Assembly (NCBI RefSeq): GCF_003945765.1
Contig: NZ_CP027712.1
Location: forward strand, 1,860,001 to 1,924,000
Direction: 5' to 3'
DNA: 64,000 nt
DNA from: Pseudomonas chlororaphis subsp. chlororaphis
GTDB taxonomy: Bacteria; Pseudomonadota; Gammaproteobacteria; Pseudomonadales; Pseudomonadaceae
Part shown: piece by piece, positions 1-64,000 of the stretch
Layout of the letters: every line of letters starts with the position of its first letter
How positions within the stretch are numbered: position 1 is the stretch's first letter
Program-made: the position numbers and the translations under genes
The notes under the pieces: model-generated
Told to the model about the DNA's origin: nothing
What the model saw: the letters and a program-made list of their open reading frames with translations, nothing else
Databases searched by the model: none

Positions 1-1952
1 CCGCCACTCCGGAGCTGCTGGCTGCCCTGGCCCGTCTGGCCGAGCCTGCGGGGGCCGAGGAGGTCGCCGCGCCGGTGGCCGACGTTGAGACAGTTGTTGA
101 AGCCGTTGCCGAGCCGGTCGCCGAGTCGACCGAAAGCGAGTCCGGCGATATCACCGACAGCGAGTTCGAGCAGCTGCTCGATTCGCTCAATGCCGCCAAG
201 GCCGAGGCCGAAGCCCCGGCTGCTGTTGCTCCCGCGACGCCTGCCGCCGGCAGCGAAGCGGCCAGCGACGAAATCACCGATGCCGAGTTCGAGTCGTTGC
301 TCGATCAATTGCACGGCAAGGGCCAGTTCGCACCGGATGCGGTGGCCCCTTCGGCCACGGCGCCGGCTGCGGAAAAAGCCGCGGCCAGCGATGAAATCAC
401 CGATGACGAGTTCGAAGCCCTGCTGGATCAGCTGCATGGCAAAGGCAACTTTGCGGTCGATGCGCTGGACTCCGCGGTGGCAGCGGCGGTACCGCCGGCT
501 GCGCCAAGCGCGGCCGCCGCCGGTAGCGACCTGATCACCGACCAGGAATTCGAATCCCTGCTCGACGAGCTGCATGGCAAGGGCAAGTTCTCTGAAGTGC
601 CCGCAGCCGCGGCGACCGTGGGTAGCGCAACGGCCGCCACGGCTCCGGCGCCTGCCGCCATCGCCAAGCCAGCGGTGAAGAAGCCCGAAGCCAAGGCCGA
701 AACGCCAAAACCGGCTCCAGCCGCTGCTCCGGCGCCCGCTCGTGCTCCGGCTGCCGCCCCGGCGGAAAAGCCGGTCAGCGAAGCCGAAACCACCGTGCGG
801 GTCGATACCGCGCGGCTGGACGAAATCATGAACATGGTCGGCGAGCTGGTGCTGGTGCGTAACCGCCTGGTGCGCCTGGGGCTCAACAGCGGCGACGAAG
901 CCATGTCCAAGGCCGTGTCGAACCTCGACGTGGTCACGGCCGACTTGCAGACCGCGGTGATGAAGACCCGGATGCAGCCGATCAAGAAGGTCTTCGGGCG
1001 CTTCCCGCGCCTGGTTCGCGACCTGGCCCGCCAGCTCAAGAAAGAGATCAACCTGGAGCTGGTCGGCGAAGAGACCGACCTCGACAAGAACCTCGTCGAG
1101 GCCCTGGCCGACCCGCTGGTGCACTTGGTGCGCAACGCCGTCGACCACGGTATCGAGTCGCCGGAAGAGCGCGAGGAGGCGGGCAAGTCCCGTGGCGGCA
1201 AGGTGGTGCTGGCGGCCGAGCAGGAAGGCGACCATATCCTGCTGTCGATCTCCGACGACGGCAAAGGCATGGACCCGAACGTCCTGCGCGCGATTGCGGT
1301 CAAGCGTGGGGTGATGGACAAGGATGCCGCCGATCGCCTGAGCGACACCGAGTGCTACAACCTGATCTTCGCCCCGGGCTTCTCGACCAAGACCGAGATC
1401 TCCGACGTGTCCGGCCGCGGCGTGGGCATGGACGTGGTGAAGACCAAGATTTCCCAGCTCAACGGTTCGATCAACATCTACTCGACCAAGGGCCAGGGTT
1501 CGAAGATCGTCATCAAGGTGCCGCTGACCCTGGCGATCATGCCGACCCTGATGGTGATGCTGGGCAACCAGGCGTTCGCCTTCCCGCTGGTCAACGTCAA
1601 CGAAATCTTCCACCTGGACCTGTCGCGCACCAACGTGGTCGATGGCCAGGAGGTGGTGATCGTCCGCGACAAGGCGCTGCCACTGTTCTACCTCAAGCGC
1701 TGGCTGGTCAGTTCCGCCGCTCACGAAGAGCAGCGCGAAGGCCATGTGGTGATCCTTTCGGTCGGCACCCAGCGGATCGGCTTCGTCGTCGATCAACTGG
1801 TCGGCCAGGAAGAAGTCGTCATCAAGCCATTGGGCAAGATGCTCCAGGGGACTCCAGGCATGTCGGGCGCCACCATTACCGGTGACGGCCGCATCGCCCT
1901 GATTCTCGATGTTCCGAGCATGCTCAAGCGTTACGCCGCACGGCGTATTTGA
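1..1952 (+). CDS. cheA: Chemotaxis histidine kinase CheA (5'-truncated by window edge)
   Basis: Open from base 3 to the TGA at 1950-1952, so the N-terminal Hpt (P1) part lies outside the window. The first ~200 visible residues are an Ala/Pro-rich linker with four copies of an acidic helix-like motif (ITDxEFExLLDxL, three followed by HGKG). Next come the P3 dimerisation helices ([19 protein letters not shown]), the P4 ATPase with N-box [14 protein letters not shown]1 ISDDGKGM and G2 [11 protein letters not shown], and a C-terminal CheW-like P5 domain ([15 protein letters not shown]). In the family CheA autophosphorylates in response to chemoreceptors and passes phosphate to CheY and CheB. It is followed by cheB after 49 nt, as in the main polar-flagellum chemotaxis cluster of Pseudomonas. 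Confidence 0.97.
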
Positions 1953-2001
1953 ATACCGGAGGGGCGGGGCCATTTGCCTTGCCCCGCCTAACGGAGTGTT
2001 T

Positions 2002-3132
2002 ATGGCAGTCAAGGTCCTGGTGGTGGATGATTCGGGTTTTTTCCGCCGCCGCGTCTCGGAAATTCTTTCAGCGGATATCAATATCCAGGTCGTCGGTACC
2101 GCGACCAACGGCAAAGAGGCGATCGATCAGGCGCTGGCGCTCAAGCCGGACGTGATCACCATGGACTACGAGATGCCGATGATGGATGGCATCACGGCCG
2201 TGCGGCACATCATGCAGCGCTGCCCGACGCCGGTATTGATGTTCTCCTCGCTGACCCATGAAGGCGCCCGGGTAACCCTGGATGCGCTGGATGCCGGCGC
2301 GGTGGATTTCCTGCCGAAGAACTTCGAGGACATCTCGCGCAATCCCGAGAAGGTCAAGCAACTGCTGTGCGAGAAGGTCCATAGCATCTCGCGCAGTAAC
2401 CGTCGTTTCAGCAGCTACAGTGCGCCGGCGCCACAACCGGCGGCGACACCGAAGCCTGCGCCAACGAGCACCAGCAGTTTCGGCGGCACGGCCCCGGCGC
2501 GCCCGGCGGCGACGCCGATTCCCGCCCGTACGCCGGCCGCTGGCGCGTCGTCGCCGGCGCCTAAGCGCAAGGCCTACAAACTGGTGGCCATCGGTACCTC
2601 CACCGGTGGTCCGGTGGCGCTGCAGCGGGTGCTGACCCAGTTGCCGGCCAACTTTCCGGCGCCGATCGTGCTGATCCAGCACATGCCGGCGGCCTTCACC
2701 AAGGCGTTCGCCGAGCGCCTGGACAAGCTTTGCCGGATCAGCGTCAAGGAAGCCGAGGATGGCGACATCCTGCGTCCGGGCCTGGCGCTGCTGGCACCGG
2801 GCGGCAAGCAGATGATGGTCGACGGCCGTGGCGCGGTGAAAATCCTCCCGGGCGACGAGCGCCTGAACTACAAGCCGTGCGTGGACATCACCTTCGGTTC
2901 GGCGGCCAAGTCCTACGGCGACAAAGTTCTGGCGGTGGTCCTCACCGGCATGGGCGCCGACGGTCGCGAAGGCGCGCGCCTGCTCAAGCAGGGCGGTAGC
3001 GCGGTCTGGGCCCAGGATGAGGCGAGCTGTGTGATCTACGGGATGCCGATGGCGATCGTCAAGGCGGAACTGGCGGATGCGGTGTACGGCCTGGACGACA
3101 TTGGCAAGCACCTGGTCGAGGCCTGTCTCTGA
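2002..3132 (+). CDS. cheB: Protein-glutamate methylesterase/deamidase CheB
   Basis: A 376-aa protein. The ATG at 2002 follows a GGAG (ACGGAGTG) and begins [12 protein letters not shown], so longer upstream starts are not needed. Residues 1-125 are a receiver domain with acidic pocket DD9-10 and phospho-acceptor Asp55 (ITMDYEMP). A Pro/Ala/Thr-rich linker (about 140-190) leads to the methylesterase domain with the catalytic triad Ser200 (GTSTGG), His227 (IQHMPAAF) and Asp320 (TGMGADG). It removes methyl groups from chemoreceptors and deamidates receptor glutamines, giving adaptation after phosphorylation by CheA. The stop overlaps the motC start (ATGA), so the genes are translationally coupled. 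Confidence 0.97.
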
Positions 3133-3872
3133 TGGATGTTCTAAGCCTCATCGGGATCATCATGGCGTTCGTCGCCATCATCGGTGGCAACTACCTGGAA
3201 GGCGGTCATCTGTCGGCCCTGGCCAATGGTCCGGCGGCGCTGATCGTGCTGGGCGGGACCATCGGTGCGGCGTTGCTGCAATCGCCGCTGAGCGCCTTCA
3301 AGCGTGCCATGCAGATCCTCGGCTGGATCCTGTTTCCGCCGCGGGTCGATCTGCCCGGGGGCATCGACCGCGTCGTCAACTGGAGCCTGACCGCCCGCAA
3401 GGAAGGCCTGCTGGGCCTGGAAGGCGTGGCCGATGCAGAGCCCGACACCTATTCGCGCAAGGGCCTGCAACTGCTGGTGGACGGCGCCGAACCGGAATCC
3501 ATCCGCAGCATCCTGGAAGTGGATTTCTACACCCAGGAAAGCCGCGACATCGAAGCGGCCAAAGTCTTTGAAAGCATGGGCGGCTACGCGCCGACCATCG
3601 GTATCATCGGTGCGGTCATGGGCCTGATCCATGTGATGGGCAACCTGGCCGACCCTTCGCAACTGGGCAGCGGTATCGCCGTGGCCTTCGTCGCGACCAT
3701 CTACGGCGTGGCCAGCGCCAACCTGGTGTTGCTGCCGATCGCCGCCAAGCTCAAGTCCATAGCCTTGCGCCAGTCGCGTTATCGCGAAATGTTGCTTGAA
3801 GGAATCCTGTCGATTGCCGAAGGTGAAAACCCTCGTTCCATTGAGTTGAAGCTGCAAGGCTTCATGGATTGA
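3132..3872 (+). CDS. motC: Flagellar motor stator protein MotC (MotA family)
   Basis: A 246-aa MotA/ExbB-type protein with four hydrophobic segments: about 4-22, 31-50, 155-175 and 182-208. The conserved Pro-containing APTIGIIGAVMGL stretch precedes the third segment, and the cytoplasmic loop between segments 2 and 3 is charged as in MotA. With MotD it forms the second stator set of pseudomonads (alongside MotAB), carrying ion flow for flagellar rotation. It starts on the ATG overlapping the cheB stop and ends 15 nt before motD. Assignment as MotC rather than MotA rests on its position between cheB and motD. Confidence 0.95.
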   Translation: MDVLSLIGIIMAFVAIIGGNYLEGGHLSALANGPAALIVLGGTIGAALLQSPLSAFKRAMQILGWILFPPRVDLPGGIDRVVNWSLTARKEGLLGLEGVADAEPDTYSRKGLQLLVDGAEPESIRSILEVDFYTQESRDIEAAKVFESMGGYAPTIGIIGAVMGLIHVMGNLADPSQLGSGIAVAFVATIYGVASANLVLLPIAAKLKSIALRQSRYREMLLEGILSIAEGENPRSIELKLQGFMD

Positions 3873-3887
3873 TGGGGGTAATGGACT

Positions 3888-4772
3888 ATGTCCCGTCGTC
3901 GCCGGCATGAAGAACACGTCAACCATGAGCGTTGGCTGGTGTCCTACGCGGACTTCATCACCTTGCTGTTCGCCTTTTTCGTGGTCATGTACTCGATCTC
4001 CTCGATCAACGAGGGCAAGTACAAGGTCATTTCCGAAGCGCTGATCGGCGTGTTCACCGATTCGGACCGCGCCCTCAAACCGATTCCCATCGGTGAGGAG
4101 CGGCCCCAGACCGTGACCCCGGCCAAGCCGCTGGTCAAGGACAGCGAGCAGACCGACGCCGGTATCGCCGGTGCCAGCGATCCGCTGAAAAGCATCGCCG
4201 ACGATATCAGCGCGGCCTTTGGCGACCTGATCAGTTCCAACCAGATGACCGTGCGCGGCAACGAGCTGTGGGTCGAGATCGAACTCAACTCCAGCCTGTT
4301 GTTCGGCAGCGGCGATGCCATGCCCAGCGACCTGGCGTTCAACATCATCGACAAGGTGGCGGCGATCCTCAAACCCTTCGACAACCCGATTCACGTCGAG
4401 GGCTTTACCGACAACCAACCGATCCAGACCGCGCAGTACCCGACCAACTGGGAGCTGTCGTCGGCCCGCTCGGCGAGCATCGTGCGGATGCTGGCGATGC
4501 AGGGGGTCAATCCGCAGCGCCTGGCGTCGGTCGGCTACGGCGAGTTCCAGCCGGTAGCCAATAACGCGACGGCCGATGGCCGTGCCCGCAACCGTCGGGT
4601 GGTGCTGGTGGTGTCGCGCAATCTCGACGTACGCCGCAGCCTGACGGGCACCGGCACGGCCCATGCGACACCGGATGCGGCATTGAAGCGGGCTGGCACA
4701 CAAACTGCACCTACGTCAGTCAAGACGCCGGGACGCGAGAGTGCCGTCAATTCTCCGTCACCGGCTTTATAA
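3888..4772 (+). CDS. motD: Flagellar motor stator protein MotD (MotB family)
   Basis: A 294-aa protein. The N-terminus is basic (MSRRRRHEEHVNHERW), followed by the single membrane span with the ion-binding aspartate Asp22 in SYADFITLLFAFFVVMY. A linker follows, then an OmpA/MotB peptidoglycan-binding domain at about 140-250 (GFTDNQPIQT, NWELSSARSASIVRML, GYGEFQPVANN, NRRVVLVV). The C-terminal ~40 residues are low-complexity. MotD anchors the MotC ring to the cell wall. The start is chosen at the ATG 15 nt after motC, preceded by a GGGGG stretch. The gene is co-transcribed with the chemotaxis genes. Confidence 0.95.
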   Translation: MSRRRRHEEHVNHERWLVSYADFITLLFAFFVVMYSISSINEGKYKVISEALIGVFTDSDRALKPIPIGEERPQTVTPAKPLVKDSEQTDAGIAGASDPLKSIADDISAAFGDLISSNQMTVRGNELWVEIELNSSLLFGSGDAMPSDLAFNIIDKVAAILKPFDNPIHVEGFTDNQPIQTAQYPTNWELSSARSASIVRMLAMQGVNPQRLASVGYGEFQPVANNATADGRARNRRVVLVVSRNLDVRRSLTGTGTAHATPDAALKRAGTQTAPTSVKTPGRESAVNSPSPAL

Positions 4773-4822
4773 CTGGGTGCTATTTCTCGGTGGGCCCGTG
4801 CCTGCCGGGAGGAACAATCTGA

Positions 4823-5611
4823 ATGAGAGTCTGGGCAGTTGCCAATCAAAAGGGTGGCGTCGGTAAGACCACCAGTTCCATCGCTTTAGCCGGGTTGCTG
4901 GCCGAGGCGGGCAAGCGCGTGGTCGTGGTCGATCTCGACCCCCACGGCTCCATGACCAGCTACTTCGGCTATGACCCCGACAGCCTGGAACACAGTAACT
5001 ACGACCTGTTCCTGCACAAGGGCAGCGTCCCCGAGGGCTTGCCCGGGCAGTTGCTGCTGTCGACCAGCGACGAACGTATTTCCCTGCTGCCCTCGAGTAC
5101 CGCGCTGGCTACCCTGGAGCGCCAGTCGCCGGGGCAGAGCGGCCTGGGCCTGGTGATCGCCAAGAGCCTGGCGCAGCTGTGGCAGGATTTCGACTATGCG
5201 GTGATCGACAGCCCGCCGTTGCTCGGCGTGCTGATGGTCAATGCCTTGGCGGCGAGCCAGCAACTGGTGATCCCGGTGCAGACCGAGCACCTGGCGGTCA
5301 AGGGCCTGGAACGCATGGTCAATACCTTGGCGATGATCAACCGCTCGCGCAAACAGGCGCTGCCGTTCAGCATCGTGCCGACCCTGTTCGACCGCCGCAC
5401 CCAGGCGTCCCTGGGCACCTTGCGGGTGCTGCGCGACAAGTTCCCGGATGAGATCTGGCAGGGCTATATCCCGGTCGACACGCGCCTGCGCGATGCCAGC
5501 CGGGCCGGGTTGACGCCTTCGCAGTTCGACGGCAAGAGCCGCGGCGTACTGGCCTATCGCGCCTTGCTCAAGCACCTGCTGGCCCAGCAACTTGTCCCGC
5601 AGGTGGCCTGA
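4823..5611 (+). CDS. parC: ParA-family ATPase of the chemotaxis cluster (ParC-like)
   Basis: A 262-aa MinD/ParA-type ATPase with the deviant Walker A motif KGGVGKTT at residues 10-17, the A' motif VVVVDLDPHGSMT and a Walker B-like DYAVIDSPP. The start has a clear Shine-Dalgarno (GGGAGGAAC). Genes of this kind between motD and a CheW-domain protein place chemosensory arrays at the cell pole and ensure their inheritance (ParC in Vibrio and Pseudomonas). The neighbouring parP supports that role over plasmid or chromosome partition, since no parB or parS accompanies it. The symbol follows that usage and should not be confused with topoisomerase IV parC. Confidence 0.88.
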   Translation: MRVWAVANQKGGVGKTTSSIALAGLLAEAGKRVVVVDLDPHGSMTSYFGYDPDSLEHSNYDLFLHKGSVPEGLPGQLLLSTSDERISLLPSSTALATLERQSPGQSGLGLVIAKSLAQLWQDFDYAVIDSPPLLGVLMVNALAASQQLVIPVQTEHLAVKGLERMVNTLAMINRSRKQALPFSIVPTLFDRRTQASLGTLRVLRDKFPDEIWQGYIPVDTRLRDASRAGLTPSQFDGKSRGVLAYRALLKHLLAQQLVPQVA

Positions 5612-5695
5612 CGTGGCGGAGCATTCAAGTCTGCTGCCGGTCTGGCCGATAAACCCTACAGGTCACTGTGCTGGGCTTTATCCGTGGGCATCCTT

Positions 5696-6592
5696 ATGAA
5701 CCGTCCTGTCGACGTCACGTCCCGGCCGCAGTTGGCGCTGCAGTCCTACCTGGACGCGTTGCTGCAGGACGCCACCGAAGAAGAATTCGCGGTTCCCGAG
5801 GCGCTGCCGCAGGTTCAGGCAGCCGTTGCAGAGGTGGCGGTGTCGAGCGAGGTACTGGATGAGTTCCAGGCCGCGGTGCTCGAAGAACAGGCTCGTGATG
5901 CCCAGGCCCAGCCTGCGCCGGCTGCGGTTGTCGCGCCGGTAGTGCGGGTCGAGGAAGCGGTGGTCGCCCCCGTGCTGGAGGCGCCCGCGCCATTGCCGGC
6001 CACGTTGTCGACCGTTGCGCCCTTGCTGCAAGGCCTGGTCGAACCGGTGGTCGAGGTGCATCGGCCACCCAGCGGCACGCCGCCCCCGGTGGCGGGTGAC
6101 GACCGGCCGAGCTGGGCGGCGGAACCCTTCGAGTGCCTGCTGTTCGATGTCGCCGGGTTGACCCTGGCGGTGCCGCTGGTCTGCCTGGGGTCGATCTACT
6201 CCCTGGCGGGGCATGAGCTGACGCCGCTGTTCGGTCAGCCGGAGTGGTTCCTCGGGATCCTGCCGAGCCAGGCCGGCAACCTGAAGGTGCTGGATACCGC
6301 GCGCTGGGTGATGCCGGACCGCTACCGCGACGACTTCCGCCAGGGCCTGCAATACGTGATCTCGGTCCAGGGCTACGAGTGGGGGCTGGCGGTGCATCAG
6401 GTCAGCCGCTCGTTGCGCCTGGACCCGAACGAAATCAAATGGCGCAGCCACCGTGGCCAGCGGCCATGGCTGGCGGGCACGGTCATCGAGCATATGTGCG
6501 CGCTGCTGGACGTTTCCGAGCTGGCCGAGCTGATCGCCAGCGGCGGCGCGAAACACATGGCTATCAGTAAACCGGCGCCGAAGCCGATATAG
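5696..6592 (+). CDS. parP: CheW-domain array-positioning protein (ParP-like)
   Basis: A 298-aa protein starting at ATG 5696 (MNRPVDVTSRP). A GTG at 5684 in the same frame is possible, and neither start has a strong ribosome site. Residues 1-35 form a conserved-looking helix (LALQSYLDALLQDATEEEF). A long Ala/Val/Pro-rich linker reaches about residue 140, and the C-terminal ~150 residues are a CheW-like domain (FECLLFDVAGLTLAVPL, LGSIYSL). In the ParC/ParP system the partner protein binds ParC and enters the array through its CheW-like domain, contacting CheA and receptors. The position directly after the ParA-type gene and before cheW fits this. Confidence 0.85.
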   Translation: MNRPVDVTSRPQLALQSYLDALLQDATEEEFAVPEALPQVQAAVAEVAVSSEVLDEFQAAVLEEQARDAQAQPAPAAVVAPVVRVEEAVVAPVLEAPAPLPATLSTVAPLLQGLVEPVVEVHRPPSGTPPPVAGDDRPSWAAEPFECLLFDVAGLTLAVPLVCLGSIYSLAGHELTPLFGQPEWFLGILPSQAGNLKVLDTARWVMPDRYRDDFRQGLQYVISVQGYEWGLAVHQVSRSLRLDPNEIKWRSHRGQRPWLAGTVIEHMCALLDVSELAELIASGGAKHMAISKPAPKPI

Positions 6593-6670
6593 ACCAACAA
6601 CAGGCTGCGCCGACGGTGCGGCCACACAGAACACACACCGTTTCCAACGGTTTTTTAAGGGGTCAGGGGT

Positions 6671-7153
6671 ATGAATAAGTCGTCGTCTGCACAGAGTTCC
6701 GAAGATCCGATCCTGCAATGGGTAACCTTCAAGCTGGATAACGAGTCCTACGGCATCAACGTGATGCGCGTGCAGGAAGTCCTGCGCTACACCGAGATCG
6801 CACCGGTACCGGGTGCCCCGAGCTACGTGCTGGGCATCATCAACCTGCGCGGCAACGTGGTGACCGTGATCGACACCCGCCAGCGCTTCGGCCTGGTGCC
6901 CACCGAGGTCAATGACAACACCCGTATCGTGATCATCGAAGCCGACAAGCAAGTGGTCGGGATCATGGTCGACAGCGTGGCGGAAGTGGTTTACCTGCGT
7001 CAGTCGGAAGTCGAGACCGCGCCGAACGTCGGTAACGAAGAGTCGGCCAAGTTCATCCAGGGCGTGTGCAACAAGAACGGCGAGCTGCTGATTCTGGTTG
7101 AGCTGGACAAGATGATGAGCGAAGAAGAGTGGTCGGAACTGGAGAGTATCTGA
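6671..7153 (+). CDS. cheW: Chemotaxis coupling protein CheW
   Basis: A 160-aa single-domain CheW with the family core: LQWVTFKLDNESYGINVMRV near residues 15-35, then GAPSYVLGIINLRGNVVTVID and the C-terminal ILVELDKMM. It couples receptors to CheA in the signalling array. A GGGG-rich ribosome site (AAGGGGTCAGGGGT) precedes the ATG. It lies 78 nt after parP, and its stop abuts the TTG start of the next gene with no gap. Confidence 0.97.
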   Translation: MNKSSSAQSSEDPILQWVTFKLDNESYGINVMRVQEVLRYTEIAPVPGAPSYVLGIINLRGNVVTVIDTRQRFGLVPTEVNDNTRIVIIEADKQVVGIMVDSVAEVVYLRQSEVETAPNVGNEESAKFIQGVCNKNGELLILVELDKMMSEEEWSELESI

Positions 7154-7546
7154 TTGATTCTCGAGGTTGCGGTTATTGTCCTGTTCCTCTTTTGGGCAGG
7201 CACACTGGCGATGTTCCTGGCCTATATCCGCGCTCAGCGGCAGATCGCCGCCCAGCAGGCCCAGGGCGATGCGCTGCGCGATCAGCGCATCAAGGACCTG
7301 GCCAAGCGCGTCGACGATTACCAGAACGGTACGGTGCGCATGGGCGAAGACCTGCATGAGCTGCGCGCGGTGGTCGGCCCGTTGCCGGACAAGCTGGCCC
7401 AGCTGGAACAGCGCGATCCGTCGAGCCTGTCCTTCGCCCAGGCCGCGCGCCTGGTGGGCATGGGCGCCAGCGTCGACGAACTGACTCAGTCCTGCGGCTT
7501 GACCCAGGCCGAGGCCGAGTTGATGAGTAAGTTGCACAAAAGCTGA
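7154..7546 (+). CDS. DUF2802 membrane-anchored protein
   Basis: A 130-aa protein starting at a TTG immediately after the cheW stop (translational coupling). Residues 1-22 form one membrane anchor (ILEVAVIVLFLFWAGTLAMFLAYI). A coiled-coil-like charged segment (about 25-85) is followed by a small helical C-terminal region (FAQAARLVGMGASVDELTQSCGLTQAEAELM) resembling a helix-turn-helix fold. This matches the DUF2802 family that closes the chemotaxis cluster in many pseudomonads. No biochemical role is known to me; the coupling to cheW suggests a function with the array or flagellar pole. Confidence 0.8.
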   Translation: MILEVAVIVLFLFWAGTLAMFLAYIRAQRQIAAQQAQGDALRDQRIKDLAKRVDDYQNGTVRMGEDLHELRAVVGPLPDKLAQLEQRDPSSLSFAQAARLVGMGASVDELTQSCGLTQAEAELMSKLHKS

Positions 7547-7554
7547 AATCCCTC

Positions 7555-7644
7555 TGTAGCCGCTGCCGCAGACTGCGCCAAGGCCGAAGGCCTTCAGCGA
7601 TCCTGAGGTCCTGCGGCCGATCGCAGCCTGCGGCAGCGGCTACA
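7555..7644. repeat. REP inverted pair (REPIN-like hairpin)
   Basis: TGTAGCCGCTGCCGCAGACTG at the left end and its near-complement (CTGCGGCAGCGGCTACA) at the right end enclose a GC-rich core. It fills the gap between the convergent DUF2802 and FlhB-like genes, so it may also act as a bidirectional transcription stop. Confidence 0.85.
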
Positions 7645-7646
7645 GA

Positions 7647-7976
7647 TCAGTAATCCTCCCCGCTTTCCGTCACATCCTTCTCCAGCGCCGCTTCCTGCGG
7701 CTCATGCCCGGCCGGGAACTTGCCCTTGAGGTTCCAGGCGAAGGCGATGATTTCGGCAATGGTCCGGTACAACTCCTCGGGAATGCTGTCGCCCAGTTCC
7801 ATGCGCGCCAGCAGTTTCACCAGCTCGGCGTTCTCATAGATCGGCACTTCACAGTCGCGGGCGATTTTCAGGATGGCTTCGGCCAGTTCGTCGTCGCCCT
7901 TGGCGGTCAGCGTGGGGGCGTGCTGGCCGTCGTACTTGAGGGCGATGGCCTGGCGTGGCGGGTTGGGATTATTCAT
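7647..7976 (-). CDS. FlhB C-terminal-like export protein (FhlB type)
   Basis: A 109-aa protein matching only the cytoplasmic substrate-specificity domain of the FlhB/YscU export-switch family (AIALKYDG, APTLTAKGDDELAEAILKIA, VPIYENAELVKLLARMELGDSIPEELY). It has no membrane segments and lacks the NPTH self-cleavage motif. The ATG at 7976 overlaps the stop of the upstream FliK-like gene by 4 nt, so the pair is coupled. That pairing mirrors the functional link between FliK (hook-length ruler) and FlhB_C (the switch it acts on). The exact role of this stand-alone form is not established. Confidence 0.87.
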   Translation of the reverse strand: MNNPNPPRQAIALKYDGQHAPTLTAKGDDELAEAILKIARDCEVPIYENAELVKLLARMELGDSIPEELYRTIAEIIAFAWNLKGKFPAGHEPQEAALEKDVTESGEDY

Positions 7977-9544
7977 GCGGTTTCATCGACCCAGCGTTGT
8001 TCCAGTCGGGTTTTCGGGCCCTGCGGCGGTGTGCCGAGATGGCAGTCCAGATCGCCCACATCCAGGCCGGACGCGAGCAGCCGTTCACGCAGGCTGCCCA
8101 GATGGCTTTCGATCAGGCTCGCGGTAAATGGCCGCTGCGCCCAGAGCTGGCTGGACAGGCGGCCCTTGAGCAATTGCGCCTGCACCTGTAGCGGGCCCAG
8201 GGGTTCGAGGTCGAACGCCAGTTCGACGCGCCACAGCTGCTGTTTCGGTTCGCGTTCCTCGCGTTTTTCCTCGGGCGTTTTTTCCGCTGGGTCTTCGCGC
8301 TGGAACTTGACCTGCAGGGGCACGACGTCCTGCATCGTGCGCATCGGGATTTCCAGTTGCCAGGTGGTCAGCAGCCGCCCGTCATCGGTCAGGCCGCTCT
8401 GTTCCAGGCTCGCCAGCTGATGGCTCTGCAGGCGCGAAACAGCGGCCGCGGCCAGGCGCAGCAGGTGTTCCAGGTCGCCTTCCTCCTCGAGGCTTTGCAG
8501 CAGTCGCGAGGGCAGGGGGAAGCCACCTGGCTGGGGCTTGGCGCTGACCTGGCCGAGGGTCCCCAGAGCGCTGCGCACGAAGCTCGGCAGCACCTGGGCC
8601 AGGGTGTTGGCGGCAATGATCGCGTTGAAGCTGGTGCTGGCCGGCAGGCCCGGCGTCATCTGGGCGATCAGGCGCAGCAGGTTGCCTTTCAGGTCAGCCG
8701 CCAGGGCCGGATTGTCGCCGGCCAGCAGCCGCGACTCGAGGAAGGCGCCGCTGTTGCCCAGGGCCTGGGCCAGCGCCTTGGGATTGCTCAGTTGCTGCAG
8801 GTCGGGCAGGCCGGCGAGCAGCTTGTCCACCGTGGCGCGCAGTTCGCTGGAGGTGTCGTCGGAGGGCGGCAGGTTCTGCAACGCATTGATCAGGCCCGTC
8901 AGCGAGGCTTGGCGGCTTTGCTGGGCGGCCAGTTGCTGGGCGATCGCCAGTTGCTCCTGGCGCCCGCTCAGCGGCACGAAGCTCAAGCTCTGCGAGCCTT
9001 GCACCAGGGCGCTCAACAGGCTGCCGATGCGCAGGGGTTGCGGGCTGTCGATGCTCAGGGTGCTGCCGCTCAGGGCGGTGTTGAGCAGGCTCACCAGCGA
9101 GCGGTAGACCGCCGGTTGTCCGGCTGCCTGGGGTTGTAGCTGGGTGGTCAGCACCTTGCCCTGCAGCAGGGTGCCCACGGGAAGCTGTGCGGTGTCGAGG
9201 CGAGTCAGGGTGGCGACGCTGGCGGCAATCGCCTGCTGCACGGTGATGGCCAGGTTGCCGGCCGAGGGCTGGGTCACCGCCAGGCTGGTGCCCAGGGGCA
9301 GCGGCTGGTTGCTGGTGGCCTGGACGGTGGTTTGCCGGCCGCTGTCGAGGGTCAGCTTGAGCAACAGTTGGAACGTCTGGTCCGCCTGCTTGAGCGACAG
9401 TACTTCGGCCTTGGCCGATTGGCCCGCGGCGATCAGGCCTTCCAGGGGCTGCAGCAACTTGAGCAGCTCACCGCTGATCGGCAGCGCGCGTACGGTTCCC
9501 GGCGTCAGTTGAGGCAGCGGAGGGAGGGTGATTTCGCCTGTCAT
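7973..9544 (-). CDS. FliK-like flagellar hook-length control protein
   Basis: A 523-aa protein starting at ATG 9544 (MTGEITLPPLPQL). Longer in-frame starts up to 9640 would add a basic, unlikely N-terminus. Most of the length is Gln/Leu/Ala/Ser-rich and low in aromatic residues, typical of FliK rulers. The C-terminal ~130 residues form a Flg_hook-like domain (TTWQLEIPMRTMQDVVPLQ, LAFDLEPLGPLQVQAQL, LIESHLGSLRERLLASGL). It is coupled to the FlhB_C-like gene by an ATGA overlap. Pseudomonads also carry the main fliK elsewhere, so this is probably a second FliK-domain protein, and no symbol is assigned. Confidence 0.82.
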   Translation of the reverse strand: MTGEITLPPLPQLTPGTVRALPISGELLKLLQPLEGLIAAGQSAKAEVLSLKQADQTFQLLLKLTLDSGRQTTVQATSNQPLPLGTSLAVTQPSAGNLAITVQQAIAASVATLTRLDTAQLPVGTLLQGKVLTTQLQPQAAGQPAVYRSLVSLLNTALSGSTLSIDSPQPLRIGSLLSALVQGSQSLSFVPLSGRQEQLAIAQQLAAQQSRQASLTGLINALQNLPPSDDTSSELRATVDKLLAGLPDLQQLSNPKALAQALGNSGAFLESRLLAGDNPALAADLKGNLLRLIAQMTPGLPASTSFNAIIAANTLAQVLPSFVRSALGTLGQVSAKPQPGGFPLPSRLLQSLEEEGDLEHLLRLAAAAVSRLQSHQLASLEQSGLTDDGRLLTTWQLEIPMRTMQDVVPLQVKFQREDPAEKTPEEKREEREPKQQLWRVELAFDLEPLGPLQVQAQLLKGRLSSQLWAQRPFTASLIESHLGSLRERLLASGLDVGDLDCHLGTPPQGPKTRLEQRWVDETA

Positions 9545-9573
9545 CTGGACACAACCTGTGGAGAAATAAGCCC

Positions 9574-9602
9574 TCTTGAGAGTAGGGCATCGCATGTATA
9601 AT
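9574..9602 (+). promoter_or_regulatory. Candidate sigma70 promoter upstream of the ccm operon
   Basis: A perfect -10 box TATAAT lies at 9597-9602. A weak -35 is available as TCTTGA at 9574-9579 (17-nt spacing) or TTGAGA at 9576-9581 (15-nt spacing). It lies in the divergent gap between the FliK-like gene and ccmA and would give a leader of about 135 nt. Confidence 0.5.
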
Positions 9603-9742
9603 GCCGCCCGTCTTCGGGGAGCGTGGCGAAAACATCGCAAAAGTTTGACGCAGCTCTCTGGAACAGGCCGCCGATGCGTTTATTCTGCATCTCTTTAACG
9701 GCTGCTCCACCGCCGACTTGAACCGTAAAGGCCCGCGATCAT

Positions 9743-10378
9743 TTGACCAGTCCTCTTCTAGAAGCCGTAGCGCTTGCCTGTGAGCGCGACCTGCGGCTGC
9801 TCTTCGAAAAGCTCGAACTGCGTCTGGCCAGCGGCGACATGTTGCAGATCAGCGGTCCCAACGGCAGCGGCAAGACCAGCCTGTTGCGCCTGCTGGCAGG
9901 GCTGATGCAGCCGACCAGCGGCCAGGTGCTGCTCAACGGCCAGCCGCTCAACGCCCAGCGCGCGGAGCTGGCGCGCAACCTGTTGTGGATCGGCCATGCG
10001 GCGGGGATCAAGGACCTGTTGACCCCCGAGGAAAACCTCAGCTGGCTCTGCGCCCTGCATCAGCCCGCCGATCGCGAGGCGATCTGGCAGGCCCTGGCGG
10101 CGGTCGGCCTGCGCGGTTTCGAGGATGTGCCCTGTCACACCTTGTCCGCCGGCCAGCAGCGCCGGGTGGCGCTGGCCCGGCTGTACCTGGACAGCCCGCT
10201 GCTGTGGATTCTCGACGAACCCTTCACCGCCCTGGACAAACAGGGCGTGGCGCAACTGGAAGAACACCTGGCCGGCCACTGCGAACGCGGCGGCATGGTA
10301 ATCCTCACCACCCACCACACACTGGGCCGCCTGCCGGCCGGCTATCGCGACATCGATCTGGGGCATTGGGCCGTATGA
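9743..10378 (+). CDS. ccmA: Haem exporter ATPase CcmA
   Basis: A 211-aa ABC ATPase with a TTG start at 9743. Walker A is GPNGSGKT at residues 38-45, the ABC signature is LSAGQQRR, and Walker B is [13 protein letters not shown] with a switch histidine in LTTHH. With CcmB and CcmC it forms the complex that releases holo-CcmE during cytochrome c maturation at the cytoplasmic membrane. It is the first gene of the ccmABCDEFGHI operon and overlaps ccmB by 4 nt. Confidence 0.96.
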
Positions 10379-11043
10379 GTGTTTTCGGACTGCTGGTTGC
10401 CCGCGAATCCCGGCTGCTGTTCCGCCGGCCCGCCGAACTGGCCAACCCGCTGGTGTTTTTCGCCATCGTTGTCTCACTGTTCCCATTGGCGGTGGGACCT
10501 GAGACACAATTGTTGCAAACCTTGTCTCCAGGGCTAGTCTGGGTAGCGGCTTTATTATCGGTTTTGCTCTCGCTGGACGGGCTTTTTCGCAGTGATTTCG
10601 AGGACGGATCCCTGGAACAGTGGGTCCTTTCGCCGCACCCCCTGCCTCTTCTGGTTCTGGCCAAGGTGCTGGCACACTGGGCCTTTTCCGGCCTGGCACT
10701 GGTATTGCTTGCGCCCCTGTTGGCACTGATGCTCGGTCTGCCCACAGCCTGTCTGCCGGTGCTGTTGCTGTCCCTTCTGTTGGGCACTCCGGTGCTCAGC
10801 CTGCTGGGAGCGGTGGGCGCGGCGTTGACGGTAGGACTCAAGCGTGGCGGCCTGTTATTGGCGCTGCTGATCCTGCCCCTGTACATCCCGGTATTGATTC
10901 TCGGCAGCGGCGCCTTGCAGGCGGCCTTGCAGGGCATGCCGGCGACCGGTTACCTGCTGTGGCTTGGGAGCCTGACCGCCCTGGCAGTAACGCTGACACC
11001 TTTTGCAATAGCGGCTGGCCTGAAGATCAGCGTCGGCGAATAA
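10375..11043 (+). CDS. ccmB: Haem exporter permease CcmB
   Basis: A 222-aa integral membrane protein with about six hydrophobic segments, starting at the ATG overlapping the ccmA stop. The family features [26 protein letters not shown] and [24 protein letters not shown] are present. It is the permease subunit of the CcmAB(C) transporter. Some bases around 10500-10570 are less GC-rich than the neighbours, but the frame is intact throughout. Confidence 0.96.
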
Positions 11044-11119
11044 TGAGGTCTGATCAAATTTTGATCAGTAAAGACCCTGGCTGTGCGTGACAACGCGTGG
11101 CACCCGTGATGGAAACAGT

Positions 11120-11875
11120 ATGAACTGGACCTGGTTTCATAAGCTCGGCTCGCCCAAGTGGTTTTACGGCATCAGCAGCAAGCTGTTGCCCTGGCTGAGC
11201 ATCGCAGCCTTGCTGCTGATCACCGTCGGCGTCGTTTGGGGCCTGGCCTTTGCGCCGCCGGACTATCAGCAAGGCAACAGCTTTCGCATCATCTACATCC
11301 ACGTTCCCGCGGCCATGCTGGCCCAGTCCATCTACGTGATGCTGGCGGTGTGCGGGGTGGTGGGCCTGGTGTGGAAGATGAAACTGGCCGACGTCGCCCT
11401 GCAATGCGCGGCGCCCATCGGTGCCTGGATGACCGCCGTGGCGCTGGTCACCGGGGCCATCTGGGGCAAGCCGACCTGGGGCTCATGGTGGGTCTGGGAC
11501 GCGCGCCTGACCTCCATGCTGATCCTGCTGTTCCTGTACTTCGGCCTGATCGCCCTGGGCAACGCCATCAGCAATCGCGACAGTGCGGCCAAGGCCTGCG
11601 CGGTGCTGGCCATCGTCGGGGTGATCAACATCCCGATCATCAAATACTCGGTGGAGTGGTGGAACACCCTGCACCAGGGCGCGACCTTCACCCTCACCGA
11701 AAAGCCGGCGATGCCCGTCGAGATGTGGCTGCCGCTGTTGCTGACCGTGCTGGGCTTCTATTGTTTCTTCGGCGCCGTGCTGTTGCTGCGCATGCGTCTC
11801 GAAGTGCTCAAGCGCGAAGCCCGCGCCAGCTGGGTCAGGGCCGAAGTGCAGAACAGCCTGGAGGCGGCATCATGA
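11120..11875 (+). CDS. ccmC: Haem-handling membrane protein CcmC
   Basis: A 251-aa, six-span membrane protein. The start is taken at ATG 11120 ([19 protein letters not shown]), the usual pseudomonad N-terminus; a GTG at 11087 would add 11 residues. The haem-binding tryptophan-rich motif [13 protein letters not shown] is present, flanked by conserved histidines ([10 protein letters not shown] and [11 protein letters not shown]). CcmC loads periplasmic haem onto CcmE. It overlaps ccmD by 4 nt. Confidence 0.96.
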
Positions 11876-12048
11876 GTTTTTCGTCCTTCGCCGACTTTCT
11901 CGCCATGGGCCATCATGGCCTGTATGTCTGGTCAGCCTACGGCATCTGCCTGGTGGTGCTGATCCTCAACGTGGCGGTGCCGTTGCTGGCCCGCAAGCGT
12001 TACCTGCAACAAGAGGCGCGTCGTCTGCGCCGGGAGAACAATCAGTGA
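11872..12048 (+). CDS. ccmD: Haem exporter accessory protein CcmD
   Basis: A 58-aa protein with one membrane span ([23 protein letters not shown]) and a basic cytoplasmic tail ([16 protein letters not shown]). Size, topology and position between ccmC and ccmE identify CcmD, which helps release holo-CcmE from the CcmABC complex. The ATG overlaps the ccmC stop and its TGA overlaps the GTG start of ccmE. Confidence 0.94.
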
Positions 12049-12500
12049 ATCCGCTGCGTAAAAAGCGTCTGTTGATCATCCTCGGTGTGCTGGGCGGCGT
12101 GGGCGTTGCCGTCGGCCTGGCGCTGAGCGCCCTGCAACAGAACATCAATCTGTTCTACACCCCGACCCAGATCGCCAACGGCGAAGCCCCCCATGACACG
12201 CGGATCCGCGCCGGCGGCATGGTGCAGATGGGCTCGCTGCAACGCTCGGCGGACTCGCTGGACGTGCGCTTCGTGGTCACCGACTTCAACAAGGCCGTGA
12301 CCATCACCTACCGCGGCATCCTCCCGGACCTGTTCCGCGAAGGGCAGGGCATCGTCGCCCTGGGCAAGCTCAACGCCGACGGCGTGGTGGTGGCCGACGA
12401 AGTGCTGGCCAAGCACGATGAGAAGTACATGCCGCCGGAAGTGACCAAGGCCCTGAAAGACAGTGGGCAAATGGCGCCGGCTCCGGCCAAGGAGGGCTGA
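12045..12500 (+). CDS. ccmE: Periplasmic haem chaperone CcmE
   Basis: A 151-aa protein with a GTG start overlapping ccmD. An N-terminal membrane anchor (about 8-30) is followed by an OB-fold periplasmic domain. The covalent haem-attachment motif is visible: His124 and Tyr128 in [12 protein letters not shown]. CcmE receives haem from CcmC and passes it to CcmF for ligation to apocytochrome c. The C-terminus is the flexible Ala/Pro-rich tail usual for the family. Confidence 0.96.
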
Positions 12501-12503
12501 GCG

Positions 12504-14492
12504 ATGACATCCGCAATCTTCATTCCCGAGCTCGGCCATCTGGCGATGATCCTGGCCCTGTGTTTTGCCCTGGTCCAGGCCGTGGTGCCGCTGCTCGGCG
12601 CCTGGCGTGGCGACCGTCTGTGGATGGGCCTGGCGCAGCCCGCGGCCTGGGGGCAGTTCACCTTTCTCGCATTTGCCTTCGGCTGCCTGACCTATGCCTT
12701 CATGGTCGACGATTTCTCGGTGGCCTATGTCGCCAGCAACTCCAACAGCGCCTTGCCCTGGTACTACAAGTTCAGTGCGGTGTGGGGCGCCCACGAGGGC
12801 TCGTTGCTGCTCTGGGCGCTGATCCTCGGGGGCTGGACCTTCGCCGTGTCGGTGTTCTCCCGGCAGTTGCCGCAAGTGATGCTGGCGCGGGTGCTGGCGG
12901 TGATGGGCATGATCAGCACCGGCTTCCTGCTGTTCCTGATCGTTACCTCCAACCCCTTCGCGCGGATTCTGCCGCAGGTGCCCGGCGACGGCCGCGACCT
13001 CAACCCGCTGCTGCAGGACATCGGCCTGATCGTGCACCCGCCGATGCTCTACATGGGCTATGTCGGTTTCTCCGTGGCTTTCGCCTTCGCCATCGCAGCC
13101 TTGCTCGGCGGTCGCCTGGACGCGGCCTGGGCGCGCTGGTCGCGGCCCTGGACCATAGTCGCCTGGGCATTCCTCGGCATCGGTATCACCCTCGGCTCCT
13201 GGTGGGCCTACTACGAACTCGGCTGGGGTGGCTGGTGGTTCTGGGACCCGGTGGAAAACGCCTCGTTCATGCCGTGGCTGGTGGGCACCGCGTTGATCCA
13301 CTCGCTGGCGGTCACCGAAAAGCGCGGCGTGTTCAAGAGCTGGACCGTGCTGCTGGCGATCGCCGCGTTCTCCCTGAGCCTGCTGGGGACCTTCCTGGTG
13401 CGTTCCGGGGTGCTGACCTCGGTCCACGCCTTCGCCTCGGACCCCGAGCGCGGCGTGTTCATCCTGATCTTCCTGCTGTTCGTGGTCGGCGGTTCGCTGA
13501 CCCTGTTCGCCCTGCGCGCGCCGGTGGTCAAGAGCCAGGTCGGCTTCAACCTGTGGTCGCGGGAAACCCTGCTGCTGGGCAACAACCTGGTGCTGGTGGT
13601 GGCGGCCTCGATGATCCTGCTGGGCACCCTGTACCCGCTGGTACTGGACGCCTTGACCGGGGCCAAGCTGTCGGTCGGCCCGCCGTACTTCAATGCGCTG
13701 TTCATTCCACTGATGGCGCTGCTGATGGTGGTGATGGCGGTGGGCGTGGTGGTGCGCTGGAAAGACACCCCGGTCAAATGGCTGGTGAGCATGCTGACTC
13801 CGGTGCTGCTGGGCAGCGCCGCGCTGGCGGTGGTGGCCGGTATCGTCTACGGCGACTTCAACTGGGCAGTGCTGGCGACCTTCATGCTGGCGGCCTGGGT
13901 GTTGCTCGCCGGGGTCCGCGACATCTTCGACAAGACCCGCCACAAAGGCCTGGTCAAGGGTCTGCCGGGCCTGACCCGCAGCTACTGGGGCATGCAGTTG
14001 GCGCACCTGGGCATCGCGGTCTGCGCCCTGGGCGTGGTGCTGTCGAGCCAGAACAGCGCCGAGCGCGACCTGCGCCTGGAGCCGGGCGAGTCCATGGACC
14101 TGGCCGGTTATCATTTCGTCTTCGAGGGCGCCAAGCATTTCGAAGGCCCCAACTTCACCTCCGACAAGGGTACGGTGCGAGTGGTCCGCGACGGCAAGGA
14201 GGTTGCTGTGCTGCACCCGGAAAAACGCCTCTACACGGTACAGAACTCGGTGATGACCGAGGCCGGCATCGACGCCGGTTTCACCCGTGACCTCTACGTC
14301 GCCCTAGGCGAGCCGCTGGGCGATGGCGCCTGGGCCGTGCGGGTGCACGTCAAGCCGTTCGTGCGCTGGATCTGGTTCGGCGGCCTGCTCACCGGTTTCG
14401 GCGGCCTGCTGGCGGCCCTCGACCGGCGTTACCGGGTCAAGGTGAAGACCCGGGTGCGCGAAGCCCTGGGCATGACAGGAGCCACTGCATGA
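12504..14492 (+). CDS. ccmF: Cytochrome c haem lyase subunit CcmF
   Basis: A 662-aa polytopic membrane protein. The tryptophan-rich haem-handling motif WGGWWFWDPVENASFMPWL is present, with the surrounding CcmF signatures GSLLLWALILGGW and IVHPPMLYMGYVGFSV. It takes haem from CcmE and attaches it to CXXCH sites together with CcmH and CcmI. It overlaps ccmG by 4 nt. Confidence 0.97.
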   Translation: MTSAIFIPELGHLAMILALCFALVQAVVPLLGAWRGDRLWMGLAQPAAWGQFTFLAFAFGCLTYAFMVDDFSVAYVASNSNSALPWYYKFSAVWGAHEGSLLLWALILGGWTFAVSVFSRQLPQVMLARVLAVMGMISTGFLLFLIVTSNPFARILPQVPGDGRDLNPLLQDIGLIVHPPMLYMGYVGFSVAFAFAIAALLGGRLDAAWARWSRPWTIVAWAFLGIGITLGSWWAYYELGWGGWWFWDPVENASFMPWLVGTALIHSLAVTEKRGVFKSWTVLLAIAAFSLSLLGTFLVRSGVLTSVHAFASDPERGVFILIFLLFVVGGSLTLFALRAPVVKSQVGFNLWSRETLLLGNNLVLVVAASMILLGTLYPLVLDALTGAKLSVGPPYFNALFIPLMALLMVVMAVGVVVRWKDTPVKWLVSMLTPVLLGSAALAVVAGIVYGDFNWAVLATFMLAAWVLLAGVRDIFDKTRHKGLVKGLPGLTRSYWGMQLAHLGIAVCALGVVLSSQNSAERDLRLEPGESMDLAGYHFVFEGAKHFEGPNFTSDKGTVRVVRDGKEVAVLHPEKRLYTVQNSVMTEAGIDAGFTRDLYVALGEPLGDGAWAVRVHVKPFVRWIWFGGLLTGFGGLLAALDRRYRVKVKTRVREALGMTGATA

Positions 14493-15025
14493 GACGCTGG
14501 ATAATGTTGTTGCCGCTGGCGCTGTTCCTGCTGGTGGCGGTGTTCCTGTACCGCGGGTTGTACCTGGACCCGGCCGAGCTGCCGTCGGCGATGATCGGCA
14601 AGCCGTTCCCGGAGTTCTCCCTGCCGTCGGTGCAGGGCGACAAGACCCTGACCCGCGCCGACCTGCTGGGCAAGCCGGCGCTGGTCAACGTCTGGGGCAC
14701 CTGGTGCATTTCCTGCCGGGTCGAGCACCCGGTGCTGAACAAGCTGGCGCAGCAGGGCGTGACCATCTACGGCGTCAACTACAAGGACGTCAACGCCGAC
14801 GCCCTGAAGTGGCTGGTCGAATTCCACAACCCTTACCAGCTGGATATCCGCGACGAGGAGGGCACCCTGGGCCTGAACCTCGGGGTGTACGGCGCGCCGG
14901 AAACCTTCTTCATCGACGCCAAGGGCATCATCCGCGACAAATACGTCGGGGTGATCGACGAAACGGTGTGGCGCGAGAAGCTGGCCGCCAAGTATCAGGC
15001 CCTGGCCGACGAGGCCAAGCCATGA
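14489..15025 (+). CDS. ccmG: Thiol:disulfide interchange protein CcmG/DsbE
   Basis: A 178-aa protein with an N-terminal membrane anchor (about 4-22) and a periplasmic thioredoxin fold carrying the redox pair Cys73 and Cys76 (GTWCISCRVEHP). The family glutamate-containing and cis-Pro regions are present (YGAPETFFIDAKG). CcmG reduces apocytochrome c or CcmH so that haem can be attached. The start overlaps ccmF and the stop overlaps ccmH. Confidence 0.96.
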   Translation: MRRWIMLLPLALFLLVAVFLYRGLYLDPAELPSAMIGKPFPEFSLPSVQGDKTLTRADLLGKPALVNVWGTWCISCRVEHPVLNKLAQQGVTIYGVNYKDVNADALKWLVEFHNPYQLDIRDEEGTLGLNLGVYGAPETFFIDAKGIIRDKYVGVIDETVWREKLAAKYQALADEAKP

Positions 15026-15492
15026 AGCGTTGGCTGGCCGCGGCCGTCCTGGGCCTGAGTATCGCTGGCGTGGCCCACGCCGCGATCGATACCTACGAAT
15101 TCGCCAACGACGCCGAGCGCGAGCGCTTTCGCGAGTTGACCAAAGAGCTGCGGTGCCCCAAGTGCCAGAACCAGGACATCGCCGACTCCAATGCGCCGAT
15201 CGCCGCGGACTTGCGCAAGGAGATCTTCCGCATGCTCGGCGAAGGGAAGGACAACCAGCAGATCATCGATTTCATGGTCGACCGCTATGGCGACTTCGTG
15301 CGCTACAAGCCGGCCCTGACCGGCAAGACCGCCTTGCTCTGGTTCGGCCCCGCCGGCCTGCTGCTGGGGGGCGTGGTGATCATCGCCGTGATCGTCCGGC
15401 GTCGGCGCGTGCAGCGCAGCGACAGCCCGAGCACACTTTCCGCCGAGGAGCGTCAGCGCCTCGACCAACTGTTGGATAAAGACCGCGAATGA
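15022..15492 (+). CDS. ccmH: Cytochrome c maturation thiol protein CcmH
   Basis: A 156-aa protein with a signal peptide (residues 1-20, ending VAHA), a three-helix periplasmic domain with the LRCPKCQN motif (Cys45, Cys48), and a C-terminal membrane span ([21 protein letters not shown]) with a basic tail. It keeps apocytochrome c thiols reduced and is part of the haem ligation complex. The length matches the short CcmH/CycL form, with the TPR part encoded separately by ccmI, which it overlaps. Confidence 0.95.
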
Positions 15493-16691
15493 TTGATTTC
15501 TGGCTCGCCGCAGGCCTGCTGCTCCTGGTAGCCCTGAGTTTTCTGCTGATCCCGGTTCTACGCGGCCGTCGCGCCCAGCGTGAAGAGGATCGTACCGCGC
15601 TGAACGTGGCGCTTTATCAAGAACGCGTGGCTGAGCTGCAAGGCCAGCAGGCCGAAGGCGTGCTCAGCGCCGAGCAGATGGACAGCGGCCGCGCCGAAGC
15701 CGCGCGCGAACTGCTGGCCGATACCGAGGGCGCGGAACTGGCTGGGGTATCGCGCCTGGGCAAGCCGCTGCCATTGCTGGCGGCGCTGCTGGTGCCGCTA
15801 TTGGGCCTGGGCCTGTACCTGCATTTCGGCGCCAGCGACAAGGTCGAGCTGACCCGTGAATTCGCCCAGGCCCCGCAATCCATGGAAGAGATGACCCGCC
15901 GCCTCGAGCGCGCGGTCGCCGCCCAGCCGGATTCCGCCGAGGGCCTGTACTTCCTCGGTCGTACCTACATGGCCCAGGACCGCCCAGCGGACGCGGCGAA
16001 GATCTTCGAGCGCACCGTGGCCCTGGCCGGGCGCCAGCCGGAACTGCTCGGCCAGTGGGCGCAGGCGCAGTATTTCGCCGACGGCAAGCGGTGGTCGGAC
16101 AAGGTCCAGGCCCTGACCGACGAAGCGCTGAAGGCCGATCCGAAGGAAGTCACCAGCCTCGGCCTGCTGGGCATCGCCGCCTTCGAAGGCGAGCGTTATC
16201 AAGAGGCCATCGATTACTGGAACCGCCTGCTGGCGCAATTGCCGGCGGACGACAACTCGCGCGCCGCGCTGCAGGGCGGTATCGACCGGGCCACCGAGAA
16301 GCTGCTGGCCAGCGGCGGCAAAGTGGCCCAGGCGCCCGCGCCCAAGGCCGCCGCGCTGCTCAAGGTGCGTGTCGACCTGGCCGCCGAGCTGAAAGCCAAG
16401 GTGCAGCCGGGCGACAGCGTGTTCATCTTTGCCCGCGCCACTTCCGGGCCGCCGGCGCCACTGGCGGCCAAGCGCCTGACCGTGGCCGACCTGCCGGTGA
16501 CGGTGGAGCTGGGGGATGCCGACGCGATGATGCCGCAGTTGAAACTGTCGAACTTCCCGGAAGTCCAACTGGTTGCACGCATTTCCCGCGCCGGCCAACC
16601 GACTGCCGGCGAGTGGGTCGGTCGCAGCAAGCCCCTGGCCAGCAGCACCACCGCGCCGCAACAACTGACCATCGACAGCCCGGATAAATAA
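15489..16691 (+). CDS. ccmI: Cytochrome c biogenesis TPR protein CcmI
   Basis: A 400-aa protein with two N-terminal membrane spans (about 3-22 and 95-113) separated by a cytoplasmic loop, then a periplasmic TPR region ([35 protein letters not shown] and following) and a C-terminal beta-rich domain. CcmI binds the C-terminal helix of apocytochrome c and delivers it to the CcmF/H complex. It is the last gene of the ccm operon. Confidence 0.94.
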
Positions 16692-16702
16692 GAGAAGCCG
16701 CC

Positions 16703-17104
16703 ATGACCGCCATTGCCCGCATCACCCTGTTAACACTGGTCCTGGGGTTGAGCGCCTGTGCGGTCCAGCAGCCGACGCCGCCCGAGACGCTGCCACCGAT
16801 TCCGCCCGCGCAACCCACTACCAAGCCGACGCCCGGCACCCCGAGCAAACCCGCCACGCCGATCAAGCCGGCCAAGCCGTTGCCGCGCACTTCCGCGAGC
16901 TTCGCGCCGCCACCGGGCGGCAACAGCCACTGGGACCCGCGCCTGGGCGTCTATGTGCTGGATAACCAGACCAACACCTTCTACCGCCAGCGCACCTACT
17001 ACCGCTGGAACAACGGCTGGAGCCGTTCCATCAGCCCCGACGGGCCATGGGAAGAAACCGATATCCACGGTGTGCCGTCGGGCCTGGGGCGCCAGTTCCA
17101 GTAA
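16703..17104 (+). CDS. Proline-rich putative lipoprotein
   Basis: A 133-aa protein with a lipoprotein signal peptide ending LSAC, which makes Cys19 the likely lipidated residue. Residues 24-70 are rich in Pro/Thr/Lys and probably span the periplasm. The C-terminal part is aromatic and polar (SHWDPRLGVYVLDN, FYRQRTYYRWNNGW). I recognise no family function. It starts 11 nt after ccmI and could be read from the ccm transcript. Confidence 0.8.
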   Translation: MTAIARITLLTLVLGLSACAVQQPTPPETLPPIPPAQPTTKPTPGTPSKPATPIKPAKPLPRTSASFAPPPGGNSHWDPRLGVYVLDNQTNTFYRQRTYYRWNNGWSRSISPDGPWEETDIHGVPSGLGRQFQ

Positions 17105-17218
17105 GCGGCTCCCCGTAAGCGTCGAACACTGAGCGGACCGCGGGCGAGTCCGGTTCAAGCGGTCGGTTGGATGGCCGATACCCCGGGGTGTTCCTGAGTA
17201 TCGCCATCCGAGCGCCCG

Positions 17219-18361
17219 ATGAAGAAAAGCCTGAACAAACCCTATTTCGCGCCCATGGCCTTCTGGCTCTGTGTTGTCGTTGTGCTGCTCGCCCTGCATG
17301 GCTTCGCCGATGTCGAAGTGCCGCAGCTGATCTACTTCTCCCTGGCACCGGTGTATTTGCTGGTGCTGTTTATCTTCCTCTACTACTTCTTCTGCTGGAG
17401 CTTCATCTCGGTCTTTCCCCTGGGCGAGATCGGCTGGAAGCGCGTGGACTACGGCTGGCTGTTGCTGGCGTCGCTGGCGCTGATCGGCGAGACCCAGAGC
17501 GTCAGGACCGAATGGTTCCAGAGCGACTATCGGCTGGCCGAATCCCATGAAGCCGCGACCCAGAGGCGCCTCAAGGCCGAGATCGACGATCTGCTGGGCC
17601 CGGAGCATTGCCGTGCCGCCGTGACTCTCTATAGCGCCGCCGATGCCGCGCAGGTGAGCGAGCTCTGTCAGCGTTTTGCCACGCTGGAGAGAACGGCGCA
17701 GGGGCGGCTGACGGCGCTCTCGGTGGGGACGGTGGTCCAGGCGCTGGATGAGCTTCGCGCCCGGTATTCGGCGCCGCCCGTATTGGCCTGGCTCGGCCGC
17801 CTCGATGAAACCCTGGGCGACCAGCGCAAGGCCCGGGGCGAGGTTTCCAGGCTGTATGAGCTGACCCGCGCCACCAATGCCGAGACCGTTTATCGCTACT
17901 TCGTTCCGGTGCTGCTGGTGTTCGCCCTGGCCCTGCGCGCCTCGAAGGTCACCGGCGAGGTGCTGCTCAAGGCCCCGCGCAAACGCAAGGTGTGGATGAT
18001 CATCAACCGGCGCATGGTGATCGACGGCCTGGGGTTTGTCCGCGGCGCCCGCAGCCGCTTCGACGAAGCGCTGCGCAACTGGCGCGTGGCGAAGTGGGAC
18101 GTGGTGCACCTGGCCTGTCCGTTCCTGCCTGAAGTCAGTGCCGTCGATGCCCAGGTCGCCGTGGTGCCCGGCTTCTACGAAAACGAGTTCCAGCTGGCGG
18201 CTATCGACACCTTCGAGCAGTGCGGGTTTGTCGAGTGGGCGGCTGCCCAATCGATCGAAACCTTGTATCTGGCGGGCGAAACCGACCCTGCGCTGATCGA
18301 ACGGGTCCAACGCTGGGGTGAGGCGGCCAAGGTCGAAGTGCTGGTACGTGGGCGAATCTGA
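17219..18361 (+). CDS. Membrane protein of unknown function
   Basis: A 380-aa protein with hydrophobic segments near 12-30, 38-62 and 78-92, a soluble middle with several cysteines (EHCRAAV, SELCQRF), another span near 225-243 (YFVPVLLVFALALRA), and a ~130-residue cytoplasmic tail. The tail reads as a compact domain (KVWMIINRRMVIDGLGFVRGA, WDVVHLACPFLPEV, IETLYLAGETDPALIERV). I do not recognise the family. No sign of enzymatic motifs. Base composition resembles the neighbours and the frame is intact. Confidence 0.75.
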   Translation: MKKSLNKPYFAPMAFWLCVVVVLLALHGFADVEVPQLIYFSLAPVYLLVLFIFLYYFFCWSFISVFPLGEIGWKRVDYGWLLLASLALIGETQSVRTEWFQSDYRLAESHEAATQRRLKAEIDDLLGPEHCRAAVTLYSAADAAQVSELCQRFATLERTAQGRLTALSVGTVVQALDELRARYSAPPVLAWLGRLDETLGDQRKARGEVSRLYELTRATNAETVYRYFVPVLLVFALALRASKVTGEVLLKAPRKRKVWMIINRRMVIDGLGFVRGARSRFDEALRNWRVAKWDVVHLACPFLPEVSAVDAQVAVVPGFYENEFQLAAIDTFEQCGFVEWAAAQSIETLYLAGETDPALIERVQRWGEAAKVEVLVRGRI

Positions 18362-18367
18362 CGTCGC

Positions 18368-19266
18368 TCAACCTTGAGTGGCATCCGGGCGGGCCAGCAG
18401 CTGCTGGACAAACTCGACGAAGGCCCGGGCCTTGGCGCTGGTCAGCCGCCCGGTAGGGAACACCGCCCATAGCTCCTGGCGGGGCAGCGTCCAGTCCGAC
18501 ATCACTTCGTGCACCGTGCCACTGGCCAGCTCGGGGGCGAACATCCATTGCGAGGCCATGGTCAGCCCCTGATGGCCCAGCACCGACTCGCGCAACCCCT
18601 CTGCGGCGCTGACGCGAATCCGCCCGCGGACCGTCACCGATTGCTGTTCGTCGCCCCGTTCGAAGCGCCAGTGGGCACCACCGCCGAGGCTGTAGACGAT
18701 CGCCTGGTGCTTGCTCAGGTCGGCGGGGCAGGCGGGTTCGCCGTGGTGGGCGAAGTAGTCCGGGGTGGCCAATACCACGCGCCGGCATTCGCCGATCCGC
18801 CGCGCGGTCAGCCCGGAGTCGCTCAAGGGGCCCATGCGCAGGGCGACGTCGATGCCGGCCTCCACCAGATTGATATTGCGGTCATCCAGCACCACGTCGA
18901 TGTCGAGCTCGGGGTGGCGCTCGAGAAAGGTCCCCAGGTGCGGCACGATGTGCAGGCGGGCGAAGGTCACCGCGGCGCAGACTCGCAGCGTACCGCGCAG
19001 CCCCGTACCGGCCCCGCGCGCCGCGAGATCGGCTTCGTCGGCTTCTTCGAGGGCCCGCCTGGCCCGCTCGAAAAACGCCATGCCGGCCTCGGTGGGCGTC
19101 AGGCCGCGGGTCGAGCGCAGCAACAGCCGCACCGCCAGCCGCGCCTCGAGCTGGGCGATGGTTTTCGATACGGCCGGCTGGCCGATATCCAGAAGCCGGG
19201 CGGCGGCGGAAAGGACCCGCTTTCCACCACATGAACGAAGGTTTGCATGGCTGCCAGCCGGTCCAT
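18368..19266 (-). pseudogene. LysR-family regulator with apparent 5' frameshift
   Basis: From 19266 the minus strand reads MDRLAAMQTFVHVVESGSF, a textbook LysR N-terminus, but the frame then runs into Pro-rich nonsense. The remainder (SAAARLLDIGQPAVSKTIAQLE onward) lies in another frame and continues to 18368 with a complete substrate-binding domain. One base is missing near the three-A run at 19210-19212 (TTT on the coding strand, where TTTT would restore SGSFSAAARLL). An uninterrupted frame starting at 19345 exists only by reading the spacer, giving an atypical N-terminus. It is either an inactivated gene or a sequencing error. It sits downstream of, and on the same strand as, the MFS exporter. 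Confidence 0.75.
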
Positions 19267-19344
19267 TGGGACTCCTTGTGTGTGAGCGATCGAGCAGGGT
19301 CTGGAGCGTTGCCTTGTCCTCCGGTTTTGCGACTGGGGAATGCA

Positions 19345-20553
19345 TCAGGCCGTGACAGGCAGCGCCTTCTGCGAGGTGCCCAGGAAGCGCAGCAGGGCCA
19401 GCAACGGCAAGGCGCTGCCGACGCCGACTATGCCCAGCCAGCCGGCGTGTTCGTACACCGCGCTGGCAATCGACGAGCCGACCGCGCCGCCGATGAAGAT
19501 GCTGGTCATGTACAGCGCGTTGAGGCGGCCGCGGCTATGGGCATCCAGCGCGTAGACCGCGCGCTGGCCGAGGACCATGTTCATCTGCACGCAGAAATCC
19601 AGGACCACGCCGGTCACCGCCAGGCCGATGACGCTGTAGGCCGGGTGGACAAAGGCCGGCAGGAAGCTCAAGGCGGCGAACAGCATGGCCAGCAACGAGG
19701 CGACGCGGGTGTGACCGGCATCCGCCAGGCGTCCGCTGATGGGTGCGGCGATGGCGCCTATGGCTCCGACCAGGGCGAACAGGGCGATCTGGCTTTGCGA
19801 CAGGCCATGGTTGCGCGCCAGCTCCAGCGGCACCGCGGTCCAGAACAGGCTGAAGGTGGCGAACATACAGGCCTGGTAAAACGCTCGCTGACGCAGCACC
19901 GGTTGCTGGCGCAGCAGGGTGCCCAGCGAGCGCAGCAACTGGCCGTAGGTGGCGCTGTGAGCGGGCTGGCGCTTGGGCACGGTCAGCAGTAGGACCAGGC
20001 TGATGGCAGCCATCAGCACGGCGGCGGCGATAAACATCGCGCGCCAGCCGAACAGGTCGGCCACCACGCTGGACACCGGGCGTGCCAGCAGGATGCCCAG
20101 CAGCAGGCCGCCCATGATGCCGCCGACCACCCGGCCACGGGATTCCTCCGGCGTCAGGTGCGCAGCCAGGGGAATCAGGATCTGTACCGACACCGAGCTG
20201 AAGCCGATCAGCAGCGAGACCAGCAGAAAGGCGTTGGGCTGCTCGGTGAACCCGGCGCCCAGTAGGCTGGCGATGGCCACCAGGCTGGTGAGGATCATCA
20301 GCCGGCGGTTTTCCAGCAGGTCGCCCAGGGGCACCAGGAAGAACAGGCCCAGGGCGTAGCCGATCTGGGTCAGGGATACGATCAGGCTGGCCATGGTGCT
20401 GCTCAGGCCGATGTCCGGGGCGATCAGCTCGATGATCGGCTGGGCATAGTAGATGTTGGCGACTATGGCGCCGCAGCAGAAGGCGAACAGCAGCACCATG
20501 CCGCGGGTCATGGTCGTGGTGGCGGCGGGCAGCCCCTGGGTCGTGGAAGTCAT
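19345..20553 (-). CDS. MFS family exporter
   Basis: A 402-aa major facilitator with twelve hydrophobic segments, starting at ATG 20553 (MTSTTQGLPAATTTM) after a CGAGAA ribosome-site candidate. The drug-exporter-like features are NIYYAQPIIELIAPDIGL in helix 1-2, LGDLLENRRLMI as motif A, and ESRGRVVGGIMGGLLLGILLARPVSS as the antiporter motif region. The substrate is unknown. The adjacent LysR gene is the likely local regulator, although it appears frameshifted in this sequence. Confidence 0.88.
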   Translation of the reverse strand: MTSTTQGLPAATTTMTRGMVLLFAFCCGAIVANIYYAQPIIELIAPDIGLSSTMASLIVSLTQIGYALGLFFLVPLGDLLENRRLMILTSLVAIASLLGAGFTEQPNAFLLVSLLIGFSSVSVQILIPLAAHLTPEESRGRVVGGIMGGLLLGILLARPVSSVVADLFGWRAMFIAAAVLMAAISLVLLLTVPKRQPAHSATYGQLLRSLGTLLRQQPVLRQRAFYQACMFATFSLFWTAVPLELARNHGLSQSQIALFALVGAIGAIAAPISGRLADAGHTRVASLLAMLFAALSFLPAFVHPAYSVIGLAVTGVVLDFCVQMNMVLGQRAVYALDAHSRGRLNALYMTSIFIGGAVGSSIASAVYEHAGWLGIVGVGSALPLLALLRFLGTSQKALPVTA

Positions 20554-20818
20554 GGCGATTCTCGTTGCAGCGAAAAGGGTGCGGGCGAGGCTAAGGGGCT
20601 GGCCCGTGACGCGGTAGAAGCTGACGAGCGATAGCATTCATGCCCGGGAGGAATAAATGCCTGGCGGGGCCGGCCGAGAGCGGCAGACGACGACCGGGAT
20701 CGCGTTGCGATGATACATTTACTTACATTCAGTTCCATAGCTCGCTCATTGTTCCGCGGACACTGGAGTGCTTTCGTTTAGACCTCTGTGCCACCTTTCA
20801 TCACAGGAAGCCCGTCCC

Positions 20819-21448
20819 ATGAATCTGTGTCTTCGCCGCCTGCTCGGCGGCGCCCAAGCGATCACCCTCGGCGCACTGCTGCTGGCCGGCCCGGCCCAGG
20901 CCCAGGACGCACCGGGCATGCGCATCGGCGTGCGCGGGGAAATCACCAGCATCGCCGGCGACGCGGTGCGGGTGCACGTCAACAGTGGCGAGAACGTCAC
21001 CATCAACCTCACACCACAGACCCAGGTCCGCGCCGTGACCCTGGCCAATATCGAGGACATCAAGCCCGGCAGCTACATAGGTTCGGCCGCCGTGCCGCAG
21101 GCCGATGGCAGCCTCAAGGCGCTGGAGGTCCATGTGTTTCCACCGCAGATGGCCGGCACCGGCGACGGCCATCGGCCTTTCGATCTGGTCAAGGGCAGCA
21201 GCATGACCAATGGCCGCGTCGGCGACCTGGTGGTGAGCAACGGCCGCACCCTGACTGTCAACTACAAGGGCGGCCAGCAGACGATCCTGGTGCCGGACGA
21301 CGTGCCCATCGTCAACCTGGTGCCGGGCGACCGCAGCCTGCTCAAGGCTGGGGTCAAGGTGGTGATGTTCGTCTCCCAGAGCGCGGACGGCACGCTCACC
21401 GCGCAATCGATCTCCGCCGGCAAGGATGGGGTGACGCCACCGATGTAG
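20819..21448 (+). CDS. Secreted DUF5666-like protein
   Basis: A 209-aa protein starting at ATG 20819, with a signal peptide of about 30 residues (TLGALLLAGPAQAQ, probable cut after AQA). The mature protein is all-beta, with repeated OB-like segments (IGVRGEITSIAGDAVRVHVN, GRVGDLVVSNGRTLTVNYKG) resembling DUF5666. Periplasmic location is inferred from the signal. I know no function. The gene stands alone between the MFS gene and the RidA-like gene. Confidence 0.72.
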   Translation: MNLCLRRLLGGAQAITLGALLLAGPAQAQDAPGMRIGVRGEITSIAGDAVRVHVNSGENVTINLTPQTQVRAVTLANIEDIKPGSYIGSAAVPQADGSLKALEVHVFPPQMAGTGDGHRPFDLVKGSSMTNGRVGDLVVSNGRTLTVNYKGGQQTILVPDDVPIVNLVPGDRSLLKAGVKVVMFVSQSADGTLTAQSISAGKDGVTPPM

Positions 21449-21553
21449 CTGGCTGGCGGTTACGTTGCCAGGTGTTTCAACGACCTGGTTTCGGATGGCC
21501 TTGTGCAGGGGCTTGGTTTAGGGTTTGCGGTCGTCTATCGCAGCGGAGGTCCC

Positions 21554-22003
21554 ATGCACACATCAGTCTTCAATCCGCCCAGTGTCTTCAATTCCCTGCA
21601 GTACGGTTTCAGCCAGGCCGTGGAGGTGCGCGGTGGGCGGCGCCTGCTGCTGTCCGGCCAGGTGGGTGTCGATGAGCGCGAGGTCTGCGTCGGCCCGGGG
21701 CTGCGCGAGCAGACCGAGCAGAGCTTCGACAATATCGCCCGGGTCCTGGCGGCGGCAGGCGGCGACCTGAGCCACGTGGTCATGCTGCGGATCTACATCG
21801 CCGAGGCAGCCCGCGACCAGCAGGAACAGATCAGCCAGGTGCTGTTGCAGCGTTTCCCCCAGCAGCCGCCGGCGTCCTCGTGGATCATCGTCAGCGGCCT
21901 GTCCTTGCCCGAGTGGCTGATCGAGGTCGAGGCCGAGGCGATGTTGCCTGAGCTGCACGAGGTTCGGGGCGCCGCCCTGGTCGATGTAGCCGCCGGGCTT
22001 TAG
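21554..22003 (+). CDS. RidA/YjgF-family protein
   Basis: A 149-aa protein. ATG 21554 is chosen because GCGGAGGT precedes it, whereas the longer in-frame start at 21503 has none. The RidA fold signatures are visible: RRLLLSGQVGVD, EQTEQSFDNIARVLAAAGGDLSHVVMLRIYI, and SSWIIVSGLSLPEWLIEVEAEA. The classical catalytic arginine region is partly altered, so it may belong to a RidA-like subgroup rather than the imine deaminase proper. It ends just before a strong bidirectional terminator. Confidence 0.82.
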   Translation: MHTSVFNPPSVFNSLQYGFSQAVEVRGGRRLLLSGQVGVDEREVCVGPGLREQTEQSFDNIARVLAAAGGDLSHVVMLRIYIAEAARDQQEQISQVLLQRFPQQPPASSWIIVSGLSLPEWLIEVEAEAMLPELHEVRGAALVDVAAGL

Positions 22004-22014
22004 GCGCAAGCAAT

Positions 22015-22042
22015 AAAAAAGCGACCCGAGGGTCGCTTTTTT
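22015..22042. terminator. Bidirectional intrinsic terminator
   Basis: AAAAAA, then stem GCGACC (22021-22026), loop CGAG, stem GGTCGC (22031-22036), then TTTTTT. It serves both the RidA-like gene (+) and sbp (-), which converge here. Confidence 0.92.
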
Positions 22043-22057
22043 CATGGGCCGGGGGCG

Positions 22058-23056
22058 TTATTTGCCACCGTAGATCTGGTCGAAGACCCCGCCATCGTTG
22101 AAGTGGGTCTTCTGCACGGTACGCCAGTCGCCGAAGGTTTTTTCCACTGAGAGGAAGTCGACTTTCGGGAAACGGTCGGTGTACTTGGCCAGGACTTTCG
22201 GGTCCCGTGGGCGCAGGTAGTTGTTGGCGGCGATTTCCTGGCCTTCTGGCGACCACAGGTACTTCAGGTACTCCTCGGCCGCGGCACGCGAGCCTTTCTT
22301 GTCGACCACTTTGTCGACCACCGACACCGGTGGCTCGGCTTCGGCGGAGACGCTCGGGTAGATGACTTCGAACTGATCGCGGCCGAATTCGCGGGCGATC
22401 ATTTCCGCTTCGTTCTCGAAGGTCACCAGCACGTCGCCGATCTGGTTGGTCATGAAGGTGGTGGTCGCGGCGCGGCCACCGGTGTCGAGCACCGGTGCCT
22501 GCTTGAACAGCTTGCCGACGAAGTCCTTGGCCTTGTTCTCGTCGCCGCCGTTCTTCAGCACATAACCCCAGGCCGACAGGTAGGTGTAGCGGCCGTTACC
22601 CGAAGTCTTGGGGTTCGGCACTATCACTTGCACGCCATCCTTGAGCAGGTCCGGCCAGTCTTTCAGGGCCTTGGGGTTGCCCTTGCGCACGATGAACACG
22701 GTGGCCGAGGTGAAGGGTGCGCTGTTGTTGGGCAGGCGGGTCACCCAGTTGTCCGGCACCAGCTTGCCGTTGTCCGCCAGGGCGTTGATGTCGGTGGCCA
22801 TGTTCATGGTGATGACGTCGGCCGGCAGGCCGTCGATCACTGAGCGCGCCTGTTTGCTGGAACCGCCGAAGGACATCTGCAGGGTGATGTTCTCGTTGTG
22901 CTCGGCCTGCCAGTGCTTCTGGAAGGCGCTGTTGTAGTCCTTGTAGAAGTCTCGCATCACGTCATAGGAAACGTTGAGCAGGGTCGGGGCGGCCTGGGCG
23001 ACGCTGCCCAGTGCCAGGCCGGCGGCCAGGAGAGAGGCGCTAACGAGTTTTTTCAC
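22058..23056 (-). CDS. sbp: Sulfate ABC transporter substrate-binding protein
   Basis: A 332-aa periplasmic binding protein with a cleavable signal peptide (residues 1-23, ending AQA). It shows the sulfate-binding family signatures TLLNVSYDVMRDFYKDYN, SFGGSSKQARSVIDGLPADVITMNMATDI, NPKTSGNGRYTYLSAWGY and the C-terminal FPKVDFLSVEKTFGDW. It captures sulfate for CysTWA-type import. No transporter partner genes lie in this window, so it is an orphan binding protein. AAAAAGGAATG gives a clear ribosome site. Confidence 0.95.
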   Translation of the reverse strand: MKKLVSASLLAAGLALGSVAQAAPTLLNVSYDVMRDFYKDYNSAFQKHWQAEHNENITLQMSFGGSSKQARSVIDGLPADVITMNMATDINALADNGKLVPDNWVTRLPNNSAPFTSATVFIVRKGNPKALKDWPDLLKDGVQVIVPNPKTSGNGRYTYLSAWGYVLKNGGDENKAKDFVGKLFKQAPVLDTGGRAATTTFMTNQIGDVLVTFENEAEMIAREFGRDQFEVIYPSVSAEAEPPVSVVDKVVDKKGSRAAAEEYLKYLWSPEGQEIAANNYLRPRDPKVLAKYTDRFPKVDFLSVEKTFGDWRTVQKTHFNDGGVFDQIYGGK

Positions 23057-23095
23057 TGCACATTCCTTTTTGTTGAGAGTGAATTCGAGAGTGAA

Positions 23096-23140
23096 GGCAT
23101 TTTGCCGCCGACTATAGCCGGGGCGGTATATCTCTTTAAA
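23096..23140 (-). promoter_or_regulatory. Candidate sbp promoter region
   Basis: On the minus strand TATAGT (23111-23116) is a -10 candidate. About 17 nt upstream lies an AT-rich TTTAAAG stretch rather than TTGACA, as expected for an activator-dependent (CysB-type) promoter. The sequence is suggestive only. Confidence 0.35.
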
Positions 23141-23162
23141 GATTAAAAAGTGCTTTGCTTAT

Positions 23163-23996
23163 TCAGTTTTCCTGAACCACTTTTGGGAACAACGCATTGC
23201 CGCACCGCGAGCAGAACGCGGCGCCGTGCTCATGGTCGTTCTTCCTGCACACCGGGCAGTCGTGCTTGAGCTGTTCGCCGCGCAGGGCATTGGCCAGTTC
23301 CGCGGTGAAGATCCCGGTGGGCACGGCGATGATCGAGTAACCAGTGATCATCACCATCGATGAAATCACCTGGCCCAGCGGCGTCTTCGGCACGATGTCG
23401 CCAAAACCCACGGTGGTCAGGGTGACGATGGCCCAGTAGATGCCCTTGGGGATGCTGGTGAACCCGTGCTCCGGCCCCTCGACCACATACATCAGGGTGC
23501 CGAACACCGTGACCAGGGTCGATACGCTGAGCAGGAACACGATGATTTTCTGCTTGCTGCCGCGCAGCGCCGACATCAGGTAGTTGGCCTGCTTGAGGTA
23601 CGGGCTGAGCTTGAGCACGCGGAAGATGCGCAGCATGCGGATCACCCGGATGATCAGCAGGTACTGGGCGTCGCTGTAATACAGGGCGAGGATCCCCGGC
23701 ACGATGGCCAGCAGGTCCACCAAGCCGTAGAAACTGAAGGCGTAGCGCAACGGCTTGGGCGAGCAATACAGGCGCAGGCCGTATTCGATGGCGAAGATCA
23801 GGGTAAAACCCCATTCGATATAGGCCAGCACATTGGCGTAGTTCTGATGCACCTCGTCGATGCTGTCGAGGATCACGATCACCAGGCTGGCGAGGATGAT
23901 CAGCAACAGGGTGCTGTCGAAGCGTCGACCGGCCACGGTGTCGGTCTGGAAAATCATGACGTAGAGACGCTCGCGCCAGTGCCGGTTGTTGTCCAT
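23163..23996 (-). CDS. Voltage-gated K+ channel-like protein with C-terminal zinc ribbon
   Basis: A 277-aa six-span ion channel. S4 carries regularly spaced arginines (RVIRMLRIFRVLKLSPY, residues 117-133). The pore has the selectivity filter TVGFGD at 195-200, a GFG variant of TVGYGD. After S6 a short tail holds two Cys pairs, C247/C250 and C262/C265 (CPVC and CSRC), forming a probable zinc ribbon. Together these suggest a potassium-selective voltage-sensing channel of the cytoplasmic membrane with a small cytosolic metal-binding module. It lies downstream of the urea transporter on the same strand. Confidence 0.9.
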   Translation of the reverse strand: MDNNRHWRERLYVMIFQTDTVAGRRFDSTLLLIILASLVIVILDSIDEVHQNYANVLAYIEWGFTLIFAIEYGLRLYCSPKPLRYAFSFYGLVDLLAIVPGILALYYSDAQYLLIIRVIRMLRIFRVLKLSPYLKQANYLMSALRGSKQKIIVFLLSVSTLVTVFGTLMYVVEGPEHGFTSIPKGIYWAIVTLTTVGFGDIVPKTPLGQVISSMVMITGYSIIAVPTGIFTAELANALRGEQLKHDCPVCRKNDHEHGAAFCSRCGNALFPKVVQEN

Positions 23997-24017
23997 GTTG
24001 TTCGCCTGAATCGAAGG

Positions 24018-24941
24018 TCAGCGAAGCCTAGGGGGATTGGCCCCGGTAGCGCAAGGCGTGCTGTCCACGGCGGCCTGGCGCAGCACCCGCAGCGCGGCGC
24101 GAACCAGCCAGCAGGCGAGGATAAAGGGTGCGGTGAGAACGGGCAGGCCCAGCGCGGCGAAGCCCGGGGCGAGCAGCAGCGCCAGGAGCATTCCCGGCAG
24201 GGCCAACCAGGATCGGCGGCGGTCCTGGCTCAGGGCCAGGGCGACCAGGGCACAGTTGTAGCCGCCAAGGCCCAGCAGGGCGCCGGCGTGGTCCTGTTGC
24301 AGCAGGGCGAAGCCCAGGCCCGCCGCCGAACCGAATAGCGCCCAGGCGGCCGCCCGGCGATCAGCCAGCAGCAACCCCAGGGCAATCAGCACCCCGGCCA
24401 GCGGATGCTCGAGGAACATCACCTGGCCGAGTCCCTGGATCAGTGCCTGCAGCAGCGCCAGCGCATCGGGCTCGACCCAGGGCGCGGCGGCACTGGCGGG
24501 CAGCGGCGCGGCCAGGCCCAGCAGCAACCAGCCGAGGCCGACGAAGGGCGCGGTGTAGGCCGGTAGGCAATATTGATCGCGGGCGCGTTTGAGCCATTGC
24601 CGGGTGAGGATCGCACTGAGGCCGCCGCAGGCGATGATCAGCGGTGGCAGCAGCACCGACCAGTCGAAGCGCAGGCTCAGGAGCAGGCCGAGCAAGACTC
24701 CGTTGTAGCTGAACAGCCCGGCTTGCCGGTCGGCCTTGGCATAGCCCCGGCGCTGCGCGGTGAGCAGCCCGGCCACGCCGCCCAGCAGCGCGCCACCGAG
24801 CAACGCCGGAGCGCTCAGCAGGATGGCCAGCATGCACAGCAGGCCGCACAGCGGATGGCGCTGGAGGAAGATCTGGCTGAAGCCGTTGAGCAGGGCGGTG
24901 GCCCAGTCGGGGCAGTGCGCGTTGAAGTGTTCTGAAGGCAT
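24018..24941 (-). CDS. Urea transporter family protein
   Basis: A 307-aa hydrophobic protein starting at ATG 24941 (MPSEHFNAHCPDWATALLNGF). It shows the two-fold repeat of the UT family: GFSQIFLQRHPLCGLLCMLAILL in the first half and GLGQVMFLEHPLAGVLIALGLLL in the second. Each repeat carries the conserved H-P-x-x-G element. In this family the protein is a channel-like facilitator of urea across the inner membrane. Its place downstream of the glyoxylate genes fits purine/allantoin breakdown, which yields both glyoxylate and urea; that link is inference. Confidence 0.88.
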   Translation of the reverse strand: MPSEHFNAHCPDWATALLNGFSQIFLQRHPLCGLLCMLAILLSAPALLGGALLGGVAGLLTAQRRGYAKADRQAGLFSYNGVLLGLLLSLRFDWSVLLPPLIIACGGLSAILTRQWLKRARDQYCLPAYTAPFVGLGWLLLGLAAPLPASAAAPWVEPDALALLQALIQGLGQVMFLEHPLAGVLIALGLLLADRRAAAWALFGSAAGLGFALLQQDHAGALLGLGGYNCALVALALSQDRRRSWLALPGMLLALLLAPGFAALGLPVLTAPFILACWLVRAALRVLRQAAVDSTPCATGANPPRLR

Positions 24942-24953
24942 GAGGTGGGCTCT

Positions 24954-25102
24954 TGTAGCCGCTGACGAGCACAGCGAGGCTGCGATCGGGCGCGTAGCGG
25001 CCGTCAATCAGGCAATGCCGTGTTCCACAGGCAAGTCCAGTGCTCGGGCCTGGCGAAGACTGCGTTTTCGAGCGCAGCCTCGCAGGCTCGGCAGCGGCTA
25101 CA
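24954..25102. repeat. REP-type inverted pair, long spacer
   Basis: TGTAGCCGCTG... at the left and ...GGCAGCGGCTACA at the right flank about 110 nt. It lies between pyk and the urea transporter gene. Confidence 0.75.
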
Positions 25103-25105
25103 GGC

Positions 25106-26521
25106 TCAGATCAGGGTTTCGATGCGCAGCGAGTTGGTCGAGCCCGGCTGGCCGAACGGCACGCCGGCGGTGATCAACAGGGTGTCGCCACGTTTGGCCA
25201 TGCCTTGTGCCTGGGCGATTTCCAGGGCAGTGGAGCAGACCTCGTCGACCTGACGCAGGCGGTCGTTGACCACCGAGTGCACACCCCAGGCCACCGTCAG
25301 GCGCCGCGCGGTGGACAGGTTCGGCGTCAGGTTGAGGATCGGCACCGTCGGCCGTTCCCGGGCCGCGCGCAGGCTGGAGCTGCCGGACTCGCTGTAGTTC
25401 ACCAGCACCGCCACCGGCAGGATGCTGCTGATACGGCGGATCGCGCAACTGATGGCATCGGACACCGTGGCTTCGGCCTGGGGCCGGCTGACGTCGAGCT
25501 GGGCCTGGTAGTCCGGGCCGCTTTCCACCTGGCGGATGATCTTGCTCATCATCTGCACCGCTTCCAGCGGGTATTCGCCGGAGGCGGTTTCCGCCGAGAG
25601 CATCACCGCGTCGGCACCTTCGGCCACCGCGTTGGCCACGTCCGTGACCTCGGCCCGGGTCGGGGCGGGGGAGAATCGCATGGATTCGAGCATCTGCGTG
25701 GCCACCACCACCGGTTTGCCCAGCTGGCGGCAGGTGCCGATGATGTTCTTCTGGATCTGCGGCACGCTTTCGGCCGGCACTTCGACGCCCAGGTCGCCAC
25801 GGGCCACCATGATCGCGTCGCTCAATTCGGCGATCTCGCGCAGTTGGGTGACCGCCGAGGGTTTCTCGATCTTGGCCATCAGGAACGCCTTGTCGCCGAT
25901 CAGCGCGCGGGCTTCGCGAATGTCCTCGGGGCGCTGCACGAACGACAGGGCGACCCAGTCCACCCCCAGTTCCAGGCCGAAGTCCAGGTCGCGGCGATCC
26001 TTGGCGGTCAGCGGGCTGAGGTCGAGCAGCGCCTGCGGGACGTTGACGCCTTTGCGGTCCGACAGCTCGCCGCCGTTGAGCACTGTGGTGTCGATGGCGT
26101 CGGCGTGTTTGGCGGTGACCCGCAGGCGCAGCTTGCCATCGTCCAGCAGCAGGTCCATGCCCGGCTCCAGGGCTTTGAGGATTTCCGGGTGGGGCAGGTT
26201 GACCCGGCGCTGGTCGCCCGGGGTGCTGTCCAGGTCCAGGCGCAGGGCCTGGCCACGGTGCAGTTGGACCTTGCCTTCGGCGAACGTGCCGACCCGCAGT
26301 TTCGGGCCTTGCAGGTCCATGAGGATGCCCAGCGGGTAGTTCAGCTGCTTTTCGACTTCGCGGATCCACTGGTAACGCTGGGCGTGATCGGCGTGGTCAC
26401 CGTGGCTGAAGTTGAGGCGAAAGATATTCACCCCGGCCTGCACCAGCTCGCGGATATCGTCGATGCCGTCGATGGCCGGGCCGAGGGTGGCGAGGATTTT
26501 GACCTTTTTGTCAGGCGTCAT
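25106..26521 (-). CDS. pykA: Pyruvate kinase
   Basis: A 471-aa pyruvate kinase. Visible motifs are KVKILATLGPA, FRLNFSHG, the substrate/metal site MDLQGPKLRVGTF, FLMAKIEKPSAV, MVARGDLGVEVP and the C-terminal regulatory domain. It converts phosphoenolpyruvate and ADP to pyruvate and ATP. Its start overlaps the end of the glycerate kinase gene by 11 nt. That overlap and synteny make it part of the glyoxylate-glycerate operon, carrying 2-phosphoglycerate-derived PEP to pyruvate. Whether it should be called pykA or pykF cannot be decided by eye. Confidence 0.94.
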   Translation of the reverse strand: MTPDKKVKILATLGPAIDGIDDIRELVQAGVNIFRLNFSHGDHADHAQRYQWIREVEKQLNYPLGILMDLQGPKLRVGTFAEGKVQLHRGQALRLDLDSTPGDQRRVNLPHPEILKALEPGMDLLLDDGKLRLRVTAKHADAIDTTVLNGGELSDRKGVNVPQALLDLSPLTAKDRRDLDFGLELGVDWVALSFVQRPEDIREARALIGDKAFLMAKIEKPSAVTQLREIAELSDAIMVARGDLGVEVPAESVPQIQKNIIGTCRQLGKPVVVATQMLESMRFSPAPTRAEVTDVANAVAEGADAVMLSAETASGEYPLEAVQMMSKIIRQVESGPDYQAQLDVSRPQAEATVSDAISCAIRRISSILPVAVLVNYSESGSSSLRAARERPTVPILNLTPNLSTARRLTVAWGVHSVVNDRLRQVDEVCSTALEIAQAQGMAKRGDTLLITAGVPFGQPGSTNSLRIETLI

Positions 26522-27791
26522 GTTGGGGGCTCTCGAGGATCAGGATGGCGCGGAAGTCATTGACGTTGGTGCGGGTCGGCTCGGTGACGATCAACCCATC
26601 CAGGGCCGCGAAATAGCCATAGCCGTTGTTGTTGTCCAGCTCGTCGCTGGCACTCAGGCCCAGGGCGGCGGCGCGGGCATGGCTGTCCGGGGCCATGATG
26701 GCGCCGGCGTTGTCTTCGGAGCCGTCGATACCGTCGGTATCGCCCGCCAGGGCGTAGACGCCGGGCAGGCCCTTGAGGCTGTCGGTGAGGCTCAGGAGGA
26801 ACTCGGCATTGCGCCCGCCACGGCCATTGCCGCGCACGGTGACCGTGGTCTCACCGCCGGAGAGGATCACGCAGGGAGCGGCCAGCGGTTGGCCATGCAG
26901 CACCACCTGGCGGGCGATGCCGGCGTGGACCTTGGCCACCTCGCGGGACTCGCCTTCCAGGTCGCCGAGGATCAGCGGGCTGAAGCCGGCCTGGCGGGCC
27001 TTCACCGCGGCGGCCTCCAGCGACTGCTGCGGCCGGGCGATCAGCTGGAAGTGACTGCGGGCCAGGCTCGGGTCGCCGGGCTTGACGGTTTCCGACTCCG
27101 GGCTTTGCAGCCAGGTGCGCACCGCCGCCGGGACCTCGATGGCATAGCGCTTGAGGATCGCCAGGGCCTCGGCCGAGGTGCTGGGGTCGGCCACGGTGGG
27201 GCCGGAAGCGATGACCGTGGCCAGGTCGCCCGGTACATCGGAAATCGCGTAGGTGTAGACGGTGGCCGGCCAGCAGGCCTTGGCCAGGCGGCCGCCCTTG
27301 ATTGCCGAGAGGTGTTTGCGCACGCAGTTCATCTCGCCGATGGTGGCGCCGGACTTGAGCAGGGCTTTGTTGATCGACTGCTTGTCCGCCAGGCTGATGC
27401 CCGCGGCGGGCAGGGCCAGCAGGGCGGAACCGCCGCCGGACAGGAGGAAGATCACCCGGTCCTGTTCCGACAGGTCGCTGACCAGCTCCAGCACGCGCTT
27501 GGCCACGGCCAGGCCGGCGGCATCGGGCACCGGGTGGGCGGCTTCGACCACTTCGATTTTTTCGCAGGGGGCGCCGTGGCCGTAGCGGGTGACGACCAGC
27601 CCGCTGACTTCACCCAACCAGCAGCGTTCGACCACCTGGGCCATGGCCGCGGCGGCCTTGCCGGCACCGATGACGATCACCCGGCCGCTGCGGTCGCTGG
27701 GCAAATGGGCTTCGAGGACGTGCTGCGGGTGGGCGGCGTCGATGGCTGTGGCGAACAGCTCACGGAGGAATTGTTGCGGATCGACCGACAT
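26511..27791 (-). CDS. ttuD: Glycerate 2-kinase (TtuD/MOFRL family)
   Basis: A 426-aa class II glycerate kinase. It has an N-terminal Rossmann-like domain (SGRVIVIGAGKAAAAMAQVVE, FLLSGGGSALLALPA) and a C-terminal MOFRL domain (VYALAGDTDGIDGSEDNAGAI). It phosphorylates D-glycerate made by GlxR, giving 2-phosphoglycerate. It is the fourth gene of gcl-hyi-glxR-ttuD-pyk and overlaps pyk. It was also historically called hydroxypyruvate reductase TtuD in tartrate metabolism, but the MOFRL architecture supports kinase activity. Confidence 0.92.
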   Translation of the reverse strand: MSVDPQQFLRELFATAIDAAHPQHVLEAHLPSDRSGRVIVIGAGKAAAAMAQVVERCWLGEVSGLVVTRYGHGAPCEKIEVVEAAHPVPDAAGLAVAKRVLELVSDLSEQDRVIFLLSGGGSALLALPAAGISLADKQSINKALLKSGATIGEMNCVRKHLSAIKGGRLAKACWPATVYTYAISDVPGDLATVIASGPTVADPSTSAEALAILKRYAIEVPAAVRTWLQSPESETVKPGDPSLARSHFQLIARPQQSLEAAAVKARQAGFSPLILGDLEGESREVAKVHAGIARQVVLHGQPLAAPCVILSGGETTVTVRGNGRGGRNAEFLLSLTDSLKGLPGVYALAGDTDGIDGSEDNAGAIMAPDSHARAAALGLSASDELDNNNGYGYFAALDGLIVTEPTRTNVNDFRAILILESPQHDA

Positions 27792-27840
27792 GGCGGGCTC
27801 CCGGATTTCTTGTTATTCGAGGTGTGGCTGTAACGCAACC

Positions 27841-27943
27841 TGTAGCCGCTGCCGAAGGCTGCGATAAGGTTCGAAGAACCTTCCTGCGATGTGCAGGTGC
27901 ACGCCTGCTGCGCAGGCGATCGCAGCCTTCGGCAGCGGCTACA
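27841..27943. repeat. REP inverted pair between glxR and ttuD
   Basis: TGTAGCCGCTGCCGAAGGCTGCGAT at the left pairs with ATCGCAGCCTTCGGCAGCGGCTACA at the right. The two arms are perfect complements over about 25 nt. A second, smaller hairpin (TGTGCAGGTGCACG...) lies in the loop. Confidence 0.9.
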
Positions 27944-27963
27944 GGGGATTTCCTGGCGTTCTC

Positions 27964-28854
27964 TTACTGGTCGCGGATCGAGAAGTTGGCCATGTGTTCC
28001 AGGCCCTTGATCAGCGCCGAGTGGTCCCAGTTGCTGCCGCCGATGGCCGCGCAGGTGCTGAACACTTGCTGGGCGTTGGCGGTGTTGGGCAGGTTGATGT
28101 TCAGCTCCTTGGCGCCTTGCAGGGCCAGGTTCAGGTCCTTCTGGTGCAGGCTGATACGGAAGCCCGGGTCGAAGGTGCCCTTGATCATGCGCTCGCCATG
28201 CACCTCGAGGATCTTCGAGGAGGCGAAGCCACCCATCAGCGCCTCGCGTACCTTGGCCGGATCGGCGCCGTTTTTCGCGGCGAACAGCAGGGCCTCGGCC
28301 ACCGCCTGGATGTTCAGGGCGACGATGATCTGGTTCGCCACCTTGGCGGTCTGGCCGTCGCCATTGCCGCCGACCAGGGTGATGTTCTTGCCCATGGCTT
28401 GGAACAGCGGCAGGGCGCGCTCGAAGGCCTGGCTGTCGCCGCCGACCATGATGCTCAGGGTCGCCGCCTTGGCGCCGACTTCACCGCCGGATACCGGGGC
28501 ATCCAGGTACTGCGCGCCTTTCTCGTTGATCCTGGCGGCGAAGGCCTTGGTCGCGGTCGGCGAGATCGAGCTCATGTCGATCACCACCTTGCCCGGGCCG
28601 ACGCCCGCCGCCACGCCGTCGGCGCGGAACAGCACGTCGTCGACCTGCGGGGTATCCGGGACCATGACGATGATGAATTCGGCTTCCTGGGCCACTTCCC
28701 TGGGGCTGGCCAGGGCGACTGCGCCGGCGGCGACCAGGTCGGCCGGGGCCGCGTCGTGGTGCTGGGACAGGAACAGACTGTGACCGGCTTTCTGCAGGTT
28801 GGAGGCCATTGGGTGGCCCATGATGCCGGTGCCGATGAATCCGATTTTAGCCAT
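27964..28854 (-). CDS. glxR: 2-hydroxy-3-oxopropionate (tartronate semialdehyde) reductase
   Basis: A 296-aa beta-hydroxyacid dehydrogenase starting at ATG 28854 after GAGAGGATTT. It has the Rossmann signature GFIGTGIMGHPMASNL at the N-terminus, the substrate-binding DAPVSGGEVGA and the catalytic-lysine region GDGQTAKVANQ. It reduces tartronate semialdehyde to D-glycerate with NAD(P)H. Gene order gcl-hyi-glxR assigns it to glyoxylate assimilation. Confidence 0.95.
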   Translation of the reverse strand: MAKIGFIGTGIMGHPMASNLQKAGHSLFLSQHHDAAPADLVAAGAVALASPREVAQEAEFIIVMVPDTPQVDDVLFRADGVAAGVGPGKVVIDMSSISPTATKAFAARINEKGAQYLDAPVSGGEVGAKAATLSIMVGGDSQAFERALPLFQAMGKNITLVGGNGDGQTAKVANQIIVALNIQAVAEALLFAAKNGADPAKVREALMGGFASSKILEVHGERMIKGTFDPGFRISLHQKDLNLALQGAKELNINLPNTANAQQVFSTCAAIGGSNWDHSALIKGLEHMANFSIRDQ

Positions 28855-28910
28855 GAGAAAATCCTCTCTTGTTATTGCTCTATAAGGTGCGGGGTACCAA
28901 GGCATCTGTC

Positions 28911-28986
28911 TCGCGGGCAAGCCTCGCTCCTACAGGAATGCAGGCTCTTGTAGGCGCGAGCGGGCGGCGATCCGATTTGCCCGCAA
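28911..28986. repeat. Second-type REP-like inverted repeat
   Basis: TCGCGGGCAAGCCTCGCTCCTACAGG at the left is a common pseudomonad intergenic repeat type. A diverged inverse arm follows (TTGTAGGCGCGAGCGGGCGGCGATC, then TTTGCCCGC). It lies between hyi and glxR. Confidence 0.7.
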
Positions 28987-29008
28987 TAAACGATGACGCG
29001 GTTGCCGA

Positions 29009-29791
29009 TCAGATTGCGTTGTGGCTCTTGAGCCAGCCCAGGCCGGCCTCGGTGGTGGTCAGCGGCTTGTATTCGCAGCCGACCCAGCCCTGGTAGCCGA
29101 TCTTGTCCAGGTGCCCGAACAGGAAGCGGTAGTTGATCTCGCCGGTCCCCGGTTCGTGACGCCCCGGGTTGTCCGCCAGCTGGACATGGTTGATCGCGTC
29201 CAGGTGGCCGGACAGGGTCCGGGCCAGATCGCCCTCCATGATTTGCATGTGGTAGATGTCGTATTGCAGGTACAGGTTGCTGCTGCCGACCTGTTCGCGA
29301 ATCGACAGGGCCTGGGCCGTGTTGTTCAGGTAGAAGCCCGGGATGTCGCGGGTGTTGATCGCTTCCATCACCAGCTTGATGCCCGCGGCCTGGAGTTTCT
29401 CGGCGGCGTACTTGAGGTTGGCGACGAAGGTCTTTTCCACCGTGGCATCGTCGACGCCCTGCGGACGGATGCCGGCCAGGCAGTTGATCTGGGTGTTGCC
29501 CAGCACCTGGGCGTAGGCGATGGCCAGGTCGACCCCGGCGCGGAACTCTTCGACCCGGTCCGGCAGGCAGGCGATGCCGCGCTCGCCTTTCACCCAATCG
29601 CCCGCAGGCAGGTTGAACAGCACCTGGGTCAGGCCGTGGGCGTCGAGTTGCGCCTTGATCTCGGCGGAGCTGAATTCGTAGGGGAACAGGTATTCGACAC
29701 CACTGAAGCCAGCCTCGGCGGCGGCCTTGAAGCGGGCGAGGAAGTCCTGTTCGGTGAACAGCATGGACAGGTTGGCGGCAAAACGCGGCAT
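29009..29791 (-). CDS. hyi: Hydroxypyruvate isomerase
   Basis: A 260-aa TIM-barrel protein of the Hyi/xylose-isomerase-like superfamily. ATG 29791 follows CAGGAGACC and begins MPRFAANLSMLFTEQDF, the usual Hyi start. Signatures include GVEYLFPYEF, LVMEAINTRDIPGFYL, QYDIYHMQIMEGDLA and the terminal WVGCEYKP, which bear the metal-binding acidic residues and histidines. It interconverts hydroxypyruvate and tartronate semialdehyde. It is the second gene after gcl. Confidence 0.95.
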   Translation of the reverse strand: MPRFAANLSMLFTEQDFLARFKAAAEAGFSGVEYLFPYEFSSAEIKAQLDAHGLTQVLFNLPAGDWVKGERGIACLPDRVEEFRAGVDLAIAYAQVLGNTQINCLAGIRPQGVDDATVEKTFVANLKYAAEKLQAAGIKLVMEAINTRDIPGFYLNNTAQALSIREQVGSSNLYLQYDIYHMQIMEGDLARTLSGHLDAINHVQLADNPGRHEPGTGEINYRFLFGHLDKIGYQGWVGCEYKPLTTTEAGLGWLKSHNAI

Positions 29792-29817
29792 GGTGGTCTC
29801 CTGTGAAAAGGGGGCTC

Positions 29818-29899
29818 TGTAGCCGCTGCCGCAGGCTGCGATAAGGCCGAAGGCCTTCGACGATCCTGAGATCTTGCGCATCCTTCGGCAGCGGCTACA
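29818..29899. repeat. REP inverted pair between gcl and hyi
   Basis: TGTAGCCGCTGCCGCAGGCTGCGATAAGG at the left is paired with a CCTTCGGCAGCGGCTACA arm at the right, within the 115-nt gap. Confidence 0.85.
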
Positions 29900-29906
29900 T
29901 AGGGGG

Positions 29907-31682
<1,776 letters not shown>

Positions 31683-31708
31683 GGTTTTGTGCCTCTTACG
31701 TTTTGTAA

Positions 31709-31718
31709 TTGTATACAA
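31709..31718. promoter_or_regulatory. Palindromic operator candidate 1 (gcl side)
   Basis: The perfect palindrome TTGTATACAA lies 27 nt upstream of the gcl start. The same 10-mer recurs at 31848-31857. The form resembles operators of GntR (FadR-type) repressors. Confidence 0.65.
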
Positions 31719-31847
31719 GTGGCTTTGCGCAGAGTGTATTCACGGCAAGCGTCGCAGGTCAATCCATTTTCTCTAGCGCTTGGGTGCGTTCGTCCGGTGC
31801 CGATAAACCGGCAGCTTTTCGTCGGCTGGATGGCTTTGCGAAAATTA

Positions 31848-31857
31848 TTGTATACAA
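31848..31857. promoter_or_regulatory. Palindromic operator candidate 2 (HbpS-like gene side)
   Basis: A second perfect TTGTATACAA, 139 bp from the first centre to centre and about 93 nt upstream of the HbpS/GlcG-like gene. Two identical sites in one divergent promoter region suggest joint control of both transcripts. Confidence 0.65.
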
Positions 31858-31949
31858 AAACAAATGTTGTTGTGTTCTATTTGTTATATCGATCTTCTTA
31901 TCGGAACACCCGAAAAAACTTTCCCAATAACAAAATAAGGACGGCACCC

Positions 31950-32390
31950 ATGAGCGCTTTAACCTTGAAAGTTGCAGTCAGCCTGGCCAGCAAGGCCATA
32001 GCCTTCGGCCGCGAGATCGGCGCGGCCCCCCTGACCATTGCAGTGCTCGATGCCGGCGGGCATCTGGTGGCCTTGCAGCGGGAGGACGGCGCCAGCCTGC
32101 TGCGGCCGCAGATCGCCATTGGCAAGGCCTGGGGCGCGATCGCCCTGGGCAAGGGCTCGCGCCTGCTGGCGCTGGATGCGCAGCAGCGGCCGGCGTTCAT
32201 TGCCGCGCTCAACAGCCTGGGGCAGGGCAGCGTGGTGCCGGCACCGGGTGGGGTATTGATTCGTGATCAGCAGGGGGCGGTGGTGGGGGCGATCGGCATC
32301 AGCGGCGACACCTCGGACATCGACGAGCAATGCGCGATCAGCGCCATCGAGGCGCAGGGCTTGCAGGCGGATGCGGGCGTGAGCGCCTGA
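31950..32390 (+). CDS. HbpS/GlcG-like haem-binding family protein
   Basis: A 146-aa protein of the GlcG/HbpS family (DUF336) starting at ATG 31950 after AAGGACGG. Signatures are ALTLKVAVSLASKAIAFGREIGAAPLTIAVLDAGGHLVALQREDGAS near the N-terminus and the C-terminal glycine-rich GGVLIRDQQGAVVGAIGISGDTSDIDEQCA. There is no signal peptide. Members often accompany glycolate/glyoxylate genes, with no agreed biochemical role. It diverges from gcl across a region holding two identical palindromes. Confidence 0.9.
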   Translation: MSALTLKVAVSLASKAIAFGREIGAAPLTIAVLDAGGHLVALQREDGASLLRPQIAIGKAWGAIALGKGSRLLALDAQQRPAFIAALNSLGQGSVVPAPGGVLIRDQQGAVVGAIGISGDTSDIDEQCAISAIEAQGLQADAGVSA

Positions 32391-32392
32391 TC

Positions 32393-32501
32393 TGTAGCCG
32401 TGTAGCCGCTGCCGCAGGCTGCGATCGCACACAACGTGTGCGCAAGATCTGAAGATCGCTGAAGGCCTTCGGCCTTATCGCAGCCTGCGGCAGCGGCTAC
32501 A
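32393..32501. repeat. REP inverted pair between HbpS-like gene and TetR gene
   Basis: The left arm contains a partly duplicated start (TGTAGCCG then TGTAGCCGCTGCCGCAGGCTG). The right arm is CAGCCTGCGGCAGCGGCTACA. An internal GCACACAACGTGTGC palindrome forms a further hairpin. The genes on each side converge. Confidence 0.88.
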
Positions 32502-32506
32502 GGGGC

Positions 32507-33115
32507 TTACTTGTCCGTTTCGCAGCCCTTGAGCACCAGGCGGATGATGGTCTGGGCGGCGGCTTCGTAATCGGACTCGTCCAGCTTGGCCTTGCCGGTC
32601 ACCACCGAGATCTGCCAGTCGAAGTCGGCGTAGGTCTGGGTCGCGGCCCAGATGCTGAACATCAGGTGGTGTGGGTCGATGGGCGCGATCTGGCCACGAT
32701 CGATCCAGGTCTGGATGCAATCGATGTTGTGCTTGGCCTGGGCGTTGAGCTGTTCGACCTGGTCCGGGCTCAGGTGCGGAGCGCCGTGCATGATCTCGCT
32801 GGCGAACACCTTGGAGGCGAAGGGCAGGTCGCGGGAGATGCGGATCTTCGAGCGGATGTAGCCGCTCAGTACTTCACTGGGCACACCGTCGGCGTTGAAC
32901 GGGGTCGAAGCCTGGAGGATCGGCTCGATGATGCTTTCCAGAACCTCGCGGTAGAGGTTCTCCTTGGATTTGAAGTAGTAGTAGACGTTGGGTTTGGGCA
33001 ATCCTGCCTTGGCCGCGATATCGCTGGTTTTGGTCGCAGCGAAGCCTTTGTCGGCAAACTCTTCACTGGCGGCACGCAGGATCAGTTCTTTGTTGCGCTC
33101 GCGGATGGTGCTCAT
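32507..33115 (-). CDS. TetR/AcrR-family regulator (RutR-like)
   Basis: A 202-aa regulator starting at ATG 33115 (MSTIRERNKELILRAASEEFADKGF). The N-terminal helix-turn-helix TSDIAAKAGLPKPNVYYYFKSKENLY is canonical for TetR. The C-terminal region with SKVFASEIMHGAPHL and FSIWAATQTYADFDWQI resembles the RutR/YcdC group, which senses pyrimidine-type ligands and controls nitrogen and purine metabolism. The position next to the glyoxylate genes suggests local control, but the TTGTATACAA sites look more GntR-like than TetR-like, so its target is uncertain. Confidence 0.88.
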   Translation of the reverse strand: MSTIRERNKELILRAASEEFADKGFAATKTSDIAAKAGLPKPNVYYYFKSKENLYREVLESIIEPILQASTPFNADGVPSEVLSGYIRSKIRISRDLPFASKVFASEIMHGAPHLSPDQVEQLNAQAKHNIDCIQTWIDRGQIAPIDPHHLMFSIWAATQTYADFDWQISVVTGKAKLDESDYEAAAQTIIRLVLKGCETDK

Positions 33116-33250
33116 AAACCAGGTGATTCCTTGCCTGTTCGGGCGGTTGCGCATGGTAGCACCGGCCTTGCGCGAGGCTCAAGAATGCCCCGGCGGCCCT
33201 CGTTGCGCGTTATGCTTCGCAGCATTTATCACCTCAAGGAACCCTGATCC

Positions 33251-34177
<927 letters not shown>

Positions 34178-34186
34178 TCCGCTGAT

Positions 34187-34211
34187 GCCCCTCGCCACAG
34201 TGGCGAAGGGC
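34187..34211. terminator. Hairpin between convergent genes
   Basis: GCCCCTCGCCAC and GTGGCGAAGGGC pair with one mismatch, between DUF808 (+) and the MocR gene (-). There is no U-tract on either side, so a terminator role is weak. Confidence 0.35.
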
Positions 34212-34225
34212 AGGCGCGAGGGGGG

Positions 34226-35641
34226 TCAGGCGGGGAGCAGTTGCGCGACCGCCAGGCCGATCTTGTTGATCGCCTGTTCGATCTTGCGGTTGGGCACGCC
34301 GGCAAAGTTCAGCCTGAGGCAATTGCGGTACTTGCCGGCCGCGGAAAAGATATTGCCGTTGGCGATCTGGATGTCCTCGGCTTCCAACAGCCGGTTCAGG
34401 GTGTAGGTGTCGAACTCGTCCGGCAGCTCCACCCACAAGGTGAACCCGCCCTGGGGTTTGCTGACCCGGGTGCCTTCCGGCAGATAGCGGCTGACCCACT
34501 CGGTCATCAGGTCGCGATGGCGCTGGTACTGTTTGCGCATCCGCCGCAGGTGCGGCAGGTAGTGACCCTTGGCAATGAATTCGGCCACCGCCAGCTGTGG
34601 CTGGGTAGCGGTGGTGCCGGAGCCGACGTATTTCATGTGCAGCACTTGCGGCAGGTAACGTCCCGGGGCGATCCAGCCGATCCTCAGTCCTGGCGCCAGG
34701 GTTTTCGAGAACGAACTGCACAGCAGCACGCGCCCGTCGTCGTCGAATGACTTCAGGGTGCGCGGCCGCGGATAGCGGAACGCCAGGTCGCCATAGATAT
34801 CGTCTTCGATGATCGGCACGTCGTAGCGCTGGGCCAGGCGGATCATCGCGCGCTTGCGATCGTCCGGCATGATGTAGCCCAGCGGGTTGTTGCAATTGGG
34901 CGTGAGCTGGATGGCCTTGATCGGCCATTGTTCCAGGGCCATTTCCATGGCTTCCAGGCTGATGCCGGTGACCGGGTCGGTGGGAATCTCCAGGGCCTTG
35001 AGGCCGGCGGCCTTGAGCAGCTGGATGATGCCGTGGAAGCAGGGGGAGGCGATGGCCACGATGTCGCCGGGTTCGCACAGGGCGCGGATGGCGATGGACA
35101 GGGCTTCCTGGCAGCCGCTGGTGACGACGATTTCCGCGGGCGTCAGGCGGCAACCGGAATCGACGCCGAGGCGGGCAATCTGCTCGCGCAGGCTCAGCAC
35201 ACCTTGTAGGTGGTTGTATTGCAGGCTAGGGCTGTCGCTGCGCCGGCTGATCCGCGCCAGGGCGGTCAGCAGCGGCTTGAGGGTCGGCGCGGTGGTGTCG
35301 GGCATGCCGCAACCCAGCTGAATGGCATTGGCGTTCTGCTCCTGGCGCATCAGGTCCTGCACCAGGTCCCACTGGGAGATATCCACAGGCCGCAACGACG
35401 GCCGTCCCATCTTCGGCAGCTCCGGCAAGCGCCGGCCGGCCGGGACGAAATAGCCCGACTTGGGCTTGGGGATAGCCAGTCCCGAGCTTTCCAGAACCCG
35501 ATAGGCCTGTTGCACGGTGGTGAGGCTGACGCCGTGCTCGAGGCTCAGGGCCCGCACCGAAGGCAGACGCTCCCCCGGTCCGTATAACCCCTGCTCAATG
35601 CGGCTGCTGATGTATTCGGCGAGATTCAGGTATCGAGTCAT
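34226..35641 (-). CDS. MocR-type (GntR plus aminotransferase) transcriptional regulator
   Basis: A 471-aa protein with an N-terminal GntR winged helix (residues 1-70: EYISSRIEQGLYGPGERLPSVRALSLEHGVSLTTVQQAYRVLE) fused to a fold-type I aminotransferase-like domain. The PLP lysine is Lys313 in SSFSKTLAPG, and the PLP-binding Asp region is PIIEDDIYGDLAF. MocR proteins use PLP or its adducts with amino acids as effectors. It is divergent from the 35.9-46.5 kb cluster, with inverted ATCTGT/ACAGAT repeats between them, which makes it a candidate regulator of that cluster. Similar MocR genes are also common in pseudomonad core genomes, so the link is unproven. Confidence 0.92.
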   Translation of the reverse strand: MTRYLNLAEYISSRIEQGLYGPGERLPSVRALSLEHGVSLTTVQQAYRVLESSGLAIPKPKSGYFVPAGRRLPELPKMGRPSLRPVDISQWDLVQDLMRQEQNANAIQLGCGMPDTTAPTLKPLLTALARISRRSDSPSLQYNHLQGVLSLREQIARLGVDSGCRLTPAEIVVTSGCQEALSIAIRALCEPGDIVAIASPCFHGIIQLLKAAGLKALEIPTDPVTGISLEAMEMALEQWPIKAIQLTPNCNNPLGYIMPDDRKRAMIRLAQRYDVPIIEDDIYGDLAFRYPRPRTLKSFDDDGRVLLCSSFSKTLAPGLRIGWIAPGRYLPQVLHMKYVGSGTTATQPQLAVAEFIAKGHYLPHLRRMRKQYQRHRDLMTEWVSRYLPEGTRVSKPQGGFTLWVELPDEFDTYTLNRLLEAEDIQIANGNIFSAAGKYRNCLRLNFAGVPNRKIEQAINKIGLAVAQLLPA

Positions 35642-35661
35642 GCGGGGGACTGTAGCGACTC

Positions 35662-35729
35662 ATCTGTCGTATAAAAAGTTACAGATTTCACTTTTTTTGA
35701 AAATTTTTCAGGGCGAAAAGGCAATCTGT
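35662..35729. promoter_or_regulatory. Repeated ATCTGT half-sites in MocR/cluster divergent region
   Basis: ATCTGT (35662-35667) and ACAGAT (35681-35686) are inverted with a 13-nt AT-rich spacer. A third copy, ATCTGT, is at 35724-35729. The whole 35642-35916 gap is AT-rich compared with its surroundings. This arrangement of inverted plus direct half-sites fits a MocR operator overlapping divergent promoters. A TATAAG at 35757-35762 could be a -10 for the rightward genes. Confidence 0.5.
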
Positions 35730-35916
35730 ACTGAGAAAAATCATCCGGCGTGTACCTATAAGACAGTGGTTGCCTTTGGGAAGATGGCCCGCATCGCGCT
35801 GTACTGGTTGTTCTTAAATACAGTTGCGGCGCAATTCAGAGTCCCCCCGGGCAACGTGTAACGGGCTTCCCCCTCAGGCTACTTTAGACGATGACTTCTC
35901 AAGGAAGAGCAGGGTA

Positions 35917-36921
35917 ATGACGGCAAGGATCAAACTGACTCCGCAGATGGCTGAGTACGAGCAGAAATTCACCGACGGTGGTGAGGTTCGCTGGCTTCCT
36001 TATTTGATGTATTTCCATCCTACCGACCACCGTTCGGAGGTGGTCAATACAGATGCCTCGGGCTTCCGCTATTCGGAGTTGCTGGGCATACAGTATTCGG
36101 TGGTCAATAGCCGCCACGCTAAGAGCGTGCGGGTGCTGGCCGGCAGCTCGACCGTGTTTGGCATCGGTGCCAGCTCGGATGCCTGGACACTGCCTTCGCG
36201 CCTGGCCGAGAACGATCCGGACAGCAAACCCTGGATCAACTTCGGCGGACGCAGCTTCAACTCGACCCAGGAACTGACACTCTTCACCCTTTATCGTCAT
36301 TTGCTGCCCAAGGTCGACGAGATCGTGCTGTTTTCCGGGTTCAACAATCTGGGGCTGGCACGCCAGCCACACAGCAGCCGTGGCGAACATGGCGCTTTCT
36401 TCAACTGCAATCAGTTCTTCGACGCCATGCGTCCGGAGACTCAGGCCCCCAAGCGCGGCATGTTCCGCGCCTTGCTCGGCAAGGAACAGGAAGAGCCGAC
36501 GCCCGAGCCGCCACCGACCATGGAAGAGCAGATCGACTACGCCGCCGACCTGACCCTGCGTCACCTGGATACCTGGCGCGCACTGGCGGCCGACATGGGC
36601 GCCAAGCTGACCTTCATTCTGCAGCCGCTGGCCGGCTGGGTCCGGGAAAAGGGTTGCGACGAGGAAGAACAGCTGTTCGCCGAGCTGGATCGCGCCGGCA
36701 GTTTCAGCGAGGTCTATGGCGATATCCTGCAGCCCAGCGTCTGCGAGGCCTATGCCGCCCGCCTGCGCGAAGGCGCACAGAAGATGGGCGTGCGTTTCGT
36801 GAACATTACACCACTGCTGTCCGAGGCCCTGCGGCCTGAACAGTGGTTGTTCGTCGACCGTATTCACTTCACCGACCAGGGGAACGATTTCGTCTCGAAA
36901 ATCATCCTCGATGTTCTTTAA
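35917..36921 (+). CDS. gvgA: SGNH/GDSL-hydrolase-like protein, first gene of gvg cluster
   Basis: A 334-aa protein starting at ATG 35917 (AGCAGGGTA upstream). It has SGNH-type blocks: VRVLAGSSTVFGIGAS (residues 72-86, nucleophile Ser78), a block with FSGFNNLGLA, and the terminal catalytic dyad Asp314/His317 in VDRIHFTDQGNDF. No signal peptide is present, so the enzyme should be cytosolic. In other pathways such enzymes are esterases, acyltransferases or amidases. The substrate here is unknown; release of a protecting or carrier group is one possibility. It is followed after 11 nt by the 28-aa ORF. Confidence 0.82.
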   Translation: MTARIKLTPQMAEYEQKFTDGGEVRWLPYLMYFHPTDHRSEVVNTDASGFRYSELLGIQYSVVNSRHAKSVRVLAGSSTVFGIGASSDAWTLPSRLAENDPDSKPWINFGGRSFNSTQELTLFTLYRHLLPKVDEIVLFSGFNNLGLARQPHSSRGEHGAFFNCNQFFDAMRPETQAPKRGMFRALLGKEQEEPTPEPPPTMEEQIDYAADLTLRHLDTWRALAADMGAKLTFILQPLAGWVREKGCDEEEQLFAELDRAGSFSEVYGDILQPSVCEAYAARLREGAQKMGVRFVNITPLLSEALRPEQWLFVDRIHFTDQGNDFVSKIILDVL

Positions 36922-36932
36922 AGGAGTCTGCC

Positions 36933-37019
36933 ATGAGTTACATCAAGAGCTTGTTCCAACGCCTGTTCGGCAAGAAGAAAAAGAAGAAGCCGGACTCTTC
37001 GATCTACCCGATGTTCTGA
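36933..37019 (+). CDS. gvgB: 28-aa peptide GvgB-like, conserved small ORF
   Basis: A 28-codon ORF with a strong Shine-Dalgarno (AAAGGAG, 36920-36926) 6 nt before its ATG. The peptide has an amphipathic start (MSYIKSLFQRLFG), a run of six lysines (14-19) and the tail PDSSIYPMF. At 87 nt it matches one of the two essential ORFs below 150 nt described for the WH6 gvg cluster. It could be a peptide scaffold carrying the growing amino acid, or a small partner protein. It resembles no enzyme. The position, ribosome site and lack of overlap with other genes argue that it is translated. Confidence 0.82.
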   Translation: MSYIKSLFQRLFGKKKKKKPDSSIYPMF

Positions 37020-37106
37020 TCTCGACACCCGACGTCATTGCTTGCCGATGACTGAGGGCCGGCAATGGATTGCCTTGGTCTCCAACCTGGAAGGGAAGTA
37101 AACAGT

Positions 37107-39284
37107 ATGTGGCGCCAGTTTTATCGATCAGTCAGCAATCCCGAGAGCTTTCTGGGGGATGTCAGTATTCGGCGCCTGATGGGCCTGGCCGCACCGGGTG
37201 AAGCCGGTGCGGGTGGCCTGGCCGGGTTGCGGGTACAGATCGAGCACTGGCGTGACGAGCAGGCCCGGGCTTACCGCGAACTGGCCAGCCAGGCCGCGGA
37301 GCTGGGCAACCAACGGGAATTCGCCGAGGCGCTGCTGGCGCACTCGGCGCCACTGGCCTCGGTATTGGGCTGCTGGTTGCAAGGCATGAGCGCCCCCGGT
37401 GTCTTCGAGGACAGCGCGCAGCTCAAGCTCATGGAGCTGCTGGCCCACGACGTGGGCGTCGGGCGGCCCCTGGCATCGCGCGCCGATCACTTCAAATCGC
37501 TGTTGGTACAGTCGGGGCTGACCGCCTATGCGGTTTCGCCGTTCGAACTTTCCACGCTCCCCGGCCTGCCTGACGAACTGTTCGAATTACCTGCATTGCT
37601 GCAAGCGGTCAGCCGCCGCAGCGATGCCTTTGGCGACACCCTGTGCGGCATCGATTATGCCTGGCGTGCCCTGGGGCTGAGTCCATGGTGGTCGGTGCTG
37701 GATGCGCAGCAGCTGGACGTCCGCCGGCTCGACCTGAACCAGCTGGATGAAACCGCGGGCGACAGTTCGGCGCTGGAAATCTCCCAGTGGGTCTGCGAGC
37801 AGGTCGCCAGCCAGGGCAGCCTTCGCCGCCTGCAACTGGAGGCGGGCGCCCAATGGTTGTTCGCGGCCCTGAAAACCTTCAACGAACGATTGCTGGCGCA
37901 CTGCCGGGCCGCGGTATCGCCCGAGCGCCTGATGGGCAAGATGATCCAGCGCATGGCCCGGGCCGGCGCGGTCTATCACCAGGATTACAAGATGGAAGGC
38001 CGCAGCCTGGCGCAGTGGCTGCGTGAGGCCCAGGTCGACCCCGTGCCGCTGTTGGAAATGCTTTCGCGCAGCCGCCTGATCGTGCCGGGCAATGCCGAGA
38101 AGAGCCTGCTGGTCAATACACTGGTCGCGCCGAACGGGCGCATGTTCCGGATTTTCAGCGAGGCTGACCTGAGCGTCATCCGCAAGTGGATCGATGGCCT
38201 GTCCGGCCCGATCCAGCGTGCGGAAGCTGCCGAAGAACCAGCGCCAACCCCTTGCAATGCAGTGGTTCGGCAGGTACTGGGCGAGAGCATTGCAGAGCAG
38301 GGCCAGTGGCCCAAGAGCTTGCGCGAGGCCTATTTCGTCTTGCAGGGCAGGGCGCTGGCGCCGCGCACCCAGGCTTTTGCCCAGGCTTATGTGACCCGTT
38401 GGCTGGAACAGTCGCGGCGCTCGCTGCAAAGCTCCGAACGCACTTTGCCTGAAGCCTGGAATGTCGGCGTCTTGCGCGAATGGTTGCTGGACAAGCATGA
38501 CCGCCATGGCCAGGAGTTCGAAGAAAGCGACCCGGCGGCCATGCCGTCGCGCGAAGAAATCGTCGACTCCACCCTGCAACTGGCACCGCTGACCCTGATC
38601 GACGGCGCCTGGCTCCAGGGTTTCACCGACCTGACGCTGGCCTCGTCCCATGTCGGCTATGCGCTGTTCCAGACCTATTGGGATGAGCTGGGTAACGGCT
38701 CCTATGCGTTGAACCATCCGAAAATCTACCGCGACGGCCTGCGCCAGATGGGCCTGGAGCTGGCGCCTACCGGTGCCCGCGAGTTCGCCGAGGATGAGCG
38801 GCTGCGCGAGGCGTCGTTCCGCTTGCCGGTCTACTGGCTGTGCCTGGGCAAGTTGCCGGTGACCTTCATGCCGGAAATCCTCGGCATGAACCTGGCGATG
38901 GAGCTGTCGGGGGTGGGCGGCAGCTATCGCTCGGCCCGGCGCTTCCTCAGGCACTACGGCTTCAGCACCGCGTTCGTCGACCTGCACAACACCATCGATA
39001 ACGTCTCCACCGGGCATTCGGCCTGGGCGGTGGACGCCATCGACGCCTACATGCGCCAGGTCGCCGCCTCGAAACCGGCGGAACTGGCAGAGCACTGGCA
39101 GCGGGTCCGCGTCGGCTACGAGTCCCTGGCACCGCAGCCGGACCGCCTGACGTCCTGGTTGCGGCGCCTGGGTATCGGCTCCGCGGGTGCGGTGCTGCCC
39201 CGGAGCAAGACGCGGGGCGAGGACCAGGCGCTGTTTCATCACGAACCTATTGTCCCTGCCGTGCCGGTGGGCGTAACGGCCTGA
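37107..39284 (+). CDS. gvgC: Haem-oxygenase-like di-iron (HDO) protein with large N-terminal region
   Basis: A 725-aa protein starting at ATG 37107 after GGAAGGGAAG. Residues from about 500 onward match the iron-containing redox enzyme (HDO) fold. The metal-ligand candidates are Glu527 and His537 (DELGNG...NHPKIY), Glu590/Glu599 (MPEILGMNLAMEL), and His627, Asp631 and His637 (LHNTIDNVSTGH). HDO enzymes carry out N-oxygenation, C-C cleavage or desaturation with O2. That fits either making the N-O bond or the vinyl group of an aminooxyvinylglycine. The first ~450 residues are helical and not recognised. It is by far the largest protein of the cluster. Confidence 0.82.
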   Translation: MWRQFYRSVSNPESFLGDVSIRRLMGLAAPGEAGAGGLAGLRVQIEHWRDEQARAYRELASQAAELGNQREFAEALLAHSAPLASVLGCWLQGMSAPGVFEDSAQLKLMELLAHDVGVGRPLASRADHFKSLLVQSGLTAYAVSPFELSTLPGLPDELFELPALLQAVSRRSDAFGDTLCGIDYAWRALGLSPWWSVLDAQQLDVRRLDLNQLDETAGDSSALEISQWVCEQVASQGSLRRLQLEAGAQWLFAALKTFNERLLAHCRAAVSPERLMGKMIQRMARAGAVYHQDYKMEGRSLAQWLREAQVDPVPLLEMLSRSRLIVPGNAEKSLLVNTLVAPNGRMFRIFSEADLSVIRKWIDGLSGPIQRAEAAEEPAPTPCNAVVRQVLGESIAEQGQWPKSLREAYFVLQGRALAPRTQAFAQAYVTRWLEQSRRSLQSSERTLPEAWNVGVLREWLLDKHDRHGQEFEESDPAAMPSREEIVDSTLQLAPLTLIDGAWLQGFTDLTLASSHVGYALFQTYWDELGNGSYALNHPKIYRDGLRQMGLELAPTGAREFAEDERLREASFRLPVYWLCLGKLPVTFMPEILGMNLAMELSGVGGSYRSARRFLRHYGFSTAFVDLHNTIDNVSTGHSAWAVDAIDAYMRQVAASKPAELAEHWQRVRVGYESLAPQPDRLTSWLRRLGIGSAGAVLPRSKTRGEDQALFHHEPIVPAVPVGVTA

Positions 39285-39300
39285 ACATCAAGGAGTGTCC

Positions 39301-40344
39301 ATGTCTCTGGTCAATGTGCACAACGAGTGGGATCCGCTGGAAGAAATGATCGTCGGTGTCGCCCAGGGCGCACAGGTGCCGCGACCTGATCGCGGGCTGT
39401 TCGCCCTGGACTACAGTGAGCAGCACGATTACATCGAGGAGATTCCATCCGGCCCCTATCCGCAGCAGGTCATCGAGGAGGCCAGCGAGGACCTGGACGC
39501 CTTTGCCGCCTTTCTGCGTTCCCACGGGGTTATAGTGCGGCGGCCGGACGTCACTGATCATCGCGCGGTATTCGGCACCCCAGCCTGGAAAACCGACGGC
39601 GAATACAACTATTGCCCACGGGATGTGCTGCTGCCCATCGGCCAGACCATCATCGAGGCGCCGATGGCGTTGCGCAGCCGTTACCTGGAGCCGTTCGCCT
39701 ATCGCCGGCACCTGGCCGAATACTTTGCCAGCGGCTCCAACTGGATCTCCGCGCCCAAGCCGCAGCTGCTGGACAGCACCTACCGGATCAACCCCAAGGA
39801 CGGCTCGATCATTGCCAATGACGAGCCGATCTTCGACGCCGCCAACGTAATCCGCATCGGCGAGGACATCCTCTATCTGGTTTCCCGCAGCGGCAACGAA
39901 CTGGGCTGCCAGTGGTTGCAGCGGGTGCTGGGCGAGCGTTACCGGGTGCACCCGGTGAGCGGCGTGTACGACGGCACGCACCTGGATACCACCATCACCG
40001 TGGTCCGCCCGGGGCTGGTGGTGCTGTGTCCGGAGCGTATCCGCAAGGACCAGGTGCCGGCGCTGTTCAAGAACTGGGACATCATCTGGGCGCCGGAAAT
40101 GGTCGACACCGGCTATTGCTGGTCCTACCCGCGCGCATCGATCTGGCAGGGCATGAACTTCATCATGGTCAACCCGGCCCTGGCGGTGATCAACGACCAG
40201 CAGGTGCCGCTGATTCGCGCCCTGGAGAAACACGGTATCGATGTGGCGCCGCTGAAAATGCGCCATGCCCGCAGCCTCAGTGGCGGCTTCCATTGCGTGT
40301 CGGTCGACATTCGTCGCCGCGGCACCCTTGAAGACTATCGTTGA
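39301..40344 (+). CDS. gvgD: Glycine amidinotransferase-family enzyme
   Basis: A 347-aa protein starting at ATG 39301, 5 nt after AGGAG (39291-39295). It is an L-arginine:glycine amidinotransferase homologue with the catalytic set Asp179 (IFDAANV), His227 (DGTHLDTTI) and Cys332 (SGGFHCVSVDIRR). The family transfers the arginine amidino group to an amine, making a guanidino compound and ornithine. 4-Formylaminooxyvinylglycine has no guanidine, and in WH6 two central genes of the cluster are reported as dispensable. This gene and the next are therefore likely to make or export a different product. Confidence 0.88.
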   Translation: MSLVNVHNEWDPLEEMIVGVAQGAQVPRPDRGLFALDYSEQHDYIEEIPSGPYPQQVIEEASEDLDAFAAFLRSHGVIVRRPDVTDHRAVFGTPAWKTDGEYNYCPRDVLLPIGQTIIEAPMALRSRYLEPFAYRRHLAEYFASGSNWISAPKPQLLDSTYRINPKDGSIIANDEPIFDAANVIRIGEDILYLVSRSGNELGCQWLQRVLGERYRVHPVSGVYDGTHLDTTITVVRPGLVVLCPERIRKDQVPALFKNWDIIWAPEMVDTGYCWSYPRASIWQGMNFIMVNPALAVINDQQVPLIRALEKHGIDVAPLKMRHARSLSGGFHCVSVDIRRRGTLEDYR

Positions 40345-40358
40345 GCGGAGCCTGGGGC

Positions 40359-40985
40359 ATGCAGAATCTGGACTACTACGCCGTCATCCTGTTCGCGATT
40401 TCCACCTGCGTGACGCCGGGGCCGAACAACGTGATGCTGATGTCCTCCGGGGTCAACTTCGGCATCAGCCGCACCCTGCGCCACGTCGCGGGCATCAACA
40501 TCGGCTTTCCACTGATGCTGATCGCGGTGGGGCTCGGCGCCGGCGCGGTATTCCATCGTTATCCCAGCCTGCACGACATCCTGCAGGTGGTCGGTGCCCT
40601 GTACATGCTGTACCTGGCCTACCGGATCGCCACGGCGCCCACGGTCGATCTCGACGACCAGGGCGGTCGCCCGCTGGGCTTCACCGGTGCCGCGCTGTTC
40701 CAGTGGGTCAACCCCAAGGCCTGGATCATGGCGGTGGGCGCGGTCCTGGCCTACACCACACCGGTCGGTTCCTACAGTGCGCAGATCCTGCTGATCGCCT
40801 TGATCTTCTTTCTCTTCGGCTCGCCCTGCTCGATGGTCTGGGTGCTGTTCGGACGTTATTTGCGGCGCTTTCTCAGCGAGCCGAACCGGCTGCGGCTGTT
40901 CAATATTTCAATGAGTGTGTTGTTGGTGGTGTCGTTGATTCCGGCATTAAAAAGCCTGCCGGTCTCAAGTTGGTTGCACGGATGA
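40359..40985 (+). CDS. gvgE: LysE/RhtB-family amino acid exporter 1
   Basis: A 208-aa protein starting at ATG 40359 with GCGGAG upstream; an overlapping TTG at 40341 is less likely. It has six predicted spans and the LysE signatures STCVTPGPNNVMLMSSGVNFG and FQWVNPKAWIMAVGA. It is closely similar in motif to the third LysE copy at 45882. It probably exports the product, or a by-product, of the cluster across the inner membrane and so protects the producer. Confidence 0.9.
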   Translation: MQNLDYYAVILFAISTCVTPGPNNVMLMSSGVNFGISRTLRHVAGINIGFPLMLIAVGLGAGAVFHRYPSLHDILQVVGALYMLYLAYRIATAPTVDLDDQGGRPLGFTGAALFQWVNPKAWIMAVGAVLAYTTPVGSYSAQILLIALIFFLFGSPCSMVWVLFGRYLRRFLSEPNRLRLFNISMSVLLVVSLIPALKSLPVSSWLHG

Positions 40986-41014
40986 CGGACTGTGCACAGA
41001 CACAGGGAATTTCC

Positions 41015-41050
41015 ATGGATTGGCATGAAGCTATGAGGATGAGCGTTTAA
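41015..41050 (+). CDS. Possible 11-codon leader ORF before the carbamoyltransferase gene
   Basis: ATG 41015 is preceded by AGGGAA with 5-nt spacing, and the reading frame (MDWHEAMRMSV) ends TAA at 41048-41050, immediately abutting the next ATG. It could couple translation into the carbamoyltransferase gene. Such a short ORF may arise by chance, so it is only a candidate. Confidence 0.3.
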   Translation: MDWHEAMRMSV

Positions 41051-42892
41051 ATGGCTACTTACGTATTAGGGATTTCGGCGTTCTATCACGACAGCGCAGC
41101 AGCGTTGGTGAAGGACGGGGTGCCGGTGGCGGCGGCCCAGGAAGAGCGCTTCACGCGGGTGCGGCACGACGCGGCGTTTCCGGCCAATGCCATCAAGTAC
41201 TGCCTGGACGCCGAGGGTATCGGCCTCGATGAGCTGACCGCCGTGGTCTACTACGAAGACCCGCAGGAAAAGTTCTCGCGGATGATTTCCTCCTTCGCCA
41301 GTGGCGGCATCAGCGGCGCGCGCACCTTCATCAGCACCATGCCGGAATGGATCCGCTGGAAGCTCAATGTGCTCAAGTTCATCGACGAGAAGCTCGAGGA
41401 ACTGGGGCGTGGTACCGGACCGCTCACCATCGCCTCGCAGCATCACCGCTCCCATGCCGCGGCAGCGTTTTTCCCGTCGCCGTTCGAGCAGGCGGCGGTG
41501 CTGTGCATCGACGGCATCGGCGAATGGCATTCGACCACGATCTGGAAGGGCGACGGTTCCAAGCTCGACCTGATGAACTCGATTTCCTATCCGCACTCGG
41601 TCGGCCTGTTCTACTCGGCGTTCACCTATTACTGCGGCTTCAAGGTCGACTCCGGCGAGTACAAGCTCATGGGCCTGGCGCCTTACGGCCGGCCGATCTA
41701 TGCCGACAAGATCCGCAAGGAATTGATCAACATCCGCGCCGACGGTTCCTTCACCCTGAACATGAAGTACTTCGAGTACCTGCGTGGCGAGCGCATGGTC
41801 GGCGAGGCGTTCGAGGAACTGTTCGGCGGTCCGGTGCGCAAGCCGGAGAGCCCGATCACCCAGCGCGAATGCGACCTGGCGGCCTCGGTACAGCAGGTGA
41901 CCGAGGAGGTGGTACTGGGGCTGGCCACCGCGGCCGTGCGGCAGACCGGTTACCGCAACCTGTGTCTGGCCGGTGGCGTGGCGCTCAACTGCGTGGCCAA
42001 CGGAGTGCTCAGCCGTTCCGGACGTTTCGACGCGATCTGGATTCAACCCGCGGCCGGCGACGCCGGTTGTGCCCTGGGGGCGGCCATGGACTATTCGGTC
42101 AAGCGCACCGGGCGCCCGCACCTGGGCAGCAAGAAGCTCGACGCCATGAGCGGCAGCCTGTTGGGGCCGGGCTTTGGCGATGAAGAGATCCAGGCGTTTC
42201 TCGACGCCAACCAGTATCCATACCGGCGCTTCGAGGGTGCCGAGCTGTATGACGAAACTGCGCGGCACCTGGCCGACGGCGCCGTGGTCGGCTGGTTCCA
42301 GGGACGCATGGAGTTCGGCCCGCGAGCCCTGGGTGCGCGCTCGATCCTCGGCGATCCACGCAATCCCGAGATGCAGCGCACCATGAACCTGAAGATCAAG
42401 TACCGCGAATCCTTCCGGCCCTTTGCCCCGGCGGTGCTGGACGAGGACGCCCAGGTCTACTTCGACATCTGCGAGAAGAGCCCGTACATGTTGATGGTTT
42501 CGCAGGTCACCGACTCGATCAAGACCGAGGAATCGCGCAAGCCGGGTGGCCCTGAGCGTGGCCTGGGCAGCATCAACTCGATCCGTTCGCAGCTGCCGGC
42601 GGTGACCCACGTCGACCTGTCGGCGCGGGTGCAGACAGTGACCGAAGAAAACAACGCGCCGTTCACCCATCTGCTGCGCAGTTTCAAGAAGCGCACCGGC
42701 TGCTCGGTACTGGTCAACACCTCGTTCAACGTGCGCGGCGAGCCGATCGTGTGCAAGCCGGAAGAAGCCTACGCCTGCTTCATGCGCACCGAGATGGATG
42801 TGCTGGTACTGGGCAACTTCATTCTCGAGCGCACGACCCAGCCGGAGTTCGTCGAAGAGGTCGACTGGCGCAACGAGATCCCGCTGGACTGA
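41051..42892 (+). CDS. gvgF: NodU/CmcH-type O-carbamoyltransferase
   Basis: A 613-aa enzyme. The N-terminal Kae1/HSP70-like domain shows VLGISAFYHDSAAALV, EERFTRVRHD, HHRSHAAAAFFPSPFEQAAVLCIDGIGEW and LCLAGGVALNCVANG. The C-terminal YrdC-like carbamoyl-adenylate part shows VGWFQGRMEFGPRALGARSIL and NTSFNVRGEPIVC. The family uses carbamoyl phosphate and ATP to carbamoylate a hydroxyl. Since the end product carries no carbamoyl group, it may install a leaving or protecting group (for example on a homoserine-type hydroxyl) that is later lost; that is inference. It abuts a possible 11-codon leader ORF. Confidence 0.92.
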   Translation: MATYVLGISAFYHDSAAALVKDGVPVAAAQEERFTRVRHDAAFPANAIKYCLDAEGIGLDELTAVVYYEDPQEKFSRMISSFASGGISGARTFISTMPEWIRWKLNVLKFIDEKLEELGRGTGPLTIASQHHRSHAAAAFFPSPFEQAAVLCIDGIGEWHSTTIWKGDGSKLDLMNSISYPHSVGLFYSAFTYYCGFKVDSGEYKLMGLAPYGRPIYADKIRKELINIRADGSFTLNMKYFEYLRGERMVGEAFEELFGGPVRKPESPITQRECDLAASVQQVTEEVVLGLATAAVRQTGYRNLCLAGGVALNCVANGVLSRSGRFDAIWIQPAAGDAGCALGAAMDYSVKRTGRPHLGSKKLDAMSGSLLGPGFGDEEIQAFLDANQYPYRRFEGAELYDETARHLADGAVVGWFQGRMEFGPRALGARSILGDPRNPEMQRTMNLKIKYRESFRPFAPAVLDEDAQVYFDICEKSPYMLMVSQVTDSIKTEESRKPGGPERGLGSINSIRSQLPAVTHVDLSARVQTVTEENNAPFTHLLRSFKKRTGCSVLVNTSFNVRGEPIVCKPEEAYACFMRTEMDVLVLGNFILERTTQPEFVEEVDWRNEIPLD

Positions 42893-42926
42893 TCGCTCAC
42901 TCACTTTTTATTCAGGAGACAAGGCC

Positions 42927-43070
42927 ATGCTCAGGTTGCTTTCGTTGTTGATGTTCGCTGTGGTGTTGCTACCGATCGGCTGGGCGCGCCGGATATTCAA
43001 TTCCTCGCGCTTCAGCCAGCGTTTCCATCAAGGCTCGACGGCGTGGGACCACCCGGAAAACACCCGTTAG
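42927..43070 (+). CDS. gvgG: 47-aa small membrane protein, conserved small ORF
   Basis: A 47-codon ORF with AGGAG (42914-42918) upstream of its ATG. Residues 1-20 are hydrophobic (LRLLSLLMFAVVLLPIGWA), followed by a basic stretch (RRIFNSSRFSQRF) and a polar tail, so a single membrane anchor with a cytosolic tail is likely. At 144 nt it fits the second essential sub-150-nt ORF of the WH6 gvg cluster. Small membrane proteins often accompany NodU/CmcH-type carbamoyltransferases in other loci, which suggests a partnership with the preceding gene. Confidence 0.83.
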   Translation: MLRLLSLLMFAVVLLPIGWARRIFNSSRFSQRFHQGSTAWDHPENTR

Positions 43071-43097
43071 GCCGCATAACTGCAAGGGCTCGGATCC

Positions 43098-44420
43098 ATG
43101 TCAACGGTCATCTACAAGAACTTGAATGCCTCACCGATTCTCGCCGTCAATGGCGCTGGGGTCTGGCTTGAGGATGCCTCGGGCAAACGCTACCTCGACA
43201 CGTGCGGCGGGGTAGCCGTTTCCAGCCTGGGACATGGACACCCACGGATCGCCGCGGCCATCGAGCAGCAGGCGAAAAAGCTCAGTTGGGCCCATGCCGG
43301 CAGTTTCACCACGGCCGCCGCCGAGGAGTTGGCGGACCTGCTGGTGGGGGCCTCCGGCGGGTTGGCCAAGGCGCAGTTTCTCTCCGGCGGCTCCGAGGTT
43401 ATGGAGCTGGCGATGAAAATTGCCTACCAGTATCAGTGCGAGCGCGGGCTGCCGGGCAAATCGATCTTTATCTCGCGGCAGCAGAGCTACCACGGCAGCA
43501 CCCTGGGGACCTTGTCGATATCCGGCAACCTGCAGCGTCGCGGGGTATTCGAGCCGTTGCTGGGGGCCGCCGAATTCGTCTCGCCCTGTTATGCCTATCG
43601 CCATCAGGGCGCCGATGAAAGTGACGAGCAGTACGGGACGCGCCTGGCGCTGGAACTGGACGAAAAAATCCGGGCACTGGGCAGCGACAGGGTCGCGGCG
43701 TTTTTCGCCGAGACCGTGGTCGGCTCCACCAACGGCGCGGTGCCGCCGGTGCCGGGTTACTTCCGCAAGATCAAGGCGGTGTGCGAGCGCCACGATGTGC
43801 TGCTGATCCTCGACGAGGTGATGGCCGGCATGGGCCGTACCGGCAGGTTCTTCGCCTACGAGGACGACGGCATCGTGCCGGACATGGTCGCGGTCGGCAA
43901 AGGTCTGGCGGCCGGTTACCAGCCGATCTCGGCGTTGCTGGTCAGCAGCCAGGTGCATGAGGCGATGGCGGGCAACTCCGGGGTGCTGGGCAACGGCCAG
44001 ACCCACGTCAACCATCCGCTGGCCTGCGCCGTTGCGTTGGAGGTGCAGCGGGTCATCGAGGACGAGAACCTGCTGCAGGCCGTGCGCCTGCGCGGCGAGC
44101 AACTGCGCCACGGCCTGCGCGAGTGCCTGGCGCGCTTCGAGCATGTCGGCGATGTGCGCGGACGCGGGCTGTTCGTCGGCGTGGAGTTCGTTCAGGACCG
44201 CGACACCCGCGAGCCCTATCACGGTGGCGGCCGTTACGCCGCGAGCCTCAAGGCGCAGGCGCTGGAACAAGGGCTGCTGATTTATCCGGGCAGCGGAACC
44301 GCCGACGGTGTTCACGGTAACCACGTTCTGTTCGCGCCGCCGTTCATCTCCAGCGAAGCGGAAATCGCCGAAATGGTCGAGCGCTTCACGGCGGTGGTCG
44401 AGGCCTGCCAGCAGGGTTAG
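43098..44420 (+). CDS. gvgH: Class III (omega) PLP-dependent aminotransferase
   Basis: A 440-aa fold-type I aminotransferase with PLP lysine Lys268 (VAVGKGLAAGYQP), PLP-ring Asp239 (LILDEVMAGMGRTG), and the family blocks DTCGGVAVSSLGHGHP and YHGSTLGTLS. It is expected to move an amino group to or from an aldehyde or keto acid intermediate of the vinylglycine pathway, or to act as a beta,gamma-eliminase-like PLP catalyst. The substrate cannot be told from sequence. It follows the 47-aa ORF by 27 nt. Confidence 0.93.
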   Translation: MSTVIYKNLNASPILAVNGAGVWLEDASGKRYLDTCGGVAVSSLGHGHPRIAAAIEQQAKKLSWAHAGSFTTAAAEELADLLVGASGGLAKAQFLSGGSEVMELAMKIAYQYQCERGLPGKSIFISRQQSYHGSTLGTLSISGNLQRRGVFEPLLGAAEFVSPCYAYRHQGADESDEQYGTRLALELDEKIRALGSDRVAAFFAETVVGSTNGAVPPVPGYFRKIKAVCERHDVLLILDEVMAGMGRTGRFFAYEDDGIVPDMVAVGKGLAAGYQPISALLVSSQVHEAMAGNSGVLGNGQTHVNHPLACAVALEVQRVIEDENLLQAVRLRGEQLRHGLRECLARFEHVGDVRGRGLFVGVEFVQDRDTREPYHGGGRYAASLKAQALEQGLLIYPGSGTADGVHGNHVLFAPPFISSEAEIAEMVERFTAVVEACQQG

Positions 44421-44449
44421 CGGGAGGGCGGACCGGGGGTGTTTTCGAA

Positions 44450-45082
44450 ATGTACCAACAGCCAATAGTGGAAAAGACTATGCAGACCATCGAACCATGC
44501 AAGGACAAAGTTCTATTGTCGGTGTGCACCATGGACTGGTGCGATCACGGCGTTGAATTCGCCAAGACGGTTTTTTCCAACCTGGAAGTGTTCTGTTGGG
44601 ACCCGGGCGACCCCTATCCGTATCACCTGGAAGACTGGGAAGGCGACTGGATCATTTCCTATCGTGGCGACTTCATCTTCCCGCCGAGTATCTATCAGCG
44701 GGCCCGCAAGGGCGCAATCAACCTGCACCCGGCGCCGCCCAAGTACCGCGGCCTGGGCAGCCAGCACTACGCGATCTACTACCAGGACGAAACCTACGGC
44801 TCGACCTGTCATCACCTGGCGCCCTCGGTGGACAGCGGCGACATCATCCATGTTGCGCGTTTCAACATCGCCCCGGCGGAAACCGCGTCTTCGCTGCGCC
44901 TGCATGTCGGCGCCTATTGCCTGCAGCAGTTCATCCACCTGTTGACCGACTACATCCTGCAAGGCCGTCCGCTGCCGGTTTCGCCCGAACGCTGGGGCGA
45001 GCGGCTGTACAAGCAGTCCGAACTCAAGCCCTGGATGGAAAAGATCCGGGCCGAAGAACCCGATCATCGCTGCTTCAAGTAA
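44450..45082 (+). CDS. gvgI: Formyltransferase (10-formyl-THF-dependent type)
   Basis: A 210-aa protein with the formyltransferase catalytic triad Asn91, His93 (INLHPAPPKYRG) and Asp128 (PSVDSGDIIH), at the spacing usual for GART/Fmt-type enzymes. ATG 44450 follows GGGGGTG; an alternative ATG is at 44480. It presumably N-formylates an aminooxy (or hydroxylamine) intermediate, giving the formyl group of 4-formylaminooxyvinylglycine. The N-terminal formyl-THF binding part is shorter than in methionyl-tRNA formyltransferase. Confidence 0.9.
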   Translation: MYQQPIVEKTMQTIEPCKDKVLLSVCTMDWCDHGVEFAKTVFSNLEVFCWDPGDPYPYHLEDWEGDWIISYRGDFIFPPSIYQRARKGAINLHPAPPKYRGLGSQHYAIYYQDETYGSTCHHLAPSVDSGDIIHVARFNIAPAETASSLRLHVGAYCLQQFIHLLTDYILQGRPLPVSPERWGERLYKQSELKPWMEKIRAEEPDHRCFK

Positions 45083-45162
45083 CGAGGAGGGATGCCGGCC
45101 CGCGCGGGGCGGCATCCCGGTTGGTAAACCCTGCTCCCGCGACTTCTACGAGAGACCGTCAA

Positions 45163-45792
45163 ATGTTTGATTTATCGAGCTTTGGTGCTGCTATGGCCGT
45201 TTATGTCATCGGAACCGCCAGCCCTGGCCCGGGTAACCTGGCTATTGCCAACACCTCGCTCAGCTACGGGCGTACCCCGGGGTTGGCGCTGGCGGCCGGG
45301 GTCATTTCCGGTTCGTTGTGCTGGGGCGCGATGACGGCCGCGGGCGTCTCGGCCTTGCTGATGTCCAACACCCAGGTGCTGGTCTGGCTGAAGATCCTCG
45401 GCGCCTGCTATCTGTTGTGGCTGGCCTACAAATCCATCCGCAGTGCCCTGAGCTCGAGCGCGGTCAACCTCAACCGCGCCCGGGCCAAACAGAGCCGCAC
45501 GCTGGGGTTCTATCTGCAAGGGTTGGGCATCCACCTGACCAACCCCAAGGCGGCCCTGACCTGGTTCACCGTGACCACCGTCGGTCTCAGCGCCACGGCG
45601 CCATCCTGGGCCAGTTTTGTGCTGGTGGGCAGCTGTGCGGTCGCCGGTTTCGTGATTTTCTGCGCCTATGCCCTGGCTTTTTCCGCGCGTTCGGCGGAGC
45701 CGTTTTTCGTCCGCACGCGCAAGGCTTTCGGCCTGGTCTGCGGCGCGTTCTACGCGATGGTCGCCGCGGGCTTCATCGGGTCCTTGCTGTAA
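45163..45792 (+). CDS. gvgJ: LysE/RhtB-family amino acid exporter 2
   Basis: A 209-aa, six-span exporter. The N-terminal signature is ASPGPGNLAIANTSLSYGRTPGLALAAG, differing from the TPGPNN form of the other two copies, so it belongs to another LysE subgroup. Further motifs are LGACYLLWLAYKSIR and HLTNPKAALTW. The start at 45163 follows GAGAG. It probably shares export of the cluster product with its neighbour. Confidence 0.92.
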   Translation: MFDLSSFGAAMAVYVIGTASPGPGNLAIANTSLSYGRTPGLALAAGVISGSLCWGAMTAAGVSALLMSNTQVLVWLKILGACYLLWLAYKSIRSALSSSAVNLNRARAKQSRTLGFYLQGLGIHLTNPKAALTWFTVTTVGLSATAPSWASFVLVGSCAVAGFVIFCAYALAFSARSAEPFFVRTRKAFGLVCGAFYAMVAAGFIGSLL

Positions 45793-45881
45793 GCGTGGAT
45801 AAGCCTCGCCCGTGGCGATCGCCGGGGCGAAAACAATGACTCAGGGCTCTGTTCGGAGCATGTACTTCTCAGGATGACTGT

Positions 45882-46487
45882 ATGCCGTTGTCGATCGACT
45901 TGTTGTTGGCTTTCGCCTTGTTTGCCTTTGTCACCTCGGTAACCCCCGGACCGAATAACGCCATGCTGCTGGCCTCGGGCGTGAATTTCGGATTCCGCCG
46001 CACGGTGCCGCATATCCTCGGGATCAGTTCGGGGTTCCTGGTGCTGGTGCTGGCTGTGGGCCTGGGCCTGGGCGCGGTGTTCGAGGCCTACCCGGTGCTG
46101 TACAAGGTGCTGCGCTACGTCGGTGCGGCCTATCTGCTGTACCTGGCCTGGAACATCGCCCGTTCCGGGCCGGTGTCCCAGGAAGTCGACGGCAAGGGCC
46201 GGCCGCTGGGGTTCTGGGGCGCCGCGGCGTTCCAGTGGGTCAACCCCAAGGCCTGGGTCATGGCGCTAGGGGCCATCAGCACCTACACGCCGTTGCAGGG
46301 CTACTTTTTCAACGTGGTGGTGATCGCCAGCCTGTTTGCCTTGATCAACGCCCCGAGCGTCGGGGTCTGGGCCGGGTTTGGCAGCGTGCTGCGCAATGTC
46401 CTGCGCGACCCGCGCTGGCTGCGCCTGTTCAACTACGGCATGGCGTTGCTGCTGGTGATTTCGCTGTTCCCGCTGCTGCAAGCTTGA
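45882..46487 (+). CDS. gvgK: LysE/RhtB-family amino acid exporter 3
   Basis: A 201-aa, six-span protein with VTPGPNNAMLLASGVNFGFRRT, VGAAYLLYLAWNIAR and FQWVNPKAWVMALGA. These motifs nearly repeat those of the exporter at 40359, suggesting an old duplication. It follows the second LysE after 89 nt, room for an internal promoter, and precedes the terminator closing the cluster. Confidence 0.92.
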   Translation: MPLSIDLLLAFALFAFVTSVTPGPNNAMLLASGVNFGFRRTVPHILGISSGFLVLVLAVGLGLGAVFEAYPVLYKVLRYVGAAYLLYLAWNIARSGPVSQEVDGKGRPLGFWGAAAFQWVNPKAWVMALGAISTYTPLQGYFFNVVVIASLFALINAPSVGVWAGFGSVLRNVLRDPRWLRLFNYGMALLLVISLFPLLQA

Positions 46488-46516
46488 GGGGCTTTCGCAG
46501 GGCGTTATGCCGCTAC

Positions 46517-46547
46517 CCGCCACCACCGGCGCGTGGCGGTTTTTTTT
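46517..46547 (+). terminator. Intrinsic terminator of the gvg cluster
   Basis: Stem CCGCCAC (46517-46523) and GTGGCGG (46533-46539) with a 9-nt loop, followed by eight T (46540-46547). Confidence 0.92.
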
Positions 46548-46556
46548 GCCCGCTCA

Positions 46557-48587
46557 TTACCCCTGGGCGACAGCCGCCACGCCGGGTTCGTGGCGAGTCA
46601 GGCGGCACCATTTGTGCCAGGTGAATTGCAGTTGCAGCAGCGCCGCCCTGGCCATTTCCAGATCCTGTTCCGGCAGTTGCGGCGCCTGTTCCAGGGCCTT
46701 GAGCAGGGCGACGGTCGGAGCATCCAGTCGATCGCTGCGGCGTGGCGTCGGACCGCCTGACTTGAGCAGCGTGGCGATGCTCTGCAGGTAGTGCCCGCGT
46801 TCCACGGCCAGGGCGCCGGTCGCCGCGCCCAGGCTGGCGCGCAGTTGCAGCAGTTCGTCGCCCAGGTCGAGCCCGAGCAGGCCGTTGTCCCAGTGCTGGC
46901 GGCGTTCCTGGGGCAGGCTTTCGGAATAGCGCGCCAGGCGGATCAGGCGGTCGGCCATGCGCCCGCCGAACCAGCTCTCGGCTTGCTCCAGCGGGCGCGA
47001 GGTGAGTTGCGCCAGGTCGAACAGCGAGGCGCGGAACATCCGCCGATAGTGATGTTCGCCGGGGTTGAGGCTGACCAGGCGGAACACCAGGACAGCGATG
47101 CCGACGCCGACCAGGGTGGCCATGGCCTTGTTGAGGAAGTTGGCCAGGTCGTAGGTCATCAGGTTGCCGGGGCCGACGTTGTTGATGAAAAAAATGCAGA
47201 ACGCCGAGGCGATCGGCGCCATCCGCGGCTTGCTCATGCACAGCGAGGCGCAAAACAGCGGCACCCCCAGGCCCACGCACAGCAGCGGGAAACCGTCCCA
47301 ACCGGGTAGCAATCCCAGGCCGACGAAGCCGGCGACCGGCACCGACAGGGCGATGCCCTTGAGAAAGTTGAGGCTGGAGGCGGAAGGGTTTTCCCGGCCG
47401 GCGAACAGGCTCAGTACCACCCCGCAGATCGATACCGCGCCCAGGCCGGAAGGCCAGGCCGAGAGTACCCAGAAGCCAGCCACGGCGAGAAACGCCAGGG
47501 CGCTGCGCAGGCCGCCGAGAATGCCTTGCTCGATATCGCGGTGCCAGGACAGGGCGCCAGGCGCGCCATCGGGCACTCGGGCTTGCTCGACGGCCTGCAG
47601 GGTTTGCGCACTGCGTTCGAGCAGCACCGGCACTTGTGCCAGTTGCATCAGGCACAGATGCGCGTGCTGCGACAGGCTGCGGTCCTGCAGCGCCTCTTGA
47701 AGGCGTGAGGACAGTTGGGCGATGTCTTGCTCGTGGCTGTGTTCCAGGGCCGTGGCCAGCTGTTCGATCAGGGGAGCCACGCTGGCATTCGCCGCGCTGT
47801 CGAGCATCAGCCGCTGGCGGGCCACGCCACGGGCCGCACGCAGCAGGCTCAGCAAGTCGCGACTGAGCACCCGCAGGGCCTGTGAACGTCGCCGTCCCTG
47901 GGGGCCTTCGAACCAGGCGTGATCGCGCTGGGCATCGACCGCCACCAGCTTGCCGAGGGCTTCCAGCAGCCCCTTGCGCTGGTCCTGGCCGATCAGTTCG
48001 GAGGCCGCGGCGCGCATGCCGGCTTGCCACGCGAGCTTGCCCTGGGTGGCCAACGCCTGTTCGACCCGGCGTGGCCAGAGCACGGTGCTGGCGATCGCCG
48101 CGCAGATGATCCCCAGGCTGATTTCCGAACAGCGGGCCACGGCCTGATCGAACACCAGCAGCGGATGTACGGTGGCGGGCAGGGCGACGATCGCTGCGGT
48201 GTAGCCGGCCAGTACGAAACCGTAGGAGGCGTGATTGCGCAGCAGCGAGGCACCGGTGGTGCAGAAGGCCAGCCACAGCGCCATCGCCAACAGAAACAGC
48301 AGGGGCGCCTGGCCGAACAGGCCGATCAGCACGATCGAGGCCACGGCCCCGCTAAAGGTGCCGAGCAGGCGGAAGGCACCCTTGGCCAGGACCATGCCGC
48401 TGCTGGGCTGGCTGACGATGAATACCGTGGTCAGGGCCCATTGCGGCTGCTCGAGGTTGAAGCGAAAGGCCAGGTACAAGGCGATGACCCCGGCGATCAT
48501 GTTCCTGATGGCGAACAGCAGGTCGTTGCGGCTGGGAGCCAGGACGGCCAGCCAGAAATCGGGGATTCGCAGGGCGAGGCTTTTCAT
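46557..48587 (-). CDS. FUSC-family (fusaric acid resistance/YccS-like) transporter
   Basis: A 676-aa membrane protein starting at ATG 48587 (MKSLALRIPDFWLAV). It has the two-halved FUSC design: a first bundle of membrane helices (RNMIAGVIALYLAFRFNLEQPQWALTTVFIVSQPSSGM), a long cytoplasmic helical middle, a second bundle (SALAFLAVAGFWVLSAWPSGLG onward) and a cytoplasmic C-terminus. The family is linked to efflux of aromatic acids. It converges with the gvg cluster, and nothing shows that it handles the cluster product. Confidence 0.88.
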   Translation of the reverse strand: MKSLALRIPDFWLAVLAPSRNDLLFAIRNMIAGVIALYLAFRFNLEQPQWALTTVFIVSQPSSGMVLAKGAFRLLGTFSGAVASIVLIGLFGQAPLLFLLAMALWLAFCTTGASLLRNHASYGFVLAGYTAAIVALPATVHPLLVFDQAVARCSEISLGIICAAIASTVLWPRRVEQALATQGKLAWQAGMRAAASELIGQDQRKGLLEALGKLVAVDAQRDHAWFEGPQGRRRSQALRVLSRDLLSLLRAARGVARQRLMLDSAANASVAPLIEQLATALEHSHEQDIAQLSSRLQEALQDRSLSQHAHLCLMQLAQVPVLLERSAQTLQAVEQARVPDGAPGALSWHRDIEQGILGGLRSALAFLAVAGFWVLSAWPSGLGAVSICGVVLSLFAGRENPSASSLNFLKGIALSVPVAGFVGLGLLPGWDGFPLLCVGLGVPLFCASLCMSKPRMAPIASAFCIFFINNVGPGNLMTYDLANFLNKAMATLVGVGIAVLVFRLVSLNPGEHHYRRMFRASLFDLAQLTSRPLEQAESWFGGRMADRLIRLARYSESLPQERRQHWDNGLLGLDLGDELLQLRASLGAATGALAVERGHYLQSIATLLKSGGPTPRRSDRLDAPTVALLKALEQAPQLPEQDLEMARAALLQLQFTWHKWCRLTRHEPGVAAVAQG

Positions 48588-48707
48588 TGGCAAGGCACAT
48601 AGATAGCTAGCTAATGATTAGTATCGTATCTACTTGCCAGGGAAATTCCAATGAGGATTTTTCCGGGGCCGGAGAAGGTACAGGTGGTGAGGGGAGGGGC
48701 GAAGAAA

Positions 48708-48734
48708 AGGGCCCTGCGCGGATGGCAGGGCCCT
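48708..48734 (-). terminator. Intrinsic terminator downstream of mlaA
   Basis: Perfect 10-bp stem (AGGGCCCTGC / GCAGGGCCCT) with a 7-nt loop. Read on the minus strand it is followed by TTTTCTTC. Confidence 0.85.
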
Positions 48735-48741
48735 GGAGGGA

Positions 48742-49530
48742 TCACTCGGCGATTTGCAGCTTGCGCGATTCGGTGTAGACGTAGCGGACTTTCTCGTATT
48801 CGAACGGCGAGTCCAGCTGGCCATAGCGGAAGCTGGTCTGATAACGCTTGTCGATAGCGCGCAGGACCCAGAGTTCCGGGTGATTCGAGCTGACCTCGGA
48901 CACGTTGAGGAAGTTGATCGCCGACTCGGTGGTGTAATCCACGGCCAATCCGGCGGTGTCGCGAAGGTTCGAGGGCCCGAGGATCGGCAGGACGAAATAG
49001 GCGCCGCCCGGCACGCCGTAGAAGCCCAGGGTCTGGCCGAAGTCTTCGCTCTGGCGTGGCAGGCCCATGCGGGTGGCGGGGTCCCAGAGACCGCCGATAC
49101 CGAGGGTGGTGTTGACCAGCAGGCGGGCGGTGGTGTTCAGCGAGCGCTGGCCCTTGAACTGCAGCAGGCTGTTGACCAGGTTCGGCACGTCGCCCAGGTT
49201 GTTGAAGAAGTTGCTCACACCGGTGCGCAGGAAGCTCGGGGTGATGTAGCGGTAACCGTCGACCACCGGCAGGAACACCCACTGATCGAAGCGGTAGTTG
49301 AAGTGGTACACCCGGCGGTTCCACGACTCCAGTGGGTCGTAGACGTTCAGCGCGTTGAGGGTCGAGCGCTCGAACTCGCGCTGGTCCAGGCCCGGGTTGA
49401 ACTTGAGTCGCTTGAGCGGTTGGGTGAAGCCGTCCCCGTCTGCGACCACGGGTGTTGCGGTCTGGCCGTCGTCGGCATTGGCATAGCCTGCGCAGAACAA
49501 CGCAGCGATGAGCAGGAAATGTTTAGCCAC
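48742..49530 (-). CDS. mlaA: MlaA/VacJ-family phospholipid-transport protein
   Basis: A 262-aa protein starting with GTG 49530 after GGAG. The N-terminus VAKHFLLIAALFCAGYANA is a signal peptide. The MlaA core is clear: NVYDPLESWNRRVYHFNYRFDQWVFLPV, GVSNFFNNLGDVPNLVNSLLQ, NTTLGIGGLWDPA and DFGQTLGFYGVPGGAYFVLPILGPSNLRDT. MlaA sits in the outer membrane and removes surface phospholipids. The usual lipobox is not evident (F before the Cys), so it may be a cleaved, non-lipidated form. It overlaps the upstream hydrolase gene by 8 nt. Confidence 0.93.
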   Translation of the reverse strand: MAKHFLLIAALFCAGYANADDGQTATPVVADGDGFTQPLKRLKFNPGLDQREFERSTLNALNVYDPLESWNRRVYHFNYRFDQWVFLPVVDGYRYITPSFLRTGVSNFFNNLGDVPNLVNSLLQFKGQRSLNTTARLLVNTTLGIGGLWDPATRMGLPRQSEDFGQTLGFYGVPGGAYFVLPILGPSNLRDTAGLAVDYTTESAINFLNVSEVSSNHPELWVLRAIDKRYQTSFRYGQLDSPFEYEKVRYVYTESRKLQIAE

Positions 49531-50821
49531 GGAAGAACTCCAGCATGGCGTCGCTGTTGACGCGGTAGTTGAGGTTGCCGCAATGGCCGCCATGGGGGTA
49601 GACCGTCAGCCGGTCGCCAAAGGTCTTGCGCAGGAACCCCAGGTCGCCCGGGCCGAGGATCACGTCGTCGGCGTTGTGCATCACGGCGATTTTCGGGCTG
49701 TCCTGCAGGTAATCCTTGAGTGCGTACAAGCTCACCTGGTCGATCAGTTGCAGCACGCTGCCGCCGTCGGTGCGGGCGCGCCACATCGGAATCACCTGCT
49801 CGGTGAGGTAGCAGTCGAAGTCGCATTGCAGGGCGCGCTTGAGGAACGGCGTGAGGTTGGTGCCTTCGCTGATCGGGTACTTGGGCGGGGTGATCAGGCC
49901 GCGGCGGTTGATCAGGTCCGAGGTGAACGCGATATCGGCGGCGGAGAAGCGGAACGAGGTGCCGATCAGCATCGCCATCTGCTCGTTGCTCAGGTGCTGC
50001 TTGGACTGCTGGAAGTCGTAGAGCAGGGCATCGTTGAGGTCGATGTAGCCCTTCTGCTGGAAGTAGCGGGTCAGCTTGTTCAGTACCAGCTCGTAGAAGG
50101 TGGTGGTGTTATTGATGCCCTTGACCTCGGTCTGCACCAGCTTGTCGAGGTTGGTGATGGAGGTATAGAGGTTGACCGGGGGGTTGAGCAGCAGGACTTT
50201 CTTGAAGTTGAAGCTGCGTCGGGTTTCGTCCAGCTTGCTGACGAAGGCCGCATCCAGGGCGCCGAGGCTGTAGCCGGTGAGGTAGAAGTCGGTGACCGGC
50301 AGTTTCGGGTTCTGCGCGCGCACTGCCTGCATCACGCGGTATAGGTCTTCGGCGTCTTCCTTGGTCACGCCGGGGGTGGCGAACCGCGAGGCGGCGCTGA
50401 TGAAGTCGAAGCTGGTGGGCGAGGACAGCTGCACCACGTGGTAGCCGGCCTGGTAATAGAGCTTTTTCAGGTACTCGTTGAGACTGCTGTCATAGCGCGC
50501 GCCGGTGCCGGCGATGAGGAAGATCAGCGGCGCGGCATGGTCCTGCTCGGCGATGCGGTAGGTGAGCTTCTTCACGGCCCAGAAGTTGTCCGGCAGGATG
50601 AACTCACGCTCGGGGCGCAAGGTCAGGCTGCGGTCCGCCTGATTGATGTCATCGTCACTCGGCAGCTTCGGACGCAGGTCCGGCGGAGTGGTGGCAATGG
50701 TCGCCTCGAACGGATTGGTCAAGGGGTAGCCATAGCTGGCGGCATCGATGTCGACCGCGAGCGCGGACGCACTCGAAATAAGGCCGCCAAACAGGGCAGC
50801 GAAGCGCAAGGAACGGAGCAT
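49523..50821 (-). CDS. Secreted alpha/beta-hydrolase-like protein
   Basis: A 432-aa protein starting at ATG 50821 with AGGGAT upstream. A signal peptide (MLRSLRFAALFGGLISSASALA) precedes an alpha/beta-hydrolase fold with oxyanion-region LIFLIAGTGARYD, nucleophile elbow GYSLGA (Ser185) and C-terminal Asp/His candidates (HNADDVILGPGDL, PHGGHCGN). A periplasmic serine hydrolase is inferred. The overlap with mlaA suggests a shared role in envelope lipid metabolism, but the substrate is unknown. Confidence 0.82.
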   Translation of the reverse strand: MLRSLRFAALFGGLISSASALAVDIDAASYGYPLTNPFEATIATTPPDLRPKLPSDDDINQADRSLTLRPEREFILPDNFWAVKKLTYRIAEQDHAAPLIFLIAGTGARYDSSLNEYLKKLYYQAGYHVVQLSSPTSFDFISAASRFATPGVTKEDAEDLYRVMQAVRAQNPKLPVTDFYLTGYSLGALDAAFVSKLDETRRSFNFKKVLLLNPPVNLYTSITNLDKLVQTEVKGINNTTTFYELVLNKLTRYFQQKGYIDLNDALLYDFQQSKQHLSNEQMAMLIGTSFRFSAADIAFTSDLINRRGLITPPKYPISEGTNLTPFLKRALQCDFDCYLTEQVIPMWRARTDGGSVLQLIDQVSLYALKDYLQDSPKIAVMHNADDVILGPGDLGFLRKTFGDRLTVYPHGGHCGNLNYRVNSDAMLEFFRG

Positions 50822-51062
50822 GACTAAATCCCTGTAGAGGAAGGTGCCGAGTGAAGTTCGCAGGCTATGACCACCGGGTTGCTGCCGAAGTGCCATGGCA
50901 CGGCACAAAAAACGATCAAGGCAGGGCAAAGCCGGATCGGCGGTAATAGTCGCCAGACGATACACTTTGCCGCTGATTGCTGAACAGTTATCTATGTAAC
51001 AAGCTTGCTTACCAGCCTCGGGCGATTATGCTGGGCGCCGTTTTCGCTTATCGGAGTGCTTC

Positions 51063-51434
51063 ATGTCCCGCCGTCTTCCCCTGATTCTGCTGCTTGTTGT
51101 CCTGCCGTTGTGGCTGGCCGCCAGTTATGGCGTGCGCTACGGCTTCATGGAGGACGCTCGATGGGTCGGCGTCTGTGTCGACGAGGCCAGCCGCTGGGAG
51201 TGCCAGGCGCGTTCCAGCCTGGGGTTGCTGATCCACTTCAAGGTCATGGGTTGGGCGGCGTTGGCGGCGGCCCTGATCGCCTTCGTGGTGCCTGGCCGTT
51301 CCGGCTGGGGCCTGGCGGTGCTGGCGCTGCTGTTCGGCTTTCCGGCGCTGGCGCTCTACAACACCAGCCTGGCGGTGTTTGCCATCGTGATCGGCGCCCT
51401 GCGGCTGGTGCGAGCGCCTCGCGCGGTGGCGTGA
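51063..51434 (+). CDS. Small membrane protein of unknown function
   Basis: A 123-aa protein with three hydrophobic segments (about 5-24, 61-77 and 83-112) and one periplasmic loop with a Cys pair (VGVCVDEASRWECQARSS). I recognise no family. GGAGTGCTTC precedes the ATG. It ends before a bidirectional terminator. Confidence 0.78.
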   Translation: MSRRLPLILLLVVLPLWLAASYGVRYGFMEDARWVGVCVDEASRWECQARSSLGLLIHFKVMGWAALAAALIAFVVPGRSGWGLAVLALLFGFPALALYNTSLAVFAIVIGALRLVRAPRAVA

Positions 51435-51451
51435 GGCGAATCGCCGGTAAT

Positions 51452-51483
51452 AAAAAAGGGATGACCATGGTCATCCCTTTTTT
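51452..51483. terminator. Bidirectional intrinsic terminator
   Basis: A6, palindromic stem GGGATGAC/GTCATCCC with loop CATG, then T6, between the convergent small membrane protein gene and the GH17 gene. Confidence 0.92.
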
Positions 51484-51486
51484 CTG

Positions 51487-53040
51487 TCAGGCTTTGCGAG
51501 CCCGCAAGCTGCGCCACAGGGCGGCGACCATCAGCACGCTGACCAGGGCCCAACCCCAGGCCTGCTGGTTTTCCAGGCCTTCGCGATACAGCTGGGGAGC
51601 GATGCCGGCACCGACGATAAAGGTCAGCAGGGCGATTTCGCGACGCGGCACCCGCACCGGGCGGCACAGGTAGACCAGGGCCGGCAGGAGCAGGGCGGCG
51701 CTGGGGAAGCTGCGATAACGCGGGTCGAACACCAGCTCCAGCATCATCACCGCGGCGGCGAAACCGGCGCCGGCGAGCAGCCAGCCGGCATGCTTTTCCA
51801 GGCGATTGAACATACGTTGGCGCCAGCCGGCGCGGGTGCTCAGGCTCAGTGCCGCGTGTGCCAGCACCAGCAGGTTCAGGGCCAGCAGCAGGCCCGCCCA
51901 GAACCATTCCCCGGCAAAGCGGCTGGTGACCCGCGCCAGCTCGCCCCAGGCGCCGATGGAGCAGGCGGCCAGGGCGCCGAGCAGTGGCAGGGTAAGCGCC
52001 GCGCGAGTACCGCGGATCCGGCCACCGAGGATCAGCGTGGCAACGAAGATCACCCCGCCCACGCCCAGCCACAATGGCCAGTAAGGCAGGTTCGACACCG
52101 GCCCGGCGAGTACGCCCTTGTCCTGGCGATCGGCATCGAACAACCCCCAGTAACCGCCGACCGCACCTTCGCTGGCGCGCTTCCACGGCTGGTCGAAGGC
52201 TTCGATCAGGTTGTAATGCCAGCCATTCTGTTCGGCCATGACCACAAAACCACGGATGAACTTGGCCTCGTTGACCCGGCTCGGCAGGGCGGTTTCGCGC
52301 TGGCGGCCTTCGCTGGGCCAGCCGGTTTCGCCGATCATCACGTCCTTGGGCGCGAACTTGTTGCCGAACACCTGGCGCACCTGCGCCACATGGTTCAGCG
52401 CGGCATCGATGTTGGACGGATCGTCTTCCCAGTAGGGCAGCAGGTGGATGGTCAGGAAGTCCACCGCCGGCGCGATTTCCGGGTGCTTGAGCCAGAACTC
52501 CCAGACGTCCGCGTAAGTGACCGGCTGCTTGACGTGGGCCTTGACCTTGTTGATCAGCCTGGCCAATTGCGGGCCGGTGACTTCCTTGCGCAGGAGGGCT
52601 TCGTTGCCGACGATCACCGAGCTCACCACGTCCGGGTTGGCATTGGCCGAGGCGATCAGCAGGTCGACCTCTTTTTCGCTGTCCACCGGGTTGCTGTTGA
52701 CCCAGGCGCCGATCATCAGCTTCAGGCCGTGCTTGCGCGCCAGGTCCGGCAGGGCTTCGAGGCCGGTCATGGAGTAGGTGCGGATGCACTCGAAGCGCGT
52801 CGCCAGCAGCGCCAGGTCGGCGTCCATGCGCTCCGGGCGCAGTTTGAACGGCTGGTCGAAGGGCGACTGGTCTTTGTCGAACGGCGTGTAGGACGCGCAT
52901 TGCAGCTTGTGGCTGGCGCTGGCGACATCCGGCAGCACCACCGGCTGGCCGAGGCCGTACCAGAAACCGCAGAGCGCGAAGACTCCCAGCAGGCAGGCGA
53001 ATAGATAGGGCAGGAGCGGGAAGCGGGCAATCGAGGGCAT
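51487..53040 (-). CDS. GH17-family beta-1,3-glucan enzyme with C-terminal membrane segments
   Basis: A 517-aa protein starting at ATG 53040 (MPSIARFPLLPYLFACLLGVFALCGFW, membrane anchor). Residues about 45-310 form a GH17 domain with acid/base Glu147 (IVGNEALL) and nucleophile Glu238 (IGETGWPSEG). The C-terminal ~190 residues carry five or six membrane spans and no glycosyltransferase motif. Related pseudomonad proteins are annotated as beta-(1-3)-glucosyltransferases acting on periplasmic cyclic or linear glucans. The glucan substrate is inferred. Confidence 0.87.
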   Translation of the reverse strand: MPSIARFPLLPYLFACLLGVFALCGFWYGLGQPVVLPDVASASHKLQCASYTPFDKDQSPFDQPFKLRPERMDADLALLATRFECIRTYSMTGLEALPDLARKHGLKLMIGAWVNSNPVDSEKEVDLLIASANANPDVVSSVIVGNEALLRKEVTGPQLARLINKVKAHVKQPVTYADVWEFWLKHPEIAPAVDFLTIHLLPYWEDDPSNIDAALNHVAQVRQVFGNKFAPKDVMIGETGWPSEGRQRETALPSRVNEAKFIRGFVVMAEQNGWHYNLIEAFDQPWKRASEGAVGGYWGLFDADRQDKGVLAGPVSNLPYWPLWLGVGGVIFVATLILGGRIRGTRAALTLPLLGALAACSIGAWGELARVTSRFAGEWFWAGLLLALNLLVLAHAALSLSTRAGWRQRMFNRLEKHAGWLLAGAGFAAAVMMLELVFDPRYRSFPSAALLLPALVYLCRPVRVPRREIALLTFIVGAGIAPQLYREGLENQQAWGWALVSVLMVAALWRSLRARKA

Positions 53041-53381
53041 GGTCAGGCCGTCAGGAAACAAAGCCGGGCATCTTACCCGGATTTGCCGCTGCCCAGGTGG
53101 CCTGCATGATTTTGACATGCAAAGTTCGGGCGGGATTGGGCGACTGTTTTGGGCATGCCCTGATTACTGGCGAACTGGTGTCGTTGCTGAATGTTTTGAG
53201 GTCGCAGTCAGAGCAGGTCGCCTTTGGCGTCAGGTTGATGATCGACGCGTCAGAGCTCTCATAGGGCAATCGCGCTGATGTTCGAGCAAGTTGGTGGGGC
53301 GTGATGAGGGCGCTGTGCACCATAACAACAGGTTGACGCGGCTCGGCATCCGTCGGGCGCAGCACTTTCGGGGAAGTAACG
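53041..53381. other. 341-nt intergenic region, mostly unassigned
   Basis: Divergent gap between the GH17 gene and the betaine-type binding protein gene. It is less GC-rich than the coding sequence. I see no gene, repeat or clear promoter, only a GGGGAAG ribosome site at the right edge. Confidence 0.6.
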
Positions 53382-54233
53382 ATGAAGATGCGACGACTCT
53401 TAGGCGCAGGTGCCGGTCTGGTACTTGCGATCAGTTCAACCCTGGCCAGCGCCGATAGCAAAACCCTGAGCATCGGCTATGTCGACGGTTGGTCGGACAG
53501 TGTGGCGACCACCTATGTAGCGTCTGAGGTGATCAAGCAGAAACTCGGTTATGACGTGAAGTTGCAGGCCGTGGCGACCGGGATCATGTGGCAGGGCGTG
53601 GCCACCGGCAAGCTGGACGCCATGCTGTCGGCCTGGCTGCCGGTGACCCACGGCGAGTACTGGACCAAGAACAAGGACAAGGTGGTCGACTACGGTCCCA
53701 ACTTCAAGGACGCGAAAATCGGCCTGATCGTGCCGGAGTACGTCAAGGCCAAGAGCATTGCCGACCTGAAGGGTGACACCACCTTCAAGAACAAGATCGT
53801 CGGTATCGATGCCGGCTCGGGTGTGATGCTCAAGACCGACCAGGCCATCAAGGACTACGGTCTGGACTACAAACTGCAAGCCAGCTCGGGCGCGGCAATG
53901 ATTGCCGAGTTGACCCGCGCCGAAGAGAAGAACGAATCCATCGCGGTCACCGGCTGGGTGCCGCACTGGATGTTCGCCAAGTGGAAGCTGCGCTTCCTGG
54001 ACGATCCGAAAGGCGTTTACGGCGCCGCTGAAACCGTCAACAGCATCGGTAGCAAAGGCCTGGAGAAGAAGGCGCCGGAGGTTGCGGCTTTCCTGAAGAA
54101 GTTCCAGTGGGCCTCCAAGGATGAAATCGGCGAGGTGATGCTGGCTATTCAAGAGGGCGCCAAGCCGGAAGCGGCGGCCAAGGACTGGGTGGCCAAGCAC
54201 CCTGAGCGCGTTGCCGAATGGACTGCTAACTGA
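53382..54233 (+). CDS. Glycine betaine/quaternary amine ABC substrate-binding protein
   Basis: A 283-aa OpuAC-family periplasmic binding protein with a signal peptide (residues 1-24, ending ASA). Motifs are LSIGYVDGWSDSVATTYVASEVI, AVATGIMWQGVATGKLDAMLSAWLP and VTGWVPHWMFAKWKLRFLDDP, which includes the aromatic residues that cage quaternary ammonium ligands. There are no permease or ATPase genes nearby, so it is an orphan binding protein feeding a transporter elsewhere. GGGGAAGTAACG precedes the ATG. Confidence 0.9.
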   Translation: MKMRRLLGAGAGLVLAISSTLASADSKTLSIGYVDGWSDSVATTYVASEVIKQKLGYDVKLQAVATGIMWQGVATGKLDAMLSAWLPVTHGEYWTKNKDKVVDYGPNFKDAKIGLIVPEYVKAKSIADLKGDTTFKNKIVGIDAGSGVMLKTDQAIKDYGLDYKLQASSGAAMIAELTRAEEKNESIAVTGWVPHWMFAKWKLRFLDDPKGVYGAAETVNSIGSKGLEKKAPEVAAFLKKFQWASKDEIGEVMLAIQEGAKPEAAAKDWVAKHPERVAEWTAN

Positions 54234-54262
54234 CCGGGAAGCGTCTAGCTCGCAGGTCTCGA

Positions 54263-54299
54263 GGCCGCCGGGTGTTCGCACCCGGCGGCCTTTTGTTTT
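54263..54299 (+). terminator. Intrinsic terminator with UUCG loop
   Basis: 12-bp stem GGCCGCCGGGTG/CACCCGGCGGCC capped by TTCG, then TTTTGTTTT. Confidence 0.95.
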
Positions 54300-54424
54300 G
54301 CTCGGTGCAAAAGCCTGTGTCGGGGGTACTGTCGTTCTAATACTAAGGTCGTCTGGAACCGGCTCCAGAGCTGCATAGAGTGGACTACGTTCCAACTAAA
54401 ATCTGTGCTGCGAGGATAAAAACA

Positions 54425-54736
54425 ATGAACGACAGCATTTACCTCTCGATTCAAAACAGCTCGCGTTTCAAGGAGCTGGTCAGCAAGCGCGAACGATTCG
54501 CCTGGATACTGTCGGCGGTCATGCTCGGGCTCTATTCGGGCTTCATCCTGCTGATTGCCTACGGACCCCATGTGCTGGGGGCAAAACTCAGTCCTGAATC
54601 ATCCATCACCTGGGGTATTCCCATTGGTGTCGGGTTGATTGTCGCGGCCTTTGTCCTGACCGGTATCTACGTGCAACGCGCCAACGGCGAATTCGACGAC
54701 CTGAACAATGCGATTCTCAAGGAGGCTCAGCAATGA
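54425..54736 (+). CDS. yjcH: DUF485 membrane protein (YjcH-like)
   Basis: A 103-aa protein with two membrane spans (about 25-47 and 60-82) and the DUF485 signature [23 protein letters not shown], with [12 protein letters not shown] at the C-terminus. GAGGATAAAAACA precedes the ATG. It overlaps actP by 4 nt, the conserved yjcH-actP pair for acetate and other short-chain acid uptake. YjcH has no proven function. Confidence 0.93.
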
Positions 54737-56391
54737 TCCGGCGTCTATTGGCTTTTTTTAGCGTCGCGGCCTTTGCTCCCAGTCTCTGGGCGGCCGATGC
54801 CCTGACCGGCGAAGTGCATAAACAACCCCTCAATGTCTCTGCGATCATCATGTTCGTGCTGTTCGTCGGGGCCACCCTGTGTATCACCTACTGGGCCTCC
54901 AAGCGCAACAAGTCGGCGGCCGACTACTATGCCGCGGGCGGCAAGATCACTGGTTTCCAGAACGGCCTGGCGATTGCCGGTGACTACATGTCGGCGGCGT
55001 CCTTCCTGGGGATTTCCGCCCTGGTGTTCACCTCCGGCTACGATGGCCTGATCTATTCGATCGGCTTCCTGGTGGGCTGGCCGATCATTCTGTTCCTGAT
55101 CGCCGAGCGTCTGCGCAACCTGGGCAAGTACACCTTTGCCGATGTGGCGTCCTATCGCCTCGGGCAGACCCAGATCCGCTCGCTGTCGGCCTGCGGCTCG
55201 CTGGTGGTGGTGGCGTTCTACCTGATCGCGCAAATGGTCGGTGCCGGCAAGCTGATCCAGCTGCTGTTCGGCCTCGATTATCATGTGGCGGTGATCCTGG
55301 TGGGTATCCTGATGGTGCTGTACGTGCTGTTCGGCGGCATGCTGGCGACCACCTGGGTACAGATCATCAAGGCGGTCCTGCTGCTGTCCGGTGCCTCGTT
55401 CATGGCGCTGATGGTCATGAAGCATGTCAACTTCGACTTCAACATGCTGTTCTCCGAAGCCACCAAGGTTCACCCCAAAGGTGAAGCGATCATGAGCCCG
55501 GGCGGTCTGGTGAAGGATCCGATCTCGGCGTTCTCCCTGGGCCTGGCGCTGATGTTCGGTACCGCGGGCCTGCCGCACATCCTGATGCGCTTCTTCACCG
55601 TGAGCGACGCCAAGGAAGCGCGCAAGAGCGTGCTGTATGCCACCGGCTTCATCGGCTACTTCTACATCCTGACCTTCATCATCGGTTTTGGCGCGATCCT
55701 CCTGGTCAGCACCAACCCGGCGTTCAAGGACGCGGCGGGCGCTCTGCTCGGCGGCAACAACATGGCGGCGGTGCACCTGGCCAATGCCGTGGGCGGCAGC
55801 GTGTTCCTCGGCTTCATCTCGGCGGTGGCCTTCGCCACTATCCTGGCGGTGGTAGCTGGCCTGACCCTGGCCGGGGCCTCGGCGGTTTCCCATGACCTGT
55901 ACGCCAGCGTGATCAAGAAGGGCAAGGCCAACGAGAAGGATGAGATCCGCGTCTCGAAGATCACCACCGTGTGCCTGGGTGTGCTGGCGATTGCCCTGGG
56001 CATCCTGTTCGAGAGCCAGAACATCGCGTTCATGGTCGGCCTAGCGTTCTCCATCGCGGCGAGCTGCAACTTCCCGGTGCTGCTGCTTTCCATGTACTGG
56101 AAGAAGCTCACCACCCGCGGCGCCATGATTGGCGGCTGGCTGGGCCTGGTCAGCGCCGTTGGCCTGATGGTCCTCGGTCCGACCATCTGGGTGCAGATCA
56201 TGGGGCATGAAAAAGCCATCTTCCCTTACGAGTACCCGGCGCTGTTCTCGATGATCATTGCTTTTATCGGGATCTGGTTCTTCTCCATCACCGACAAGTC
56301 CACTGCGGCTGACAATGAGCGGGCGCTGTTCTTCCCGCAGTTCGTGCGCTCGCAGACCGGCCTGGGAGCCAGCGGGGCGGTATCGCACTAA
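54733..56391 (+). CDS. actP: Cation/acetate symporter ActP
   Basis: A 552-aa sodium:solute symporter with a signal-like first segment ending LWAAD, then thirteen or so hydrophobic segments. Motifs are [74 protein letters not shown] and [15 protein letters not shown]. It imports acetate and possibly glyoxylate or glycolate with a cation. It is coupled to yjcH. Confidence 0.95.
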
Positions 56392-56437
56392 GGCCCCTGT
56401 GTATCGGCTTCTATATATAAGCTGAGTTGCAAACCAG

Positions 56438-56466
56438 TGCCCCTGTCGAGAGACAGGGGCATTTTT
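56438..56466 (+). terminator. Intrinsic terminator of yjcH-actP
   Basis: TGCCCCTGTC/GACAGGGGCA stem with GAGA loop, followed by TTTTT. Confidence 0.93.
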
Positions 56467-56479
56467 ATTGGCGTCGCCC

Positions 56480-56601
56480 TTTGTAGCCGCTGGCGCAGCC
56501 TGCGATCGAGTGCGCAGCGCTCGCAAGCTCGTTCAGCGTGAGAGTGATGTGGAGTTGGTATTCCACATCCGCTGTGCGGCCGAATGCAGGCAGCTACAGG
56601 G
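56480..56601. repeat. Degenerate REP-like pair
   Basis: TTTGTAGCCGCTGGCGCAGCCTGCGATCG at the left and GCAGGCAGCTACAGG at the right, with small internal inverted repeats, in the 301-nt gap between actP and gltA. Besides this and the two terminators I see nothing else in the gap. Confidence 0.6.
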
Positions 56602-56629
56602 AAATGGCGGGGGAGGGGGGCATAAACAA

Positions 56630-56655
56630 ATACGGCCTCTATAAAGAGGCCGTAT
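56630..56655 (-). terminator. Intrinsic terminator of gltA
   Basis: 11-bp stem ATACGGCCTCT/AGAGGCCGTAT with a 4-nt loop, followed on the minus strand by a TTGTTTATG stretch. Confidence 0.82.
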
Positions 56656-56692
56656 CCGCTGCAGTCAAGACGTTAGCGCAAGGCAGCAGGTC

Positions 56693-57982
56693 TTACTTGC
56701 GGTCTTCCAGCTTGGTGATGTCGCGCGACTCGTAGCCGGTGTACAGCTGGCGAGGACGGCCGATCTTGTAAGGGCTGGAGAGCATTTCTTTCCAGTGCGA
56801 GATCCAGCCGACGGTACGCGCCAGGGCGAAGATCACGGTGAACATGCTGGTCGGAATGCCGATGGCCTTGAGGATGATCCCCGAGTAGAAGTCGACGTTC
56901 GGGTACAGCGAGCGCTCGATGAAGTAGGGGTCGGTCAGGGCGATCTCTTCCAGGCGCATGGCCAGTTCGAGTTGCGGATCGTTGGTGATGCCCAGTTCCT
57001 TCAGCACTTCGTCGCAGGTCTGCTTCATGACGGTGGCGCGCGGGTCGCGATTCTTGTAGACGCGGTGACCGAAGCCCATCAGCTTGAACGGATCGTTCTT
57101 GTCCTTGGCCTTGGCGATGAACTTGTCGATGTTCGAGACATCGCCAATTTCGTCGAGCATGGTCAGTACGGCTTCGTTGGCGCCGCCGTGAGCCGGGCCC
57201 CAGAGTGCGGCGATACCGGCAGCGATACAGGCGAACGGGTTGGCGCCCGAGGAGCCCGCCAGGCGTACGGTGGAGGTCGATGCGTTCTGCTCGTGGTCGG
57301 CATGGAGGATGAAGATCCGGTCCATTGCCTTGGCCAGCACCGGGCTGATCGGTTTGATCTCGCACGGGGTGTTGAACATCATGTGCAGGAAGTTTTCCGC
57401 GTACGACAGGTCGTTGCGCGGGTACATCATGGGTTGGCCCATGGAGTACTTGTAAACCATCGCGGCCAGGGTCGGCATCTTGGCAACCAGGCGGATCGCG
57501 GAGATTTCGCGATGCTGCGGGTTATTGATGTCCAGGGAGTCGTGGTAGAAGGCCGAGAGGGCGCCGACTACGCCGCACATGACCGCCATCGGGTGGGCGT
57601 CGCGACGGAAGCCGTTGAAGAAGGTCTTCAACTGCTCGTGAACCATGGTGTGGTTCTTCACGTTGCCGACGAACTGGGCCTTCTGTTCTGCGGTCGGCAA
57701 TTCGCCGTTGAGCAGCAGGTAGCAGGTTTCCAGGTAGTCCGACTTTTCAGCCAGCTGTTCGATCGGGTAGCCGCGGTGCAACAGAATGCCGTTGTCGCCG
57801 TCGATATAGGTGATTTTCGACTCGCAGGAGGCGGTCGACATGAAACCCGGGTCAAAGGTGAAGCGGCCCGTGGCCGTCAAGCCCCGAACATCGATTACAT
57901 CGGGACCAACGGTGCCGGTTAAAATGGGCAGCTCGACGGGGGCTGCGCCCTCGATGATCAACTGCGCTTTTTTGTCAGCCAT
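56693..57982 (-). CDS. gltA: Citrate synthase
   Basis: A 429-aa type II (Gram-negative hexameric) citrate synthase. Visible blocks are [18 protein letters not shown], the catalytic histidine regions [19 protein letters not shown] and [12 protein letters not shown], and [15 protein letters not shown]. It condenses acetyl-CoA and oxaloacetate into citrate, the entry of the TCA cycle. AGGAGG precedes the ATG. It is divergent from sdhCDAB. Confidence 0.98.
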
Positions 57983-58040
57983 GTGGCCTCCTATTTATGC
58001 TTGAAATCATCAGACAGACCCCCCACGCAGGGCCCGCACC

Positions 58041-58068
58041 ACTATAGTGAGATAAATCCGAATGTCAA
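58041..58068 (-). promoter_or_regulatory. sigma70 promoter of gltA
   Basis: Minus-strand TTGACA (58063-58068) and TATAGT (58041-58046) with a 16-nt spacer. The leader would be about 50 nt. Confidence 0.82.
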
Positions 58069-58182
58069 TTTGCCTAAAGTCTTGCCCCAGAAGGCTTTAA
58101 CCGGACTTTTTCCTCGAAATTCCCCGCCATTTACGCCTTTTATCCGCCTAACGCAATGAGCTATTAGGGGAAGGTGATTGCG

Positions 58183-58211
58183 TTGTCATTAGTAGCCTAA
58201 CTGTCTATACT
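58183..58211 (+). promoter_or_regulatory. sigma70 promoter of sdhCDAB
   Basis: TTGTCA (58183-58188), 17-nt spacer and TATACT (58206-58211). It implies a leader of about 115 nt before sdhC with several GC-rich inverted repeats (for example GGGCTTTCGGGCCC near 58230), a candidate place for small-RNA control. The remainder of the 351-nt gltA-sdhC gap shows no gene. Confidence 0.8.
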
Positions 58212-58333
58212 CGGCCACCGACCGCCATGGGCTTTCGGGCCCGGTTTGATGGGGGTCGTCACTCCCTGGGTGGTGGGTACCTGACCAGTGCACTCCCCAA
58301 CAACTTTGCCCTGATTGTTAGGGGCTCTTCAGT

Positions 58334-58720
58334 GTGAAAAAAGCCGTGAATAGCCAACGACCTGTAAACCTAGACCTAAGGACCATCAAACTCCCAGTCA
58401 CTGCTTACACGTCCATCCTTCACCGTATTTCCGGTGTCATCCTCTTTGTGAGCCTTGCCATCATGCTTTATGCATTGGACAAGTCGCTCAGCTCCGAGGA
58501 AGGCTTCGGCGAGGTGAAAGCGTGTCTGACCAGTCCGCTAGCCAAGCTAGTGATTTGGGGCATCCTGTCCGCCTTGCTGTATCACTTGGTTGCCGGTGTG
58601 CGCCATTTGATCATGGACATGGGCATCGGTGAGACGCTGGAAGGCGGCAAGCTGGGCTCTAAAATCGTTATCGCCGTATCCGTGGTGGTAATCGTTCTGG
58701 CAGGAGTTTGGATATGGTAA
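58334..58720 (+). CDS. sdhC: Succinate dehydrogenase cytochrome b556 subunit
   Basis: A 128-aa, three-span protein with a GTG start. The signature RPVNLDLRTIKLPVTAYTSILHRISGVILF includes the quinone-site Ser/Arg. A conserved haem-ligand histidine lies in LLYHLVAGVRHLIMD. It anchors complex II with SdhD. Its stop overlaps the sdhD start. Confidence 0.96.
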   Translation: MKKAVNSQRPVNLDLRTIKLPVTAYTSILHRISGVILFVSLAIMLYALDKSLSSEEGFGEVKACLTSPLAKLVIWGILSALLYHLVAGVRHLIMDMGIGETLEGGKLGSKIVIAVSVVVIVLAGVWIW

Positions 58721-59082
58721 CTAACGTCACGAACCTGTCGCGTTCGGGCCTCTATGACTGGATGGCACAACGTGTGTCTGCGGTCGTTCTCGCGGCTTAT
58801 TTCATCTTCCTGATCGGATACCTCGTTGCGAACCCGGGCCTTGGCTACGAGCAATGGCACGCACTGTTCTCCAACAACTGGATGCGTATCTTCAGCCTGC
58901 TGGCCATGGTTGCTCTGGGCGCTCACGCCTGGGTCGGCATGTGGACCATTTCGACCGACTACCTGACGCCGATGGCGCTGGGCAAGTCGGCGACTGCAGT
59001 ACGTTTCCTTTTCCAGGCAGTATGCGGCGTTGCAATGTTCGCCTACTTCGTCTGGGGTGTGCAGATTCTCTGGGGTATCTGA
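58714..59082 (+). CDS. sdhD: Succinate dehydrogenase membrane anchor subunit
   Basis: A 122-aa, three-span protein starting at ATG 58714 after CAGGAG. The signature is SRSGLYDWMAQRVSAVVLAAYFIFL, with the haem-ligand His in LGAHAWVGMWTISTDY. It completes the membrane anchor of complex II and overlaps sdhC by 7 nt. Confidence 0.96.
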   Translation: MVTNVTNLSRSGLYDWMAQRVSAVVLAAYFIFLIGYLVANPGLGYEQWHALFSNNWMRIFSLLAMVALGAHAWVGMWTISTDYLTPMALGKSATAVRFLFQAVCGVAMFAYFVWGVQILWGI

Positions 59083-59085
59083 TTC

Positions 59086-60858
59086 ATGGCTAACATTCCA
59101 ACGATTTCTTTCGACGCCATCATCATTGGTGGCGGCGGCGCCGGCATGCGTGCCGCATTGCAGCTGGCCCAGGGCGGCCACAAGACTGCAGTGATCACCA
59201 AGGTGTTCCCGACCCGCTCGCACACTGTGTCGGCCCAGGGCGGCATCACCTGCGCCATCGCGTCGGCCGACCCGAACGATGACTGGCGCTGGCACATGTA
59301 CGATACCGTCAAGGGGTCCGACTATATCGGTGACCAGGACGCTATCGAATACATGTGTCAGGAAGGCCCGGCCGCGGTTTTCGAGCTGGACCACATGGGC
59401 CTGCCGTTCTCCCGCACCGAAACCGGTCGTATCTACCAGCGTCCTTTCGGCGGCCAGTCCAAGGACTACGGTAAAGGCGGCCAGGCTGCCCGTACCTGCG
59501 CGGCTTCCGACCGTACCGGTCACGCGCTGCTGCACACCCTTTATCAGGGCAACCTGAAAGCCGGCACCACCTTCCTGAACGAGTACTACGCTGTTGACCT
59601 GGTGAAGAACCAGGACGGCGCGTTCGTCGGTGTGATCGCGATCTGCATCGAAACCGGCGAAACCACCTACATCCGCGCGAAAGCCACCGTATTGGCGACT
59701 GGCGGTGCAGGGCGTATCTACGCATCCACCACCAACGCCCTGATCAACACCGGTGACGGTGTCGGCATGGCGCTGCGTGCTGGCGTGCCGGTACAAGACA
59801 TCGAAATGTGGCAGTTCCACCCGACCGGCATCGCCGGTGCCGGTGTACTGGTTACCGAAGGTTGCCGTGGTGAAGGCGGTTACCTGATCAACAAGCACGG
59901 CGAGCGTTTCATGGAGCGTTATGCTCCGAACGCCAAGGACCTTGCCGGTCGTGACGTTGTTGCCCGTTCGATGGTGAAAGAAATCATCGCCGGCAACGGT
60001 TGCGGTCCGAATGGCGACCACGTGATGCTCAAGCTCGACCACCTGGGCGAGGAAGTGTTGCACAGCCGTCTGCCAGGCATCTGCGAACTGTCCAAGACTT
60101 TCGCTCACGTTGACCCGGTGGTTGCTCCGGTTCCGGTTGTTCCGACTTGCCACTATATGATGGGCGGCGTTGCCACCAACATTCATGGTCAGGCGATCAC
60201 CCAGAACGCCGAAGGCAACGACGAAATCATCCCTGGCCTGTTCGCAGTGGGTGAAGTGGCTTGCGTATCGGTTCACGGTGCCAACCGTCTGGGCGGCAAC
60301 TCGCTGCTCGACCTGGTGGTATTCGGCCGCGCTGCCGGCCTGCACCTGGAAAAAGCGCTGACCGACGGTATCGAATACGACGACGCCACCGACGCCGACA
60401 TCAATGCGGCCCTGGCACGTCTGTCCGCCCTCAACGAGCGTACCGACGGCGAAGACGTGGCGACCCTGCGTCGCGAGCTGCAAAGCTGCATGCAGAACTA
60501 CTTCGGCGTATTCCGCACCGGCGAATACATGCAGAAGGGCATCGCCCAGCTGGCCGAGCTGCGCACCCGCATCGCCAACGTCAAAATCAACGACAAGTCG
60601 CAGGCGTTCAACACTGCACGTATCGAAGCGCTGGAACTGCAGAACCTGCTGGAAGTGGCCGAAGCCACTGCCATCGCTGCCGAAGTGCGTAAAGAGTCCC
60701 GTGGCGCCCACGCCCGTGAAGACTTCGAAGACCGCGACGACGAAAACTGGCTGTGCCACACCCTGTACTTCCCGGGTGAGAAGCGCGTTGCCAAGCGTGC
60801 CGTTAACTTCTCGCCGAAGACTGTTCCGACTTTTGAACCAAAAGTCCGGACTTACTAA
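59086..60858 (+). CDS. sdhA: Succinate dehydrogenase flavoprotein subunit
   Basis: A 590-aa flavoprotein with FAD-binding [11 protein letters not shown] and covalent flavinylation His46 ([12 protein letters not shown]). Further blocks are [21 protein letters not shown], the active-site GRDVVARSM and [11 protein letters not shown]. It oxidises succinate to fumarate in complex II. Codon use shows more CGT/GTT than neighbours, as in highly expressed genes. Confidence 0.98.
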
Positions 60859-60870
60859 AGGGTGATCGAT

Positions 60871-61575
60871 ATGTTGCAAGTCGAAGTTTATCGTTACAAC
60901 CCTGACACCGACTCCGCGCCGAAAACCCAGGTTTTCCAGGTCGACACCGGTGGCAAGGATTTGATGGTGCTGGACGTACTGGCGCTGATCAAAGAGCAGG
61001 ACGAAGGTTTCTCCTATCGTCGCTCCTGCCGTGAAGGCGTTTGCGGTTCCGACGGCATGAACATCAACGGCAAGAACGGCCTGGCCTGCATCACGCCGCT
61101 GTCTGCCGTGGTGAAGAACAACAAGCTGGTTGTTCGTCCGCTCCCAGGTTTGCCGGTTATCCGTGACCTGGTCGTCGATATGAGCATCTTCTACAAGCAA
61201 TACGAGAAGGTGAAGCCATTCCTGCAGAACGACACGCCGGCTCCGGCCATCGAACGTCTGCAGTCCCCTGAAGAGCGCGAAAAGCTCGATGGTCTGTACG
61301 AGTGCATCCTGTGCGCTTGCTGCTCGACTTCCTGCCCGTCCTTCTGGTGGAACCCGGACAAGTTCCTGGGTCCAGCTGCCCTGCTGCAAGCCTATCGCTT
61401 CCTGGCAGACAGCCGCGACACCAAGACGTCCGAGCGCCTGGCTTCGCTGGATGATCCGTTCAGCGTATTCCGCTGCCGCGGCATCATGAACTGCGTCAAC
61501 GTTTGTCCGAAAGGCCTGAACCCGACTAAGGCCATCGGTCACATACGTAACATGCTGCTCTCGAGCGGCGTGTGA
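60871..61575 (+). CDS. sdhB: Succinate dehydrogenase iron-sulfur subunit
   Basis: A 234-aa protein starting at ATG 60871 (MLQVEVYRYNPDTDS) with AAGGG upstream; a GTG at 60862 serves as part of the ribosome site. [2Fe-2S] ligands are in SCREGVCGSDG...LAC. The [4Fe-4S] and [3Fe-4S] ligands are in CILCACCSTSCPSFWW and CRGIMNCVNVCPKGLNP. It passes electrons from SdhA to ubiquinone. Confidence 0.98.
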   Translation: MLQVEVYRYNPDTDSAPKTQVFQVDTGGKDLMVLDVLALIKEQDEGFSYRRSCREGVCGSDGMNINGKNGLACITPLSAVVKNNKLVVRPLPGLPVIRDLVVDMSIFYKQYEKVKPFLQNDTPAPAIERLQSPEEREKLDGLYECILCACCSTSCPSFWWNPDKFLGPAALLQAYRFLADSRDTKTSERLASLDDPFSVFRCRGIMNCVNVCPKGLNPTKAIGHIRNMLLSSGV

Positions 61576-61629
61576 TTCAGCTGCTGTAACCCAGTTGTTG
61601 TAAAGGCAGGACCGCTGTACCCGTAGAGG

Positions 61630-61663
61630 CTACGGCGCAGGCTTCAACCGGCGCCGTAGTTTT
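61630..61663 (+). terminator. Hairpin/terminator or attenuator between sdhB and sucA
   Basis: CTACGGCGC/GCGCCGTAG stem with a 12-nt loop, followed by only four T. In pseudomonads sdh and suc genes are adjacent, so this may give partial read-through. Confidence 0.65.
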
Positions 61664-61851
61664 AAGCTGAGCAGCAGCTCACAAAGTTGCCGCTCGTATT
61701 TTGAAGAAATGAGACAAGCAGGGGCATCCGGGCTGGTACCCGGACTATCAGCGTGATCCTAAGTGGCTTGTTTTGGTCGCTGCACTCGGACTTTTGCAAG
61801 TTTGCTCGGTGTCTTCGCCGGTGGTGTTCCCCTAACCGAGGGTGACCAAGC

Positions 61852-64000
61852 ATGCAAGAAAGCGTGATGCAGCGCATGTGGAACAGCGCCTACCTATCCG
61901 GTAGTAACGCTGCCTATGTGGAAGAGCTCTACGAGCTCTACCTGCACGACCCTAACGCTGTGCCAGAAGAGTGGCGCACTTACTTCCAGAAGTTGCCTAC
62001 CGACGGCAGCACTGCCATCGATGTTTCGCACTCGACAATCCGCGATCATTTCGTGTTGCTGGCAAAGAACCAGCGCCGCGCCCAGCCGGTATCCGCCGGT
62101 AGCGTGAGCAGCGAGCACGAGAAGAAGCAAGTTGAAGTGCTGCGATTGATCCAGGCCTACCGTATGCGTGGCCACCAGGCAGCCCAGCTGGACCCGCTGG
62201 GGCTGTGGCAGCGTCCTGCACCTGCAGACCTGTCAATCAATCATTACGGCTTGACCAATGCCGATCTTGATACGACCTTCCGTGCCGGCGACCTGTTCAT
62301 CGGCAAAGAGGAAGCGAGCCTACGCGAAATTCACGAAGCGTTGCAGCAGACATATTGCCGCACCATCGGCGCTGAATTTACGCACATCACCGATTCCGAG
62401 CAGCGCCAGTGGTTCCAGCAGCGTCTGGAAAGCGTACGCGGCCGTCCGACCTACTCCACGGATATCAAGGGTCATCTGCTCGAGCGCGTCACCGCAGCTG
62501 AAGGCCTCGAAAAATACCTGGGCACCAAGTATCCGGGCACCAAGCGTTTCGGCCTGGAAGGCGGCGAAAGCCTGATCCCGATGCTCGACGAGCTGATCCA
62601 GCGTTCCGGTTCCTACGGGACCAAGGAAGTCGTGATCGGCATGGCCCACCGTGGTCGCCTCAACGTCCTGGTCAACACCTTCGGCAAGAACCCGCGCGAG
62701 CTGTTCGACGAGTTCGAAGGCAAGAAGAAGGTCGAACTGGGTTCCGGTGACGTGAAATACCACCAGGGCTTCTCGTCCAACGTGATGACCACCGGCGGTG
62801 AAGTTCACCTGGCCATGGCCTTCAACCCGTCCCACCTGGAGATCGTTTCGCCAGTGGTCGAGGGTTCGGTGCGCGCCCGTCAGGATCGCCGCAACGACCA
62901 GACCGGTGACAAGGTTCTGCCAATCTCGATCCACGGTGACGCTGCTTTCGCAGGCCAGGGCGTGGTGATGGAAACCTTCCAGATGTCGCAGACCCGCGGT
63001 TTCAAGACCGGCGGCACCGTGCACATCGTGATCAACAACCAGGTCGGTTTCACCATCAGCAACCCGCTGGACTCGCGTTCCACCGAGTACGCCACCGACG
63101 TCGCGAAAATGATCCAGGCGCCGATCCTCCATGTAAATGGTGACGATCCGGAAGCCGTGCTGTTCGTGACCCAGCTGGCCATCGACTACCGCATGCAGTA
63201 CAAGCGCGATGTGGTGATCGACCTGGTCTGCTACCGTCGTCGCGGCCACAACGAAGCGGACGAGCCAAGCGGCACCCAGCCTCTGATGTACCAGCAGATC
63301 GCCAAGCAGCGCACCACCCGTGAGCTGTATGCCGATCGTCTGGTCCAGGCAAGCGTGCTCGACGCCGAGCGTGTTCAGGCGAAAGTCGACGAATACCGCA
63401 ACGCGCTGGACAACGGCCTGCACGTCGTGAAGAGCCTGGTCAAAGAGCCGAACAAAGAGCTGTTCGTGGACTGGCGTCCATATCTGGGTCACGCCTGGAC
63501 TGCACGTCATGACACCACCTTCGATCTGAAGACCCTGCAGGAACTGTCCGCCAAGCTGCTGGAGCTGCCGGAAGGCTTCGTGGTCCAGCGCCAGGTCGCG
63601 AAGATCTACGAAGACCGTCAGAAGATGCAAGCCGGCGGCCTGCCGATCAACTGGGGTTATGCCGAAACCATGGCATACGCGACCCTGGCGTTCGAAGGTC
63701 ACCCGATCCGCATGACCGGCCAGGATATCGGCCGCGGTACGTTCTCGCACCGTCATGCGGTCCTGCACAACCAGAAAGACGCCAGCACCTACATTCCGCT
63801 GCAGCACCTGTACGACGGCCAGCCACGTTTCGATCTGTACGATTCGTTCCTGTCCGAAGAAGCCGTACTGGCGTTCGAATACGGTTACTCGACCACCACG
63901 CCAAACGCGCTGGTGATCTGGGAAGCCCAGTTCGGCGACTTCGCCAACGGTGCCCAGGTGGTGATCGACCAGTTCATCACCAGTGGCGAGCACAAGTGGG
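61852..64000 (+). CDS. sucA: 2-oxoglutarate dehydrogenase E1 component (3' end outside window)
   Basis: Open from ATG 61852 (MQESVMQRMWNSAYLSGSNA; GAGGGTGACC upstream) to the window end, 716 residues of a usual ~940. Blocks seen are EKKQVEVLRLIQAYRMRGHQAAQLDPLG, the ThDP-domain VVIGMAHRGRLNVLVNTFGK, SIHGDAAFAGQGVVMETFQMS, NNQVGFTISNP and RRGHNEADEPSGTQPLMY, and the start of the transketolase-like domain (MTGQDIGRGTFSHRHAVLH). It decarboxylates 2-oxoglutarate in the TCA cycle. The 3' part is cut by the window end. Confidence 0.97.
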   Translation, partial: MQESVMQRMWNSAYLSGSNAAYVEELYELYLHDPNAVPEEWRTYFQKLPTDGSTAIDVSHSTIRDHFVLLAKNQRRAQPVSAGSVSSEHEKKQVEVLRLIQAYRMRGHQAAQLDPLGLWQRPAPADLSINHYGLTNADLDTTFRAGDLFIGKEEASLREIHEALQQTYCRTIGAEFTHITDSEQRQWFQQRLESVRGRPTYSTDIKGHLLERVTAAEGLEKYLGTKYPGTKRFGLEGGESLIPMLDELIQRSGSYGTKEVVIGMAHRGRLNVLVNTFGKNPRELFDEFEGKKKVELGSGDVKYHQGFSSNVMTTGGEVHLAMAFNPSHLEIVSPVVEGSVRARQDRRNDQTGDKVLPISIHGDAAFAGQGVVMETFQMSQTRGFKTGGTVHIVINNQVGFTISNPLDSRSTEYATDVAKMIQAPILHVNGDDPEAVLFVTQLAIDYRMQYKRDVVIDLVCYRRRGHNEADEPSGTQPLMYQQIAKQRTTRELYADRLVQASVLDAERVQAKVDEYRNALDNGLHVVKSLVKEPNKELFVDWRPYLGHAWTARHDTTFDLKTLQELSAKLLELPEGFVVQRQVAKIYEDRQKMQAGGLPINWGYAETMAYATLAFEGHPIRMTGQDIGRGTFSHRHAVLHNQKDASTYIPLQHLYDGQPRFDLYDSFLSEEAVLAFEYGYSTTTPNALVIWEAQFGDFANGAQVVIDQFITSGEHKW

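Follow-up and report, generated by a model that had tools for sequence, protein, structure and literature searches.

The window analysed here, 64,000 nucleotides of the Pseudomonas chlororaphis subsp. chlororaphis genome (a single contig of 6.8 Mb), holds a run of genes resembling the gvg cluster for 4-formylaminooxyvinylglycine (FVG), a herbicidal amino acid that inhibits grass-seed germination. Two questions arise from it: whether the cluster is complete, and which of its enzymes could place a nitrogen on the oxygen of the product.

Gene content and identity of the cluster

Reading the ORFs of the window gave 11 genes at 35917-46487, all on the + strand and all of the kinds that a sequence-only reading had named there, with the 87-nt and 144-nt ORFs among them. 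From 5' to 3', gvgA (35917..36921) encodes an SGNH hydrolase/acyltransferase of 334 aa (PF13472); gvgB (36933..37019, 87 nt) a Lys-rich 28-aa peptide with the C-terminus SSIYPMF; gvgC (37107..39284) a heme-oxygenase-like (HDO) protein of 725 aa, or of 739 aa from an alternative ATG at 37065; gvgD (39301..40344 from the first ATG, with a GTG at 39295) a member of the amidinotransferase family (PF02274); and gvgE (40359..40985) a LysE exporter (PF01810). They are followed by gvgF (41051..42892), coding for a full-length NodU/SxtI-type O-carbamoyltransferase of 613 aa with both carbamoyltransferase domains (PF02543 and PF16861), gvgG (42927..43070, 144 nt), for a 47-aa peptide with a hydrophobic N-terminal half, gvgH (43098..44420), for a class III aminotransferase of 440 aa (PF00202), gvgI (44450..45082), for a formyltransferase of 210 aa (PF00551), and two further LysE exporter genes (PF01810), gvgJ (45163..45792) and gvgK (45882..46487). 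For each of the 10 larger proteins, counting GvgR, there is a Pfam match above the cut-off. That of GvgD is narrow (25.4 bits against 22.8) and falls in the related arginine deiminase family, which is why its amidinotransferase name is taken from the gvg papers.

Just beyond the coordinates of the sequence-only reading, and absent from it, lies a twelfth gene, gvgR (34226..35641, minus strand), divergent from gvgA and coding for a MocR-type GntR regulator of 471 aa (PF00392 and PF00155). The region between gvgR and gvgA (35642..35916) carries a conserved inverted pair, ATCTGT (35662-35667, in 7/8 aligned gvgR-gvgA regions) and ACAGAT (35681-35686, in 8/8), a candidate GvgR operator.

Residues expected to be catalytic in these families are intact and invariant in the alignments, whose rows were picked by length, leaving out split or fused copies: S78, G111, N143, D314 and H317 of GvgA (31/31 rows of 300-480 aa), N91, H93 and D128 of GvgI (15/15), K268 of GvgH (13/13) and H229 and C334 of GvgD (15/15).

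All 12 frames are open, with protein lengths as in relatives, and the collinear order known for gvg (R divergent, then A-B-C-D-E-F-G-H-I-J-K) is matched here. The likeness to the gvg locus of strain WH6, proposed in the sequence-only reading, holds for the 12 genes in their published order, WH6 being compared through the papers. Far from being low or partial, identity to the proteins of P. fluorescens P5A is 64-94% across 12/12 genes (R 80, A 76, B 82, C 64, D 84, E 76, F 85, G 67, H 81, I 94, J 79 and K 87%); it is 92-99% to P. chlororaphis PCL1601 (R 98%, I 97%) and 95-100% to Pseudomonas sp. NFIX28, with the GvgR values covering the 80-84% of the protein that falls within the relatives' loci (80% for P5A). 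Sequence divergence is the sole difference that we saw from the gvg loci of P5A, P. chlororaphis and, through the papers, WH6. The FUSC and MlaA genes that flank the cluster are common to the window, PCL1601 and NFIX28; therefore, the location looks P. chlororaphis-type.

P5A is an FVG producer by mass spectrometry (PMC8064604, Table 2), and the cluster occurs in all sequenced P. chlororaphis, according to the part of that paper available to us (PMC8064604). The genes reported as required are R, A, B, C, F, G, H and I, with D and E dispensable (PMC8067088 and PMC8064604, both in part), which agrees with the earlier claim that the two small ORFs are needed and two central genes are not. The whole required set, plus an exporter, is present and intact here. 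We have very little doubt that the region is a complete gvg cluster, by its sequence one that would make and export FVG. The gvg cluster itself is already known and mapped across Pseudomonas; this copy adds a member.

The tandem HDO protein GvgC

GvgC matches PF14518 with 70.1 bits (cut-off 28.9), and its N-terminal and C-terminal halves align to each other with an hhalign E value of 5.2e-32. In the AlphaFold model of the full protein, usable for the N-terminal half only (12 close sequences in the alignment), residues 1-282 match the HDO fold. Seven candidate ligands of the C-terminal domain (E527, H537, E590, E599, H627, D631 and H637) are invariant in 41/41 rows, while the equivalent places of the N-terminal domain hold D115, R125, T178, R187, N211, E215 and S221, with no His. 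Across the same 41 rows, the N-terminal place of E590 is still E in 25, that of H537 is His in none, and H-x3-E is found near the alpha3 place in 7. As judged from these alignments, GvgC is two HDO domains in tandem, the first of which keeps the fold and has lost the His ligands, and the C-terminal domain most likely holds the single live diiron site, as predicted from its ligands. The third His, spaced at i+10, might have pointed to a broken site; this was rejected, since the spacing is invariant in 41/41 rows and MboA has i+9. We found no mention of a tandem HDO protein in those parts of the HDO literature that were available.

The HDO fold is shared with the N-oxygenases RohS, HrmI and SznF, from which GvgC differs in having two HDO domains, one of them without His ligands; no cupin domain was seen in it. 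Searched alone against PDB sequences, GvgC gave no match. It has E-x9-H as in HrmI and RohS, in weak PDB alignments (E 0.03-0.06) with an unrelated chain ranked between them, and in the same weak alignments the stretch DE-x-G-x-G-x5-H is common to GvgC, RohS and HrmI. The mangotoxin mbo cluster, with the HDO MboA and the amidinotransferase-family MboE, likewise combines an HDO with stand-alone enzymes. It differs in its ATP-grasp ligases and its tripeptide alkyne product, and the accessible part of PMC13185094 held no mention of a carbamoyltransferase for mbo.

MboA also provides the model for another role of GvgC. HDOs of that type desaturate side chains, in MboA that of a peptide (PMC13185094, in part), FVG contains a vinyl group, and the N-oxygenase-like signal in the catalytic half of GvgC is weak; the protein might thus form the C=C bond by desaturating a carbamoylated or aminooxy substrate, with the N-O bond coming from elsewhere, e.g., from host hydroxylamine. 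Against this, GvgC has the E-x9-H of the aligned HrmI and RohS rather than the E-x2-H of MboA (E86/H89), and the cluster has no other annotated oxidase for the N-O bond. We consider desaturation by GvgC fairly unlikely, but a serious competitor to its action as an N-oxygenase.

Gvg-like loci and the carbamoyltransferase module

Among the matches listed for 398 Pseudomonas genomes (our own included), 10 are nearly full-length GvgC proteins with at least 63% identity, one of them with an internal stop, and 13 more are ORFs of 723-781 aa that align to GvgC over about 405-648 residues (34-40%); all but one of the remaining listed matches cover mainly the HDO domain. In the sample of the class, 8/369 genomes (our own included) gave a GvgC match. 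The partners found in gvg-like loci vary: TauD-type and ATP-grasp enzymes in L065, a second carbamoyltransferase, ATP-grasp and MFS proteins in L071, and EctB-, N-monooxygenase- and transsulfuration-type enzymes in L078. In L061, a fused SGNH-carbamoyltransferase gene diverges from the GvgC-like gene, and no separate GvgA or GvgB was found in L061-L064. The varied partners and the fusion fit a reusable A-B-C-F core in which A is tied to F. The cyclic carbonate of aldgamycin perhaps reflects the same chemistry as gvg; we found no paper joining aldgamycin with a carbonate and a carbamoyltransferase. The available part of PMC8064604 had already remarked on a reusable A-B-C-F core and names alm (aldgamycin) genes as homologues of gvgA, C, F and G.

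Of the 27 wide loci with A, C and F, the window included, 26 have the 28-aa ORF next to gvgA, no more than 124 nt away; the lone exception, L060, has its A and C broken by stops. The 47-aa ORF is found in 11/11 other loci holding the F-H stretch and also in Photobacterium. By this conservation, both ORFs are real genes. GvgB ends in an invariant SIYP[ML]x, with F, H, Y or R as its last residue, and for GvgG a transmembrane segment or a signal peptide was predicted in the WH6 work (PMC8067088, in part).

A possible function for both peptides comes from other carbamoyltransferase loci of Pseudomonadota. DUF5989, a domain of about 50 aa, matched in 54/299 genomes drawn across the phylum and in 0/99 genomes of the family, a search in which the control genomes gave no match either; we found no mention of it in the literature searched, which mostly excluded subscription papers. 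In 19 of 20 regions around DUF5989 matches lies a carbamoyltransferase that shares 49-55% identity with GvgF (partial in one case, at a contig end), and SGNH genes occur in 3/20. A pattern search of DUF5989-selected loci gave 10 distinct SxtJ-like ORFs, and the 3/3 such neighbours tested match Pfam SxtJ.

Most DUF5989 proteins end in FIYTLF. Among 26,704 distinct ORF ends, the C-terminus IY[PT][LMVI]x was found only in GvgB-type and DUF5989-type proteins (0.35 expected by composition; an earlier count gave 42 such ends among 15,013 ORF C-termini), the loci being partly picked via DUF5989 or GvgC, so that the absence of other matches is the telling point. In a ranking by the N-terminal profile of DUF5989, the GvgB of the window (ATG at 36933) stands above 8,318 other small ORFs, P. 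fluorescens-type GvgB falls in the top 0.4%, and those of Burkholderia and Photobacterium in the top 4-5%, with the MFKRIR-type GvgB of other loci unranked. Membership of GvgB in DUF5989 was nevertheless rejected: it gave no Pfam match at E<=1 (PF19451 included), its hhalign score against DUF5989 was not above controls, and it differs from that family in having no hydrophobic stretch. GvgG also had no Pfam match at E<=1 (SxtJ, PF19588, included). Against the C-terminal portion of SxtJ, a far longer protein, it gives an hhalign E value of 4e-4, above 100 SxtJ permutations and 3 LysE controls, with a probability of just 34% and a score of 24.4 that permuted DUF5989 columns nearly reached (22.9); the evidence for a likeness between GvgG and the end of SxtJ is moderate.

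In the sxt system, SxtJ and SxtK work together with SxtI, and SxtL is similar to GDSL lipases (PMC2679770, in part). The gvg genes are like this module and the DUF5989 loci in the identity of GvgF, the tail of GvgB and the possible similarity of GvgG to the SxtJ end; GvgA is an SGNH and SxtL a GDSL protein, a likeness to sxt by description. The HDO protein GvgC is an addition in gvg. The rare C-terminal motif that GvgB shares with DUF5989, together with the resemblance of GvgG to SxtJ, suggests that both peptides may be accessories of GvgF. Alternatively, GvgB could be a scaffold carrying the amino acid during its modification, as the invariant end of a tiny peptide beside modifying enzymes in 26/27 loci and the ATP-grasp ligases of L071 and L065 might indicate. 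The gvg cluster has no peptide-loading ligase, though, the final residue of GvgB is variable, and of the 20 regions with DUF5989 proteins, whose tail is similar, 19 hold a carbamoyltransferase and none gave a GvgC-like match, so we regard a scaffold as rather improbable.

A proposed route to FVG

No printed pathway or mechanism for FVG was found among the papers listed, judged by title or abstract opening. Of the genes that the papers report as required, only gvgC codes for an annotated oxidase, and apart from the aminotransferase only GvgF introduces a new N-C unit. We infer that making aminooxyvinylglycine out of the aspartate semialdehyde enol would take one nitrogen on the oxygen and one two-electron oxidation; a carbamoyl nitrogen oxidised once, with loss of CO2, balances this conversion. 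In our working model, GvgR would control the operon, and GvgF, aided by the SxtJ-like GvgG and by GvgB, would carbamoylate the oxygen of a four-carbon amino acid such as that enol. GvgC, through its one working diiron site, would oxygenate the carbamoyl nitrogen, and GvgA would finish an acyl transfer or hydrolysis in which CO2 is lost, leaving the O-NH2 of aminooxyvinylglycine. GvgH would set the amino group, GvgI would formylate the aminooxy nitrogen, giving the final product and protecting the cell, and GvgJ and GvgK would export FVG. The model as a whole, cluster identity and enzyme roles together, seems to us reasonably probable, with every chemical step in it put forward by inference. 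The route through N-oxygenation of a carbamate is a tentative part of it, held at low confidence, the more so since the motif evidence is weakened by an unrelated chain found among the PDB matches.

A protective role for the last steps is suggested by loci that lack the rest. Of 17 loci with GvgI, five (L012, L013, L014, L016 and L018) have no intact A-C-F-G core in the stretch covered, L013 and L018 being short contig pieces and L016 having unread bases at the junction, and GvgJ lies directly downstream of GvgI in 5/5 of them. That the pair is kept there suggests that formylation by GvgI and export by GvgJ serve self-protection in addition to finishing the product.

The authors of the WH6 work proposed from knockout transcriptomes that GvgA and GvgC are mainly regulatory, given that gvg transcripts drop tens- to over a hundredfold in gvgR, gvgA and gvgC knockouts (PMC8067088, in part). 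The same paper itself proposes feedback by a cluster product, and the SGNH residues (31/31 rows) and HDO ligands (41/41 rows) are conserved in clusters with differing neighbours, which makes a mainly regulatory function improbable. Silence of the cluster in this strain, or a yield of unformylated precursor or another product only, is very improbable, considering the 12/12 open frames, a gvgR-gvgA region closely like those of PCL1601 and NFIX28, and the FVG made by the P. chlororaphis strains O6 and 30-84 (2/2 tested), against 3/3 tested gvg-bearing strains of the P. syringae group that gave none under standard conditions (PMC8064604, with its Table 2, in part).

With carbamate N-oxygenation retained as the route of the model, GvgA-B-C-F(-G) could be read, speculatively and with little confidence, as a transferable cassette for converting the oxygen of an alcohol or enol to an aminooxy group by carbamoylation in an SxtI/J/K-like complex, N-oxygenation by a dead-plus-live HDO, and CO2 loss with O-to-N transfer. 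On this reading, the gvg-like clusters would employ the cassette to build further aminooxy or activated-carbamate compounds, and GvgD, dispensable but largely conserved, would convert the aminooxy product by amidination to a dehydro-canavanine.

The readings of GvgC as a tandem HDO, of GvgB and GvgG as accessories and of GvgI and GvgJ as self-protection seem to be new here. The tandem HDO GvgC, and the likely partnership of GvgB and GvgG with GvgF, provide a short list of enzyme tests for a pathway that the available parts of the 2021 papers left unassigned, along with the roles of gvgA, B, C and G. To our knowledge, O-N bond formation through a carbamate nitrogen has no precedent elsewhere. 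If the carbamate nitrogen does become the aminooxy nitrogen of FVG, the cluster would represent a new route to an O-N bond and a pointer to the products of the uncharacterised gvg-like clusters.

Genomic settings of the gvg cluster

Directly downstream of the gvg cluster, the window carries a FUSC-family efflux gene and mlaA on the minus strand (46557-49593), and these neighbours are common to the gvg loci of the Pseudomonas strains PCL1601 and NFIX28. Another cluster was found on the marine Vibrionaceae megaplasmid pGJ3-1 of Photobacterium sp. GJ3 (L077, 7532-15788), with gvgA, B, C, F, G, H, I and J present and a transposase gene nearby; gvgR, D, E and K were not found within this stretch. 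Photobacterium is not among the gvg-bearing genera named in the available portions of the 2021 survey (PMC8064604).

Rearranged, decayed and partial loci

That survey observed no gvg rearrangement, in contrast to a Ramlibacter MAG locus (L013, 1822-6227) in which gvgH and gvgI form a single 654-aa ORF and gvgD and gvgE are divergent. The cluster of Prodigiosinella confusarubida (L014, 7261-11268) is decayed, with an internal deletion in gvgA, a partial gvgB, a gvgH cut short and none of gvgC to gvgG found in the locus, while gvgR, gvgI and gvgJ are apparently full length. Two alphaproteobacterial MAGs (L016 and L018) have a GvgI and GvgJ pair (65-66% and 34-38% identity, respectively) standing alone among unrelated genes. 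Locus L061 codes for a 1068-aa SGNH-carbamoyltransferase fusion (4599-7805, minus strand), divergent from a GvgC-like gene.

Conservation of GvgD

The active-site residues of the amidinotransferase-family protein GvgD (window 39301-40344) are retained in 15 of 15 aligned sequences, although gvgD is reported in PMC8067088 and PMC8064604 as dispensable for FVG. The gene is decayed in one comparison locus (L005) and absent from another (L009). It is possible that GvgD contributes to a second, amidinated product.
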